Below, piece after piece: positions 1 to 64,000 of a stretch of DNA of 64,000 bases. Made by a program: the position numbers and the translations under genes. Under the pieces are notes generated by a model, which was given only the letters and a program-made list of their open reading frames with translations, was not told where the DNA came from and made no database searches. The stretch spans positions 496,001-560,000 of the forward strand of contig CM066287.1 of NCBI GenBank assembly GCA_033816765.1. Reading direction: 5' to 3'. Every line of letters begins with the position of its first letter. The first letter of the stretch is position 1. Source of the stretch: Nothopassalora personata (taxonomy: Eukaryota > Ascomycota > Dothideomycetes > Mycosphaerellales > Mycosphaerellaceae).

Positions 1-1
1 C

Positions 2-99
2 CCGCGGACATCTCCACTCCGAGGCATTCCGCAGTCGTGTAGGACAGAAATTCCCCGCGGAGGTCTCCACTCCGATCAATTCCGAAGTCGTTCAGGACA
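2..99. repeat. Imperfect 53-bp direct repeat upstream of Pcs60-like gene
   Basis: Two imperfect copies (2-46 and 55-99) share the order CCGCGG, TCTCCACTCCGA, ATTCCG, AGTCGT and AGGACA with an offset of 53 bp. They lie 185-280 bp upstream of the start codon of the synthetase gene and may be promoter elements; no function is established. Confidence 0.6.
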
Positions 100-202
100 T
101 TCTCTTGATATCAATGGCGACATCGCCCAGTGCACGAAACGCCTATCTCTATTGCCCGTAGACACAGCCATCCCAGTGCAATAGTAGGTCTGCCACCTCT
201 TT

Positions 203-281
203 CACTCTCTCTCTCTCTCTCTCTCTCTCTATCGCTCACTCTCCCTATCCCTCTCTCTCTCTCTCCCTCTCTTCTCTCTTC
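203..281 (+). repeat. CT-rich tract just before the start codon
   Basis: An almost pure (CT)n run at 205-230 is followed by more CTC/TCT-rich sequence up to 281, three bases before the ATG at 285. Pyrimidine tracts in this position are common in highly expressed filamentous-fungal promoters and 5' leaders, so a transcription-start role is likely but inferred. Confidence 0.6.
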
Positions 282-284
282 ACA

Positions 285-1859
285 ATGCCCGCATTCCTCG
301 AAGGCGGCAGCGTGGCCACTCTGTCCAACGCCTTTTCTTCCACCTCGACCGCGACCGCCATTGTCATTCCTGGATCGCCTGCCCTCGACATCTCCTACCA
401 GCAGCTCTACGCCGATGTCCTGTCCTTCCAGCAGAAGCTCGCCAAGCTGGGTGTCACGGCAGGATCCGCCGTCTCGATCGCCCTCCCAAACAGCTACCCA
501 TTTATCGTCGCCTTCCTCGCCGCGTCATGGCAGCGCGGCATTGCAGCGCCATTGAACCCCGCATACAAGCAGAGCGAGTTCGAGTTCTACATCGATGATC
601 TGTCATCCGCGTTGGTGCTCGTCCCGCAAGGTCAGGCAGATGGACCCGCGGTAAAAGCAGCGAAACGATACAACGCCGCCGTGGCAGAGTGCTATCTTGA
701 CCCACGCACGAAAGAGGTGATTCTCGACATCAAGGACACTGGCAAGCTCTCGGGCCAAGGCAACAAGGCAGTGGCACGTCCACAGCCTGAAGATACCGCC
801 CTCGTCCTCCACACCTCTGGCACGACAGGTCGTCCCAAAGCAGTCCCTCTCTCCCACCGCAACCTGACCAGAACAATGCTCAACATCAAAAACACGTACC
901 AGCTCTCCGCCAAAGACCGCACAATGCTCGTCATGCCCCTCTTCCACGTCCACGGCCTCCTCGCCGCCTTCCTTGCGCCTCTCGCATCCGGCGGTAGCGT
1001 CATCGTCCCAGGCGCATTCTCAGCCACAACCTTCTGGCCGCAGTTCGTCAAGCACGGCGCCACCTGGTACACCGCCGTCCCCACAATCCACCAAATCCTC
1101 CTCAAGAATCCCCAACACTGGCCCAAGCCACTTCCCAAGATACGCTTCATCCGCAGCTGCAGTTCTCCCTTGTCAACGAAAGCATTCCACGATCTCGAAG
1201 CAGCTTTTAAAGCACCTGTGCTGGAGGCATACGCCATGACCGAAGCCGCGCATCAAATGACCTCAAACCCGTTCCCGCCTGCGAAGAGAAAGCCAGGCAG
1301 TGTTGGCTTGGGTCAGGGTGTGGAAGTCAAGATCTTGGATCAAGAAGGGAACGAAGTCGCACAAGGAACGGAGGGAGAAATCAGTATCCGCGGCGAGAAT
1401 GTTACGAAAGGATACATCAACAACGATAAAGCCAACGCGGAAGCATTCACTTCTACTAGATTCTTCAGGACAGGAGACCAAGGCAAGAAAGACGAGGATG
1501 GATATGTCATCATCACTGGACGGATCAAAGAGTTGATCAACAAGGGAGGAGAGAAGATATCGCCAATCGAACTGGACAATGTCCTTGCGCAGCATCCTCT
1601 GGTGGCCGAAGCAGTCTCCTTCGCAATTCCCGATGAGATGCTAGGGCAGGAGGTCGCAGTAGCTGTGGTACCCAAGGACGGACAAATTGTGAAAGAGGAG
1701 GAAGTGAAGGCATACATGCGTGAGAAAGTCGCCAAGTTCAAAGTACCGAAGAGGGTCTTCTTCACGAAGATTATGCCCAAGACGGCGACAGGAAAAATTC
1801 AGAGGCGGATGGTGGCCGAGGAGATGTTGAAGCAGGATGCGCCGAAGTCCAAGCTCTGA
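285..1859 (+). CDS. Peroxisomal AMP-dependent acyl/oxalyl-CoA synthetase (Pcs60-like)
   Basis: This is a single uninterrupted exon of 524 residues. It is an ANL-superfamily adenylating enzyme that activates a carboxylic acid with ATP and CoA. The A3 phosphate loop LHTSGTTGRPK is at about residues 175-185, the A5 motif YAMTE at 316-320, the A7 RTGD at 395-398, the A8 hinge GRIKELINKGGEKISP at 412-427, and the catalytic lysine in TGKIQ near 504. The C-terminus is SKL, a classical PTS1 peroxisome signal. Length, compactness and the SKL tail fit yeast Pcs60/Fat2 and plant AAE3, which act as oxalyl-CoA synthetases; substrate identity here is inferred. The ATG at 285 follows a CT-rich leader and begins the conserved N-terminus. 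Other acyl-CoA ligase specificities cannot be excluded. Confidence 0.93.
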   Translation: MPAFLEGGSVATLSNAFSSTSTATAIVIPGSPALDISYQQLYADVLSFQQKLAKLGVTAGSAVSIALPNSYPFIVAFLAASWQRGIAAPLNPAYKQSEFEFYIDDLSSALVLVPQGQADGPAVKAAKRYNAAVAECYLDPRTKEVILDIKDTGKLSGQGNKAVARPQPEDTALVLHTSGTTGRPKAVPLSHRNLTRTMLNIKNTYQLSAKDRTMLVMPLFHVHGLLAAFLAPLASGGSVIVPGAFSATTFWPQFVKHGATWYTAVPTIHQILLKNPQHWPKPLPKIRFIRSCSSPLSTKAFHDLEAAFKAPVLEAYAMTEAAHQMTSNPFPPAKRKPGSVGLGQGVEVKILDQEGNEVAQGTEGEISIRGENVTKGYINNDKANAEAFTSTRFFRTGDQGKKDEDGYVIITGRIKELINKGGEKISPIELDNVLAQHPLVAEAVSFAIPDEMLGQEVAVAVVPKDGQIVKEEEVKAYMREKVAKFKVPKRVFFTKIMPKTATGKIQRRMVAEEMLKQDAPKSKL

Positions 1860-3383
1860 GGTATACTCTCGATGGAGAGATGTGTAGACTATTGCAGCTA
1901 TACATCATCACTCATGAGCAATGAACATGTCCGGAGAGACCACCGCTCGGGCTGCACGTGCAACGTCTCGTCACCTTCATAGTTTCGATCTCGCCTGCGA
2001 CCCTACAGCCACGCAAAGCGTACATCGCATCACCACCTGGCAAGGAGTTTCGCACTTTGGCCCTCGGTGCATGCAATGGTTGGCTACAAATTCCCACCGA
2101 GAAGCTGACAGTCGTTGCTAACGTTGTGCGAATGCTTCACACAGCTTCGTTGCTCCACACAGAGGCATGATCTACAACGTCACGACAAAGCCAATCCTGG
2201 TCAAGAGGATGCTAGGTGCTCCTCACTGCTTGCTACCTGGACTTGGAACTCTCGAACTCGCTCCCTCCTACCGCTTAAGCAATGCCACCCCAAAAGCGTC
2301 CCTGGCTCTCAGGCACACTTGCCACTGGACCAGCAAGAACTTGATGCATACACTGCGTCGTCAGCTTCATCTATTTCGATTAAGGAGTACAGCAACGTCT
2401 TCCTGAACGCATCAAATCAGACCTGCTACCAGCAGCCAGGCGATTGTTTCGACTGGCACGATGTACCGTGCAGAGCTGCGTGTCTCGGAAGCGGCACAGC
2501 TTCCTACTGTCGTTGGCACGTCTCGGTCGTCCCAAGAATTGAGCTGACCTACCTTCCACCGCCGATGCCGTTGCAGCGCACAAGAGAGCCAGACAACAGT
2601 GCGCTCACGCACACTGCCGCGATCCCAGCTGCTCCGCTACTATAGTGGGTGACAAGACGGATCGCTATGCCAATCTGCACTGCTGTTCAAGCCAAAGACG
2701 AGCCAAGCCTTCAGGCAAACTTGCTGTAACAGCGAGTGACTATTCATAACACGAGCAGTACGTATTCATGCCTGGCACATCACACACATCATGCATACAG
2801 ATAATAGTAGCTAGGCGACCTTATGCTGGAATCCTGGCATCCTTGTAGCAATACTTGGAGCTCTGAATGCACACGATCGTACTGGTGTCCAATCGCTAAC
2901 TGTCGATATCTACAGGCACCAAAGTATGATCCTGATCATTTCTTGGCCGTCACGCAGACATACAGACGCTGCACGCGCAAGCAGATCCCTGCACGGCATC
3001 CGTCACATCAGCAAAGGCGACTTTCAGAGCTGCCAACATGGTGACAACAGCACTTGACATGCTGGCTTTCCATCACATGGTCGCAAGCTACTTGGCAGTG
3101 GCCATTCCACCAGTGCAGGGCATACAAGACGAGCTCCATATCGAGTGGCAACAGCTTAACCTCGGCGTAGCATTGCAAACATCAGCCTCTTGCGTAGCGT
3201 AAGCATACGACACGCCATTGGAGCATGCACGACTAGGATGTAAAGGTTCAATGTTGCTGCAAGTCGCCTGGCAGAGTCCAGCTTTCGCGCAACGAAGGAT
3301 AAAACATAGCATACCCAGGTCTAAGCTCTAGGCTGACAGACCATAATTTCCAACGAGCACGATGATACTCCACCGTGCAGTAT
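1860..3383. other. Intergenic stretch without a recognisable gene
   Basis: About 1.5 kb with only scattered short frames. The longest (2115-2645, +, 176 codons) has a cysteine-bearing C-terminal part but no recognisable domain, no clear splice structure and biased composition, so it is not called as a gene. The 3' processing region of the upstream synthetase gene should lie within the first few hundred bases. Confidence 0.5.
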
Positions 3384-3973
3384 ATGATGCGATCAGCATA
3401 CAGCACTCAATCATCTTTGTCCGGCCTTGCTGGCCTTGCCGCCGCCGCTCCAGGCCGGTGGGTTGACAATACTCTTCCTGCCTTCCTTGGCGGTAGAGGT
3501 GACAAGACAACCTCCAGCACCTGGGGTAAGAAGACCACAAGCACCTGGGGCGAAGGACAGACAAGCACTTGGTGTTGGAAGGCCACTAGCGTGTGCTCGA
3601 CTGCCACCATTACCAGCTACTACGACAAGACAATCACTGTTCCAACGACTGGTGGGTCGAGAAGCTTGTCATCTTAGTCCACACTGACGCCTTCCAGTTG
3701 CAACAACTGTCTACAAGACCGAGATATTTTCAACTACAGACCTTCCACCGCCGAGAAGAACAATACCTACACTGTCACGGCTACTGACTGCAAGACCGTC
3801 ACCGGTAAGCATCGGCCAGATCCAATGCTCACAATCAATGCTGATATTCCAAAGCGACCACCGAAAAAGACAAGACCTACACCGTCACAGCCACCGCTGA
3901 AGAAGACATGACTATTAAGGTCGCTATCCCATGCGCCACAAGCTCAGGCTGGGGCGATCACGGCAATGAATAG
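3384..3973 (+). pseudogene. Degraded Thr/Ser-rich secreted-type protein gene
   Basis: Starting from ATG 3384, a weak hydrophobic N-terminus (LSGLAGLAAAAP) leads into Ser/Thr/Trp-rich repeats (KTTSTWGEGQTSTW), then CSTATITSYYDKTITVPTT. Two short introns are readable: 3652-3697 (GTGGGT...CCAG, 46 bp) and 3805-3854 (GTAAGC...AAAG, 50 bp). The phase across the second gives a repeat of the type DKTYTVTATAEED. Near 3745 the frame breaks by one base, because the following NNTYTVTATDCKTVT segment is in another frame, and TAG at 3971 ends it early. It resembles Thr-rich extracellular or cell-wall proteins of ascomycetes, but no named family is recognised. A real gene with an unrecognised splice site is the alternative. 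Confidence 0.4.
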
Positions 3974-4918
3974 GGCGACAAGTTCAAGAGCTGGGGTGAA
4001 GATGAGACCTCTAGTTGGGCATCAGAGGCTTATAAAAGCAAGACCACTAGAGCTCCATAGGGCTACAGCACCAAGACTATCGGTAGCAGGTAGGTTTTCG
4101 AAGTGCGTAAGCACTCGACAGATGCGTTCAACAGGGTCACCACGACTGATACATAGTGATGATGCCACTTGATTGAGGCCAGTGAGCTTGTCGGATCAGT
4201 CCTACTTGATTACAGTCGGTTACCGCTCTGCTTCGGGCTCGTTTGGGTTCATTTTCGGCAATATTGGTACACAGTGGTATTGAGCCCAGTGTCGTGTGGG
4301 TAAGTAAGGTGATGTCGATTGCAGGCTATCGTTGCTAAGGCAACGGTCCCACAGAGTCATAATTAGGCTGCCCTGTATGTTACGTTGCTGAAGGCCCTTA
4401 CTATGCACTGTCTTGGTAAGGAGGATGACTGATCAGCCACCCGTGACTCGAGTCTGCGAAGAGCTGCTGCCATACTATTGCAAGATCAAGGTATCAATTT
4501 CATGCCCAGGGAGGTTGAGTAGAGGGGCACCAGGCATGTGCGCATGGCTAAAGGCCATCGACGAGACGAATTGATGCAACGTGGGCGGGCTTGAGGTCAG
4601 CTTCTGTCATGTTCGAGAGACTGGGCACGACTGAACATGCGACGTTTCAAGCAGGATCTGCGGACGAAGGGTGATGTGGAGGTGGCACTGCACGAAGCTG
4701 GGACTGCTGATGAACGGAAGAAATTCGGGTTAAGATTTTGTCATAGAGGTGAGGAGGTGGAAGGCATGCAACATCGAGAATTCATTTCATAAAGTCTATT
4801 TAGGCGCAATGGCATATCGACCGAGGAATGCGTTCGAGCGCAGCAGTGCTCATACCATGTGATCGCCCACCATGTCAAAACTCTTCCCTTCTTCCACACC
4901 CGCTACACATCCTCCGCT
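3974..4918. other. Intergenic stretch, nothing recognised
   Basis: About 0.9 kb between the broken Thr-rich gene and the 3' end of the haloperoxidase gene. Only short frames occur, with no domain or splice pattern. The convergent 3' untranslated regions of the two genes should lie here. Confidence 0.5.
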
Positions 4919-6591
4919 CTAAGACCTGTAGTTGGTAGCCGGACCATTGGGCTGGTACTTGTATCCAGGGAATTGATCAAATACACCGACATCCAACTTG
5001 CCCAGCTGCGGGCATCCGAGACCACCAGTAAGCGGCGAGAGAGCGTCGTTCAGCGCACTCGTGACCGGTCCCAACGCATTAAGAGGCTTGTTCAAGAAAT
5101 CTGGGATGACATTCTGCAAAAGCTGGAAGCTGAAGCACGCGAAGTTGTTGTCTTGGAACAGCGTCTCGGCGCTGTAGACACCGCCTGAAAGGTTGGCGAC
5201 ATTGAGACCGGTGAAGGTGTTGACCTTGCCGGTGTTGCCACCAAACTTGAGGGTGTTGGGGTAGGCAAGATAGCCGATGGCAACATCGCCGACGACGTCC
5301 GGGCCTTCGTATGGAGCGTAGGATGGACGACGGTACCAGTCTTCTGGGATGCGCTCTTGGCCCTTTTGCCAGACGAAGCTGCCTACGAAATCAAAGGCAT
5401 TAGCTATATTCCCCGAGAACGAGGCAATGTCGTAGAAAGTGGAATACGAGTAGAGCGAGGCGCGTCGTGCAACGCATGTTCTCGAGCGCTCGCCCGTTCT
5501 CCAAGGCACCGCTTAATCTTCAGTACTTACCTGGCTCGCCGGTGACACCAAAGAAAGACTTGAAGTTGTAGCCGTCAAGGTATCCACCCGGCTGCTCAGC
5601 GCTGTGGTTACTCATGAGGTTGATGACGAAGTTGTACGCCTGGTTGTAAGAGATACCGTTAGCCATGCTTCAAGACCACGTCCAAGTTTCCATGCTTACA
5701 GCTGGTACCACCACAACAGTCGAGAAAGCACCCGTGAAGTAGTACGGGTTATTGGCAATCGACTCATCCTGAGCCTCCTCGAACTTGGCACGGAACTTGT
5801 CGAGAGTGTATCGGTCCGAGCCGTCCTCAACAGCGATGTTGTAGACTTGCTCGAAGCGGGTGACATTGAGGGAATGGGCATCTCCGTTGTTGATGTAGGC
5901 GTCGCCGCGGCCAATGGATGAGTCTCCCTCATAGATGTTGTGGGAGTAGCTGAGACCTTGTCCTGTGCCGAGGAGGTTCGATGTAAGAGGATCGGAAGGA
6001 AGGGGTCCACCGATCGACCAGACACCTTGAACCAAGTTGCCAGTGGTGGCAATAGCGTAGGCAGCCAGAGCTGCAGTGACCACGCTGCCGAGGTTGTACG
6101 CTGCACCGAGACCTGCGACGGTCTCTTCGATAGAGGCGATACCACTACGTGGGAGGTAGCCGCTGTGAGACGGTTAGCTAGGTCTTCCGCCAGTGAGCTG
6201 AGTGGATGCAGACTGGTTTGCGGCTGCGTTGAGTCCTGGACATGGTCCGCGAATGTCACCTGAACCTGGGGCTTTCCACACATTCTCGCCACTGACGGAC
6301 ACATGTTGATCTAGTTGGTATTAGCGATCATTGACCGTCACGGAGTATGATACTCGTACCCTTCTCGTCGAAGGTTGGGCATGTCCTGGTACCACAGTTG
6401 CTCTGTGCCTTGGAGATGCCAAGGTAGTCCTGACGGGTCATAAGACTACGCTTCTCAGGGCTGTGCATGATATCTCGGAGAACATTTCCCACGTCGGCGG
6501 TCTTGAGGACCTCGTTCAAGGCCTCGGGATTGTTGAGGAATGGGAAGGCTGATGCGCCAAGGGCAGTGCTGAGGAAGAGACCGGTCCTCAT
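4919..6591 (-). CDS. Secreted heme-thiolate haloperoxidase/peroxygenase, five exons
   Basis: Exons read from right to left: 6591-6360, 6310-6214, 6162-5700, 5639-5531 and 5382-4919. The introns are 49, 51, 60 and 148 bp, all GT-AG, and give a 454-residue protein. The N-terminus MRTGLFLSTALGASA is a signal peptide. The joined exons restore the family-2 peroxidase signature: RGPCPGLN with the proximal heme ligand Cys101, then NHGYLPRSG created exactly across the second splice junction. The distal region YSHNIYEGDSSIGRGD has the acid-base Glu188. Further on, FVINLMSNHSAE and LKSFFG-like segments match the longer haloperoxidases. The family (chloroperoxidase, unspecific peroxygenase) uses H2O2 to halogenate or oxygenate organic substrates outside the cell. 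A TATA-like box lies about 90 bp upstream. The exact substrate is unknown; the gene looks intact. Confidence 0.9.
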
Positions 6592-6680
6592 TGTGGTAGA
6601 CAATGCTGGATCTGTTGTTTGACGTGAAGGATTCTCGAGAATGATGATCCAGAATCGATTTCCATGCTGCTTCAGCGTGG

Positions 6681-6690
6681 TATATATATC
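6681..6690 (-). promoter_or_regulatory. TATA-like box of the haloperoxidase gene
   Basis: The bottom strand reads GATATATATA about 90-100 bp upstream of the haloperoxidase start codon at 6591, a sensible distance for a fungal core promoter. No other regulatory motif was recognised. Confidence 0.45.
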
Positions 6691-8750
6691 TCTGCCACCG
6701 TCGCAGTCGCAGTCAAATTCAGCCACGCTTTCGCTAAGGAGATCAGCATAGATTGCACCTTCGTGGTAGCATCTACTCCGAAAGGACAGATCAACAACGG
6801 CCGTCAAATCAGATCACTCTCATCGGTAATGTGAGTTCGTCACAAGTGTTGGAAGCAAGCCTTGTGGCTAAGAAGGGTCCACACGGTAGTAGTGCACATG
6901 CACTTTGCAGTGTCGATCACAGTGTAGTAAAGACATGTTCGTTCGCACGGGAGCGTTTCGGGCAAGGGATCGCCGTCAAGACTGCCTGTGGCGTACAGAT
7001 GCTATGGTAAAAATCCACTCCGTCGAGTTGATGGAGGGATGGCGAACTCTTCGGCGCAATGACATGATGCCTGCGCCGCTGTGGTTTGCCGGGGTTACCG
7101 TCCAGACATGGCATGTACATAGGCAGTAAAGCCAGCCGGACGAGATTTGGTATCATGGCAGAGTGCTCTGTCGGCTTAGTTAGGTACATACTGGGTGATG
7201 CGGTATCTTCCCGCTCGTCTCTGGCAGAGTCAGAGTGTCGTGATGAATTGTAGCATAATCCATGTCGTCTACTCGAACTCATACGTATTGCGTTGGATTC
7301 CTCGACCGTGGGCAGGGCCTGCCAAGAGACTGGCGATGTTGTCGTGATGCTGTTGCCGGAAGCTTTGCACTAGCCGGCCAAGCTCATGCCTAATCTCGAA
7401 ATAGGGTTCACTCGCCCTATGTCGTGCTCGAGGCTATATATGAGCCCATGCTGCACGCTGGCACTCTCGTCAAGTCAACACCAATTGTACGCTCTCCAAA
7501 TCCACTCTTGAGCAGGCACTGTGACCCTTCTGCGCCAACCGTCTCAACGACATTTCTCAGCCTCGCTTCATCAAGATCCGACATGCAGCTGTTCCAACGA
7601 CATGCGGTCCGAGAATTGCCACTTTCGGTATGGGGATTTCCCTACCAGGACTCCCGGCAGCGTTCAATCGTCATGTTTGCACCTTTGTGTGGCTCGGGAA
7701 TCTTGAGCGACGACCCGGTTTCCTTGCGGAGTGATCGACAAACCGGCCTGACCATGCAGCACCCTGCATGACTGCGCCATCATCGTTCCTCGTCTGTCGA
7801 CAGATCTCATTGGAGATTCTGAGCAGTGGAGTCTAGATCCCACTTGTAGAGGAACGTCGGAGAATAGAGTCGAGGCGCTCTCGGGGCGGACGGACCAAAC
7901 CACCCAAACCACGTCTTGGTACAATGTGAAGAGAGAGAGAGTCTGCACGCAGACAACGTGCTGAAAATAATCAGGTTGGCGCAAATTGCTCGCAGAGGCT
8001 TTTTCTATCGATCTGTCGATTCGGAGTTGTGTATTAGTCGGTGCCGCCGTCACTAGTGCCTGTACCGTCCAGAGTCACACAACTTATTTTGGATGGTTTG
8101 GTTTGTCCGCACCGAGGCGCTCTGCTTGTCGCAAAGTATCGCGTGCCAGAGAGACTTCGACTTGGCTGGTCGGATTCCGCCTCCCCACCGAAGTGAATGG
8201 CATCTAGTCTATGGCGACAATGGTGCCCGACGGACAAGACCCCGTGTGCGTCTGCCACCGCAGCTGTCGAGACTCCGAGCGTAAGGCTGCCTTGAGATCA
8301 CCGTTGAAATCACGAGCTCTGTCGGCTTTCGTTCGTGCAGAGAAACCACCATCAACAGATCTCGACATGTCGACGGTGGTACCTCGATTCACCTAGGGGA
8401 TCTCGCGTCATCAAAGAGATCAGCTGTCGTGGAATCCCCACAGCCCTTCAGCGGTCTCGCTCAGATCGGCCTCAATGATGCCTGCAGCAGGTTCGCGAGG
8501 CGTTTGTGATGTCTAATGGTCAGCAGGCTTTGCGGTTCCTCGGCACCAACGCCTTGTCAGATCTGTCTCGGCGTCGATCCGAGGGCTGAGCTAGAGCTAT
8601 CAGAGCAGGTCGAGTGATGGTCCAACAGTCGACATGTGCAGCATAGCTGAGCTTTCTTTCTACCTTGCCGCCACAACCCCCGGAATGTTTTCGAAGACCC
8701 GTTGCTTCTTTCCTCAGCCGTCCTCGGGACGCTCGCGCCGTCCCAGCTGA
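6691..8750. other. Intergenic stretch between two minus-strand genes
   Basis: About 2 kb with no frame showing a domain, signal peptide or plausible intron set. Composition is normal, without RIP-type bias. It should contain the upstream region of the haloperoxidase gene and the 3' end of the hydroxyacid dehydrogenase gene. Confidence 0.5.
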
Positions 8751-10355
8751 TTACAGTCGACTTTTGATCGCTCCCAATCTCCTCCCTGCAGCATACGGAT
8801 GCGTCTCTCCTCTGCTGACGAGATGATCCAGATCCAGTGTGCTCACCAAGCCTGAGTGGCATTGCGATAGATCCGTGATACCGACCAACGCCATCGCCGT
8901 GGCCAGCTCCGTCTTGATGATGTCGATCAAATGCTCGATTCCCTCCTCGCCATAGTTCGCGGCAAACAGAAACGGCCTCCCCAATCCCACCGCCGTGGCA
9001 CCGAGACACAGGCTCTTCAACACATCCGATCCTCGCCGAATCCCACTGTCGACCAGCACTTCCAGCTGCGAAAAGATTCCCGGACAATTGGCTTGGCACT
9101 CGAGCAACGTCATGATGGCAGGCGGACTCGTATCGAGGTTCCTACCACCATGGTTCGACAGTAGCACGCCATCGAGTTGGTGTTCCGCACACATGTTCGC
9201 ATCTTGCCAAGACTGCACACCCTTGGCGACGATCTTGCCATGCCAGTGTTTCCGCAGCCATGCGAACTCGTGCCATGTAAAGTCTGGAGCGATGTATCCT
9301 CCCATCAAGCGTCCGATACCGCCACCTCTGCGATCGTTGCTGCCCTTTTGGCCGGACATGGGTGTGCTCAGATTCTCGTCCATCTTCACTCTTTCATCGG
9401 CTTCTCGCTTTCCTGGCATTGGTGCATCGACGGTCACGAGGATGGTATCGATGCCAAGACTGCGGACGTGGCGGAGGAGGGCTTCGCTCTTGCTGCGGTC
9501 TTTATTGACGTAGAGCTGAAAGAAGAAGGCGTGACTCCCGTTCGGGATCGACTGCACAATCTCTTCGACGGGGAAGGAGGCGTTGGTTGATATGCCCTGC
9601 GGGATCCGCTCTTTGACACAGCCCCTTGCTATCGCTTTCTCGCCCTCGGGATGTATCAGCTTCACCATGGCGGCTGGAGCCACAAAGATGGGTGCTCCTA
9701 CGTCATGCCCGAGGATCGAGGTCGAGGTGTCCACATGCTTTACATCTCTGAGCAGCCTGGGTCGGAACCAGATTCTGCCGAAGTAGTCTCTGTTTCTGTC
9801 TCGTGTCAGGCAGTCGGTGTCTGCTGAAGAGTAGAACGCCCATGTCTTCTTGTTCGTAGTCTGCTCAGCAATCCTCTCAAAGTCGTCGGCGTTGAGGACG
9901 GCCGACAAGGATGGCTTCTCGGCCAAGCGAAACTCGGGTGTGATGGTTGGCGGCGGTCTCTGCCATTCGTCGGTAGTTCTAAGGGTTCGCCGGTCGACTT
10001 GACCCTTCAGTTTCGAGGCATCGAGGTTCGCGGGGAGAAGGGAGGGCGTGTGGACGGACAGGTAGGATGTCGTCGCGTCGCGACCGGCGTGTTTCCAGAT
10101 GACTGGGATATGCGGCGTGATTAGTGAGTGTCGGAGAGTGGTGGTAAGTGAAGGAATATGGCTCGAGAGTGGTATAAGCAAAGGAATATGTAGTTAGAAC
10201 CTCTACCATGCCTTACCCTCCGGTGCGCCTGGGTGCTCCGGGGCAAAGTCGGTCATGTCCCACACATTGCCTTCCACCACGATCCAGCAGTCGGCGGGCG
10301 TGTTGTGTTTGGAGATTTCCTCGACGGAGAGAAGAAGAAGCGTGGAGTTGGTCAT
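8751..10355 (-). CDS. Cytochrome b5-FMN 2-hydroxyacid dehydrogenase (cytochrome b2-like), PTS1-like tail
   Basis: Exon 1 is 10355-10217 and exon 2 is 10102-8751, separated by a 114-bp GT-AG intron; the product is 496 residues. Residues 10-80 form a cytochrome b5 domain with heme ligands His41 (EHPGAPE; the usual second Gly of HPGG is Ala) and His64 (LSVHTP). The rest is the FMN-dependent alpha-hydroxyacid dehydrogenase barrel: PIFVAPAAM, FQLYVNKDR, TVDAPMPGKRE, LSNHGGRNLDTSPP with the catalytic His, and VDSGIRRGSDV for the FMN phosphate. The family oxidises L-lactate or related 2-hydroxyacids. Yeast Cyb2 is mitochondrial, but here there is no presequence and the C-terminus is SRL, a valid PTS1, so a peroxisomal location is inferred. 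The gene is divergent from the HET-domain gene across a 260-bp C-rich spacer. Confidence 0.9.
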
Positions 10356-10497
10356 TTTTGTACTGTACGCTGACAATGGCGACGACAGCATATACGTACG
10401 CTCTGTGACAGAGACGCGGTAATCAATGTCGGGAGGCATTGCACCGACATGCGGAGAAGCTGCTTCCGCGACTACCATCACTCTGGCACATCTGTGA

Positions 10498-10553
10498 CCC
10501 CCCCCCCCCGCTCCCCCCCCGCTCCCCCGCTCCCCGCCTCCCCCCCTCCCCGC
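10498..10553. repeat. C-rich tract in a divergent promoter
   Basis: About 56 bases are almost only C on the top strand, broken by single G, GCT or T. They sit in the 260-bp spacer between the start codons of the cytochrome b2-like gene (-) and the HET-domain gene (+). The bottom strand has several runs of four or more G and could form a G-quadruplex. Replication slippage could also explain it. Confidence 0.7.
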
Positions 10554-10615
10554 TGCAGTCGAAATAGTGCTGCTCTTCATGGGGCGACAAGTTCCTGACT
10601 GAGCAGCTTGGCAGC

Positions 10616-11614
10616 ATGCTGTTCCAATGGTCGAGGCTAGAGACTGGAAGCATCCGGCTTGTGCGCTTCCTGCCCTACAGCACGCCAAGCAGCCTGTATC
10701 TGGCTCTCGAGCATCGATCGAAGTATTGGGACGACGCTGTGCACTATACCGCCCTGTCGTACGTCCATGGCGATCGCCTGGAAAGGAAGCCCATCACTCT
10801 GGCCGGAAGATCCTACATGATCACCGCTAATCTGCACGCTGCGCTGATAGCTGTTTATGCTTGTGGCCATGGCAGCGAGTGGTTCTGGGTTGATCAGCTG
10901 TGCCTGAACCATCAGAATATGGGGGAGAGGAACGCTCAAGTTGCGCAGATGGGAGCGATATATGCTTCCGCTGATCGCGTTGTGGCATGGCTGAAGCCCG
11001 AGGATGATTCGGTGGCCTCTGCGCTGACTGAAGCGGGAGCTGAGATCAGGAACGAACAACTCACGAGCCAGGACCAAGAATCAGACATGAGACCTGGTGA
11101 CAGTCGCATCATGCCCGCCGTTGTCAAGCATTACCATTGGCAGCGAGCCTGGACAAGAGTCGAAGCTCAAAGAGCACGAAAGCTGGAGGTCATGTACGGC
11201 GACCATGTCATCAAGGCTGAGATCCTGTCGTCGCTGCACGATGGCACGCATGACCAGGACGACCATTGGAAATTCTTACTCCAAACATCTTCGTATAAAG
11301 ACGCGATTTCTGGCAGTGACAAGTTAGGCCCCTCCGGCGTGCTGGAGGATGTCATCACCGAGTACAGCAAGTACAGTTCTTCGAACGTCCTAGATCGAGT
11401 GTTTGCGATGCTCAATGACCAAAGGCTCGACAAGCTGTCCTCCGTGTGCCGACCATTCATCGACTATGGTAGTACTGCTGCAGAACTTGCGGACCGGCTC
11501 GGTTCCTGGCACGAGGATTTGGCTGAGGTGCCCCGTGCAGGGTCGACAGAGACTTCCAGTGGTAGCCGTCGAGAGTTCCGCAGCTATGTGGCTGCAGCGC
11601 TTCATATGCCCTGA
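10616..11614 (+). CDS. Heterokaryon incompatibility (HET) domain protein
   Basis: This is a single exon of 332 residues. The HET-domain signature blocks are visible in order: YTALSYVHGD at residues 44-53 (the usual Trp of SYxWG is His), then WFWVDQLCLNHQNMGERNAQ at 89-108, then MGAIYASADRVVAWLKP at 112-128. HET domains are found in ascomycete allorecognition proteins that trigger growth arrest or cell death after fusion of unlike hyphae; they are cytosolic. The protein is short compared with many HET proteins (often over 500 residues) and lacks an obvious partner domain such as NACHT, WD40 or ankyrin. The C-terminal part shows no domain I recognise. It could be a truncated paralogue, but the frame is intact. 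Confidence 0.9.
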   Translation: MLFQWSRLETGSIRLVRFLPYSTPSSLYLALEHRSKYWDDAVHYTALSYVHGDRLERKPITLAGRSYMITANLHAALIAVYACGHGSEWFWVDQLCLNHQNMGERNAQVAQMGAIYASADRVVAWLKPEDDSVASALTEAGAEIRNEQLTSQDQESDMRPGDSRIMPAVVKHYHWQRAWTRVEAQRARKLEVMYGDHVIKAEILSSLHDGTHDQDDHWKFLLQTSSYKDAISGSDKLGPSGVLEDVITEYSKYSSSNVLDRVFAMLNDQRLDKLSSVCRPFIDYGSTAAELADRLGSWHEDLAEVPRAGSTETSSGSRREFRSYVAAALHMP

Positions 11615-11936
11615 AGGCCGGTGATGATTCGCTCGAGCTGGGATCAGCCCGGCCGTTGGTCGCTGCACCTGAATGCCGTCGCCGTCTTCAGCTGTGCGCC
11701 CATACACCCTCTGCACGTTCACGAATACCCAAGGGGATAAGCTTCCGCACGGAGACGAACCTGCGAGCGCTCAGAAGCGGGACCGGTGGACTCTCGGCCA
11801 AGGGCTTTGCCGGAGACAGAAGCTGACTATTCTCACAAGAGCTTTTCTATCCTTTTAGCTTCGCCAGAGCACCTCCTTTCGCAAACATCACTCGCAAACA
11901 TCTTCACAGGCGCAAACCACCACAGAGAGCCCAGCT
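11615..11936. other. Spacer and 5' leader region, no gene seen
   Basis: About 320 bp between the HET-domain gene and the next start codon. It should hold the 3' end of the former and the promoter of the latter; no individual motif could be assigned. Confidence 0.4.
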
Positions 11937-13022
11937 ATGGCTCCCCCGAGCCCATCGCCCGCCTCCTCGCGAAAGCGTCATGACCGCAACTCCTACTGGA
12001 AGCTCAGCGACTATCCGGACATGCGCATGTGCGACATCATAGAGGTACGTGCTGGAGGGTCCAAGGCAGCGAGCGGTCGCGAGGACAGTGGCGAATCGTT
12101 TGAGCGAGGCGTAGCAGGGCGCGCCTCGTTCGACGTGTACACCAATCTCCGAGACACTACAAAGTGCTTGCAGAGTATGATTAACACTATCTGTTGGTAG
12201 CACCTCGAGAAGAACCAGTACATCGTCAACAACCGTGGAGTCAGGAGAGAAGTTCTCAAACTGCAGCATCGCCTGGACCGTGGCCTGCTGTGCTACGAGC
12301 ACGAAAGCAACAGCGACCAAGACCTCAAGACCTTCATCCGTGACCGACATCTGCTCATGCCGAAGCGGGCCACACGAAGGACGATGGCGAAGGTGCTCCT
12401 GGCTGGAGACGACAAGTTGTCCTTCCCTAAATTCGGCGACCTCCCAGCGGAGCTTCGCGAGCGCATCTACGGCTTCTACCTGTCTGAGTTCCCACCGACT
12501 CTGCGATCCCCGTCCCAGCCGCCCCTCGCCCGAGCTAGTCGACTGCTTAGACAAGAGTTCCTCCCAATCTTCTACGCGCAGATGACCTTCGAGATCAGAC
12601 TTGCATCATCCCACCACTTTGCACCTGGAACAGCACTCTCCCTGTCCCCATGTGTGCAGGATAAGGCATGGTTGATGGGCATCCCCGCGGCCTATGAGAA
12701 CTGCCTGCGAAAGCTCAGTCTCGTCATTGGAACACTTCACTCATGCAGCGGTTGCCCCAACGGCAAGCAGAACAAGCACCACAATTTCAACCAAGTCGGA
12801 CGCGCCAATCTGGAGCTTTGCAACGGTGGCAAGACTTACAAGGTCAATAAGGTAGAGCTTGTCCGTCGTCAGAGACCATGGGCAGAGGAGGCAGAGAAGC
12901 GGATCCGTGCATGCTTGGCCGCAGCCTTGGAGGTGATCTGCAGCGATTCAGGCTCTCGCAAGCTCGGCGTCTCAGAGATCTCGATGCTGCGTAAGCATAT
13001 GGAAGATTGCTTCGCAAAGTAA
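11937..13022 (+). CDS. Two-exon LPAELR-box (2EXR/F-box-like) protein, function unknown
   Basis: Exon 1 is 11937-12044 and exon 2 is 12201-13022, joined by a 156-bp GTACGT...GGTAG intron in phase 0; the product is 309 residues. The N-terminal 90 residues are charged (SYWKLSDYPDMRMCDIIEHL). Around residues 112-132 comes FGDLPAELRERIYGFYL, the motif typical of the fungal 2EXR and F-box-like families, followed by ASRLLRQEFLPIFYAQMTFE, also typical (conserved arginines and FY). Such proteins are expanded and mostly uncharacterised in Pezizomycotina. The intron is a multiple of three, but an in-frame TAG at its 3' end forces splicing. The start is chosen because the short upstream exon joins perfectly in frame. 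Confidence 0.75.
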
Positions 13023-13610
13023 GGGCTTTGAACAAATGATCTTGACGAGGCGCTGTTGCGGAGGACTCATTCTGAGACGACCTTATCCGTGGTGCACTAG
13101 GCGCTTCCAGCGGAGACGAAAATGGAAATAAGCAAAAGCTGTCAGATGTCCGCGTTCCCTCCAACTCCCGATTTAGCCTGCCATGTCATCACAATTCCAT
13201 CTCTTACTTCGACATCCAAAGAGCACTAACAACATGCCTGACAGAGCACATCCAGTAGTCTTAACTCCTGTGCTCTGGAATTGAGACTTTTGATCTCGAC
13301 TGTACTTGGAGCGATGCGGTACCCTTTCCTGTATTGATAATATCGAGAGTACTGGACCCGTACCAAACTCTGACGCGAACCACGACGCAGCCATGCCGTT
13401 CTAGTCTATAGGCATACTTGGCAGAGAGAGTCTCCTTCTAGGTGTAGACGTCGATCAATAATAGGGAGAGTAAGGACTCCTCTCCTGTCCGATGTTCAGA
13501 CGCGAGAAGGAAGTGGGGGACATGGCACTGAAAGGTTCTAAAAGCTTTTGACCGAGAAGAAAGAACGGGCAGTCATTCTTGGCGGATCGAGCAGCAAAGT
13601 TGGGGTCCTC

Positions 13611-13634
13611 GGTGGTGGTGGTGGTGGTGGTGGG
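13611..13634. repeat. (GGT)n microsatellite
   Basis: An uninterrupted run of GGT triplets lies in a non-coding stretch, 36 bp before a separate 12-bp tandem array. Confidence 0.85.
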
Positions 13635-13670
13635 GCCACCTTGACTCAGACAACGAGCGATTGTAGGGAG

Positions 13671-13713
13671 TCGTAGTGATGTTCGTAGTGATGTTCGTAG
13701 TGATGTTCGTAGT
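13671..13713. repeat. 12-bp tandem repeat, 3.5 copies
   Basis: Three perfect copies of TCGTAGTGATGT start at 13671, 13683 and 13695, and are followed by a diverged partial copy. No coding frame covers them. Confidence 0.85.
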
Positions 13714-14191
13714 AGATGTGCCGACGTAAGTTTTGGGGGAGGAGATTGAGAATTTTAGTGAAAGCGAGGTCTAGGTCCGCGTGCTCGAGTAGGGCAATAG
13801 GTGTAGGTCGCGATGGCGGACTTTGGCTTTCTTGGGTCCTTAGGATGTGTTGAGCTTGCGGTTTGGGGTATATTTTACCGATTTGTCAGTTGAGCAAATG
13901 TTGTAGAGGACGAGGGAAAGTCGCTGACGCTTGACGAGCGCCATTAGCCTCTCTCTCCGTGACTGCACTGCGCGAGAAGTCGATGTTCTCGTTTGCGAGA
14001 GGTTGTTCGAGATGCTCTCTGTTGTCAACGGGACCCCTCGCTATTTCACCATGATTAGATGACCATCATGCCCTCGGTTTGTAACGTCTTGAAGCCTGTA
14101 CATGATCCGTCCACTTTTGCACTTCTTCCTCCTTCGCTTCGAAGGACGTGATGCGCTTGCCTTTGCAATGCTTCAAAAAAAAAGCGGAGAC

Positions 14192-15393
14192 CTAGTGCAC
14201 AGCAAACTCCGCTCCTGCGATCGCACAATCAATGGATAGCGCTGTCGAGCGCAGGCCAGATGCTGCTGGTGTTTGGAGCTCGACTGCTTGGCGCCACAGA
14301 AGGAAATTGAATAGGACAGTGGTGCTCGCCACACCAGCAAGGAAGCTGGCGTAAGTCAGATTGGCGTACGGATGTATCACAAGTAGGTGCAGTGGCATAA
14401 TCAATTGCTTTGCCTTCCTTCGACCAGGAGGCATACCGCCGCCAGAAAACCTGCCAGAATGATGAATATCATGATCACTGGGTGCTTCCACGGCAGCTCG
14501 GTGCCGCCCATGTGCAAGATTAGGATGAAGAAGGCGACAGCGAGCGCCGACAGAACTAGTCCGAGGTGATCGAAGTTCTTCACAGCAGCCTATGCCAGGT
14601 TCTCACCTTCCTTGATCGTAGCTTTGGCAGCCAGAACAGGACCAAGACCACTGGGGACCGTGAAGAACACGGCGACCACCATGCATAGCGCGATTACGGG
14701 CACTTGGAAGCCGAATGTCCATCTCTAGCCACTGTTGAATGTCAGCGCACTTCAGACCCTGCTGCCAGCGTCTGAATTACATGCTGTCCAAGATGACACG
14801 ACCAAATGCAGCTCTGCAAGCAGCACCAGTCCCGAATGCGACATTGATAGAACTGAAGTAAGTACCGCGGTACCCGACCTTGACCAGATTATTCACAACT
14901 ACCATACCCATGCTCATCGTGCCCCCAGCTGCGATTCCACACACTGCACGTGCGGCGATGAAGGATCCAATGCTCGTGATAATTCACACCACAACTTTGT
15001 CTATGCAAAGATCGACAATACCACCAGATAGACAGACTTTCTTCCCAGTATATCTGACAGACGACCTCAAAGTGCCTGGAATCCGGTCTTGATTATTATG
15101 AACGCAGTCTTCAGCCAGGACGCTTCGTGGAAGGCGTTGAAGTAGCTGGTGATGACAGGATGCACCGATGCTATCAGTGTGATGCCCCAACAGGCCCCGT
15201 GGTATCCTATGCTCGGCATCAGCTCAACTCGTACATTCCGCAAGCATATAATACCCAGTAAGACCGTGATGAAGATACAGTCCTTCCTCGAAACGTTCAA
15301 GTCATCAATCAGATTTTGTGGTCCAGCATCGGCTACTGCGTTGGCGCAGCTCAAGGGGCAAGTCTTGCGGCAAGAGAACTCGGCAAAGATCAA
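14192..15393 (-). pseudogene. Eroded MFS multidrug-type transporter pseudogene
   Basis: Reading from right to left, fragments of a 14-TM major facilitator protein appear in order in shifting frames. The first is HEASWLKTAFIIIKTGFQAL, like the WIATAYLL...AFQPL helix. Next comes the antiporter loop equivalent LSDILGRKSVYLV near 15060, then ARAVCGIAAGGTMSMGM and GYRGTYFSSINVAFG around 14850-14960. Later come VPVIALCMVVAVFFTVPSG near 14680, FDHLGLVLSALAVAFFILIL at about 14515-14575, and PYANLTYASFLAGVASTTV at about 14310-14370. At least three frame breaks and several stops are needed to join them. The 3' end is missing beyond about 14192, next to an A-rich run at 14168-14180. The decay is by indels and ordinary substitutions, not by RIP, so it looks like a single-copy gene that was lost. 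MFS toxin or drug efflux is the known family role. Confidence 0.75.
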
Positions 15394-15450
15394 CGCACGA
15401 TCGTTTTCGAGGGCTGTTGTGAATCAGGTGACCAAGGTCCATGTTAGTTA

Positions 15451-15800
15451 GGACTTAGCACACACACACTATATCACACTGTTTTCTGTAGCTAGATAGT
15501 CTCACACCTTGTAGCAATTCATAAGGGTTACTAATCCACCCTATCGTTTTAATCTAGAAGCTTATACTCGTTAAATACCTATATACAACAGGTTATAAGC
15601 CCGAGTGCTCCTCTGCCTATCCAATTTAAAACCTAAATCGTTATCGAAGCTCTATTAAGGATTAGCTTACCTTACTAGTAGACTTAACCCTACATTTGTT
15701 TTACGGATAACTACTTAATCGATTTAAGAACTACTATAGGAGATCGGCACTAAGCACTAGTACTATAGTATAGCATCTAAAAGAGCTAGACTAGGTATAG
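15451..15800. other. Left edge of the RIP-mutated block; probable 5' part of the copia element
   Basis: From about 15,450 the base composition changes abruptly: CpA and TpG become rare and TpA abundant. This 350-bp strip is not part of element A, which begins at 15801 and carries a TATAG target duplication. It is probably the 5' leader or LTR of the copia element whose gag resumes at 22494, split by insertion of A. No duplicate of it was recognised at the copia 3' end, so the assignment is tentative. Confidence 0.4.
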
Positions 15801-15997
15801 TGTTAAGGGGATGTCGTAATGTATAGCACGCCTACGACCTGCTAGTCGTAGATGAACTAATTCTTACCTTTTGTTTAAGACGCATCGCGCGTCGTAAGGT
15901 GTACTTATGCGTGTCACGTGCGGCTTAGTAGCCGGTCGCGATCGTATGTTATATATAAGGCCACATATAAGGGTTAGCTACTAGGCTGCCCCTTATA
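15801..15997 (-). repeat. Family A LTR, 3' copy, RIP-mutated
   Basis: This 197-bp LTR begins TGTTAAGGGG and ends CCCCTTATA on the top strand. Compared with the unmutated solo copies it differs almost only by C-to-T in CpA and G-to-A in TpG contexts. Confidence 0.93.
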
Positions 15998-17330
15998 ATT
16001 GCCTCCTCTCCCGTACGAGCTATCCTTAGCTCACTAGTTACTACGTAGAGGTTCCTATGTACTTCTAGAACTATAGTTACTATACGGCCTATATGCGGGT
16101 TACGTGCGTGTCGTTATGTAGGTGTAGGTAAGTGAGGCTTAGTTACTATACCGATGTAGCTAGTTAGGGGTATAAAACTCTAGCCTAACCTAGCCCTTTC
16201 TTAGTACGCTCCCTAGCTTATTACCTTCGCTACACTACTACTACGTACCCGCACCGTACTATTATCGTAAGCGCCTCGCTAGCATTATTATTATTATTAT
16301 ATCTACCGTGCCCTCCCCGCTACCGTTCTCCGGCCGCTCTGCCTCCTCTAGTAGTACTAGTAGCGACAGTACTACTAGTACCGTAGAAGACGAGCGCCGC
16401 TAGGCGGCTCTAGTACGCGACGCCCCTAGAACGCCTAGTGGTCGTAAGCGACTAGCATTACCCTCGTAGCTACTAACGCCCTCGCTAGCTACTAAGCTCT
16501 CGTAGAGAATTAATATATACATACGGTACCTCCCGTACTTCGTTAGGGGTAAGTCTCTACGCGCGTCGCCTACGATTCGTATACTAACCACTTACTAGAC
16601 GAGGCCGATGACTATAATAGTGTTACTACCGGCGAGCTCCTAAAGAAGTATAGCCGCTATAGGCGTAGTAAATATAGCTACGTGCCTAACACTAGCTGCG
16701 CTATCGCCTCGCTAGTAAGCCGCCTACGCGCCGCGCGGTCCTAGCGCGACTTCCTTACGGCTATAATAGGCTAGGCGCCTATAGACCTCTAGTAGTAGGA
16801 GCTAGTAGAGTAGATCCGCCTATGTGCCTAGCTAGGTAACGACATTAAGGAGGTAAGTCGCTACTTCGCTCGTACGAGTCGACTACTACTCGCGGGGGAG
16901 GGCTCTAGTGCGTCCCCTATACTTCGGCTAACCCTTTCTATAGGCTATTAGGTAGTTTAATGCCTATAAGTATAAGCGTGCCGGGGAGACCCGTATACGT
17001 GCCTCCGCCGCCGCCGCTACTACTGCCGCCGCCCCTACCGCCGAAGCCCTCGCGCTCTAGTAGGAGTAGAACCGCGCCCTTAATAGGCTATTCGAACTCG
17101 GCCGCGCCGTAAGTCGTATGTTCCTCGCCTACGTGTACCCTACTAACCGTAGTCCTAGTTCCTATAGGCGTAGAATATCGATACTACCGCCGCCGACTAG
17201 GTATTCTTACCTAAGTTACTACGTAACGACAACTAAGGCGCTCGCCTTATACGCTACTCGCGGGCTCCTCGCCTACTACTACTCTACGTAACCCCTAGTA
17301 GGCGCGCTACTCTTTAGCTTTTATTTTATT
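15998..17330 (+). pseudogene. Degenerate antisense ORF in the 3' region of element A
   Basis: On the strand opposite to pol, RIP-broken but protein-like segments can be read in shifting frames between the 3' LTR and the end of pol: a Ser-rich start near 16310 (ASSSSTSSDSTTSTVEDERR), a basic region (GELLKKYSRYRRSKYSYVP) near 16630, and an Ala/Gln-rich stretch near 17000-17120 (EALALQQEQNRALNRLFELG). I recognise no family. It may be a captured or accessory gene. Its position and antisense sense match the spliced antisense gene of element C. Confidence 0.4.
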
Positions 17331-20300
17331 TATAGTTAAGAAAAGTTTTATTTATGCTCTAGTACTAGTCTTATTTACTTCTCCTTAACGCCTTATAGTC
17401 GGCTACTATGCGATCCGCATTCGCGAGGCCCTCCGCCGGCTCCTAGCTATTATACTCCTCTAGCTAGTCCTTCTACTAGACTAGATACTATAGCTTGCCC
17501 TTACGCTTACGCCTATCTAGTACTACCTCTACCTTATACTCTCCGTCCTTATTAGCTAGAGGGGGTACGGGTCTATCCTTATCGCTACCGATATACGGCT
17601 CGAGGAGAGAGACATAGAAGACGTTATAGAGCCTTAAGTCGGCTAGTAGCGCTAGGCGGTACGCCTACGAACCGATAGCGTCCGTAATACGGTATAGGCC
17701 GATAAACTTCGGACCTATCTTCTTCTTTAGCACTACTAACTTAAGGTTCTTCGTTAATAATAGGACTAAGTTACCTACGCGGTAGGTCTTAGCTTAGTAG
17801 ATCTTATTATAGTAGCGAGCCTAGCTTTCCACTATAGCCTTCTATTGCTCCTCGAGTGTAGCGCGTAGTTTTTGTATACGACTCGTAGCTATTACCGCTA
17901 CTAGTACTTCCCCCCCCTAGGTCTCGTCTCGAGATCTAGTTAGTATAGGGGTAATCTTAGGTCGCTAACCGTACGCTATTTCGAACGGACTTATCCGTAG
18001 TATTAGGTAGATACTGTTATTAGCTACGAATTTAGCAACTATAAGCTACTTAGTCCACTTAGTTTAATTGTTACTATAGTAATAACGAAGGTATTATTCG
18101 AGGGTTTCGTTTACCCTCTTAGTTTAGCCGTTAGTCTAAGGGTAAAAGGCCGTAGATAGCTTACGCTTTACACGCGCCTCGAAGTAGAAGTTACTCTAAA
18201 ACTAACTAGTAAAGACCGGACCTCGGTCGCTTACTATACCTAACGGGACACTATAGTGTCGTACGACTTCGTCTCGTAGGAGCCTCGTAAGCTCTACGGC
18301 TATATAAGTCTTCGTCGTCGGGATATATAAGCTTATTTTTAAGTAGCGATCGACTATCACTAGGATCGTATTATACACGTAACCGGCTCGCGTACTTAGA
18401 GGTAGGTCCGTAATGAAATCTATAGTAATTTCCTACTACGGTCGCTCCGGTCTAGGAAGCGGTTGTAGCTCGCCGTAGGGTCGATAGCGCCTCGCCTTCG
18501 AACCCTAGTAGGTTCTATAGGCTTAGACGTATTGTTTTACGTCCGTACTAAGTGAGTCATACTAATAATTACGTCGTAATAGCTCTTTAGTCTTAGTCCT
18601 TCTAAAGTGACCCGCGAGGACGTCGTCGTAGTATATGCGAATTAGATGCGACCTAATTACGTAATCCCTAGGTACTACGATCGCGTCTCCGTAGTATATA
18701 AGGTCATCCTTTATATGCTATCCCTTAGCGTCCCTCTTGCTTAGCGCCTACGCTAAGTATACGATATACTAGTCGTCTTACTACTACGCGATCTTTATTA
18801 AGAGTAGGATTAACTTACCCGTCGAGCTATAAGCTTAACCCTATATTACTGTAGCGCACACTACTACTAGTAAAGACGGCTTATCTTAATAGGGAAGGTC
18901 ACCTCTCCGTACTACTATCGCCGCGCCTATGTCGCCCTAAATTGCCTCGTAGGTAGTAAGTACGCGCTTTACCGTCGGCTCGCTTATCCCTTCTAGAGAC
19001 TCCTTCTAGAAAGATAGCTTACTTTATAAGGTAGGCAGTAAGTTCGAAGTTTATTATATTATAGCTACGTAGTTACTACGTCTCGAAGGCGCGTCGGCTA
19101 GGTTAGTCTTACCCGGCCGATACTCTACTATAAAATTAAAAGACTATAGGATTGTAGCCTATCGAGCTTACCGCCCATTTAGCTACTTTACTGTTATAAA
19201 GCCCTATAGGTTAGCGTAGTCGACTAGTACTCGTACCGTATACGTAGCGCCCTCTAAGTATAGCCTCTAATACTTAAAAGCCTTAACTACTATAAGTAGC
19301 TCCTAATCGTACGTCTCGTAGTTACACTTGGCTAGTATTATCTTACGTAAATAGAAGGCAATTAGATGCTACTTAGCCCTAAATAGCTAAGAGATAATGC
19401 CTACAATCGTAAAGCCTAAGGTATCCGTCTTAACCCTCGTACGTAACGAAGGATCGAAGTGCCTTAGGATAGGTACTCCGAGGAACCTAGCTTTTAGCCG
19501 TTAGAACGCTTACTCCTCGTAAGCGGACTATATAAGAGGCCCTTACTTCTTGCTATTCTTACATCCCTTTAGTAGGTCTATTAATAGCTTCGCAATCCTC
19601 GAGTACCCTTCGATAAAGCGCCTATAGAAGTTATAGAATCCTAGGAAGGATTGAACCTTATAAAAACTCGTAGGCGTAGGCTATTCCTCGATTACGGCTA
19701 CCCTACTCCTATCTATCGATACGCCTACGACGCTTACGATAAATCCTAGGAACTCGGCATTCTCCTAGAAGAAGCGACACTTCTTAGGGTTTACGAATAG
19801 AGCAAACTTCCGTAGCCTCGTAAGTACTTCGCGCACGGCTCGTACGTGTACCTTACGCGTCTCGCTATAGATAAGGATATCATCTAGGTAGACTACGTAA
19901 ATGTTATTAACTAAGCCGGTTAGCGCCTTATTAATATACCCTTAAAAGGTTACTAGTACGTTAGTTAACCCAAACGGCATTACTAGGTACTCGTAGTATC
20001 CGTATTGCGTACGAAACGTAGTCTTCCACTTATCGCCTCGCTTAATAGGGATACGATAGTAGGCGTCCTTTAAATCGATTATAGTAAAGAACCTAGAACC
20101 TAACAGCCTATCTAGCGTCTCGCTAATTAGGGGTAGGGAGTATCGGTTCTTCACTATAATCTCATTTAAGCCTCTATAGTCTATATAGAGCCTAAGGGTG
20201 CCGTCTTTCTTTAGCACAAACAAGATAGGCGCACCCGCCTCGCTTACGGACCGCCTAATCTACCCCTTCTCCATTGCTTACGTAAGGTACTCCTTTAAGG

Positions 20301-22296
20301 CCTCTAACTTAGTTAAGGACTAGTAGTATAGCGGCTTAAAAGGGGGTTTCTTTCCTTTAACGAGATTAATCGTATGCTTAACCCCGTCGGGCATCTTACG
20401 CTTCGCCTACTTATTAGGTACGTATACATCTCAGAAGTCTATAAATTCTTTAGGCTACGAGGGGCCCTCTCCTTTAGGTACTACTATAGTAATAGCCCGA
20501 ACACTTATCGTATAAACCTACTTTAAGCTCTCGAGATCCTTAAGGAACTCGCGTACGTTACGCTACTAGATCGTAGGCGTCTCTATACCGTAGTACTACT
20601 AGTCCTTACAATCGCTCTTTACGATCCGATTGCGGTACCTCTAGGGTCTACCTAAAATTACTAATGGCCTACCTATAGGTACCGCGTAGTAGATAGCGTC
20701 ACTTACGCGCTCTACTCCCGCGTTATTAGCGAGTCGTAGCCGAACCGTAAAGGCGCCGTAGCAATACCCTAGGTTATACGTATACGACTCTAACTTTGGT
20801 AGCCTTACCCTATTAATAGGTTACATTTAATGTCGGAGTATATACTTATACGACACTAGGCTAAGATCCGTATAGTTATCTAGGAGAAACGTAGCCTCGC
20901 GAAAGCCCTTACGAGTCTCGACTGCGCCTCGTAAGTGACGCGCTAGACACGTATCTACTCGCCTTAAGGGGTCAACTTTAGGAAAACTTAGACTTAGGAG
21001 CGACCTACTTATAGTCCTCTACCTTTTCCCTAGTCGCTACGATAGATACATATCTACTCGCCTTAAGGGGTCGACTTTAGGAAAACTCGGACTTAGGAGC
21101 GACCTACTTCTAGTCCTCTACCTTTTCCCTAGTCGCTACCCTTCTTAGTTAGAGCCTTCGTAGCGTCTACCCTACGAACCGCTTACGCGTTACGGTCCTT
21201 CTATAGGTGCCTATTCGGGTAATCCGTCTTAATGTAACCCTTCTTATAGTATCTATAGTACTCCGCTTTAGTCCTATCGAAGGTTATAGACGATCCGCCG
21301 GCGTCCCGCTAGTAACTCGTACCCGGGTCGCGCGACGCCTAACTATACTTCTACTACTTCGAGCTACGATCGCTTCGCCCTTAGTCGCCCTTAGTCTCTC
21401 GCCTACGGCGACTATGCTACCCGCGGTCGTGCCCTCCGCTACTACGCTCCGTACTTTTAATACGTAAAGCTAGGATTACTAGTTCCTCTCTAGTTGTTAG
21501 GATATTATAAAACTTAACGATTACGGACCGTAGGCTAGGCGTAAGCTTAGCGAGTATATGTCGTACGCGTTACGCCTCCGTATAGTCCCCTAACTAATCC
21601 TCTATAACATCTAGCTTAGTCGTAAATTAACGTACTATCTAGTTATCCTTCTATTTCACCGCCTTATACTCTAACATTACGTTAAGCACGCGGTTTATAG
21701 GGTTACCGTATGCGTCTCGATAGAACTCCTTAAAGTCCTAGTATATATACCCTTTAAGGTTAAGGACGCTATAGTTAGCGTGCTATCGCTCACTTACCTC
21801 TCCGCTTAGGTACATAACCCTATATAGGACCTTTAACTCGTTCGTCGTATACGTGCCGCCTAAGAGGGTAAAGATAAGAGAGAGCTCCCTTAGGAATACC
21901 CGTACTTTCTTAATCGAGTCCCCTCTAAAAGGCGTAGGTTCTTTAAGACGTAAACGTGTCGTATACGATACGACCGCGCCTCGAGCTACGATATTATCGT
22001 TAGTTACTATAGATAGAGGAGGGAGAGGGGGATTAGGGGATAGTTCTCCGCCGGATCCGCCCTAAGGGTCCGCCGGCGGCACGCTTACGTCCCGTAAGAT
22101 CTCTAACTGTTTAATCTCCCTCTATATCTCCTTCTCCTTAACCTCTACCCGAAGGGCATCCCTTCTTACGACTAAGGCTATACGCCTCGCTTATTACTAG
22201 GCCCTAGGGCTTAGGGGAGCCGTAGGCGTAGCGCTACTATCGTCGCGTTCGGACTCTATAGCGTATATAGATTATAACGAAGAGAAGAATTAGAAC

Positions 22297-22493
22297 TGTT
22301 AAGGGGATGTCGTAATATATAGTACGCCTACGACCTACTAGTCGTAGATAAACTAATTCTTACCTTTTATTTAAGACGCATCGCGCGTCGTAAGGTGTAC
22401 TTATGCGTGTTACGTACGGCTTAACAGCCGGTCGCGACCGTATGTTACATATAAGGCTACATATAAGGGTTAGCTACTAGGCTACCCCTTATA
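22297..22493 (-). repeat. Family A LTR, 5' copy, RIP-mutated
   Basis: This 197-bp LTR is the upstream one with respect to leftward transcription. It contains CTAATTCTT at 22353-22361 (top strand), whose complement recurs just inside the LTR at 22285-22293, the arrangement expected of a self-priming element. Confidence 0.93.
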
Positions 22494-25372
22494 TATAGAG
22501 TTTAGAAACAATACCCCTAGTAACCTAGTAAGATCCGCTAAGGACAACTAGGTGCTTAGGAAAGGCGTGCAGTTCTAGGCATAGAAATCTATGCTAATTA
22601 GCGCACTGCTAGAGAAGGATCTAGTTAGATACGTGATCTATAATCTAGACTAGGTTGACCTAAAGTACGCTCTAAATAGGGTAGCTTATAATCAACCCTA
22701 AGATATAACTAAGAATGTCTAAGATAAGACTGCCTAGAATAAAGCCCCTTAGAACATTACTAGTAGAGTAGGATATAAAGCTACCTATAAGCGATAGAAG
22801 AAAGAGGACATATAAGCATATAGCATTATTATAGCTAGATTAGATTCTACCCTAAGGCTAAACTTTAGAGATGTAGACAAGTTAGCTAAGGAATTGTATA
22901 ATTTAATTAAGGCAATATATAAGCTAGTTATTATAATTGATCTATATAACACTCTAAAGGCAGTTAGGCACATTAAACTAGATGCTACAAGACCTAATAC
23001 ATTAAAGTACTATAAAGACTTTTAAGCATAGGTAAATAATAATAAGACTACTATAGAGCAATTTATTAGATCTTCCCTAGTTAATAACAAGTTAAGGCTT
23101 AAATCCTTTTTTGTCCTCCTAGATAGCATCTATAGATTGTACTTTATTAAAGGTCTAAACTATGTCGAATAGCTTAGGACATAGAGACACAACAATCCCC
23201 TAGAATTAACTACCCTAGAGAGAATGTTTATAACTCTTAGGAAGGAGTAAGTACCTACTACCCATAAGCCTAGCAATAGCTTTATTAGAGCATTCTTAAG
23301 TAAGAATGATAATAAGCAGTGTATACAGTACTTATATAAGCATACTAACGCGAACTGCTATAAGTAGCATCTAGAGAAGAATCCTAGGAACAGGTCTAAG
23401 AAGGGTAAAGACACCCTAAAGGATAGGGTAAAGAAGGTAAAGGGTAGCAAATTCCCTAGGAAGAGGATTGCTATAGCAATTGATAACTAGTTAGACTTAT
23501 TATCTAATTAGGAGCACAGCTCTAATAGTAATAGGGACTAGAGATAACTACATAGAAGGTCTAGAGTAGCTATTACAGTTGCATAACTAGAGTGTATAGG
23601 AAGGATAGTAGCTACCGTATTAAACCTAATATTAATAGACAAAGTCTATAACATAGGTACATCCTTCTATATCTATAATAATCTTATAGACCTTTAGAAT
23701 GTTAGGCTAAGACTAAGGCCTACATACTTCTTATAGGCCGTTAGGTAAGGATCTCTTATAACTAAAGGAGAATTAGAGTAGGTTATAAAGAACCATCTTA
23801 GCTAAGAGACTACCCTCCTCCTTCGTAATATACTTTACTTACTAGAGTTAGATACGACACTAATCTCTATAGAACTCCTATATAAGAAACATAGAGTTTA
23901 CCTAGATAGACTATCTAAAATGTTATTCTAGAAGGACAAGCCTATAGGCTTAGTTAAGATAATGAAAAATGTTATTGTCTTTAGGAACCTTAGGGTAAAG
24001 AGGGGTTCTAGGAAGGATAAAGATAGATTAGCACTAAAAGGACTTACTACTCTTATATTTACTAAGCTAAGAACTAACATAGTTAGATAGCATTAAAGGC
24101 TTAGGCATATTAGGAGCACATTACTTAATACTACAAAAGAAGCAGTTAAGGGCCTAGAAGATGTTAATACTATAGAGTTAGGGCATTATAAGACTTATAA
24201 GCTTATAAGGTTATAAAGAGTTATTTTAAGAATCCCTAGGAGACCCGTACTAGAGGCATTAGATAAAATCTATGCTAACCTAGTTAGTCTAATTACTCTA
24301 CTCTCTTATAATAGTTACGCATATTGCCTTATGCTTACGTGTGCCAAAACTAGGATAAGATAGTACTTGCTACTTCTAAAGAAAAGTAATGCTCTAACAG
24401 CAATTAAGACTTAGCTTACTATAATATAGAACCACTATAAGAAGAAACCTAAGATCTGGTTCTTAGATAGTAGTAGGGAATTTAATAACATTGAACTTAG
24501 AACATATGCCTAACATAAAGGAATTAGATAGGATTTTGCATTACTATATATACCTAAGTAGAATAGAGTTGCTAAAGCTTCGAATAAAGTTATTATTAAC
24601 AAGGCTAGAGCTATGCTTGTAGACTCTAGCTTACTATAGAACCTCTAGCCCTAGGCTATAGATTTTGTATGCTATATTACGAACCGCCTCTTTAACTTAA
24701 CAATAAAAAATGTACTATAGATTAACTTTAAGAAGGACCTAGGCATTAATGTTAAAGAGATAGACTTAAGGAATGTAAGGAGGTTTAGATATAAAGCATA
24801 TAAACATAACGACAATTATACTAAGTCTAAAAAGTTCTCTACAAGGGCGGACATATAGTAGCATATAGGATTCTAGGGTAGTTTATTAACTAACTACCTG
24901 CTATAGAAGCCATAGTAGGAGAAAAGAAAATAGGTCTATAAGATAACCTATTCCCCCTATGTAACTTTTAATAAAGATTTCTTATAGAACTCGCAATACT
25001 AAATCCCTATAGGCAAGTAGGTCGCTTAGGGGGAGTAGACAGGGCAGACTGTTAAGAGCTCCTAGCTTACTACTAGTAATAAGCATACTGTCCTAGATAA
25101 CGAGATTACCTTCCTTAGACATCCCTATAATAACCCTAAGGACCCTTACTATAAAGGTATTTATATGCCTTATAAAGGGCCATACGAGCTAGAAGCGAGT
25201 CACTAACCCTATAAACCTTTAAGGGGAGCTATGTAGCTAGAGGGGGAGCTATAGTAGTATAGTAACTAACCTAAAACATAAAGGGCTTTGCAATAAGACT
25301 CCCCTAACTAAGGTTAGTCTTAGGGGGAGCATAGGATAGAAGATTCACGTCTACTATTTAGAGACACATCCC

Positions 25373-25471
25373 CCTAGCTCTAGGAATAGTCTCCTATAGA
25401 GCATACCTAGCTCTAGGAACAATCTCCTATAGAGTACACCTAGCTCTAGGAACAATCCCCTATAGAGCATA
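25373..25471 (+). repeat. 33-bp tandem repeat, three copies, inside copia pol
   Basis: Three copies start at 25373, 25406 and 25439, each beginning CCTAGCTCTAGGAA. The unit is 33 bp, so it would add 11 residues in frame. It lies in the poorly conserved linker between integrase and RT. Confidence 0.85.
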
Positions 25472-26406
25472 AGCCTTAGACTTTATAGTCTAAAGAACTA
25501 TACTAAGAAGACATAGCCCTAGCTATGTAAGAAGACCCTAATTAGGCTATAACACTATTCTACCCTGCCAATATAAAGAAGGGGAAGCTTATAGATCCTA
25601 CTACCCTAACTAAAGCATTAAATAGGCCTAATAGAGCTAAATGGATTAGGGCAATTAGAAAGGAATTCAACTCCTTAGAAGACATAGAATATGTTATATA
25701 GATCCTATTATAGAAAGTCCCTAAGGGCAGGAAACTGCTTATAGGAAAATGGGTCCTACACTACAAGTATCTTCCTAATAGGTCTATTAAGAAGCGTAGA
25801 GCTAGATAGGTAGCAAAGGGGTTTACTTAAAAGCAAGGGACAGACTATGTTAAAACCTTTACTCTAACCCTAAGGCCACTAATAAGTAGGATTCTCCTAG
25901 CCCTATGCACAGTTCTTAGCTAGAAGAGGAGACAGATTAATGTTAAAACAGCATTTATAAACCCTAATATTAACAGACCTTTGTATATTAAACTACTAGA
26001 AGGGGCAGAACTTATTAAGAAAGATCTATCTAACAAAGTCCTAGAAATCAAGAAGGGACTATATAGATTAAAACAAGCTACAAACCTCTAGTACTATAAT
26101 GCTAAGGAAGCTCTAGAAGAATTAGGCCTAAAGAGACTTAATTCTAATATATGTCTTTTTTAGGGGGAGAATCTTTTAGTTCTCCTATATGTAGATGACT
26201 TTTAGATCTTTAGCGACAGTAATTAGAAGATTAAAGGGTTCATTACTAGACTAAAGAATAAGTACTCTATTAAAACTATTAACACCAACCTTTTCCTAGG
26301 CATGCAACTAAAGAGTAAAAAGAATAGAGATCTACATATCTCCTAAAAGCACTATACTTTAGAGAAACTTTAGAAACATAGCCTAGACTTAGCTAAAAGT
26401 GTTAAG

Positions 26407-26603
26407 TGTTAAGGGGATGTCGCAATGTATAGCACGCCCACGACCTGCCAGTCGTAGATGAACTAATTCTTGCCTTTTGTTCAAGACGCATCGCGCGTCG
26501 CAAGATGTACTCATGCGTGTCACGTGCGGCTTGGCAGCCGGTCGCGACCGCATGTCACATGCAAGGCCACATGTAGGGGTTAGCCACTGGGCTGCCCCTT
26601 ACA
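26407..26603 (-). repeat. Solo LTR of family A, unmutated
   Basis: This 197-bp LTR begins TGTTAAGGGGATGTCG and ends GCTGCCCCTTACA, with perfect 5-bp duplications TTAAG at 26402-26406 and 26604-26608. It keeps CpA and TpG, unlike its surroundings, so it inserted after the RIP of the copia host and then lost its interior by LTR-LTR recombination. Confidence 0.95.
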
Positions 26604-27306
26604 TTAAGTATCCCCTTAACCGCCTGTATAAAGCTTATAAAGAGCAATGTAACATATAGGATTACAATCTATTTAACACATTAATTAGGGAACTCTAGTA
26701 CCTAGCTAACTAGACTAGGCTAGATATCTCCTATATAACAAACCACCTAGCCAAATTCTTAGCTAATCCTTTAGTAGAACATATTACTATAGTAAAGCAT
26801 GTTTAGAGATACATTACTAGAACAATTAATAAGTGCCTAATCTTTAGGAAAACACAATCCCTAAAGCTAGAGATCTATATAGACTCTAATTTCTCTAGAG
26901 ATCTAATAGGTAGATTAACCTTAGGACTCCTAGTTAAAATGGCTAGAAGTCCTATTATCTAGAAATTTAACCTATAGAAGGAGATAGTGCTATTAAGCAC
27001 TAAAGTAGAGTATGTAGCCTTAACTAAATACTGCAGGGAAGTAATGTAGTTAAGAAATCTACTCTATAAAACCTAGAAAATAACTAACTATAAAGCTTAA
27101 GCCTTTAAGATCTTTATAGACAACTAGTCTACTATTAAGCTAGTTAGAGATCACACTAAATATAGAAGAACTAAGCATGTTAGACTAAGGAACTACTTTT
27201 ATAGACATGCTTATAAAGAAGGCTTAATTGTAGTTAAGTATATCCCTACTATATAGCAGCTTATAGATTAGCTTATAAAGCTAAAGTTACTAAACCACAT
27301 TCTCTA

Positions 27307-28388
27307 AGGGAGGCTTCTAGAGACTAACTACACTTTTATTTATACATAGCAAGACCTTTATTTGTTTATAAGTATTTATAAAGCAATATCTCATTTGTTT
27401 AGAGACAGTAGAGGAAAGTTTTTATTAGCCTCAAGGGCTAGATTCATTTAGGGTATCGTATATCTTACTATGCTTATGCAACTAGACTATAGAGAGGCCT
27501 ACTTCAGAACTGCCTTTTAAGGCAAGATCTAGTTTATTATTATAGACTCCAATTTAGGGGAGCTATAGTATTAAAATAAAAGGAAACAGAGAAGTAGACC
27601 GCCCTTACTTGTAACGGCTATTTTATCCTTTAGCCCTAAATAAATCACTAAGACCTAATATAAGTACACTATCTAGACTACTACTTACTACTAAAACTAC
27701 TAGAGCCTCTAGAACCCCTCTTATAGGAAGTCGAGTTTAATATAGCACCCTCCTAAAAGTTATTATTAGTGCCTAAGCGCTGTAGGAACTAACGAATTAA
27801 GGTAGTAACCTTATCCTAAGAGAGGGAGTTAGAGAATAGGAGGCGAAGCTCTAGGAGGACAGTTCTAGAACCATTACTAGGAGCCCTAGGGATGCTTAGG
27901 CGCTAGTCTATATCGCTAGGAATAAGCTAGGTAGGTAGCACCTAAAGACTATATCTAGAGGTACTTATGCTAGGAGAGTATAGAACTAGAGATAGGAAGC
28001 CCTTACGTAGAGGACTGCTACGCATAATAGGAGGAGATCGACTATACTATGTACTACCCTAGAATGTAGCACTAGCGGAGCGAGTATAACCTACACTAGG
28101 CTACTAGTAGGTTCTAGATAGACTAGCGGTACTCTACTATAGGGTCCGTAGAGAGAAGAAGCTACACTTATCGTAATAATTGTTAAGAGCGCAGTTAGTA
28201 TAGCAGCCCTTAAACTATCCTAGAATAGTGTAGTAACTAGAAAAGGGAAGGTTAGATCTCGCCTTATAGCGGTTATAGGCGCTACTAAAGTACTAAATAA
28301 GATAGTCTATAGCGGAAGCCTATAAGGTAGGAAGGTAGTTCTAACTACTATTAAGGTTTATAGTAATAGTGTTAGAAATATAACCTTA
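27307..28388. other. RIP-mutated sequence of unknown origin
   Basis: About 1.1 kb, AT-rich and full of TAG/CTA. The first 300 bp may be the copia 3' end. Around 27,700-28,350 short protein-like segments with many TAG stops can be read on the plus strand, but no family could be named. Confidence 0.45.
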
Positions 28389-28580
28389 TATTATAAGTAG
28401 GTACAAGCACGTAGTCGGATAAGGTATAAGTCGAATAGACGATCTATCTAAGAGAGGCGCGGAGGGCGCGAGGTAGATATATAAGCGCTAAGCCCTCGGG
28501 CCGGCTTAGTTAGCGGCGCGCGCGGGGTCTACGCACGTGCGCGCGGGTTTAAGTGAATAATAGGCGCCTATACGGTAACA
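28389..28580 (-). repeat. Family B LTR, RIP-mutated, 3' LTR of B-prime
   Basis: This 192-bp LTR has ends TATTATAAG and TACGGTAACA; the expected TG start has become TA, as RIP would cause. It contains the GC-rich CACGTG core of family B. Confidence 0.9.
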
Positions 28581-31500
28581 CTACCCCCCCCTTTTAGAGC
28601 ACGCTCCGGAGTACTCTTTCCTCTTACATCTATTATTACTATTGTAAACATCTCATTATCCATTAGGTCGTTATCTATCTTATTGTTATCTATTACCTCG
28701 TGTCTCTCGTAACTATCTATAATACTACGTAACGTAGGTAAGTCTCTACGGCGGCACGGCGTAGTAACCTTAGTTACTATCCGGACGGTGTCCCCTTCGG
28801 TGTATGTACTAAGCTCGTCGTATAGGCGCCCTATGCCGTAGTAACTCGCGCTATCTAGGCGGCTATACTCTATATTCTAATAATCCTTAGTAGCCTTACG
28901 TCCATTATAACTCGCGCTACGCCGGTATTTGACTACTTTAGAGACTCGGTCTATTTATCGAGAAGGATCGTTATCGCGACGCGTATCGCTCCCTTTCTTA
29001 TAAGTCCGGAGGCCTAGTCCCGCCGGTATTAGAGCCTCTACTATCGTGGGTGTTTACGCTAGAGTTATTACTACTAACGCGGGTATACGTGCTACTCGCA
29101 TACCTATAGCATTCTCATTTAGCACCTAGTCTATAGGAGGTTAAAAACTAGGTAGTTTAGTCGCTCGCGGATAGTTGTAATAAAAGTCGGCTATAGAGGC
29201 GGCGGTAGTCTTAATAACCTAATCCGTAGCTTTATAGGATAGCCGATTGTATCTAATATACTTTACTAAGTATTCCTAATACGGCTACTTCTCTCCTCCT
29301 CGTAGTATAGGCCCGCGCGGCTATCTCTTCTTATAGTCGAGGATCTACTTAACTTCTTACTAGTCGGGTTTGGCGGGGTTAGTTTCGTACTATTTATCAT
29401 TAACTATACGGATAGGCGGCGGTACGGGTTGTACTTAGCCTTAGACTAGTAGGTGTACCGGTGCGAGTAGGTGTAAGTAGAAGCGATTATCGATATTTAT
29501 AGTAGGTAGGAGCTCTACTTTATAAGTGTTACCCGGGAGCACCTCCGTAATTACGTACGGTCCTAACTACCTAACATCTATCTTACGAGACGGTCGCTCC
29601 ATCTCCTAGTTTTCTATACTAATCCACACCTTATTACCTTCCTTATATCGTAGTAGAGAGGTGCGGTTCTAGTTAGTATATTTAGCTTATATAGCTTAGG
29701 CTAGGGCTATCTACTAGCGTAGAAATTCGTGCGTATCGTATATCTACGTTATAAAGCGATTTGCGGACTCGGCATCTAGTCGTTACTTATAGGGCATAAG
29801 TAGCATTAGAAGATCCAATTCGAGCTCTAAGAACCGCAGGTTGCGACCGGTGTTTACGTAGAATAGCGATACTCTTATCGTAGCTAACACCGCGTTATTA
29901 GCCGTAAACTTAGCGAGGGGAATCTAATCCGGCTAGTCGTCTTATACGTAGTTAACGAACATACGCTAATATTGCTCTATTGCCTTATTCGTGTTCTCGG
30001 ATTGTCTATCGGTCTTAGGGTAATAGGCTAAAGAAAGCTTCTACTTTATCCCTAATAAGGCGTAGAGGCGTCTCTAGAACGCGGATACCTATTACGTGCT
30101 ACGGTTAGAGACGATGCTCTTTAGGAGTCTATGTCTACTAAATATATATCGTAGGTATACGAGGGCTATATACTCTATAGTTATCGACTAGACTAGGATT
30201 ATATGTTTCTCTTTAGTTAGTCGGCATATAATAGTAAGGGCGTCCTTATAGGTTTGCCTATCTAGTACACTCTTACCTAGCGGTAGGTAAGTTACGAAGT
30301 CTATTGTAATATCCTCCTATACTACGAAAGGAACTAGTAGAGGTTTTAGTAAACCTAGGTACTAGATGTTAGTACTCTTATTCGTGCAATAGATGCGATA
30401 GGCTTGCACATAGGACTTAACGAAACGTGCTATACCGGGCTAAACGTAGTTACGTGTAATAAGCTCGTACGTCTTTTCATTACCTATGTACCTAGCGATA
30501 GTATAGTCGTAGAAAGCCTAAGTAATACGCGTACGTACTAGTACCTCTCCGTCGTCGAGAGCATCCTCGGATTTAGGCGGTATAAATAGGCTATACCCTC
30601 TGTATATATTCTTTATATATATTATGCCTCCTACTAGTACCGCGTGTCGATCGTCGAGACGGTGTTTACGTAGTAGCGAGTAGGGCTAGTCAGCTTCTAG
30701 TTATCGCACTACTTCCTTGGCTTCTAGTTATATATACAGTTCCCGGATTACGGTCGTTAATAGCGTAACTACATCATTTATATAGACACTTAGCCTTATA
30801 GACGAGATGTTAAGTATACGATCTAGCCTAAGTAGTACTTAATGTTACTACTAGTTCCTCGGGTCGCTTAGATCTCCTAGTAACGGTAGGTCTTAAGAGC
30901 GTCTAGTTAGGCTATTAGGCTTCGTTCCCTATACGCCTAGCCGATAGACGATCTTAAAGAAGAATTAAGAGAGGAACTCTACCTATCTCGCCTATCGACG
31001 GTTAAGCTACTTCGTACTTATAAACTATTCGAGATTCTTATAATCTAAATACACGAGTATAGGCTTATCCTCTACCGACTTCGGATTGGGTAGATTCTCG
31101 TAGTTATCTACGCCGAACTTATTAACTATAAGTTCCGGGCGCTATTCTTTAAAGGCTTACACGATAGCTAGTAACTCTTTATCGTAGATGTCGTAGTTGT
31201 TCTACTACGGGTCTATTTTCTTAGACATATATATAATAGGGTGTAGAACACCGTTCTTATCGCGCTACGATAAGACTACTACTATTACGTAGTCCGATAC
31301 ATCCGTTTCGAGGATCGTCTCTCTTCCTAGATAGAAGTGTTTTAGAGTAGGTGCGTCGATAAATGCTTACTTAAGAGCATCGAACGACTTCTAGTAAGCT
31401 TCTAACCATTCCTACGGTACGTTCTTACGGGTTAACTTAGTTATAGGTAAGTAGATCTTACTAAAGTTCTTAATAAATCTACGGTAGAAGTTAGCGAACC

Positions 31501-34500
31501 CTATAAACGATAGAATGTCGGTAACATTAGCGGGTGTAGGCCAGTTCTTAACGCATTCGATCTTCTTAGGATCTATCTTTATGCCCTTATTTGTAATAAT
31601 AATACTAAGGTATATCGTCTCGTACCGGAAGAACTTACACTTATTAATGTTAAGTTGTAGCCCGGCTACGTCTAGTCTCTTTAGTACCTTTATTACGTGC
31701 TGTACGTGTTCTTCGCGGGTTTTACTAAAAACTAAGGCGTCGTCTAGATAACACGATACGAAGTCGTCTAGGAACTCTCGTAAGGTGTCGTTAATAAATA
31801 ACTAAAACGTGCCCGGGGCATTATATAGGCCGAAGGGCATAACTACGTATTTAAACTGTCTATACCTCGTCGTAAAAGCTGTCTTCTATTCATCTCTAGC
31901 TACGATGCGAATACGGTTGAATGCTACGATAACATCTAACTTAGTAAACTATTACGTACCGGCAATGCGATCTAAGGTCTCCTAGAACAGGGGGATTAGA
32001 TATCGGCTCTTCGTAGTAATCGTATTTAACGTACGATAATCGATACATATACGTAGGCCTCCTCCTAGCTTCTTAACTATTAGGACAGGTGCTACTACTA
32101 GTAACACGCTACGCTATATTGCGCCCTTCTTAAGCTAGTCATTAAGCCATTTCTTAATTACCTCGTTCTCTCGTGTAGAGAAGGAGTATAGTCTCCGAAA
32201 CGGTAGTATCTAGCTAGCCTTAAGCTTAATCTCGTAATTAACGCCTAGTCGTCGTAGTAGCACCTTGTCGGCTTCCTTACGACTAAATAGTCTTACTATT
32301 TCTCGGAACTTAGGTAGTAATAGAGGGATTGGATTCTAGTCCTTATCCTTAGGATTCATAAACCGTTAGTAGTTATCTACCGACATAGTAGAGGCATTAA
32401 GTTGCCGCTAGGTATATTTACCCTAGGGCTCCTACTCTTTTCTATCTATATAGTCCTAGGTATTACTATCTACTAGTATTGCCGCGTTACCTCCTTAAAC
32501 TAGCTTTGTACGTATACTAAACGCTTTTAACGCGTATACGGATAGTAGATCTCTCGCGACTTGTCTATTAAGATCTTCCTTCGGATTAAACATCTACATT
32601 ATATAGATCTCGTATCCCTTAAAACCCTTACGCCTACTTATACGCCTTAATGCCTTAGTAGTAATAGGTTAGATGTCGATTACTAGATCGGGTTCCGATA
32701 CCGAAGCTTTCCTCGTTATACGTCTTACTAGTCGCTTTAAGGTGTTAGGTCTATCGGCTAGTAGCGGGTACTAGACATGCTATAGTAGCTTAATATCTTC
32801 TTCCATCCGGACTAGTAGAGGTAGAGTATACCTTATCGCTACTTTCGTCGAATACGTCTCCTATACTATAGCTAGCTCCTTATCCTCGACATAGGGCTTA
32901 ACGTAACCTATCGAAACTAGTAACGACTCGGGTACGGGTATCTCTATCTATAGGATGCCTACCGGTGTTATACCCTTATTATTAATAGACTAGACGTATA
33001 TAGGCTCGTTACTATATATATAGTTCTCTCGGCAATACTACGAGAATAGGGTTATAGTTCCTAACGTATAGTAGAATATAGGCTAATGCTCGTCGTGCTA
33101 TAGACGGCCGAGGATAACATTATATTCTAACGATATGTAGTAACTAACTCGCGTCTCGAAATGGTTACCGATCTATACTCGTGCCGTTATCTTATAAGTA
33201 ATTAGCTTACTAGTAGGTTAGCTATCTACTAACATTAGTCCTATAGGGTTAGGTAACTATACTAAATTAAGGTTGTTTCTTTACGTAAAGTCGATATTAA
33301 AGTACGTAGAGTTAGCACTATTATTATAAAAGGATTGAGTAGGGATCTTTCTATTCACTATATATAGCATAACTAGATAAGAAGCTATTACTAGGTTGTG
33401 TTCATCTATAGAATAGTTTACCGCTAGTAGGGAGTGTACTAATATGCTTAAAACCTTGCCTCTATTAGGAGGCTCCTTTTTATATTTATATTCGTAATCT
33501 CGTAACTCTCGTACTAACTCGTCTCGTCTACTACGTGTTACGCTTACGGAGTGGACTATACGTTTTCCGAACTACCGCCGGTAGTGTTATTGCTACTATT
33601 ACGTTAGTTGTTCTTCGGATTATAGCCTAGCGTATAGGGGCGACGGCTAACATCCTTTAGTAGGTACTAGTCGTAGTCGACACGACGGTAACCTACCTCC
33701 TTACACTTTATATACTTGTTCTAGTTAATGCATTCCTATGCCTTAGCGGCATCTAGTAGTTGTAGGTGTTAGTACTTCTACGGACGATCGGCCTACTTAG
33801 TCTTAGAGTTAGGATTACTAGGCGTGTTACCACCTCCGCTTATAGCTCCGTCCTTCTTACCGTCGTTACCCTTAGTGTCCTTAGGCTTGTTAGCGGGCTA
33901 CTTCTTATGCTTAAGGTCGTACTACTCGAACTTATCCTCGTAAGTATATAGTATACACACGACCTACTTAAGGGTTATGTTAGCCGTGTTCTTACTTATA
34001 ATACGGTTATCGTATCTCGCGTTTAGCTTACGTAGTAGGAAGTCCTTCTTAAGCTTCTTATCGGTAGTACCGGCGTCTAGGTTAACGATGTCTACGTTCT
34101 CGCGGAAGATAGGGTAGAACTCGCTAAACTTCTACTTCTCGCCCTAGTCTAGCGTAGTGAGCTTAGTTATAGTAGTAGCGTACGTATTACGAGTACTATA
34201 GCGGGCTACTAGATTATCTATTATGTTATTAACCGAGGCGTAGGCTTATATTGTGCCGTTCGTAACCTTAGTAAGGCTTAGGATCTTAGAGTCGACATAT
34301 TTCTAGGCTAAGTTCTTAAGCTAGCTTTAGACATTCTATAGTAAAGCCGTAACAGTACGGTACTTAGACGCTACTAGCTTAGCTTCGGCGGTACGCTACT
34401 ACTCTTCGAACTTAATGCCCTTCTTATCTAGGGGGTTAAACTCCTTCGGTACCTTCGGCTTGCTTAACGACTTAATACTAGTAGTTATTGTAGAATCGTA

Positions 34501-35035
34501 TATAGTATAGCGCGACTTCGGTTCCTTACTCTTCTTCGAGTTCTTCTTCTTAGACTTAGAACTCTTACGCTTACTACTACGACGGTAACCGCGCTCGTTA
34601 TCGCTATCGTTAGAGGAGGAAGAATCGGAAGAATCGGAGGAATCCAGCGGGTCGTCGTCTACTCGAATAGGCTTACTACTATTCTATCGACGCTCGAGTA
34701 ACTCTTTAGACTTAGTACGTAGAGGCGGTAACTCCTTACGTAAGTCCTTACGTTACTTTAAACGTCTACGCTTCTCCTATTTACGCTTCTCCTTCTCGAG
34801 CTCCTTAATACGCAGTTTAGTATCGGCGAGTTAGGACTTAGCTACCTTACATTAGGTGCGATATAGCTTTCTCGCTTCCTTAGTCGTAGCTAGCTCGGTC
34901 TTAACCTTATCTAGCTCGTCTAGGTCGATAATAACTTTATCCGTATACTTAGTAAGCTCTACTTTTAGCTTATCGATCTCGGCTTACTTCTAGTCTACGT
35001 CCGCTTAGGTAGAGCTAACTTTATCCTTAAGCCGA
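28389..35035 (-). mobile_element. RIP-mutated, truncated Ty3/gypsy element, family B copy (B-prime)
   Basis: A leftward copy of family B: a 3' LTR at 28389-28580, then (moving right) chromodomain/integrase, RNase H, RT and gag. RT near 31,850-31,600 reads [20 protein letters not shown], and the flanking residues match element B almost word for word. Gag at about 35,030-33,550 contains the same coiled, Lys/Arg-rich part as B at 51,100-51,700. The first half of gag and the 5' LTR are missing; the sequence stops at an unmutated B LTR at 35036. Nearly every glutamine codon is now a stop. The counterpart of the gag-pol junction is near 33,560. Confidence 0.88.
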
Positions 35036-35227
35036 TGTCACAAGCAGGTGCAAGCACGTGGTCGGATAAGGTACAAGTCGAATAGACGGTCTATCTAAGA
35101 GAGGCGCAGAGGGCGCGAGGTAGATATACACGCGCCAAGCCCTCGGGCCGGCTTAGTCAGCGGCGCGCGCGGGATCCACGCACGTGCGCGCGGGTCCAAG
35201 TGAATGATGGGCGCCGGTACGGTGACA
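35036..35227 (-). repeat. Unmutated family B LTR without target duplication
   Basis: This 192-bp LTR begins TGTCACAAGCAGG and ends GGTGACA, with CpA and TpG preserved. The flanks are GCCGA on the left and GCGCC on the right, so no 5-bp duplication exists. The left flank is RIPed B gag and the right flank is a different sequence. This suggests recombination between elements rather than a simple solo LTR. Confidence 0.85.
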
Positions 35228-36960
35228 GCGCCGGGCGGGACGGGTCGGAGGCTATATTAGTTATAATACTACCGCCGGTAGATACGTCCTAGCCTTCTTC
35301 TAACGCCGTTCGGGCGTATAGAGATAAACCGGATACTCTACCCCCCTTTACTAACGTAACCCTAGTCGAGCGGGCCCGGCCCGATCGCGAGTAGGCTACG
35401 CGGTTAGTATCGTCTTACGAATATCTCTAAATTACTATTAGTACTATATACGATAGTAAGACTAGCGCTAAGTAGTATAGACCTAGCGAAGCGTAGTATA
35501 TAATGTATTAACGGGGTCTAGACGTACCCGACGCCCCGGTCGTAGACCCGGCCCTCGACGAACCCGTCCCTCGGCCCTATCTATACGATACTACTACCGA
35601 ACTATATACTAGTCGCGCGACTAAGTAAGGCGACCTAGACCGGTATACCGCCTACCTAGCCTATCTTACCGGTATCTACGCGTACTACTAGCTACGCGCT
35701 ACCTCCGACTACGACTACCTATTTGATACGTACCCTTATAAGGGTACGGTAATCTAGATAGGCCGTACCGCGCGGTAGGCCGCGTCGCCGAAGCCGTAGA
35801 TCGCGCTATATACTACGTACTATAAATATCTAAATCTATAGGCTATTTACGGCGTTAGCGTTCCCGGCTTGGCTATATATAGGAGGTTATATACTAGGAA
35901 AGACATCGTCCTTCCCCTATATATTAGCGTATTCGAGCGCGTAACCGGACCGCGGTAGATTTAGCGCCGTTTTAGTAGGCGATTCCCGCAGCTAGAGGAT
36001 TACCTAGTATAGCTCGGGACTAAGGCTATATTTAGCGGTACGAGGAGTATCTAGGCTATAGTTATAGCGGTACGGGCGTTAGATAAGTTTAGGAATGTTA
36101 ATAGTACTAGTACGTAACCGGTAGCTAGTAATAGGTAACCGATCTATCGAATAGAATATAACCCGACTTAGATAGATCTACTATAATATCCCGATTAGTA
36201 GATTATCGTATATATTATTAGTATCTCTATACTATCTAACCCTAGTAACCCGTCTTAGATAGGTCTAATAGACCCGCCCGATTTATAGATTACTATATCT
36301 TCCCTTTAGTAATATTCTTCCCTCGAGATATCGGAACTCTCTCCTAGAATTCTTTGACCGCTTCCTAGCTTAATTATACTACTCCTTAAGAATAGCGTAC
36401 TCTATAAGTAGTTACCTTTACTATAGAAGAGTAAGCCGGTCCTTAAGCTCGGCGTACCTACCTAGACGTTTAACGTCGGCCTCTTAAGACCTCTACCGGC
36501 GTTCTATAGACTTAAGCTAGTCTATAACACTTTCCTAGTTAAATCCGTTTCTACCTATGCTCCTTACCTATAACCTTAAGCTAATCGTGCCCTACCGACA
36601 TTTTATTATACGTAGTAGCTCGTTACGTTTAACCTAAAAGCTCGATAGGCGTAAGGGCGGCGAACTTAACTACGCGGTTATACGGTATAAACTAGTATAG
36701 GTTATCGACTTATATATATAAGCTGTCGAAAACGATAAAGTAACATAACTACTACCCGCTCGAGAATAACATAACTTAGATTATCTAGGTCAGATATATA
36801 CGTATAGTAGTAACTAAACGCTATAGCTACCCCTAACTCGCGTTAATATAGCTTATACTACTACCTACTCGAGAGTAATATAACTTAGATCGTCTAAGCC
36901 GAGTACATACGTAGCGTAAGTGCTCGCCGGTAAGCGCCGCCGAGTTTAGTATGTATTAAT
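35228..36960 (+). pseudogene. RIP-mutated ORF of unknown function
   Basis: From about 36,050 to 36,760 one plus-strand frame reads as a coherent Pro/Leu/Ile-rich protein broken only by TAG/TAA where Gln is expected (segments such as YRIEYNPTQIDLLQYP and LPAFYRLKLVYNTFLVKS). Upstream, 35,260-36,050 is coding-like in other frames. No domain could be recognised. Two CTTAGA-type palindromes (36775-36789 and 36884-36898) follow its end. It is a former gene or part of the same mobile unit as the helicase that follows; this is inference. Confidence 0.45.
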
Positions 36961-37314
36961 TAGTAATTAATAGAGTTACGCGGTAGCGGCGTTATACGTA
37001 TACGCGCCGGGCCCGTGCCGACGCTAGCGCGACGCTAGAGCCGAGCTTATTTTCATTTATATTATAGCTTTAGATAAGTATCCTATTCTACTATACTAGA
37101 TTACTAGTAAACTCGGGAACGTCGTCTAGCTTTATAATGTAGTCCGTTCTTACTAGACGGCCGGTATACACGCGTAAACGTAAACGCGGCCCGTAGGTCT
37201 ATACGTATACCGGTAGAGCTTATCCTCTTTTTTCTCGATACTTAAACCTATCTATCTATATTATACTACCGCGCCGACTACTCTTTTCCGCTTACCTAGA
37301 CCTCTCTAAGCTAG

Positions 37315-37511
37315 TGTTAAGGGGATGTCGCAATGTATAGCACGCCCACGACCTGCCAGTCGTAGATGAACTAATTCTTGCCTTTTGTTCAAGACGCATC
37401 GCGCGTCGCAAGATGTACTCATGCGTGTCACGTGCGGCTTGGCAGCCGGTCGCGACCGCATGTCACATGCAAGGCCACATGTAGGGGTTAGCCACTGGGC
37501 TGCCCCTTACA
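37315..37511 (-). repeat. Solo LTR of family A, unmutated
   Basis: This 197-bp LTR appears identical to the one at 26407 when read side by side, with perfect duplications GCTAG at 37310-37314 and 37512-37516. It inserted directly after a CCTAGAnnnnTCTAAG palindrome in what looks like an intron of the SNF2 gene. Confidence 0.95.
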
Positions 37512-37539
37512 GCTAGAGTACATTTCTACTATCTATTAG

Positions 37540-40500
37540 CCTGTACCCTACACCTACTCGATACGTAACTATACTAACTATACTAGAGCTTACTATATTA
37601 GAGCGTAAACGCCGCCGCGACGAGGACCTACTCGACCCCGGACGCCCTACTAAGTAATCCGTCTTCTAGCGGCTACTAGTAAAGTCGAAGGCTATCGTTA
37701 ATAGTAATGTAACGCTATTAGACCTCGATAGCGCATCGGATAATAGTACTTCCCCTTTTACGACGAAGGACCCCCTCCTAAAGCGGCGCGCTAACTAGAA
37801 CTCGAGCCCTAGACGCCCCGCGAAGAGACCTACCTCTAAGCGGCCGGATATTAAGTCTAAGGAGTTCGTCGATAGCGAGGACTTAACGTTAGACCGCGAT
37901 AGCGCTATTTCTCCCGTACGAAAGCCTCGTACTAAGAATCGTCGCGCCTATAAAGGTAAGGGAAATAGCCGGAGTCGGGTCGCGACTACGAAAGACGTTC
38001 GCCCTAAGCGTAAAGCTTAATAGAAATAGTACCTCTAGGAGTACGCCGACTACCTCGAGGAGCTAGTCGCTAACGGACGGCCCGTTAGTCCCTTTAACCT
38101 AGCCTAGGGCATCTACGTCTCCGGCCTCGAACTCTAGTAGATTAAGTAGTCGAATAATTACCTCCGTAGCTACCTCGGTATAACCGACATAGAGGACTTT
38201 AAGCCGCTCTACGTACTGCTCGCGCCTACCCTCTAATAGTAGGATAAGGGCTATTAGGTATATATTTATCCCCGTAAATCGCTTAAAAGTACCTAACTTA
38301 GAGAGGTCTAAGTTCTTCGCGTAGTTAGACCCGTCTAAGTTAGGGGCTTTTATCGGTTATTTAGATACGGACTTAGTATCTTCTAAGTTCGGTACTGATT
38401 AGCCGTAATCGTTACTCGGCCGCGTACTAACCCGTCGACTAGGACTCCTTTAGCATCGTATACAAAGACGGCGACGAGGAAGACCGCCCTAGTACTATCC
38501 CGAAGCTCTTTATACGCTAACTCCTCGAACTAGACGCTAAGTCCCTCGCGGTACCTACCCTTACCGCCGACCCCGACGACGATACTACCTTTAATACGGC
38601 TTTAAATAGCGGCGCCTTCCCTACTACTAGGCCGTAGAAAGGCCGTCGGGCATTGATCTACGCCCTCCGAACCGCTTATAAGATGTATTACGCCGTAAAT
38701 AGGTACTAGGCGAAGATAGATCTCGAGTATTCTAACGTCCGCTATCTACCGGACATCTTCTTCGGTACTCCCCTCGACCCTACCCCGCCGGTCGTGTACC
38801 CGGTCGAGGGCTTCCCTATACGTAGCGAGGACCTCTTCCGCGCGCTTAACATTATCTATTAGTACTACTACTATTGCTAGGTTAAGGGTAATAGTACTAG
38901 TAAGGTCCGTAGTAAGGACGACCTCGCTAAGCCGTAGAATATCTAGAAACCTACGGGTAAATTATCGCCCGTCGTCTACGTCCCGGTCGTACCCGCCCGT
39001 ACTAATAACGAGTAGTAGGATCGCCGCTACCGAGTAGCTATAGCAACATTAGCCGATGCTAGTAGCGGCATTCGAGGTATCTCCTCGTTCGAGCTAGCCG
39101 AAGAATACTAGGCCGCTCGTAATAACCGCGAAGACGCTACCCTAGCCGCGTTAGATAGTATTATTTACGGTTTCTTTAGCATTACGCCTACTATAGAGTT
39201 TTTTTAGCGCCTCGATACTATAATACCGGACGTCCGCGACCGATTAATAGTCTACCTTACCGAAGGCGTAGAGATCCTATTCGAATCGCCGAGCCGCATT
39301 AATAATATAGGGTTTAGGAGGTTATAGGCCCGGAGGCGATTAGCTACTAGAAACCCTTCGCGCTATAAGAGCTCGAGGACGATATCCCGGTAACGACGAT
39401 AACCGGTAAGGCCTTTACTAAGCTAAGTAGCGATATAAACGGCTAGAGCGCCTACTTACCCTCCTTCGAAGACGCCGTAAAGTATCTCGACCTAGACATT
39501 AAATACCGTTCGGACGGTACGAACGACCCGATTAGCGAACTCCCCTTCGCTATCCGCGCCGGTAGCCTATACCTAAAGCCCTAGTAGGCTACCGCCGCTA
39601 CCTAGGCGGCCCGTATACTTCGCTCCCCTATACGCTCGTATATCCTAGGCGACGACGTCGGACTCGGTAAGACCCTAGAGGTCTACCTAACGTTAATACG
39701 ACTAGCCGAGTAGACTTACTCGACGCTCCGGGACTACCGAGGTACGTCTCCCTTACGTTTAATTGTCGCCTTACTTAGATAGGTCTAAGTCTCGCGGTAG
39801 CTTAGACCCGTCTAAGTTAGGTATCGCGTTTATTCGCGTTTTACTCTATACTAATTCCTATATAGCTACCTACTATACCTATCTCGAGGAGCTCGACGAC
39901 GACGGCTACGACGACTACGACGACTACGACGACTACGACGACTACAACGACTACGACGACACGCCGGCGCGCTACGCGGCGTTTACCGAGATTACTAGCC
40001 CTCGCCTACTCTATCGTCCGGTCCTTACTATCTACCCCCCTAACGGCCTATCCGCCTAGATTACCGACGGTACTAGATATATATATACACCTAGTTAGCG
40101 TAACTACTTCCGCGTAGTTACCTTCTACTCCCTCGGTAAGTCTAATACGACGACTCGGTCGGGCGACTACGAATGTATTATACCGAACACCTTAGCGGGT
40201 CTCGAGGCCTTCGTAGCTACCCTTAATCCCGACGACATTATAACCTCTAAGACTATTATTATTACTACGAATTAGTTATAGTACGGGAAAGTCCTTAAGC
40301 CCGGCGTATTCTACTAGACCCGCCTTAAGAAGCGTAAAGCCCGTAAGGCCCGTAAGGATAGTAAGAACGGTAGACTATAGGCTAACGATAATAGCGACCT
40401 CGACGCCCGCGTAGAGACTACTACCGATAGCGACCCCGATAGTAATACCGACCGCGATAGCGTAAAGCCGCGGCGGCTATTACTAGGTCCGTCCTAGAAG

Positions 40501-42889
40501 TACGCGAGGCGACGTCCGCCGCTACCGGATGTTACCGATAACCGCCTATTACTTACTAACCCTACGATATTTAGTTACGTAGTTAGCGACAAGGCTTATA
40601 ATCTCGTTAACCCCTATACCCTCTAGAGTAATACGATCTACTAACTTTAGCCCCTTATTGGCTTTATCCTAGTTACGGCTACCGTGTTCCGTAATACGAT
40701 CGTAGACGCCGGCGCTCTACTCCAATTTCTATTTTAGTATATTAGGAAGCTCCTAGTACCGGAATTAGTAGAAGACGGCCTTAACCTAGCCTCCTACCGC
40801 TCGCTAGGCGCGGAGTTTACCCGGGACTACTATCGCAATTAGTTCGCTATCCCTAATACGCCGTCTCCCCTCTACTAAGGCTATACTCTCGCCTAGGTCT
40901 ACCTCGCCGCCCTCTATCCCGGCCGCTTTATCTAGAGCGTTACGGCCGAAGACGGCTCCGCTATTTTCTCCGCTCCGCTAGCGCTAGGCATTATCTAGCT
41001 ACGCCGCGTTAAGGGCTAGAAGATCCGAGTCTTTAACTACGAAATAGTTATCTACGATAGTATCCCTCCCCTAACCTTCGTCTACCTCGAGGCCCGGGCC
41101 GATCCTATCTCCGCCGCCCTATATAACCTAGCCTACGATATATACCTAGGCTCTAGTAAGGCGCCGAAGCTATTTACTATCGACGAGGACGACGACGCGA
41201 TAGATACTAGCGGCTACGCTACCTCCCTCCGCCGGTCACTTATCCTTACCGCTAACTACCCGCTTACTACTCGACTACTAGCCCGCCGCGTCGATACTAA
41301 GTCTAAGACCGTCTCTAAATTGTAAGTTGCTCCCCAACTTAGATTAGTCTAAGTCGTTAATTTACTTAGACCTTTCTAAGTTATGTATATCTCCGCGCTA
41401 TATTCTATAGACTAAGCTAACCGCGTCGTATAGGGCCTATAGCGAGACCGATCCGTTCTCCTTCTACTACGCCTCTACGAAGAACGATCTCTAGTCTTAT
41501 AAGCCTAACACCCGGGCCGAGTGTCTTAATTGGATTATTCGGTCGTCCCTTAAGTATTAGATCTTAGTCTTCCTACTCCACCGACACCTAGTCTAGGGGA
41601 ATAAAAAGGTTATTATCTACTACTACGAACCTATCTCGATTATACTAGCGGAAATCGTCTATGTTCTCCTTAGATTCGAGTACCGCATTATCCGGGCCGG
41701 TATTAAGAACCGTACCCGCGTACTCGCCGAACGAGCCTTTAATACCGACCCTCGTATATAGGTTCTTATCTATTCCTCGCGCTCGGCTACCGAGTCTACG
41801 AACCTTTAGGAAGGTAGCTACATTATAATCGTTATAGACTACCTAAGTCTACGCGCTATCTTATAGATAGGCGGCCGGATAAACCGAATCGGTTAGCTCT
41901 ACGCTATAATATACTATATCCTATATACCAACGAGAGCGTCGACTAGGCGCTATAGGCTAAGTACTAAAGCCGGTTCGTCGAGTAGGTTAAGGTTACCGC
42001 TAAGATAGATCCCGTACGTATAGATACTATTCGCCGCGACGACCCCTTCGGACGCCCGTAGGATAAGGAGTTCGTGTTACGACTCGCCGATAATAATAAA
42101 GAGGTCCTCGCCCGCCGTAACTCCGATATCGAGGGTCGTATATTAAACGTCCTCGCCGATACCCTTATACGATCTATATTCGGTATCCGTACTACCCGTA
42201 TACACCCCGCCTAGCTCGACCTTAAGGATACGCGGAAGAAGAATATACTCCCGGACGAATAACTATTCCGCTTCGCCCTCGGTAGCCTTCCCGCGCGAGA
42301 GCTCCTTACTAAGCTTAAGGCCGAGAAGAAACCTACGACCTCCGCTCCTACTAAACTGTACCCCGACGCGCGTCTAGAAGTTAGCTTAACCCCTAAGACC
42401 GAGACGCCCGGTTTAGGCGTATATAAGTTCCGTAACGTCCCGGCCGCGAACTTTAATATAAAGAAGGTTACTACGTATATCCTCGATACCGCCGATAAGG
42501 TTATATCGTCTTCTAACGCTACCCGTATCGCCTATCTTACCTAGACCGGTAAGTTAAGTATATTCTAACTTAGAAAGATCTAAGTCTCTATAGTAGTTAG
42601 ATCTTTCTAAGCCGGGTCGTTTAGTTATCTACTTTTATCCGGGCTTAGTTACTAACTAGCTTATAGATATCCTCGAGGCTGTAGTAAAATCCGTCGACTA
42701 CCCCTCCGATTATATTAAGGCCGAGTTATCGGCCTCTCGTACTACGGATGCCGCTAATAGGCAGGATACCCCGTAGCGCTCCCCTTCTCCTAATAGCGAG
42801 TCCGCCGACGACGAAGGCGAGTCTACCGACGACGAAGGCGAGGGTAATAACGACGATAGCGAGGGTAATAACGACGATGCTCTTTCGTA
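37540..42889 (+). pseudogene. RIP-mutated SNF2-family helicase gene with repeated palindromic introns
   Basis: A long plus-strand coding sequence with at least four introns is broken by RIP stops (Gln to TAG) and a frame change near 39,340. The N-terminal part is basic and nuclear-looking (KRRANQNSSPRRPAKRPTSK). Helicase motif I is ILGDDVGLGKTLE at about 39,640-39,680. Motif III is ILVTATVFRN near 40,665. The C-terminal helicase lobe spans about 41,490-41,930 and ends in the SNF2-type motif VI IGGRINRIG at about 41,870-41,893. An acidic C-terminus (GEGNNDDSEGNNDD) precedes TAA at 42,887. Probable introns are 38289-38442, 39742-39865, 41322-41433 and 42549-42666, with branch sites such as TACTAAC. 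SNF2 ATPases remodel chromatin. Being RIPed, this copy must have belonged to a repeated family; a subtelomeric gene family or mobile-element cargo are both possible. Confidence 0.8.
39895..39962 (+). repeat. GACGACTAC minisatellite in the helicase coding frame
   Basis: About six copies of the 9-bp unit GACGACTAC (Asp-Asp-Tyr) lie in the helicase reading frame just after the second intron. The unit contains no CpA or TpG, so it is immune to RIP and survives cleanly. Confidence 0.85.
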
Positions 42890-43334
42890 AGGTGCTAGAT
42901 ACCTAGGCTAGTCGCTTTAGACACGAATAACTCCTCGCTACGTCCTAGGCGACCTACGGTATACATCGAGGCGGCTAGCGCTACTAGATGCCCGCGGCTC
43001 CAAGGGTCGCGCGTAAGGGTTAGGTTAGTTCTGAATTAGCTAGACGTGTTGGATAGTAGCTACTAGGCCTAGATAGATCTAAGTCTATAAATGTTTTTAG
43101 CCTCTATCTTTCGGCTTAGACCTTTCGAAGTAATGTGTTATTTCTATTACCTATAATCCCGATGTTGTTTACGCTACCCGCGTTATTACGTCCGACCCCG
43201 TTTATGCCCTATTAAACGTAGCGCGTATAATACTACTCGTAATAAGCCGATATATATCGCTATACTTCGCCTTTAGTTTAGCGTAGCCTAATCTTATATC
43301 GTTAGTAGAATCCCCGTAGGTTAGGGTACTATTA
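42890..43334. other. RIP-mutated tail with a fifth palindrome pair
   Basis: Sequence after the helicase stop, up to the family B insertion site. It contains CCTAGATAGATCTAAG (43068-43083) and CTTAGACCTTTCGAAG (43115-43130), a diverged fifth example of the paired palindrome found in the helicase introns. No gene was recognised. Confidence 0.5.
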
Positions 43335-43526
43335 TGTCACCGTACCGGCGCCCATCATTCACTTAGACCCGCGCGCACGTGCGTGGATCCCGCGCGCGCC
43401 GCTGACTAAGCCGGCCCGAGGGCTTGGCGCGTGTATATCTACCTCGCGCCCTCCGCGCCTCTCTTAGATAGACCGTCTATTCGACTTGTACCTTATCCGA
43501 CCACGTGCTTGCACCTGCTTGTAACA
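43335..43526 (+). repeat. Family B 5' LTR
   Basis: 192 bp, TGTCACCGTACC to TTGTAACA, essentially unmutated. It holds a TATATC box near 43434 and, 41 bp downstream, GTCTATTCGA (43475-43484), complementary to TCGAATAGAC at 43529-43538 just inside the LTR. Confidence 0.93.
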
Positions 43527-43528
43527 CT

Positions 43529-43538
43529 TCGAATAGAC
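43529..43538 (+). other. Putative self-complementary primer-binding site of element B
   Basis: TCGAATAGAC begins 2 nt after the 5' LTR and is the exact reverse complement of GTCTATTCGA inside the LTR (43475-43484). This is the layout of Tf1/sushi self-priming elements, where the 5' end of the transcript folds onto the site and is cleaved to prime minus-strand synthesis. No tRNA-type TGG start is present. Confidence 0.6.
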
Positions 43539-43684
43539 CATTACTAACGTGTAGAAAGACACGAGAAGCTGCGATCGGGAGATCGCATAAGCAAACGCGA
43601 CAGCACCTAGGAGTGCTAAGATATTAGGTGCTAGACTTAAATCGAGTCGCACCTTAAGTAAGTCTAAGGCTAACACAACAGCTG

Positions 43685-44316
43685 ATGGCGAGAAAGAACA
43701 ACAATAACGACGACGACATGGCGACTGCTAACCGCCGCGTACATCGCGCGAACATCACTAGATCCTCCCTCTTCGTCCTACCCCCCGACGCGACAAACAA
43801 CGCAAACGGCGATGCGACACAGACTTAAGGCAGAGAAGAGGAGGTTCTAAAGCAGCTAACGGCTAAAGACAACACCTACCACAAGCAGCACAAGAAGGTC
43901 TTCGACCGACTCTAAGAGATCGAGGAGGAGGATGTTAAGACCGAGCTTAACTTTGCTAACCTGTGTAGGGATGAGTACATCGAGGACATTACTAAGGATG
44001 AGAGCGAGGCTCTTACTCCAGGTGCAAAGAAGAGGAGGGTTACTGTTAACCAGTTTTAAGACACCTTCGAGTCTCTTAATGGGCTAAGCTCGGAGAAGCT
44101 TAAGAAGCGAGTTAACGATTACCCTAAGGAGGTCCACAAGATCCTTGTCGACATCGAGTCCGACCACCGACGAGCACACAAGACTATTAAGGCTCTCCAA
44201 CTCGCTAACCGCATTAATATTCGTAAGGCTAAGGATGCGAAGGAGCAGATGGATCGACTCGAGGACGAAGCTAGTACTGCACAAGCTAAAGCAAACCAGA
44301 GACAAGCTAAGGTGGA
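43685..44316 (+). pseudogene. Family B gag, N-terminal half
   Basis: From ATG 43685 the frame gives a basic start (MARKNNNNDDDMATANRR) and a helical, charged region. CAA-to-TAA stops interrupt it, for example in the series ending DRL*EIEEED. The frame is cut after Lys-Val by element C at codon GTG-GA, and resumes after the second target duplication with Asp-Lys-Leu-Lys, so the insertion left the original codon order recoverable on either side. Retroviral-type Gag forms the particle that packages the RNA. Confidence 0.8.
44312..44316. repeat. Target-site duplication of element C, left copy
   Basis: GTGGA here and at 51052-51056 flanks element C exactly; both copies are perfect, supporting a recent insertion. 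Confidence 0.95.
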
Positions 44317-44474
44317 TGTAAGGGGCGAGCCCTTGCATCTTGGCACGGGCTGAGCCCGTGCGGACCTGACTCCGTTTTCTTTGTTCCGGGCTTCGCTCGG
44401 TTTTCTCCTTCTTCTGTATCGAACTTATTGCATACCACACAGAACCTCAGTGTACACGTCGTTCACCCGTGACA
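44317..44474 (+). repeat. Family C 5' LTR
   Basis: 158 bp, TGTAAGGGGCGAGCCC to CCCGTGACA. It contains a 19-nt palindrome (44343-44361, GCACGGGCT-G-AGCCCGTGC) in its upstream part and ATCGAACTTA at 44418-44427, the likely transcript 5' end and self-primer. Confidence 0.95.
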
Positions 44475-44475
44475 T

Positions 44476-44485
44476 TAAGTTCGAT
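44476..44485 (+). other. Putative self-complementary primer-binding site of element C
   Basis: TAAGTTCGAT starts one base after the 5' LTR and is the exact 10-nt reverse complement of ATCGAACTTA in the LTR (44418-44427). This is the Tf1/sushi self-priming geometry; a tRNA primer complement starting TGG is absent. Confidence 0.65.
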
Positions 44486-44532
44486 CCATTCGAATCAACC
44501 AGGCACCCGCCATCAAAGAGACGGAATACGTG

Positions 44533-45738
44533 ATGGCGTCGTCGGGTAGCGAGAACCCCGGGGTTGGTGCCTCGAATGAAAATTTTCAGCTTATGCTCGA
44601 GCAATTGTACCAGCGACAGGAAGAGATGCAGGCCGAACTGATTGCAACGCGCGCCGCCTTGAAAGAGTCGGAAGACGCTCGACGTCAGTCAACCCCTGCA
44701 GTCTCACTACCAGTTCCGGACGACGCGTCTACTGGTGACCTAATGAGACAGTTGCTGCAGACGCTGAATGCCGCCGCGAACGCGCCGCGCAGCGGCGGAG
44801 AACCGTCGGGTCCCAGAGGCTGGAACCCGCCCTCATGGGATGGCAAAGCCGAAACATTCAGGGACTACTTCCTAAGGTTGAAAAGTTCCTTCAGGGTGCG
44901 TTCCGCACTGAAACCGACGCTCTCCAATGAATTCTACTGGGACGCGATCAACGACACGTTGCTAGCGAGGGAGCGCACGAGGATGCGGCACTTCTGGGAC
45001 AAGGGAGACGGTGAACTTGGGAAGGACCCCGTTGCTTTCTTTGCGCAACTCGAAAAGGTCTTTGGCGATAGCAACGAACGCGCCAAGGCTCTAGAACAAC
45101 TCACCAAGATTAGACACGTGAACGGACAACCGTGGCACGATCACCAGATGAAATTCGACGGACTCCTGTTGACCGCCGGCGGAGAAGACTGGAGCAATGA
45201 CGCGAAGATCGGCTACCTCCGCAACACCTTCTCGAATCCCGCCAGAATGTATACGGCAGCCATGCCGAAAAAGGAGGATTACTACGAGTTCGCAGAGGAG
45301 GTTAAGCGGATCATGACCAACCTCGAGGACACAGACCAGTTTAGAATAGCCCACAAGAAGTGGAAGGACAACAACAAGGACTCCAGTGCGACCACCACGG
45401 TTACCACTCGTTCTTTTGCGGGACCTACCGTTACCCGGGTGGACCATGATGGTGACACCATCATGGCACCAACCCGAACGAACGGAGGCCGCTCTAGAAG
45501 TCGTGGAGACCGGAAGGAGGACAAGGGGAAGCAGAGAGCGAAATGGGTCGACACCGCTGAGAGAGATCGAAGGCGCCAAGAACAGCTCTGTTTCCGTTGC
45601 GGAGCGAGCGGGCATCGAGTGAAGGAATGTCCGTACGCCGCAGCAGTCAACCCCACCAAGATCAACGCAGCCTCAGTTGCGCCGATCCTGGAAGACGACG
45701 GGTTTGAGTCGGATCCCGAAGATGTGGGAAAAGACTAG
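44533..45738 (+). CDS. Gag polyprotein of element C
   Basis: 401 residues from ATG 44533 (a GTG immediately upstream at 44530 is not a likely start). The N-terminal 60 residues are Gln/Glu-rich and coiled. A capsid-like central region follows (WDGKAETFRDYFLRLKSSF; QPWHDHQMKFDGLL). A basic linker precedes one CCHC zinc knuckle, CFRCGASGHRVKEC (CX2CX4HX4C), near residue 355, which binds RNA. The final codons hold the slippery site GGGAAAA (45726-45732) 3 nt before TAG. Gag assembles the cytoplasmic virus-like particle. The frame is intact. Confidence 0.92.
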   Translation: MASSGSENPGVGASNENFQLMLEQLYQRQEEMQAELIATRAALKESEDARRQSTPAVSLPVPDDASTGDLMRQLLQTLNAAANAPRSGGEPSGPRGWNPPSWDGKAETFRDYFLRLKSSFRVRSALKPTLSNEFYWDAINDTLLARERTRMRHFWDKGDGELGKDPVAFFAQLEKVFGDSNERAKALEQLTKIRHVNGQPWHDHQMKFDGLLLTAGGEDWSNDAKIGYLRNTFSNPARMYTAAMPKKEDYYEFAEEVKRIMTNLEDTDQFRIAHKKWKDNNKDSSATTTVTTRSFAGPTVTRVDHDGDTIMAPTRTNGGRSRSRGDRKEDKGKQRAKWVDTAERDRRRQEQLCFRCGASGHRVKECPYAAAVNPTKINAASVAPILEDDGFESDPEDVGKD

Positions 45739-45765
45739 CTCCTGGGCGAAAGCCAGCACCAGGAG
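45726..45765 (+). promoter_or_regulatory. Programmed -1 frameshift signal of element C
   Basis: In the gag frame the heptamer reads G GGA AAA (45726-45732), the X-XXY-YYZ form. After a 6-nt spacer follows a perfect 7-bp stem, CTCCTGG (45739-45745) with CCAGGAG (45759-45765). Slipping back one base gives GGG AAA AGA and leads straight into the open pol frame, while the gag frame ends at TAG 45736-45738. Confidence 0.8.
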
Positions 45766-48700
45766 ACAAAGAAGCACTGGTAAAGGGGTGGAACGCTGCC
45801 AAGAGTTCTATGAACGGGAACCTTGTATATACCGACGTACTCCTGAACGAAAGTTACGGCACGTTTGCCCTTATCGATGAAGGATGCATGTGTTATGCTG
45901 TAATTAACGGAGACCTAGCGAAAGGACTCGGTCTCACGTATGTCAGCAACGAGAGCCGCAAGGCTACAGGGTTCACCAAAGCGATGCGAAACTCGATTGA
46001 AGGAGTAGTTGCTTTCCACATGGAAATCGCCGGCATCCACGAGGTCGTGTACGCATACGTCGTGCCCGACTTGGACTTCCCGATGATTCTGGGGAACCCT
46101 TGGAAAGCGCACAATCAAATCCGAACTGCGCCAGAAAAGCACCGGTACTACCACGGTTTGGCAAAGAAATGGGTGCCCGAAGGACGCAACCATAAAGAAC
46201 GCGAGGCGGGCGAACGTTTTGCTACGATCGCCGCGGCAACCGTGGAGGACATCAAGAAAGCCCTGAGCAAGAAGGAACCGCCCACGAGGGAGGAGCTCAA
46301 AATGAAGCTGCCTCCGGAACTTTGGGACATGATCCCACTCTTTTCCACGCGGGAAGCCGACAAGCTCGCGCCCCATCGTGGGGAACTTGACCACAGGATC
46401 GAGATCCGGACGAAACCAGACGGATCGCAGGAGCCACTGCCCTGGGGACCGTTGTATAGCATGTCGAAAGACGAGCTGCTGGTGCTACGCAAGTCGCTAA
46501 CCGAGCTGCATCGCAAGGGATACATCCGTCCCTCCACCTCAGAAGCGGCGGCCCCCGTCCTGTTTGTGAAGAAGCCCGGAGGAGGACTACGCTTTTGCTG
46601 CGATTATAGGGCGCTGAACGCGATTACGAAGCAAGATCGCTACCCGCTGCCTTTGATCCCGGAGACCATCCGAAATCTAACGGGAGCCAGATGGATGACG
46701 AAGGTGGACGTAGTTGCCGCGTTCCACCATCTCCGGATGGCAAGAGGCGAGGAGTACAAGACCGCGTTTAGAACGAGATTTGGCCTGTGGGAGTGGTTGG
46801 TGTGTCCGTTTGGTTTGTCCGGGGCGCCGGCAACTTTCCAACGGTATATTAACAGTTTGCTGCGGGAACACCTGGACGACTTCGCCTCTGCATACGCTGA
46901 TGACGTAGTGATCTACTCGGATGGGTCGAAGGAGGACCACTTCAAGAAGGTTCGCATCGTTCTCCATAAGCTTTGGGACGGAGGCCTGTTCTTAGATCCA
47001 GGTAAATGCGAGTTCGCACAGAAGAAGATCAAGTACCTAGGGTTCATCGTCCACGCCGACGGAAAGGGGGTGGGACCAGACCCGGAAAAGGTGGATGCCG
47101 TACGGGACTGGAAGACGCCCGTCACTCAGAAAGAAGTGCGTCGTTTCCTCGGGTTCGCGAATTACTACAGGATGTTCATCCCCAACTACTCGAAGTTGGC
47201 CGAACCCTTGACGTCGCTGACGGAAAAGAAAACGCCGTTCTCCTGGGGGAAACGTCAGGAGGACGCCTTTCAGGCCCTGAAGAAGAAGTACTGTGAAGCT
47301 CCTGTGCTGGCCCATTGGAACCCGGAGCTTCCCACCTTTTTGGAGACGGACTGCAGTGGATTTGCCCTGGGTGGCGCTCTCCTGCAAGAAAAGGACGGGG
47401 TAGTGAAGCCGGTAGGGTTCTACTCAAAGAAACTGAATAAGGCTGAGATTAACTACGACATCCATGACAAAGAGATGCTCGCAGTAGTCTCCTGCCTCAA
47501 AGAGTGGGCCCCCGAGCTGAAAACGTGTGGTCCCTTTACAATTTGGACGGACCACAAGAACCTTGAGTACTTTATGACAAAGAGGCAGTTGTCTGAGAGG
47601 CAGATCAGGTGGGTGGAGCACATCGCGTTGTTTCAGTTTACCCTGGTATACAGGCCGGGCGCCGAGGCAATTGTGCCGGATGCATTGTCACGGAGGGAGC
47701 AGGATACGCTCGGCCAGGACGACAAATTGTCGCGTTTTCGCAGGTTTTTGCGGCCGGATGCCATACGCAATTGGCCGGCTCCAGGGGGGGGAGGCGAGGT
47801 GGTAGCAGATGCACCTTCATCCGCTACGATGGTTTCATCGGTCCAGATTATGGCCACCCAATTCGGAGTCGACTCCACCGAGAAAACGTCGGACTCACCG
47901 GGCGCATCATCGGGCCCCTTCACAGATCCAGAATTGAACGAGATCTGGAGGAAGACCGCCGATGAAGACAGCACGTTTCAGGCAGTACTCCACGCAGTAA
48001 GAACCGGGGCGCGTTCACTCCCGAGCGAAGTGAAGCTCAAGGTACAAGCCGGTGACTGCAGCATCGACGACAACGGACACCTGCGGCACCGCGGAAGAAT
48101 CTGGGTGCCGGGAGCCCCAGCAACGACGGAAGCCGACTACAAAGAGGCGGGCGCGGAGATATTGCAGAACGATGTCCTGCGGACGAAGCTCATCCAGTCC
48201 GTTCATGATTCACCGGTCTACGGCCATCCAGGCAGGGACTCCACAGCGTCTATCTTGAGACGTAACTTTTACTGGCCTCTACAGTCAAGGCACGTGAGAC
48301 AGTTCTTGAGGAACTGCGATCACTGTGGGAGAAATAAGGTATGGAGGGAGCAAAAGCATGGACTCCTTCAGCCTTTACCGGTACCCGATCGTTTCTTCCA
48401 GGAGATCTCTATGGATTTCATGACGGACATGCCGGAGTCGCAGGGAAACACTTGCTTGTGGGTAATCAAGGACAGACTGAGCAAGACCGTCGTCTTGGAA
48501 GCGATGTCCACCATGAAAGCGGAGGACTGCGCCGAGAGATTCCTGGACTGCTGGGTGAGATACTACGGGATTCCTAAGGCCATCACGAGCGATAGAGGCA
48601 CGAACTGGACAAGCACATTCTGGAAGACATTCTGTCGTTTAACCGGCGTGAAGCAGAGACTTAGCTCCGCCTACCACCCACAAACGGACGGAGGGCCCGA

Positions 48701-49532
48701 GAGGTTGAACCAAGAAGTGCAGGCGTACCTTCGGAATTATGTCAACCACGAGCAGTCCGATTGGAAAAAGTGGCTCTCCACCGCTCAGCTGGCGCTGAAC
48801 GGACGGTACCAAGCGGGCCTAGGCATGAGCCCCTTCTTTGCCGTCCACGGTTACGAAGCGCCATTCCCCGTCCAGTTGCAGCCGGACTCAACGACTTCGT
48901 CGCTGGATGCCGCCAAACGGGCAACGCTCTTTGTGGAAAGGATGCAGCAGATCACGGACCTGTGCCAAGCGAGCATGGCGGACTCCGCCCAGGAGCAAGA
49001 GGAGAGCGCCAACAAAGATCGGAAGCCAGCGCCGATTTATCGGGTCGGTGACAAGGTGTGGCTGGATCTAAGGAACTACACTACGACCCGGCCGAAGAAG
49101 AGTATCGACCATAAGCACGCAAAGTACACGGTGGCGGAGGTCATCTCACCGCTGTCCATCCGATTGTCAGGGATCCCCGATGGAATCCACCCGGTCTTTC
49201 ACCCAGACTTGTTGCGACCTGCAAGCCAAGACCCGTTGCCTGGACAGGAGATCGACGACAAACAGCCGGACCCCATCCTCATTGAATCTCATGAGGAATG
49301 GCATGTAGAGGAGATTCTCTGCGCCAGAACCAAGGCGAAAGGGAGGGGCAAAGCACGCGAAGTCCTAGTGAAATGGACTGGATACCACAAGCCTACGTGG
49401 GAACCATTGGAGTATCTAGCGGACACAGCTGCAGCAGACGACTTTGAGAAAAAGCACGGCAACCCGATGACGCACGATGGACCAAGGCAAGCATGGGAAG
49501 TCAAGAAGAAGGGCAGGGCGACAGGTAAGTGA
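45732..49532 (+). CDS. Pol polyprotein of element C (PR-RT-RH-IN-chromodomain)
   Basis: Pol is made as a Gag-Pol fusion by -1 frameshifting; the first ATG in frame is 45810, giving 1,240 residues from there. The protease core is GTFALIDEG near residues 17-25, with Asp23 followed by Glu-Gly instead of Ser/Thr-Gly. RT has [20 protein letters not shown] and the active-site YADD near residue 361. RNase H has FLETDCSGFALGGAL, DKEMLAVV and WTDHKN. Integrase has a HHCC zinc domain (HPGRDSTASILRRNFYWP ... CDHC) near 805-840, then SMDFMTD, ITSDRGTNW and a Glu in GGPERLNQEV as the D,D,E triad. A chromodomain (EEWHVEEIL ... VLVKWTGYHKPTWEPLEYL) near 1,160-1,215 probably directs insertion to H3K9-methylated chromatin, consistent with its nest site. 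The frame is intact. Confidence 0.95.
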   Translation, partial: RLAPGRKPAPGDKEALVKGWNAAKSSMNGNLVYTDVLLNESYGTFALIDEGCMCYAVINGDLAKGLGLTYVSNESRKATGFTKAMRNSIEGVVAFHMEIAGIHEVVYAYVVPDLDFPMILGNPWKAHNQIRTAPEKHRYYHGLAKKWVPEGRNHKEREAGERFATIAAATVEDIKKALSKKEPPTREELKMKLPPELWDMIPLFSTREADKLAPHRGELDHRIEIRTKPDGSQEPLPWGPLYSMSKDELLVLRKSLTELHRKGYIRPSTSEAAAPVLFVKKPGGGLRFCCDYRALNAITKQDRYPLPLIPETIRNLTGARWMTKVDVVAAFHHLRMARGEEYKTAFRTRFGLWEWLVCPFGLSGAPATFQRYINSLLREHLDDFASAYADDVVIYSDGSKEDHFKKVRIVLHKLWDGGLFLDPGKCEFAQKKIKYLGFIVHADGKGVGPDPEKVDAVRDWKTPVTQKEVRRFLGFANYYRMFIPNYSKLAEPLTSLTEKKTPFSWGKRQEDAFQALKKKYCEAPVLAHWNPELPTFLETDCSGFALGGALLQEKDGVVKPVGFYSKKLNKAEINYDIHDKEMLAVVSCLKEWAPELKTCGPFTIWTDHKNLEYFMTKRQLSERQIRWVEHIALFQFTLVYRPGAEAIVPDALSRREQDTLGQDDKLSRFRRFLRPDAIRNWPAPGGGGEVVADAPSSATMVSSVQIMATQFGVDSTEKTSDSPGASSGPFTDPELNEIWRKTADEDSTFQAVLHAVRTGARSLPSEVKLKVQAGDCSIDDNGHLRHRGRIWVPGAPATTEADYKEAGAEILQNDVLRTKLIQSVHDSPVYGHPGRDSTASILRRNFYWPLQSRHVRQFLRNCDHCGRNKVWREQKHGLLQPLPVPDRFFQEISMDFMTDMPESQGNTCLWVIKDRLSKTVVLEAMSTMKAEDCAERFLDCWVRYYGIPKAITSDRGTNWTSTFWKTFCRLTGVKQRLSSAYHPQTDGGPERLNQEVQAYLRNYVNHEQSDWKKWLSTAQLALNGRYQAGLGMSPFFAVHGYEAPFPVQLQPDSTTSSLDAAKRATLFVERMQQITDLCQASMADSAQEQEESANKDRKPAPIYRVGDKVWLDLRNYTTTRPKKSIDHKHAKYTVAEVISPLSIRLSGIPDGIHPVFHPDLLRPASQDPLPGQEIDDKQPDPILIESHEEWHVEEILCARTKAKGRGKAREVLVKWTGYHKPTWEPLEYLADTAAADDFEKKHGNPMTHDGPRQAWEVKKKGRATGK

Positions 49533-49755
49533 CGGATTGCGGGTCAGTTGACATGAGCACAGGCGTTTGGGAGCAGGAGTCAGATTGAGAGCACGTGAGA
49601 AAAGGAAAAAGTTTTAAAGAATTTCATTCATTCATGCCGCCAAAAGGCAGCGGGGCCCGACCAAAAAGAAGCGGAGGCCGGCCCACCCCATACGGGGATG
49701 GCAAAAGCATTGTGATGGCCCGACCGCGGCCCGCGCGAAAACCACCGGAGACCAC

Positions 49756-50379
49756 TCAAGACATGTCGCGGCGGGTGCCAAGGCGGAGGGCAGGAGGGAC
49801 GGGGCCGCTGGAAAATGATCGGTCAGCGACGTCTTTCAATCGGAGTGCAACCCTTACGAGCCAGCTTGCGCGTTGATGGCTCCCTCCATGGAGCCAGTGA
49901 CCTCAGCAGCCACAGGACTGAGAGACGGTTAGCGATGGTTTTCAATCGGAGACCGGTGGAAATTACCCGGACAGCAGACCATCGGACTCGAGCTTGGAGA
50001 GCGGGCGCCAAGCCTTGATGACCTTCTTGAGATTGTCGAGTTTGGTGCTTTTCAGGCGTTAGCCGACGGAAAACGATCGCAGGCCGGAGACTTACGCCTT
50101 GGAAGCGTTGCCGGCACGGGTCCAGGCCGCGTACGCCTTGTGGCAGAGTGCTGAGTGTGGGGGGTTAGCGGAGTCCGGTCGAAAGGGGTCGGAGAGCGAC
50201 TCACAGCGGGCGGCAGCGCTTCTGAAGGCGGCGGCACTCGTCGCAGCTGCGGACTTGATTGGCGGCCTGCGGATGTTTGTGAGCGGAGTCCGGCTGGAAA
50301 ACGTCGGACTCAGGCGTCTTACGGCAGGGCCCACGCAATCGCGGCCAGAGTTGGCGCACTCCAGGCAGTGGTAGAGCAT
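49756..50379 (-). CDS. Antisense spliced gene in element C: Zn2Cys6-like cysteine cluster protein
   Basis: On the strand opposite to pol, exons 50387-50323, 50266-50205, 50150-50096, 50047-49967, 49917-49858 and 49807-49756 (TGA at 49756-49758) alternate with GT-AG introns of 56, 54, 48, 49 and 50 nt. Another intron, 50439-50388, lies in the leader. From ATG 50379 the first exons give CLECANSGRDC, an 11-residue spacer and CDECRRLQKRC, i.e. CX2CX6C-X11-CX2CX6C, the fungal binuclear zinc-cluster spacing with the basic half second. Later exons read CHKAYAAWTRAGNASKA, TKLDNLKKVIKAWRPLSKLE and a Gly/Ala-rich tail ending RRDMS. The phase at the exon 3/exon 4 joint is off by one base in my reading, so this copy may carry an indel or a misjudged splice site. 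A DNA- or RNA-binding accessory factor is inferred. Confidence 0.6.
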
Positions 50380-50649
50380 GTTTTCTGCTGGAAACCAGTT
50401 AAAAAGCATCGGAGGCCGGCTCAAAAGAATCGGACTTACTTGATGGTATTGATTGAAGATGTGGTGTTTGGAGGCTGTTGTGTTGGTGGTGCTGGAATCC
50501 GGTTAGTTTCTGTCGGAGCGCGGCGAGAAGGAATCGGATCGAGGGCGAAGGGGATCGTAGAGAGGGGCGGAGGTGATAGGGCTAGTGGAGGAAGAGGAGG
50601 GAGGGTGCTGTCAAGGGGTGTGTTCACATACATTCGCTTAATGGTTGCC

Positions 50650-50681
50650 GAGCAAAAAAAAAAAAAAAGAAAAAAAAGAGG
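50650..50681 (+). repeat. A-rich run in the 3' region of element C
   Basis: Nearly uninterrupted A with a few G, upstream of the leader of the antisense gene (T-rich on that strand, as in many fungal promoters). Confidence 0.6.
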
Positions 50682-50872
50682 AAGCTATCCGGTAGATATA
50701 TTCTGGAGTCCTATTGTTCACATGTGACAATAGCCATTGTCACATGGGTAACAACACGAAACCTCACACTCACCTAGGCAACAATACCACAACACAGCGA
50801 CGGCGGGACCCGACAATGAAGGCACGGCCTTCGACGGCGACAACAAGCAGGCGGAGGAGACGCTGCAGGCGG

Positions 50873-50890
50873 CGGAGGGGAGAGGGGGGG
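50873..50890 (+). other. Polypurine tract of element C
   Basis: A run of G with few A ends 3 nt before the 3' LTR at 50894, the expected position of the primer for plus-strand DNA synthesis. Confidence 0.75.
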
Positions 50891-50893
50891 TAA

Positions 50894-51051
50894 TGTAAGG
50901 GGCGAGCCCTTGCATCTTGGCACGGGCTGAGCCCGTGCGGACCTGACTCCGTTTTCTTTGTTCCGGGCTTCGCTCGGTTTTCTCCTTCTTCTGTATCGAA
51001 CTTATTGCATACCACACAGAACCTCAGTGTACACGTCGTTCACCCGTGACA
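50894..51051 (+). repeat. Family C 3' LTR
   Basis: 158 bp, reading the same as the 5' LTR at every position compared by eye; followed by the target duplication GTGGA (51052-51056). Confidence 0.95.
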
Positions 51052-52476
51052 GTGGACAAGCTAAAGGCAGAACTTGCGAAGCACACCGACAAAGTCATTA
51101 TCGACCCGGATGAGCTGGACAAGGTTAAAGCCGAGTTAGCCACGACCATAGAAGCGAGGAAGCTGTATCGCACCCAGTGTAAGGCAGCTAAGGCTAAGCT
51201 TGTTAATGCTAAGAAGCGCATCGAGGAGCTTAAGAAGAAGGAAAAGGAGAGACGTGAGAAGCGTAGGCGATCCAAGCAACGCAAGGACTCACGTAAGGAG
51301 TCACCACCTCCACGCACCGAATCCGAGGAGTCGCTGGAGCGTCGTCGTAATGGTAACAAGCTAAAGCCGACTAGAGAAGACGACAACCCATCATTAGACT
51401 CCTCCGACTCCGAATCCTCCGACAGCGATAACGAGCGTGGTTACCGTCGTGGCAGCAAGCGTAAGAATTCTAAGTCTAAGAAGAAGGGCTCGAAGAGCAA
51501 GGAGCCGCAGTCCCGCTACACCACATACGACTCCACGATGACCACTGGCATTAAGTCGTTAAGTGAGCCGAAGGCACCGAAGGAGTTCGACCCACTGGAT
51601 GAGAAGGGCATTAAGTTCGAAGAGTGGCAGCGTGCCGCCGAAGCCAGGCTGGCAGCGTCTAAGTACCGCACTGTAACGGCTTTACTGTAGAATGTCTAAA
51701 GCTGGCTTAAGAACTTAGCCTGGAAGTATGTCGACTCTAAGATTCCTAGTCTCACTAAGGTTACAAGCGGCACGACACCAGCTTACGCCTCGGTTAATGA
51801 CATAATGGACGATCTAGCAGCCCGCTACGGCACTCGTAATGCGCACGCCACTGCTATAACAAAGCTTACTACACTGGACTAGGGCGAGAAGCAGAAGTTC
51901 AGCGAGTTCTACCCTATCTTCCGCGAGAACGTAGACATTGTTAACCTGGACGCCGGTACTACCGACAAGAAGCTTAAGAAGGACTTCCTGCTACGTAAGC
52001 TGAACGCGAGATACGACAACCGCATTATGAGTGAGAACACGGCTAACATGACCCTTAATTAGGTCGTGTCTATGCTGTACACTTATAAGGACAAGTTCGA
52101 GCAGTACGACCTTAAGCACAAGAAGCAGTCCGCTAACAAGCCTAAGAACACTAAGGGCAACGACGACAAGAAGGACGGTGCCACAGGTGGAGGTAGAGGT
52201 GGAAGCACTAACGCTCCTTCTAACCCTAACTCTAAGACTAAGTAGGCCGACCGTCCGCAGAAGTACCAGCACCTACAGCCACTGGATGCTACTAAGGCGC
52301 AAGAGTGCATTAATTAGAACAAATGCATAAAGTGCGAGGAAGTGGGTAACCGCCGTGTCGACTACGACCAGTGCCCACTAAAGGACGTTAGCCGGCGTCC
52401 ATACGCGCCAGGCTACAACCCAAGCACCAACCGACGCAACGGCAATAACACCGGCGGCGGTTCGGGAAACGCATAG
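51052..52476 (+). pseudogene. Family B gag, C-terminal part
   Basis: Continuation of the B gag after element C. It holds a Lys/Glu-rich coiled coil (KAELAKHTDKVIIDPDELDK), an Arg/Ser-rich region, a capsid-like domain beginning near 51,580 (PKEFDPLDEKGIKFEEWQRA) and a terminal cysteine motif near 52,330 that reads CIKCEEVGN...C, with Asn where the zinc-knuckle His would be. Stops (TAG at 51688 and others) all replace Gln codons, the mark of light RIP. The frame is not shifted anywhere. The end holds a GGGAAAC slippery heptamer. Confidence 0.82.
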
Positions 52477-52506
52477 TCCACTCTGTGAGCGCAACATACA
52501 GTGGAC
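52464..52506 (+). promoter_or_regulatory. Programmed -1 frameshift signal of element B
   Basis: The heptamer G GGA AAC (52464-52470) is in the gag frame. A 5-nt spacer is followed by a perfect 7-bp stem, GTCCACT (52476-52482) with AGTGGAC (52500-52506). The -1 frame then runs through pol to 56747 with only RIP-type stops. Confidence 0.75.
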
Positions 52507-55500
52507 GAGACGAGTCAGTACGAGAGTTACGAGATTACGAACATAAGAAGGAGCCTCTAGATAGAGGCAAGAATTTAAGCATATCGGCACACTCCCTGCT
52601 CGCAGCCAACCATTCTGTAGATGAACACAACCTAGTAATAGCTTCTCATCTAGTTATGCCATGCATAGTGAATAAAAAGATCCCTGCTCAGTCCTTCCAT
52701 AATAATGGTGCCAACTCTACGTACTTTAACATCGACTTTACGCATAAGAACGACCTTTATTTAGTCGAGCTGCCCAACCCAATGGGACTAATGTTAGTAG
52801 ATGGCTAACCTGCTAGTAAACTGATTACTCACAAAACAACGGCACAGATTCAAATCGGCAATTACGTTAAGACGCGAGTTAGTTACTACACATCGCTAGA
52901 ATATAATGTTATCCTCGGCCGTCCATGGCACGACGAGCATTAGCCTGTGTTCTACTATGCGTTAGGAACTATAACCCTGTTTTCACAATACTGTCGAGAG
53001 AACTGCATACATGGCGACGAGCCTGTGTACGTGTAGTCTATTAACGATAAGGGCGTTACGCCAGTGGGCATCCTCTAGATAGAGATACCCGTGCCAGAGT
53101 CGTTACTAGCTTCGACAGGATACGTTAAGCCCTATGTCGAAGATGAAGAGCTAGCAGTAGTGCAAGAGACGCACTCCACGAAAGCCGCTATAAGACATGC
53201 GCCACCGGTAGAGATGGAAGACGAGTCGGAGCCATTACACAACGTCCGACAACCATTGCTAGCTAATAGCCCGGAGACCTTAAAACGACCAGCACGCCGC
53301 ACTAACAAGAAGGCGTTAGTGTAGCCGGAGCCGGAGATCGACATCTAACCTATTACTACCGAGGCATTAAGGCGCATAAGTAGGCGTAAGGGTTTTAAGG
53401 GATGTGAGATCCACATAATGTGGATGTTTAATCCGAAGGAGGACTTGGACAGATAGGTGGCTCGCGATCCCCTGTCCGCCTGCGCACTAAATGCATCCGC
53501 CATCTCGGCCGACGACTACTAACGCTTTATGAACCTAAAGGACAAGGACCAGGACCCCATACCTTTGTTGCCACTAGAGTTCCGAGAGATAGCCAGGCTA
53601 TTCAGTCGTAAGGAAGCAGACAAAGTGCCACTACGGCGACCGGGCGTAGATCATAAGATTAAACTTAAGGCTAGCTAGACTCCACCGTTTCGACGACTAT
53701 ACTCCTTCTCTACACGAGAGAACGAGGTGATTAAGAAGTGGCTCGATGATTAGCTCGAGAAAGGCGCAATACAGCGCAGCGTGTTACTAGCAGCAGCACC
53801 TGTCCTAATAGTTAAGAAACTAGGAGGTGGGCTGCGGGTCTGTGTCGACTACCGAGCATTAAACGCGATTACAACGAAAAGCCGGTATCCTATCCCCCTC
53901 TTCTAAGAAACACTGGATCGCATTGTAGGAGCGCAATGGTTCACTAAGCTAGATGTTATCGCCGCATTTAACCGCATCCGCATCGCAGCGGGTGATGAAT
54001 GGAAGACAGCCTTTACAACGAGGTACGGGCAGTTCGAATGTGTTGTTATGCCTTTCGGCCTGTGTAACGCCCTAGGCACATTTCAGTCGTTCATTAACGA
54101 CACGCTTCGTGAGTTCCTAGATGACTTCGTATTATGCTACCTAGACGATGCGCTCGTTTTTAGCAAGACTCGTGAGGAACACGTGGAGCATGTTATAAAA
54201 GTTCTTAAACGACTAGACAAATCAGGCTTACAGCTTAACATCGATAAGTGTGAGTTCTTTAGACACGAGACGACATACCTTAGTGTTATTATTACAAATG
54301 AGGGCATTAAGATAGATCCTAAGAAAATCGAATGCGTTAAGAACTAGCCCACACCCGCTAATGTTACCGACATTCTATCGTTTACAGGGTTCGCCAATTT
54401 CTATCGCAGATTCATAAAGAACTTTAGTAAGATCTGCTTACCGATAACTAAGTTAACCCGTAAGAACGTACCATGGGAATGGTTAGAAGCTTACTAGAAG
54501 TCGTTCGATGCCCTAAAGCAGGCATTCATCGACGCGCCCACGCTAAAGCACTTCTATCTAGGAAGAGAGACGATCCTTAAAACGGATGCATTAGACTACG
54601 TAACAGCAGCAGTCCTGTCGTAGCGTAATGAGAACGGCGTACTGCATCCTATTGCATATATGTCTAAGAAAATAGACCCACAACAATGCAACTATAACAT
54701 CTACGACAAAGAGTTACTAGCCATTGTGCAAGCCTTTAAGGAATGGCGCCCAGAGCTTACCGTTAATGAGTTCGGCACGGACGATTACGAGAACCTACCT
54801 AACCTAGAGTTAGCAGAAGACAAGCCGACGCTCGTGTACTCTAACTACAAGAACCTAGAGTAGTTTATGAGCACGAAGCAGTTAAATCGCCGCTAAGCAA
54901 GGTGGGCCGAGTTCCTCTCTCAGTTCTTCTTTAAGATCGTGTATCGACTAGGGGTGTAAGGCACTAAGCCTAATAGCCTTACTAGGAGATCTTAGGACTT
55001 GCTAATCTACGGTGATCTAAGCGACCCGCGCAATTAGTAGTAGCACCAGGTGCTACTAGGACTAGACCGCATTCTTAACCTGTCGTCGTCGCGAGTTCTA
55101 AACATTAGTGCGAACGACGTGGTTACTCCGTTAACGACTACGATCCGAGAGCTGTACGCACAGCTAGAGACCGAGGAAGCAGTACGGCAGCTAGAGAACG
55201 ACTTACCCTATTCTTTGCTACGTAAGCACCGTCTGGATAACCGACACGCCGTGCCAGTAGGAGGCATAATCTACATAAAGAACGTGTACGGTGGGTACAG
55301 TCTCTTTATGCCTCCTAAGTTAGAAGAAGCACTCGACGACGGTAAAGTGCCAGTACGCACCCGCATTACCTAAGCCTTCCACGATTACGCAGTTACAGGT
55401 CACATAGGTGACGAGAAGACGTACGAGCTGGTAGCCCGTAACTACGTCTAGCCTAGCATGGCACGTTTCGTTAAGTCCTATGTGCGAGCCTGCCGCATCT

Positions 55501-56747
55501 GTCGTACGAACAAGAGTACGAACATCTAATACCCAGGGCTGTTAAAACCCTTGCCAGTTCCCTTTGTAGCATGGGAGGATGTTGCGATGGATTTCGTAAC
55601 TCATCTACCACTAGGCAAGAGTGCGCTGGATGGGCAAACGTACGAAGATGCCCTAACCGTTACATGCCGACTTACTAAGGAGAAACACATAATCCCAGTT
55701 TAATCGATGACTGTAGAGCACACAGCCCTCGTGTACCTACGATATGTGTTTAGCAGGCATGGACTCCCGAAGAGCATTGTCTCTAACCGTAGCACACAAT
55801 AGGTGTCCGCATTCTGGAGACGTCTCTACGCCCTGTTAGGAATTAAGCAGAAGCTTTCGTTAGCATATTACCCTAAGACTAATGGACAGTCCGAGAACAC
55901 GAACAAGGCTATGGAGTAGTATTAGCGCATGTTTGTTAACTACGCTTAGGATGACTGGCTAGACTGGACTCCCCTCGCTAAGTTTAAAGCTAACAATGCC
56001 GTGTTAGCTACAACAGGTGTATCGCCGTTCTATGCTAATACTGGCCGCAACCTAAGGTTCTCTAAACTCGAGCTAGATCTTCGAATGCGACTTATACCCT
56101 ACAAGCAACGCTTAGATGCTAAAGCAGCGGATCGCTTTACAACAAAGATGCACGACATGCAGCAATATCTTCGCTAACAGATGGCTCTCGCCTAAGCCGT
56201 AAAAGCCGAGTATGCTAATTAGAACCGCACACCAGCGCCGCTCTATAAGGAAGGCGATGAGGTGTGGATTAGCACCGAGAACTGGACTATGGAGAGACCT
56301 TTACGAAAGATGGATGTTAGGTGGTCGGGCCCGCACGTAATTACGGAGGTGCTTCCGGGTAATGCTTATAAAGTGGATCTCCTACCCACCATAAATATCG
56401 ACAACCACTTTTATTCGCACCTTCTTTTACTAGTACACCCGCCAGTCCAGGGACAAGTACAACCAGCTCCTCCGCCGATTCGCATTGTCGACGATGAACA
56501 GCACGAGACCGACCCCGCCGAACCCGACCACTAGGAAGTTAAGCAAATCCTAGATTATAAGAAGAGATGGCCGTGCGGACGCGCACCAGTAGGAGGGAAG
56601 CAGCCGTATTAGGAATACTTAGTGAAGTACGTTAGATACAATCGGCCATCCTATAAAGCTGCGGATTAGGTTATTAAGGGTGCCGCCGCCTCTATAGCCG
56701 ACTTTTACTACAACCACCCGCGAGCGACGAAACCACCTAGTTTTTAA
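52471..56747 (+). pseudogene. Family B pol, lightly RIPed (PR-RT-RH-IN-chromodomain)
   Basis: One frame is kept over 4.3 kb, interrupted only by TAG/TAA in place of Gln. The protease region is at about 52,560-53,000. RT is at about 53,760-54,350, with [27 protein letters not shown] and [15 protein letters not shown]. RNase H is at about 54,560-54,900. Integrase is at about 55,370-56,160, with MDFVTHLP, an Asp to Asn change in SIVSNRSTQ (expected SDR), and NGQSENTNKAME. The C-terminal chromodomain-like segment is EVKQILDYKKRWPCGRAP ... YLVKYVRYNRPSY near 56,535-56,700. The protein can no longer be made in full, but the decay is slight compared with B-prime. Confidence 0.88.
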
Positions 56748-57299
56748 ACCACCTACAGACTGGGTTGCAAATGAGAATACTATAGGCATGCGAGTAGCAC
56801 GCACAGCACCCACGTCGTTAGCAGCGATAACTCTAATGCCGGTAGGACTAGGCCTCCGGACTTATAAGAAAGAGAGCGATACGCGTCGCGATAACGATCC
56901 TTCTCGACAAGCAGACCGAGTCCCTTAAGCTCAGCGCTTGCGTAGCGCGAGTTACAATAGCAGCAATACTACCGATAGTCATTAGAACACAGTGTGCAGC
57001 CGCCTAGATGGCGCGAGTCACTATAGCATAGGGCGCCTGTGCGACGAGCTTAGTACACACACCGAAGAGGACACCGTCCGGACAGTAACTGAGGTTGCTG
57101 TGCCGTGTCGCCGCGACAACCCACCTGCGTTACGTAGCATTATGGATGGTGACGAGGTGGGTACAACGACAGTAGTTACAAATAACGATAAGATGGACGT
57201 AATAGATAACGACCTAATGGATAATAAGACATTTGCAATGGCAATGATGGATGTAAGAGGAAAGAGTGCTCCGGAGCGCACTCTAAAAGGGGGGGGTAG
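56748..57299 (+). other. 3' non-pol region of element B
   Basis: About 550 bp between pol and the 3' LTR. A plus-strand frame from 56992 continues into the LTR (Asp/Thr/Met-rich, for example DKMDVIDNDLMDNKTFAMAM) but no domain is recognised. The polypurine tract is the AAAAGGGGGGGG-type run at 57287-57297, just before the LTR. Confidence 0.5.
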
Positions 57300-57491
57300 T
57301 GTTACCGTACCGGCGCCCATTATTCACTTAGACCCGCGCGCACGTGCGTGGATCCCGCGCGCGCCGCTGACTAAGCCGGCCCGAGGGCTTAGCGCGTGTA
57401 TATCTACCTCGCGCCCTCCGCGCCTCTCTTAGATAGACCGTCTATTCGACTTGTACCTTATCCGACCACGTGCTTGCACCTGCTTATAACA
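57300..57491 (+). repeat. Family B 3' LTR
   Basis: 192 bp, TGTTACCGTACC to TTATAACA. It differs from the 5' LTR by four RIP-type transitions and is followed by the duplication TATTA (57492-57496). Confidence 0.93.
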
Positions 57492-58740
57492 TATTAGCCG
57501 CTATCTAGTATCGTCGTGTACATTATCCTTTAGTATACCGAGCTCGGTACCCTATTGCGTTTATTCTTAGAGCTATTCTCGTTAGGGTATATTATAGAAG
57601 ATTATATCCCTACTGTTCCTACGTACTATATCTATAGTATGTCTAACGCTCTAGTCTTTCCTATTATCCGTCCCTTAGTAGCGATAATAACGCCTTAATA
57701 CTATTATACCCGTCCTCGTATAATACCTCCTCGTATTCCGCTCGATCGGCTAGGGTAGCGTCTAAGATTATCCGTATAGCCTCCTTTAGTTTCCGCCCCT
57801 AATATATAACATCGCGAGGCCCCTACGTAGAGGGCGGTAGCGTCTCCTAAACTCTCTTATTATTAGCATCCTTACTATTTGTCGCCTCTACGTCGGGTCC
57901 CTTTCGAATACGACCTTTCCTCGATCTCTTCGCGCTAATCGAGCCCCCGCCCCTACTCGATACTTTCCTCTTCGCGCTACGAACTAGCCCTAATAGAAGT
58001 CTATAGATCTCGATCTTATCCTCTTTTAGCTCCGGGAAGAAAGCGTCGGCGCCACGACGCCCTATTTAGTCCCCGGTACCGATAGCTTATACTATATAAT
58101 TAATGTCGGTACCGATTACCGACGTCTTCCTCGATAATCGCCTCGTAGACGCTCCCCTTATGTCGCTAGCTAGACGGTACTATCGAGCGCGGAGCTATTC
58201 TCTCTTTATATCGGCGATTAATAATCTACCTTTATAATAGGTAGCGATACTAAATAGGACACGTTTAGGCGCGCTTAATAGGTCGAGGAAGCTAAGGTTG
58301 TAACCGTCTCGCACTTCGTTAAACTAATCTAGGCCCTATTTATCTTCGATAATACGTAGGCTACTACGTCGAGTAGCGTCTATCGAAGTGCCTAGTATAA
58401 TGCCTACCTTTACGAAGTTATTATGTTTAAGATGCTATAGGAATGCTATTAGCTCCCGTAGCGCCGGACTAGTCGCTATGTTCTAGATCTAATGTATTAT
58501 AGTATATCTCTATACTAGCGCGGTTATATAGGAGATATCTTCGAGGTAGTCGCCTAGCCCTTCGAGTGTAGCCTCTAGTACATCGGCCGGTGTTTCGTTC
58601 TCGCTATAGCTTATTAGCCTCTCTAGTAACGATATATCGCTCCCGTCGCGTAGGAAAAACGTACGTAACTACGCCTCGTGTTAAGTTAAGACCTAATAGG
58701 ATACGTAGTTAGTAGCGGAGTAGAGTAAGAGATTAATCTT
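57492..58740 (-). pseudogene. RIP-mutated ORF of unknown function
   Basis: The bottom strand can be read as one protein-like frame broken by TAG/TAA, from about 58,690 (RLRTFFLRDGSDISLLERLI) to about 57,680. A basic Ser/Arg/Lys-rich region lies near 57,900-57,990 (SISAKRSRKGRIRKGPDVE). No family is recognised. It continues the sequence into which element B was inserted. Confidence 0.5.
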
Positions 58741-60222
58741 TAACTAGCTAATAGCTATAGGGCATATAGCAATATATTAGGAACCAATGTGTTAATTGTG
58801 TTAGATGTCTATCTAAGCTAAAGGGGAGAGAAGGTGTCTTCCGATAAGCTAAGTTATCGTAGATGCCTTAGACTATTAGATTATAACTATTAGCTCCCCC
58901 TAAGATGCTATATCTTAACACTCCTACTTATCTTATATAGGAGGTTATAGTCTACTCTTCTCCTATTAGTAGTATTTAGATCTCTATAATAGGTTAAGCT
59001 AGCTTATAAACCTCTAGAAGTGTAGACTAGTCTTTAGCTTTATAAACCTATCTATAACTATCTTAGATATTAGGGTGTACTTAATAGTAATAAGCCTTCT
59101 CTACTAAAGTTTCCTAATAGCATTATAGGTAATGTTAATATGCTTTAACTTGTTATAAACATATATATCCCTTACTAGGGTAAGGGTAGCTTAGTTGTTA
59201 CCTCTTAATTGGACTAGTCTTAAGCTTAATACAGTCTCCTAGTTTCTAGTGATCCTTAGTTAATAGGAACAGTCTCCTACTAACTCTAGATAGTCTATCT
59301 CCCTTAGTAGTAAAGCTAGGAATTGGAATTGCTTTACACATGCATTTATAGCTATGTATTTAGCTTCTATTATAGATGATACTATAGACTTTTGCTTCTT
59401 ACTTATCTAGGAGACTAGTGCCCTATAGAGGAAGAAGACATACCTAAGGATAGAGACTCTGTCTACTTTGTCTATTGTATAATTAGAGTTATAGTATCTA
59501 ACTAGGCATCCTTCTCTATACCTAGAGAAGACAAGGCTAAGATTAGGATATAACCTTAGATATCTTATAATCTTCTTTAAAGCCTTTATGTAGTAGGCGG
59601 ATAGGTCACTTATAAATAAGCTTATCCTTCCTAGGGCAAAAGCAATGTCTAGCCTTATAATTGTTACTAGCTACATCTATGTACTATTAATACTCTAGTA
59701 CTCTACCTTGTTATACCTCTTATCTATGTAGCTTAAAGGTTTAAGAGCCTTATAGCTGTCTATAGGTGAGTGTATAGGTGCTGCCTTCTTATAGTTCATC
59801 CCTATCTTAGTAAGGTTATCCCTAACAAAGTGTCCCTAGTTAAGTTTTAGGATTCCTCTCCTCCTGTCCCTTATAACTCTTATGCTAAGGATCTTTTTAG
59901 GTTTACTAAGATCTTTAATCTTAAAGACTTTGCTAAGTTCTCTTTTAAACTAGAGAACATCCGTTAACTTTAGTGCAGTAATTAGAATGTTATCTACATA
60001 TATAAGAATTATGATCTCTTTTTCCTTATGAATAAGTAGGTATAGATCCACCTCTAACTATGTAAATCCAATCTCTCTAAGCTTTAACATATAGAGTTGA
60101 TTCCAATCTCTAGCTACTTACTTAAGTCTATATAAGCTTTTAAGGATCTTAAACACTATGTTTAGTAGAAGCTTAACTCCTAGTAGTAGTAACATAAAGA
60201 TGTCTTTATAGAGGGTGCTTTC
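58741..60222 (-). mobile_element. RIP-mutated copia RT-RNase H fragment truncated by the telomere
   Basis: The bottom strand reads from 60,222 leftward: FKILKSLYRLKQVARDWNQ (the GLKQAPRAWY block), EIIILIYVDNILIT (YVDD-type active site with the second Asp as Asn), KIKDLSKPKKILSIRV, and RNase H with SIVSSIIEAKYIAINA near 59,350. A purine run GGGGGAGCT on the same strand near 58,900 may be the polypurine tract. The 5' half (gag, integrase, start of RT) is absent; instead the frame runs directly into TTAGGG repeats. Confidence 0.85.
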
Positions 60223-60406
60223 TAGGGTTAGGGTTAGGGTTAGGGTTAGGGTTAGGGTTAGGGTTAGGGTTAGGGTTAGGGTTAGGGTTAGGGTTAGGGT
60301 TAGGGTTAGGGTTAGGGTTAGGGTTAGGGTTAGGGTTAGGGTTAGGGTTAGGGTTAGGGTTAGGGTTAGGGTTAGGGTTAGGGTTAGGGTTAGGGTTAGG
60401 GTTAGG
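60223..60406 (+). repeat. Telomere array (TTAGGG)n
   Basis: About 30 uninterrupted TTAGGG units (184 bp) have the G-rich strand running 5' to 3' to the right. This is the orientation expected at the right-hand end of a chromosome. Confidence 0.97.
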
Positions 60407-60506
60407 NNNNNNNNNNNNNNNNNNNNNNNNNNNNNNNNNNNNNNNNNNNNNNNNNNNNNNNNNNNNNNNNNNNNNNNNNNNNNNNNNNNNNNNNNNNNNN
60501 NNNNNN
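60407..60506. other. Assembly gap of exactly 100 N
   Basis: One hundred unresolved bases, a conventional placeholder for a gap of unknown size, directly after the telomere array. Confidence 0.98.
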
Positions 60507-62078
60507 CGCGCGAACGCACATCAGAATAGCCAGTACCGCACCCTGTACGCCGAATACGACCGCATTCATGGAATGCTGCAGACCGAGAAGGCCGCTTTGA
60601 GCAAGATGGCCCGAGACCTCAAGGACAAGAACGCCGACTCTACTAAGGCGCAGGAGCTTCGGAAGAAGTATGATGCTGCGAACGACCTATGCAAGAAGTT
60701 CGCCGACATCACGAATCAAGAGAAGAAGAGGGCTCGAACAGCCGAGAACAAGAACAAGACACTACAAGACGAGATCACCCAGTTGAAGACTCGCCTGCAG
60801 GCAGCAGAGGACAACAACAATGCCCGCTGCTCACGCTCTCGAGGCCGCACCCATTCGCGACCACGCTCACACCGCTCCCAATCACGCCCTGTCCTACGTG
60901 AGACTTCCCTTGAAGCTCTCCAGCGTCAGTATCGTGAGGCAGTGGGCGGCGGCGGTGGAGGTGGGGACGATGGCGATGATGACGACGACTCGGGTGACAA
61001 GGACAATGACCAAGGACGCAACAACCGACCACTGCCGCGTCGCAACGAGCGTCAAGAATCACACCGCACTGCTAGAGGCCGCAGCAACCGCACACAGACA
61101 CCACTGGTCGACCTGCCAGAGCGCCTCCTCAACATCGACGACTTGCTGGATCGCAATATGAAGATCGGCAAGGGCGTGCCAGACCCACGCAAGTTCAAGA
61201 ACGACGAAGAGCCCACCTACGACAGTTGGTACACCAGTATCCTACTAAAACTGACAGTGGCGACCTTTCGCACCGAGCAGGATGGCCTGCGCTTCTTGTA
61301 TGGCTGGACTGATGGAGAAGTTCAGAAGACCATTAAGCCGCGCATTCCCATCCCCGGACATCTGGCCTACAACGAGTTCAAGACTGGCGAAGAACTGTTG
61401 GACTGGATGACTCGACAGTATGGCGCTCGTAATGAGGCCACCAAGGCTGCAGTGGACATTACGAGCTGCAAGCAGCAACAGAAGGAGACGTTTGTCGCAT
61501 TCCACGCCCGCTACTCGAAGCTGCGAGCGTGGATGGACTGGAGCGATGAGACGGAGCTTATGTTGTTTCGAACCCGTCTAAATCGCAAGTACTATGTCAA
61601 GACCTTCGGCGACCGTGAAGTGGATCGCCGCCTACACAGCATGCTGGACGTCATCGAGGAGTGCACCGCATTGGACGAGAGCTTCTACGAGACTGAGCAG
61701 CTGTACCCTCAAGAGAGCCGTCCACGTGGCAATGGAGGCAACCAGAACCCCGGCAACCAGACCCAGGGCGACACTGCTGCTGCCGCCGCTGCTGGGGCTG
61801 CTGGCGCTGTCGTGCAGCGTCCACCACAGTACGCCGGCACCAAGAAGAAGGAAGACTTGCCAGCCTACCTTCAGAACCTTACACCGCTCAACCGTGAGGG
61901 CCGTGAGGAACTGAAGAAACAGGGCAAGTGCTTCCGCTGCCGCACTGGACTGCACGTGTCAAGCAACACCGAGTGCCCCATGTACGGCTACGACGGCGAT
62001 TACCGCCCACCGCGTCCACGCAAGGACCCGAACCTCAGCTCCCTCGGCGCTGAGGGAAATGGCGAGACCGCTGCCTAA
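60507..62078 (+). CDS. Gag of Ty3/gypsy element D (5' end lost in the gap)
   Basis: The open frame continues upstream of the first ATG (60573) to the gap edge with coding-like residues (QYRTLYAEYDRIHG), so the true start is missing. Visible parts, in order: a coiled coil (KMARDLKDKNADSTKAQELR), an Arg/Ser-rich tract, a Gly/Asp linker near 60,940-61,000, a capsid-like domain (KFKNDEEPTYDSWYTSILLK; GARNEATKAAVDITSCK), an Ala-rich linker, and a cysteine motif CFRCRTGLHVSSNTEC, which is CX2CX4HX6C rather than the usual X4 before the last Cys. There is no RIP signature. The slippery heptamer GGGAAAT lies 15 nt before the stop. Confidence 0.85.
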   Translation, partial: RANAHQNSQYRTLYAEYDRIHGMLQTEKAALSKMARDLKDKNADSTKAQELRKKYDAANDLCKKFADITNQEKKRARTAENKNKTLQDEITQLKTRLQAAEDNNNARCSRSRGRTHSRPRSHRSQSRPVLRETSLEALQRQYREAVGGGGGGGDDGDDDDDSGDKDNDQGRNNRPLPRRNERQESHRTARGRSNRTQTPLVDLPERLLNIDDLLDRNMKIGKGVPDPRKFKNDEEPTYDSWYTSILLKLTVATFRTEQDGLRFLYGWTDGEVQKTIKPRIPIPGHLAYNEFKTGEELLDWMTRQYGARNEATKAAVDITSCKQQQKETFVAFHARYSKLRAWMDWSDETELMLFRTRLNRKYYVKTFGDREVDRRLHSMLDVIEECTALDESFYETEQLYPQESRPRGNGGNQNPGNQTQGDTAAAAAAGAAGAVVQRPPQYAGTKKKEDLPAYLQNLTPLNREGREELKKQGKCFRCRTGLHVSSNTECPMYGYDGDYRPPRPRKDPNLSSLGAEGNGETAA

Positions 62079-62095
62079 GCGTGGCAGACAGTGGT
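62054..62095 (+). promoter_or_regulatory. Putative -1 frameshift signal of element D
   Basis: The heptamer G GGA AAT (62054-62060) is in the gag frame. A short stem CTGCC (62071-62075) with GGCAG (62083-62087) follows after 10 nt, extended by ACC/GGT across an internal loop. The -1 frame from TGG 62060 is open to the end of the window. The stem is weaker than those of B and C. Confidence 0.6.
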
Positions 62096-64000
62096 CAACC
62101 GAACATCCAAGGACAGAAAGAGCATGAGATTGAGAGACACAGAGTGCAAGAGATGGACTATGAGGAGGGGGAACTGAAGATATCAGCCTGCGCGCTAGAG
62201 CCGCAGCAGCCAGATGTACACCCTCACATAGTCCTGCCAGTAAGGATACAACATGAAAAGGCAAGAGGCCTTGTAGACTCTGCTTCCACCTCTCTCTTTC
62301 TGGATTGGAAGTTCACACGCAAACATATAATACCCTTATCCCCTCTGGTAAAAAGCAAGAACCTGACCCTGGGCAATGGCAAGTCTAGCGGCCGACGTAT
62401 CACCCATGCAGCCCTGGTTGATGTCGACATCAAGGGTCACCGCGAGCAGATGCTATGTTACGTCACCGACCTTGAATACGACGTCGTCCTTGGCCTGCCA
62501 TGGTTGAGTGCTCACAACCCCGACATCTTCTGGGAGACCGGCGAAGTGGCTTTCAGATCGGACTACTGCTTTGGTCACTGTCTTCATAACAAGACGTCGA
62601 CAACCGTACAGTCACTGAACCACCAACACCGTGCTCGCAAGGACACAACGAAATACGGACCGGAGCCCTTCACTAGTGAGTCAGGGGGATTCACAGCAGG
62701 AGGGGCAGAATTGAACGTGTCATCCATGGACCTGGATGATGACGGAGAGGTTGAGTGCATTGAAGTCACGCAACGAGCCTGGGAGATGTACGCGCACCGG
62801 CCTGGGGCCAAGTGCTTCTACGTCCTGCCCACGGGTGAGGAGTGTGACGAGAATGGCAACCTAAAGCTGAGCGCAATGGCAGCTGATGACCTGGATCAGT
62901 TTCTGAACAAGGAGTTCAACCATAACCCGAAGGAAAAGCTGCCACCAGAATATCATCATCTGGCAGACACCTTCTCGGCAAAGGACCATGATGTGCTGCC
63001 ACCGCACAGACCCGGCATCGACCATGAGATTCACATCAAGCCAGATGGCCCGCAGGAGCCGCCATATCGCAAACCCTATGGTCTCGCTCCGCAAGAAAAC
63101 GAGGCCGTCAAGAAATGGATCACTGAGCAAGAAGGACCTGGCAAGATCAGACCAGCAGGGCAGAAGACAAGTCAATCCCCAGCACCTGTGCTTGTGGTGC
63201 GCAAGCCAGGCGGAGGACTGCGAGTGTGCATCGACTACCGCGGGTTGAATGCAATCACTATCAAGAACAGATACCCGATACCGTTGATTCAGGAGACGCT
63301 AAACCGCATGCACGGCAAGAAGTACTTCACGAAGCTGGATATCGTCGCAGCCTTCAACAAGCTTCGCATTGCAGAAGGGCACGAATGGCTTACAGCATTC
63401 GCTACACGGTATGGCGTGTACGAATGCCTCGTGCTGCCATTTGGCCTTTGCAATGGTCCCGCATCTTTTCAGTCTTACATCAACAAGGTGCTGCAAGAAC
63501 ATCTAGACGACTTTGTGTCAGCCTACCTCGACGATGTGCTAATCTTTAGCGATACGCTCGAAGAGCACATCGAGCACGTGAAGAAGGTGCTCACGAAGCT
63601 GCGCGACGCTGGGCTTACAGTGGACATTGACAAGTGTGAATTCCACCAGCAGCGGGTGAAGTACCTTGGCCTAATCATCACGCCTGAGGGCATTGAGATG
63701 GACCTAGAGAAGCTCGAGTGCATTCAGACCTGGGAAGCGCCTTCCAACCTGAAGGACGTACAAGCTTTCTTGGGATTCGCCAACTTTTATAGGAGATTCA
63801 TCGAGGCATTCTCGAGGTTGGCGGCACCGCTGACAGATCTGACCAAATCAAATGGGCCAAGTAACCACAAGAACCGCAAGGTCAACTGGACACCAGAGTG
63901 TCAGCGGGCATTTGATGCACTAAAGGCGGCATTTAGCAAAGCTGGGATGCTTGCGCACTACGTGCCAGGGCGACAGACGGTTGTCGAAACGGACTCCTCC
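62060..64000 (+). CDS. Pol of Ty3/gypsy element D (3' end beyond the window)
   Basis: The frame is open for 647 codons to the window edge. The protease core GLVDSASTS lies near 62,270-62,295, with VLGLPWLSAHNPDIFW downstream, the usual retropepsin C-terminal block. A linker of about 200 residues follows. RT begins near 63,010: EPPYRKPYGLAP, APVLVVRKPGGGLRVCIDYR, NRYPIPLIQETL, LVLPFGLCNGPASFQSYI and SAYLDDVLIFSDT with the YLDD active site at about 63,520, then [12 protein letters not shown]. The RNase H start (TVVETDSS) is the last visible segment. No stops or frame breaks occur, so the element may be active; integrase and LTR lie outside. Confidence 0.92.

Follow-up and report, generated by a model that had tools for sequence, protein, structure and literature searches.

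The closest counterparts in layout are Boty and BcGypsy1 of Botrytis and Sclerotinia, whose antisense gene brtn lies between pol and the 3′ LTR (PMC7264820, PMC4227169, PMC8365987). Like the element described here, they are fungal gypsy-type elements with gag, reverse transcriptase (RT), integrase (IN), a chromodomain and an extra antisense gene, brtn being known to us via papers citing Zhao 2011. A BRTN-like transcript has also been reported in Monilinia (PMC5987419). The antisense aORFs of Grande (gene23), RIRE2, Retand and PvRetro13 have the same position and strand (PMC7264820); these are plant elements, likened here by position and strand alone. The function of antisense accessory genes of LTR retrotransposons is stated as unknown in one of these papers (PMC7264820). 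Our literature search, which covered titles and abstract openings, with subscription papers mostly beyond reach, did not return any retrotransposon of fungi that carries sites for a self-encoded zinc-cluster protein. VANDAL elements are DNA transposons. The VANC21 protein of Arabidopsis VANDAL21 binds a short motif present many times in its own element, among other places in introns and at the noncoding termini (PMC5735166).

Here we describe an antisense gene in a retrotransposon, hereafter element C, within a 64,000-nucleotide stretch of Nothopassalora personata DNA (the window). Element C is a recently active chromodomain Ty3/gypsy retrotransposon, with the RT–RNase H–integrase–chromodomain order of chromoviruses, LTRs and a target duplication:

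44317–44474, + strand, 5′ LTR (158 nt, TG...CA), an identical repeat, with GTGGA before it at 44312–44316
44479–45738, + strand, gag open frame with zinc knuckle (PF00098, E 6.2e-5)
45708–49532, + strand, pol open frame with RT, RNase H, integrase and chromodomain (PF00078, PF17917, PF17919, PF17921, PF00665, PF00385)
50894–51051, + strand, 3′ LTR, same sequence as the 5′ LTR, with GTGGA directly after

The antisense stretch of element C is present in 17 genome copies at 98–100% identity, the window copy included; beyond these, the DNA search returned a decayed copy (L025) at 86% identity and a 50-nt scrap. All 16 other young copies have two LTRs each, 99–100% identical to the window LTR, and the C family has therefore moved recently. 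In the window copy, gag and pol (44479–49532) occupy two frames; across the 17 copies the frame that holds RT is 1677 amino acids long in 11, 1274 in 5 and 1383 in 1. Six copies (L011–L015 and L023) are clustered at G000:C1:5714830–5775500, with a spacing of about 10.78 kb within each half; three on the + strand are followed by three on the − strand in a mirror arrangement, either a duplicated array or an assembly effect. The differences of L025 (G000:C9:2596880–2604180) are mostly C-to-T and G-to-A, which is RIP-like. Element C is seemingly nested in another, decayed gypsy element (window 43335–57491), whose 192-nt LTR-like repeats lie at 43335–43526 and 57300–57491 and which has a relative at 28391–35227.

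Between pol and the 3′ LTR, the opposite strand can be read as a gene with six short introns, as proposed in a preliminary description of this DNA. Its parts are listed below, the splicing being predicted from splice signals and their alignment in a related subfamily of the element:

50654–50677, − strand, T-rich tract upstream of the gene, a putative promoter tract (C/T-rich in the related subfamily)
50492–50631, − strand, candidate 5′UTR intron, GTATGT ... CTAAC ... CAG
50388–50439, − strand, intron 1, read in the window and aligned in the subfamily
50323–50379, − strand, exon 2 from its ATG, with the first CX2CX6C (window reading, subfamily comparison)
50267–50322, − strand, intron 2, read in the window and aligned in the subfamily
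50205–50266, − strand, exon 3, with the second, basic CX2CX6C (CDECRRLQKRC), a weak Zn_clus match
50151–50204, − strand, intron 3, followed by an exon 3/4 joint out of phase by one (window, C copies and subfamily)
50096–50150, − strand, exon 4 (window reading, subfamily comparison)
50048–50095, − strand, intron 4, read in the window and aligned in the subfamily
49967–50047, − strand, exon 5 (window reading, subfamily comparison)
49918–49966, − strand, intron 5, read in the window and aligned in the subfamily
49858–49917, − strand, exon 6 (window reading, subfamily comparison)
49808–49857, − strand, intron 6, read in the window and aligned in the subfamily
49756–49807, − strand, exon 7, up to the stop codon of the exon 4–7 frame (window reading)

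The six introns have GT...AG ends at exactly the positions first proposed. Introns 2–6 contain branch-like CTAAC, CTGAC or CTCAC sites, and intron 1 has TTAAC, read directly. An additional intron 3′ end had been suggested at 50492; it can be paired with a donor GTATGT at 50631, and a 5′UTR intron is plausible because this donor aligns with GTAAGT in the related subfamily. Tandem Repeats Finder reported no tandem array, its sole output being the homopolymer-like tract at 50654–50677.

The single joint said to be off by one base is that between exons 3 and 4 of the window copy; the subfamily is in phase there. No indel that would alter this phase is present in the neighbouring exons of 15 of the 17 aligned C copies, so that the frame breaks at the joint in these 15. 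The remaining two differ by additional indels, L023 by several single-base ones in exons and L024 by the loss of nine bases where intron 3 ends. As spliced, the predicted C product would keep its six cysteines, continue in another frame and stop in exon 6, and would have an altered tail, perhaps without a dimerization part. We also considered a C copy with indels that would explain the joint. The extra base of L017–L022, which is missing from L016, and that of L025 lie inside intron 3 and leave the exon phase unchanged.

A search with the RT part of pol, in which 108 of 2430 candidates were scored (17 of the 108 being C copies), yielded 91 further copies with stops, 74–85% identical at the protein level. 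We read the antisense region in five of this related subfamily (L068, L069 and L071–L073; 78–81% protein identity in the RT part), all five with stops. Introns lie at the six aligned places in every one, except for a deletion in L069 over part of introns 5–6, and GT...AG ends are mostly kept, with altered donors in some. With subfamily exon ends placed manually at the aligned splice signals, and exon 6 taken from four of the five copies, exons 2–6 measure 57, 62, 55, 81 and 60 nt in C versus 66, 59, 60, 84 and 60 nt in the subfamily, equal modulo 3 in four of the five. Exon 4 (55 versus 60 nt) is the sole exception; the off-by-one joint is therefore real and absent from the subfamily. Intron positions and most exon phases of the antisense gene are thus conserved in a diverged subfamily, and it is this comparison that supports its being a spliced gene.

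Subfamily strings of exon 2 and exon 3 were found at 101 and 114 genome places, so the antisense gene is widespread and old. The DNA search had shown 18 gene-bearing copies, and the exon-string search was needed to reach more than 100 subfamily places. The gene is present in most copies: in full in the 17 C copies, at 86% identity in L025, and as exon strings at the 101 and 114 places, to be set against the 91 decayed RT copies scored. When the exon 2 register is moved three codons from the DNA alignment, one or more subfamily copies have cysteine at each of five positions out of the six. Using patterns that allowed solely TAY or TGY at two cysteine positions, the first of exon 3 was TAC or TAT in 100 of 100 places listed of the 114, and the second of exon 2 was TGC in 1 of 100 places listed of the 101. 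TAY codons at cysteine positions are what RIP, itself inferred from the kind of changes, would leave, which is no proof.

These data bear on a reading in which the antisense transcript regulates the element by itself, through dsRNA or siRNA, with no part played by the protein. Such a role has been discussed for plant antisense ORFs (PMC7264820), and the frame is broken in most C copies. However, exon phase is kept across subfamilies in four of the five exons compared, and an RNA acting alone would leave the motif in gag and pol described below unexplained; we consider this reading improbable.

The predicted product of the window copy has the six-cysteine spacing CX2CX6C-X11-CX2CX6C, which is restored across the exon 2/3 joint as had been claimed. 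This falls within the Zn2Cys6 spacing, CX2CX6C-X5-12-CX2CX6-8C. Its match to the Zn_clus profile (PF00172) reaches 14 bits against a cut-off of 21 (E 0.055), below the Pfam gathering score, and for that reason we do not class the product as Zn2Cys6. A further difference from fungal Zn2Cys6 regulators is the order of the halves: the profile start, which corresponds to the usual N-terminal half, is matched here by the second, basic half. Genome searches for a host paralogue returned C copies only (68 of 68 and 36 of 36 matches), with the limit that such searches would overlook a distant host gene, because more than 100 subfamily copies were also missed. Well-studied Zn2Cys6 proteins typically target pairs of CGG triplets in inverted, direct or everted orientation (PMC5559640).

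The six introns fall into the two groups of look-alikes noted in the preliminary description. Their interiors are more alike than chance, with a summed pairwise local alignment score of 163 versus 99.7 ± 5.3 in dinucleotide shuffles (0 of 500 reached 163), the closest pairs being introns 2 and 3 and introns 5 and 6. The antisense stretch contains one direct-repeat family of seven 26-nt copies, two of which lie outside the six introns, at 49650–49675 after the stop codon and at 50513–50538 upstream of intron 1 in the candidate 5′UTR intron. The constant part of the repeat is CGG-N3-CCGG-N11-CGG, that is, the everted CGG-triplet motif CCG-N12-CGG with a CGG before it. The motif often has this third CGG seven bases upstream and an A/T tract in its spacer. 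Counting the LTR twins twice, there are 24 CCG-N12-CGG sites in element C, in LTRs, gag, pol, flanks and introns:

44372–44389, unstranded, site in the 5′ LTR, with its twin in the 3′ LTR at 50949–50966; the aligned LTR position of the subfamily holds TCCG-N12-CGGA
44507–45611, unstranded, four sites in gag (motif scan; starts 44507, 44654, 45239, 45594)
46406–49194, unstranded, eight sites in pol (motif scan; starts 46406, 46827, 47662, 47676, 48133, 48199, 48868, 49177)
49657–50516, unstranded, nine sites in the antisense gene region (motif scan), with a tenth upstream at 50810
Starts 49657, 49678 and 49731, unstranded, sites after the antisense stop codon
Starts 49805 and 49953, unstranded, sites that each cover the end of an intron and a few bases of exon
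Starts 50175, 50290 and 50416, unstranded, sites in introns 3, 2 and 1, respectively
Start 50499, unstranded, site in the candidate 5′UTR intron

When the exact motif spans were cut out, spacers included, which takes away more than half of introns 1–3, the intron score fell from 163 to 90 (null 76.6; 2 of 500 shuffles reached it). The residual likeness is mainly between introns 5 and 6, a pair with a longer block in common that possibly arose by local duplication. Intron likeness is thus due mainly to the element-wide motif and not to intron copying: the introns are alike mainly because they hold CCG-N12-CGG sites where sequence can change freely. The preliminary description had instead seen introner-like elements, with one intron multiplied within the gene and the retrotransposon as a vehicle for spreading it to host genes. 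Intron-copying families have been reported from Pezizomycotina (PMC9860276), and the likeness beyond chance, which for introns 5 and 6 persists outside the motif spans, speaks for copying. Ascomycete introner-like elements likewise show alike introns within one genome, the difference being that they recur in many unrelated genes. Here, two strict intron-core patterns matched element copies only (53 of 53 and 31 of 31; 2 and 0 matches for reversed-pattern controls), that is, one gene of one element, with zero matches to either core outside it in the genome sequence searched, parts of which are masked as N. Furthermore, five copies at 78–81% RT identity have introns at the same places, which were therefore not recently copied in, and the motif also lies outside introns and in gag and pol. 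Stable folding is a feature of introner-like elements. On the antisense strand, the folding of four introns does not exceed that of shuffled sequences, only intron 2 has a z below −2 (−2.21, 7 of 200 shuffles), and intron 5 reaches −1.44 (17 of 200). We therefore regard the introner reading as highly improbable. More generally, alike introns need not be copied introns, since common short sites can mimic an introner family.

The 12 CCG-N12-CGG sites of gag and pol compare with a mean of 3.08 in synonymous (protein-preserving) shuffles, none of 1000 reaching 12. When gaps of 4–24 were scanned, only N12 and N19 (12 versus 5.23) stood at 0 of 1000, the counts at all other gaps being equalled or exceeded in 145 or more of the 1000 shuffles, and the N19 excess follows from the extra CGG in the motif. 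A weight matrix built from the seven noncoding copies of the antisense region, in which gag–pol had no part, gave 15 matches at a score of at least 4 on the + strand of gag–pol versus 3.9 expected (0 of 500 synonymous-codon shuffles) and 6 versus 1.6 on the − strand (2 of 500). It also gave one 16.9-bit match in each LTR; the first 14 kb of the window held five matches at 4 or above on the two strands combined and none at 7 or above. In a scan of all triplet-gap-triplet combinations, CCG-N12-CGG ranked first in the noncoding part, as judged against independence and not shuffles, and second in gag–pol after TTT-N6-GGA, which fits the same motif. The gag–pol scan is indecisive on its own because palindromes count twice and the largest z of 40 shuffles was 6.79 versus 6.54; the excess is decided by the named N12 spacing test. 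To our knowledge, everted N12 spacing has no precedent in a known Zn2Cys6 regulator.

Beyond element C, exact CCG-N12-CGG sites number zero in the first 14 kb of the window, in each of its three host gene frames and in each of its other gypsy stretches (51052–57299, 28581–35035 and 60507–64000), the latter being partly decayed too. In the genome, TCCG-N12-CGGA occurs at 1283 places (857 for the reversed-pattern control) and the N13 version at 479 (control 979). Among the matches listed, the first 54 distinct places with N12 spacing include 36 that, by our own count, belong to this element clade by position or spacer. The subfamily has exact sites in its LTRs, in intron 1 and in the 3′ flank, together with two in pol and one in gag. 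By coordinate arithmetic each of them has a counterpart in C, apart from a pol site near 47874, for which C carries a one-off site. Within the antisense region, three to four of six to seven CGG-N3-CCG positions per copy coincide between C and the subfamily versus 0.2 expected (for each of the five copies, none of 1024 shifts reached it), and two to three of six CCG-N12-CGG positions coincide versus 0.35 (reached by 5–26 of 1024 shifts). Sites are thus kept in number while single ones come and go.

Since the motif is palindromic, recognition may also occur at the RNA level. In one such reading it serves to package or condense the genomic RNA, as a signal read by Gag or another protein along the sense strand. 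Sites do occur over the full length of the RNA, in gag and pol as well, the antisense introns are retained in sense RNA, and TCCG-N12-CGGA could form a 4-bp stem. However, the stem letters do not covary: the triplets are fixed, the outer pair is complementary in 4 of the 24 sites, and at gap 12 no other inverted triplet is in excess, which argues for recognition by a protein rather than for hairpins. The introns speak against it too, four of the six folding like shuffles and introns 2 and 5 somewhat better, with the antisense strand as the one folded. On these grounds we disfavour an RNA hairpin, and a packaging signal seems to us quite unlikely.

A protein that recognizes the sites might come from the host. 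Zinc-cluster transcription factors are numerous in fungi, and host Zn2Cys6 factors could bind here, either exploited by the element or repressing it, with the antisense gene incidental. CGG half-sites are used by such factors (PMC5559640), and each LTR carries one site. A promoter role, however, has no need of the sites in gag and pol, and the three host gene frames and the first 14 kb hold zero sites; we consider a host factor unlikely.

We favour, tentatively, recognition of the element by its own antisense product. The accessory protein would be expressed from its own antisense promoter, its transcript would be spliced, and it would sit as a dimer on CCG-N12-CGG sites and so recognize copies of its own element. 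As the outcome, LTR transcription would be switched on and/or host silencing countered along the length of the element. Retrotransposition would not remove the antisense introns, since the genomic RNA is of the opposite strand. That the product acts like a Zn2Cys6 protein on the element's own sites, in the manner of VANC, is a serious possibility that falls a little short of probable; we infer both binding and splicing here. The six-cysteine spacing and the CGG half-sites are shared with fungal Zn2Cys6 regulators. Against this reading stand the sub-threshold profile match, the stops and altered cysteine codons of the subfamily, and the frame break of most C copies. The fuller proposal, that a zinc-cluster-like protein recognizes two dozen sites of its own element for activation or anti-silencing and that these sites are maintained even in protein-coding DNA, is possible, if more speculative.

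VANC21 would be the closest working parallel to the proposed self-recognition. In both cases many copies of one short motif lie inside the element itself, introns included (24 sites here, with enrichment and spacing controls), binding being predicted for element C. The VANC21 motif is YAGTATTAY, and its two tested coding-region probes were without it, whereas gag and pol of element C have sites (PMC5735166). VANC21 sites lie mainly over noncoding parts, and the coding-DNA sites of element C go beyond that parallel. If correct, self-recognition would explain concretely why LTR retrotransposons carry antisense accessory genes, and element C would be the second, independent example of a transposon whose DNA is marked for recognition by its own protein. 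With one small domain, one spaced motif and N11 and N13 as built-in controls, the proposal lends itself to a direct test.

Three further observations concern the rest of the window. A HET-domain gene lies at 10568–11614, in the gene-bearing part, and a run of 100 N at 60407–60506 is a gap or a masked stretch. In 37520–43334, where no gypsy pol was found, there are six CCG-N12-CGG sites versus one to five at other gaps of 6–19, with a motif-matrix match of 10.9 at 41869.
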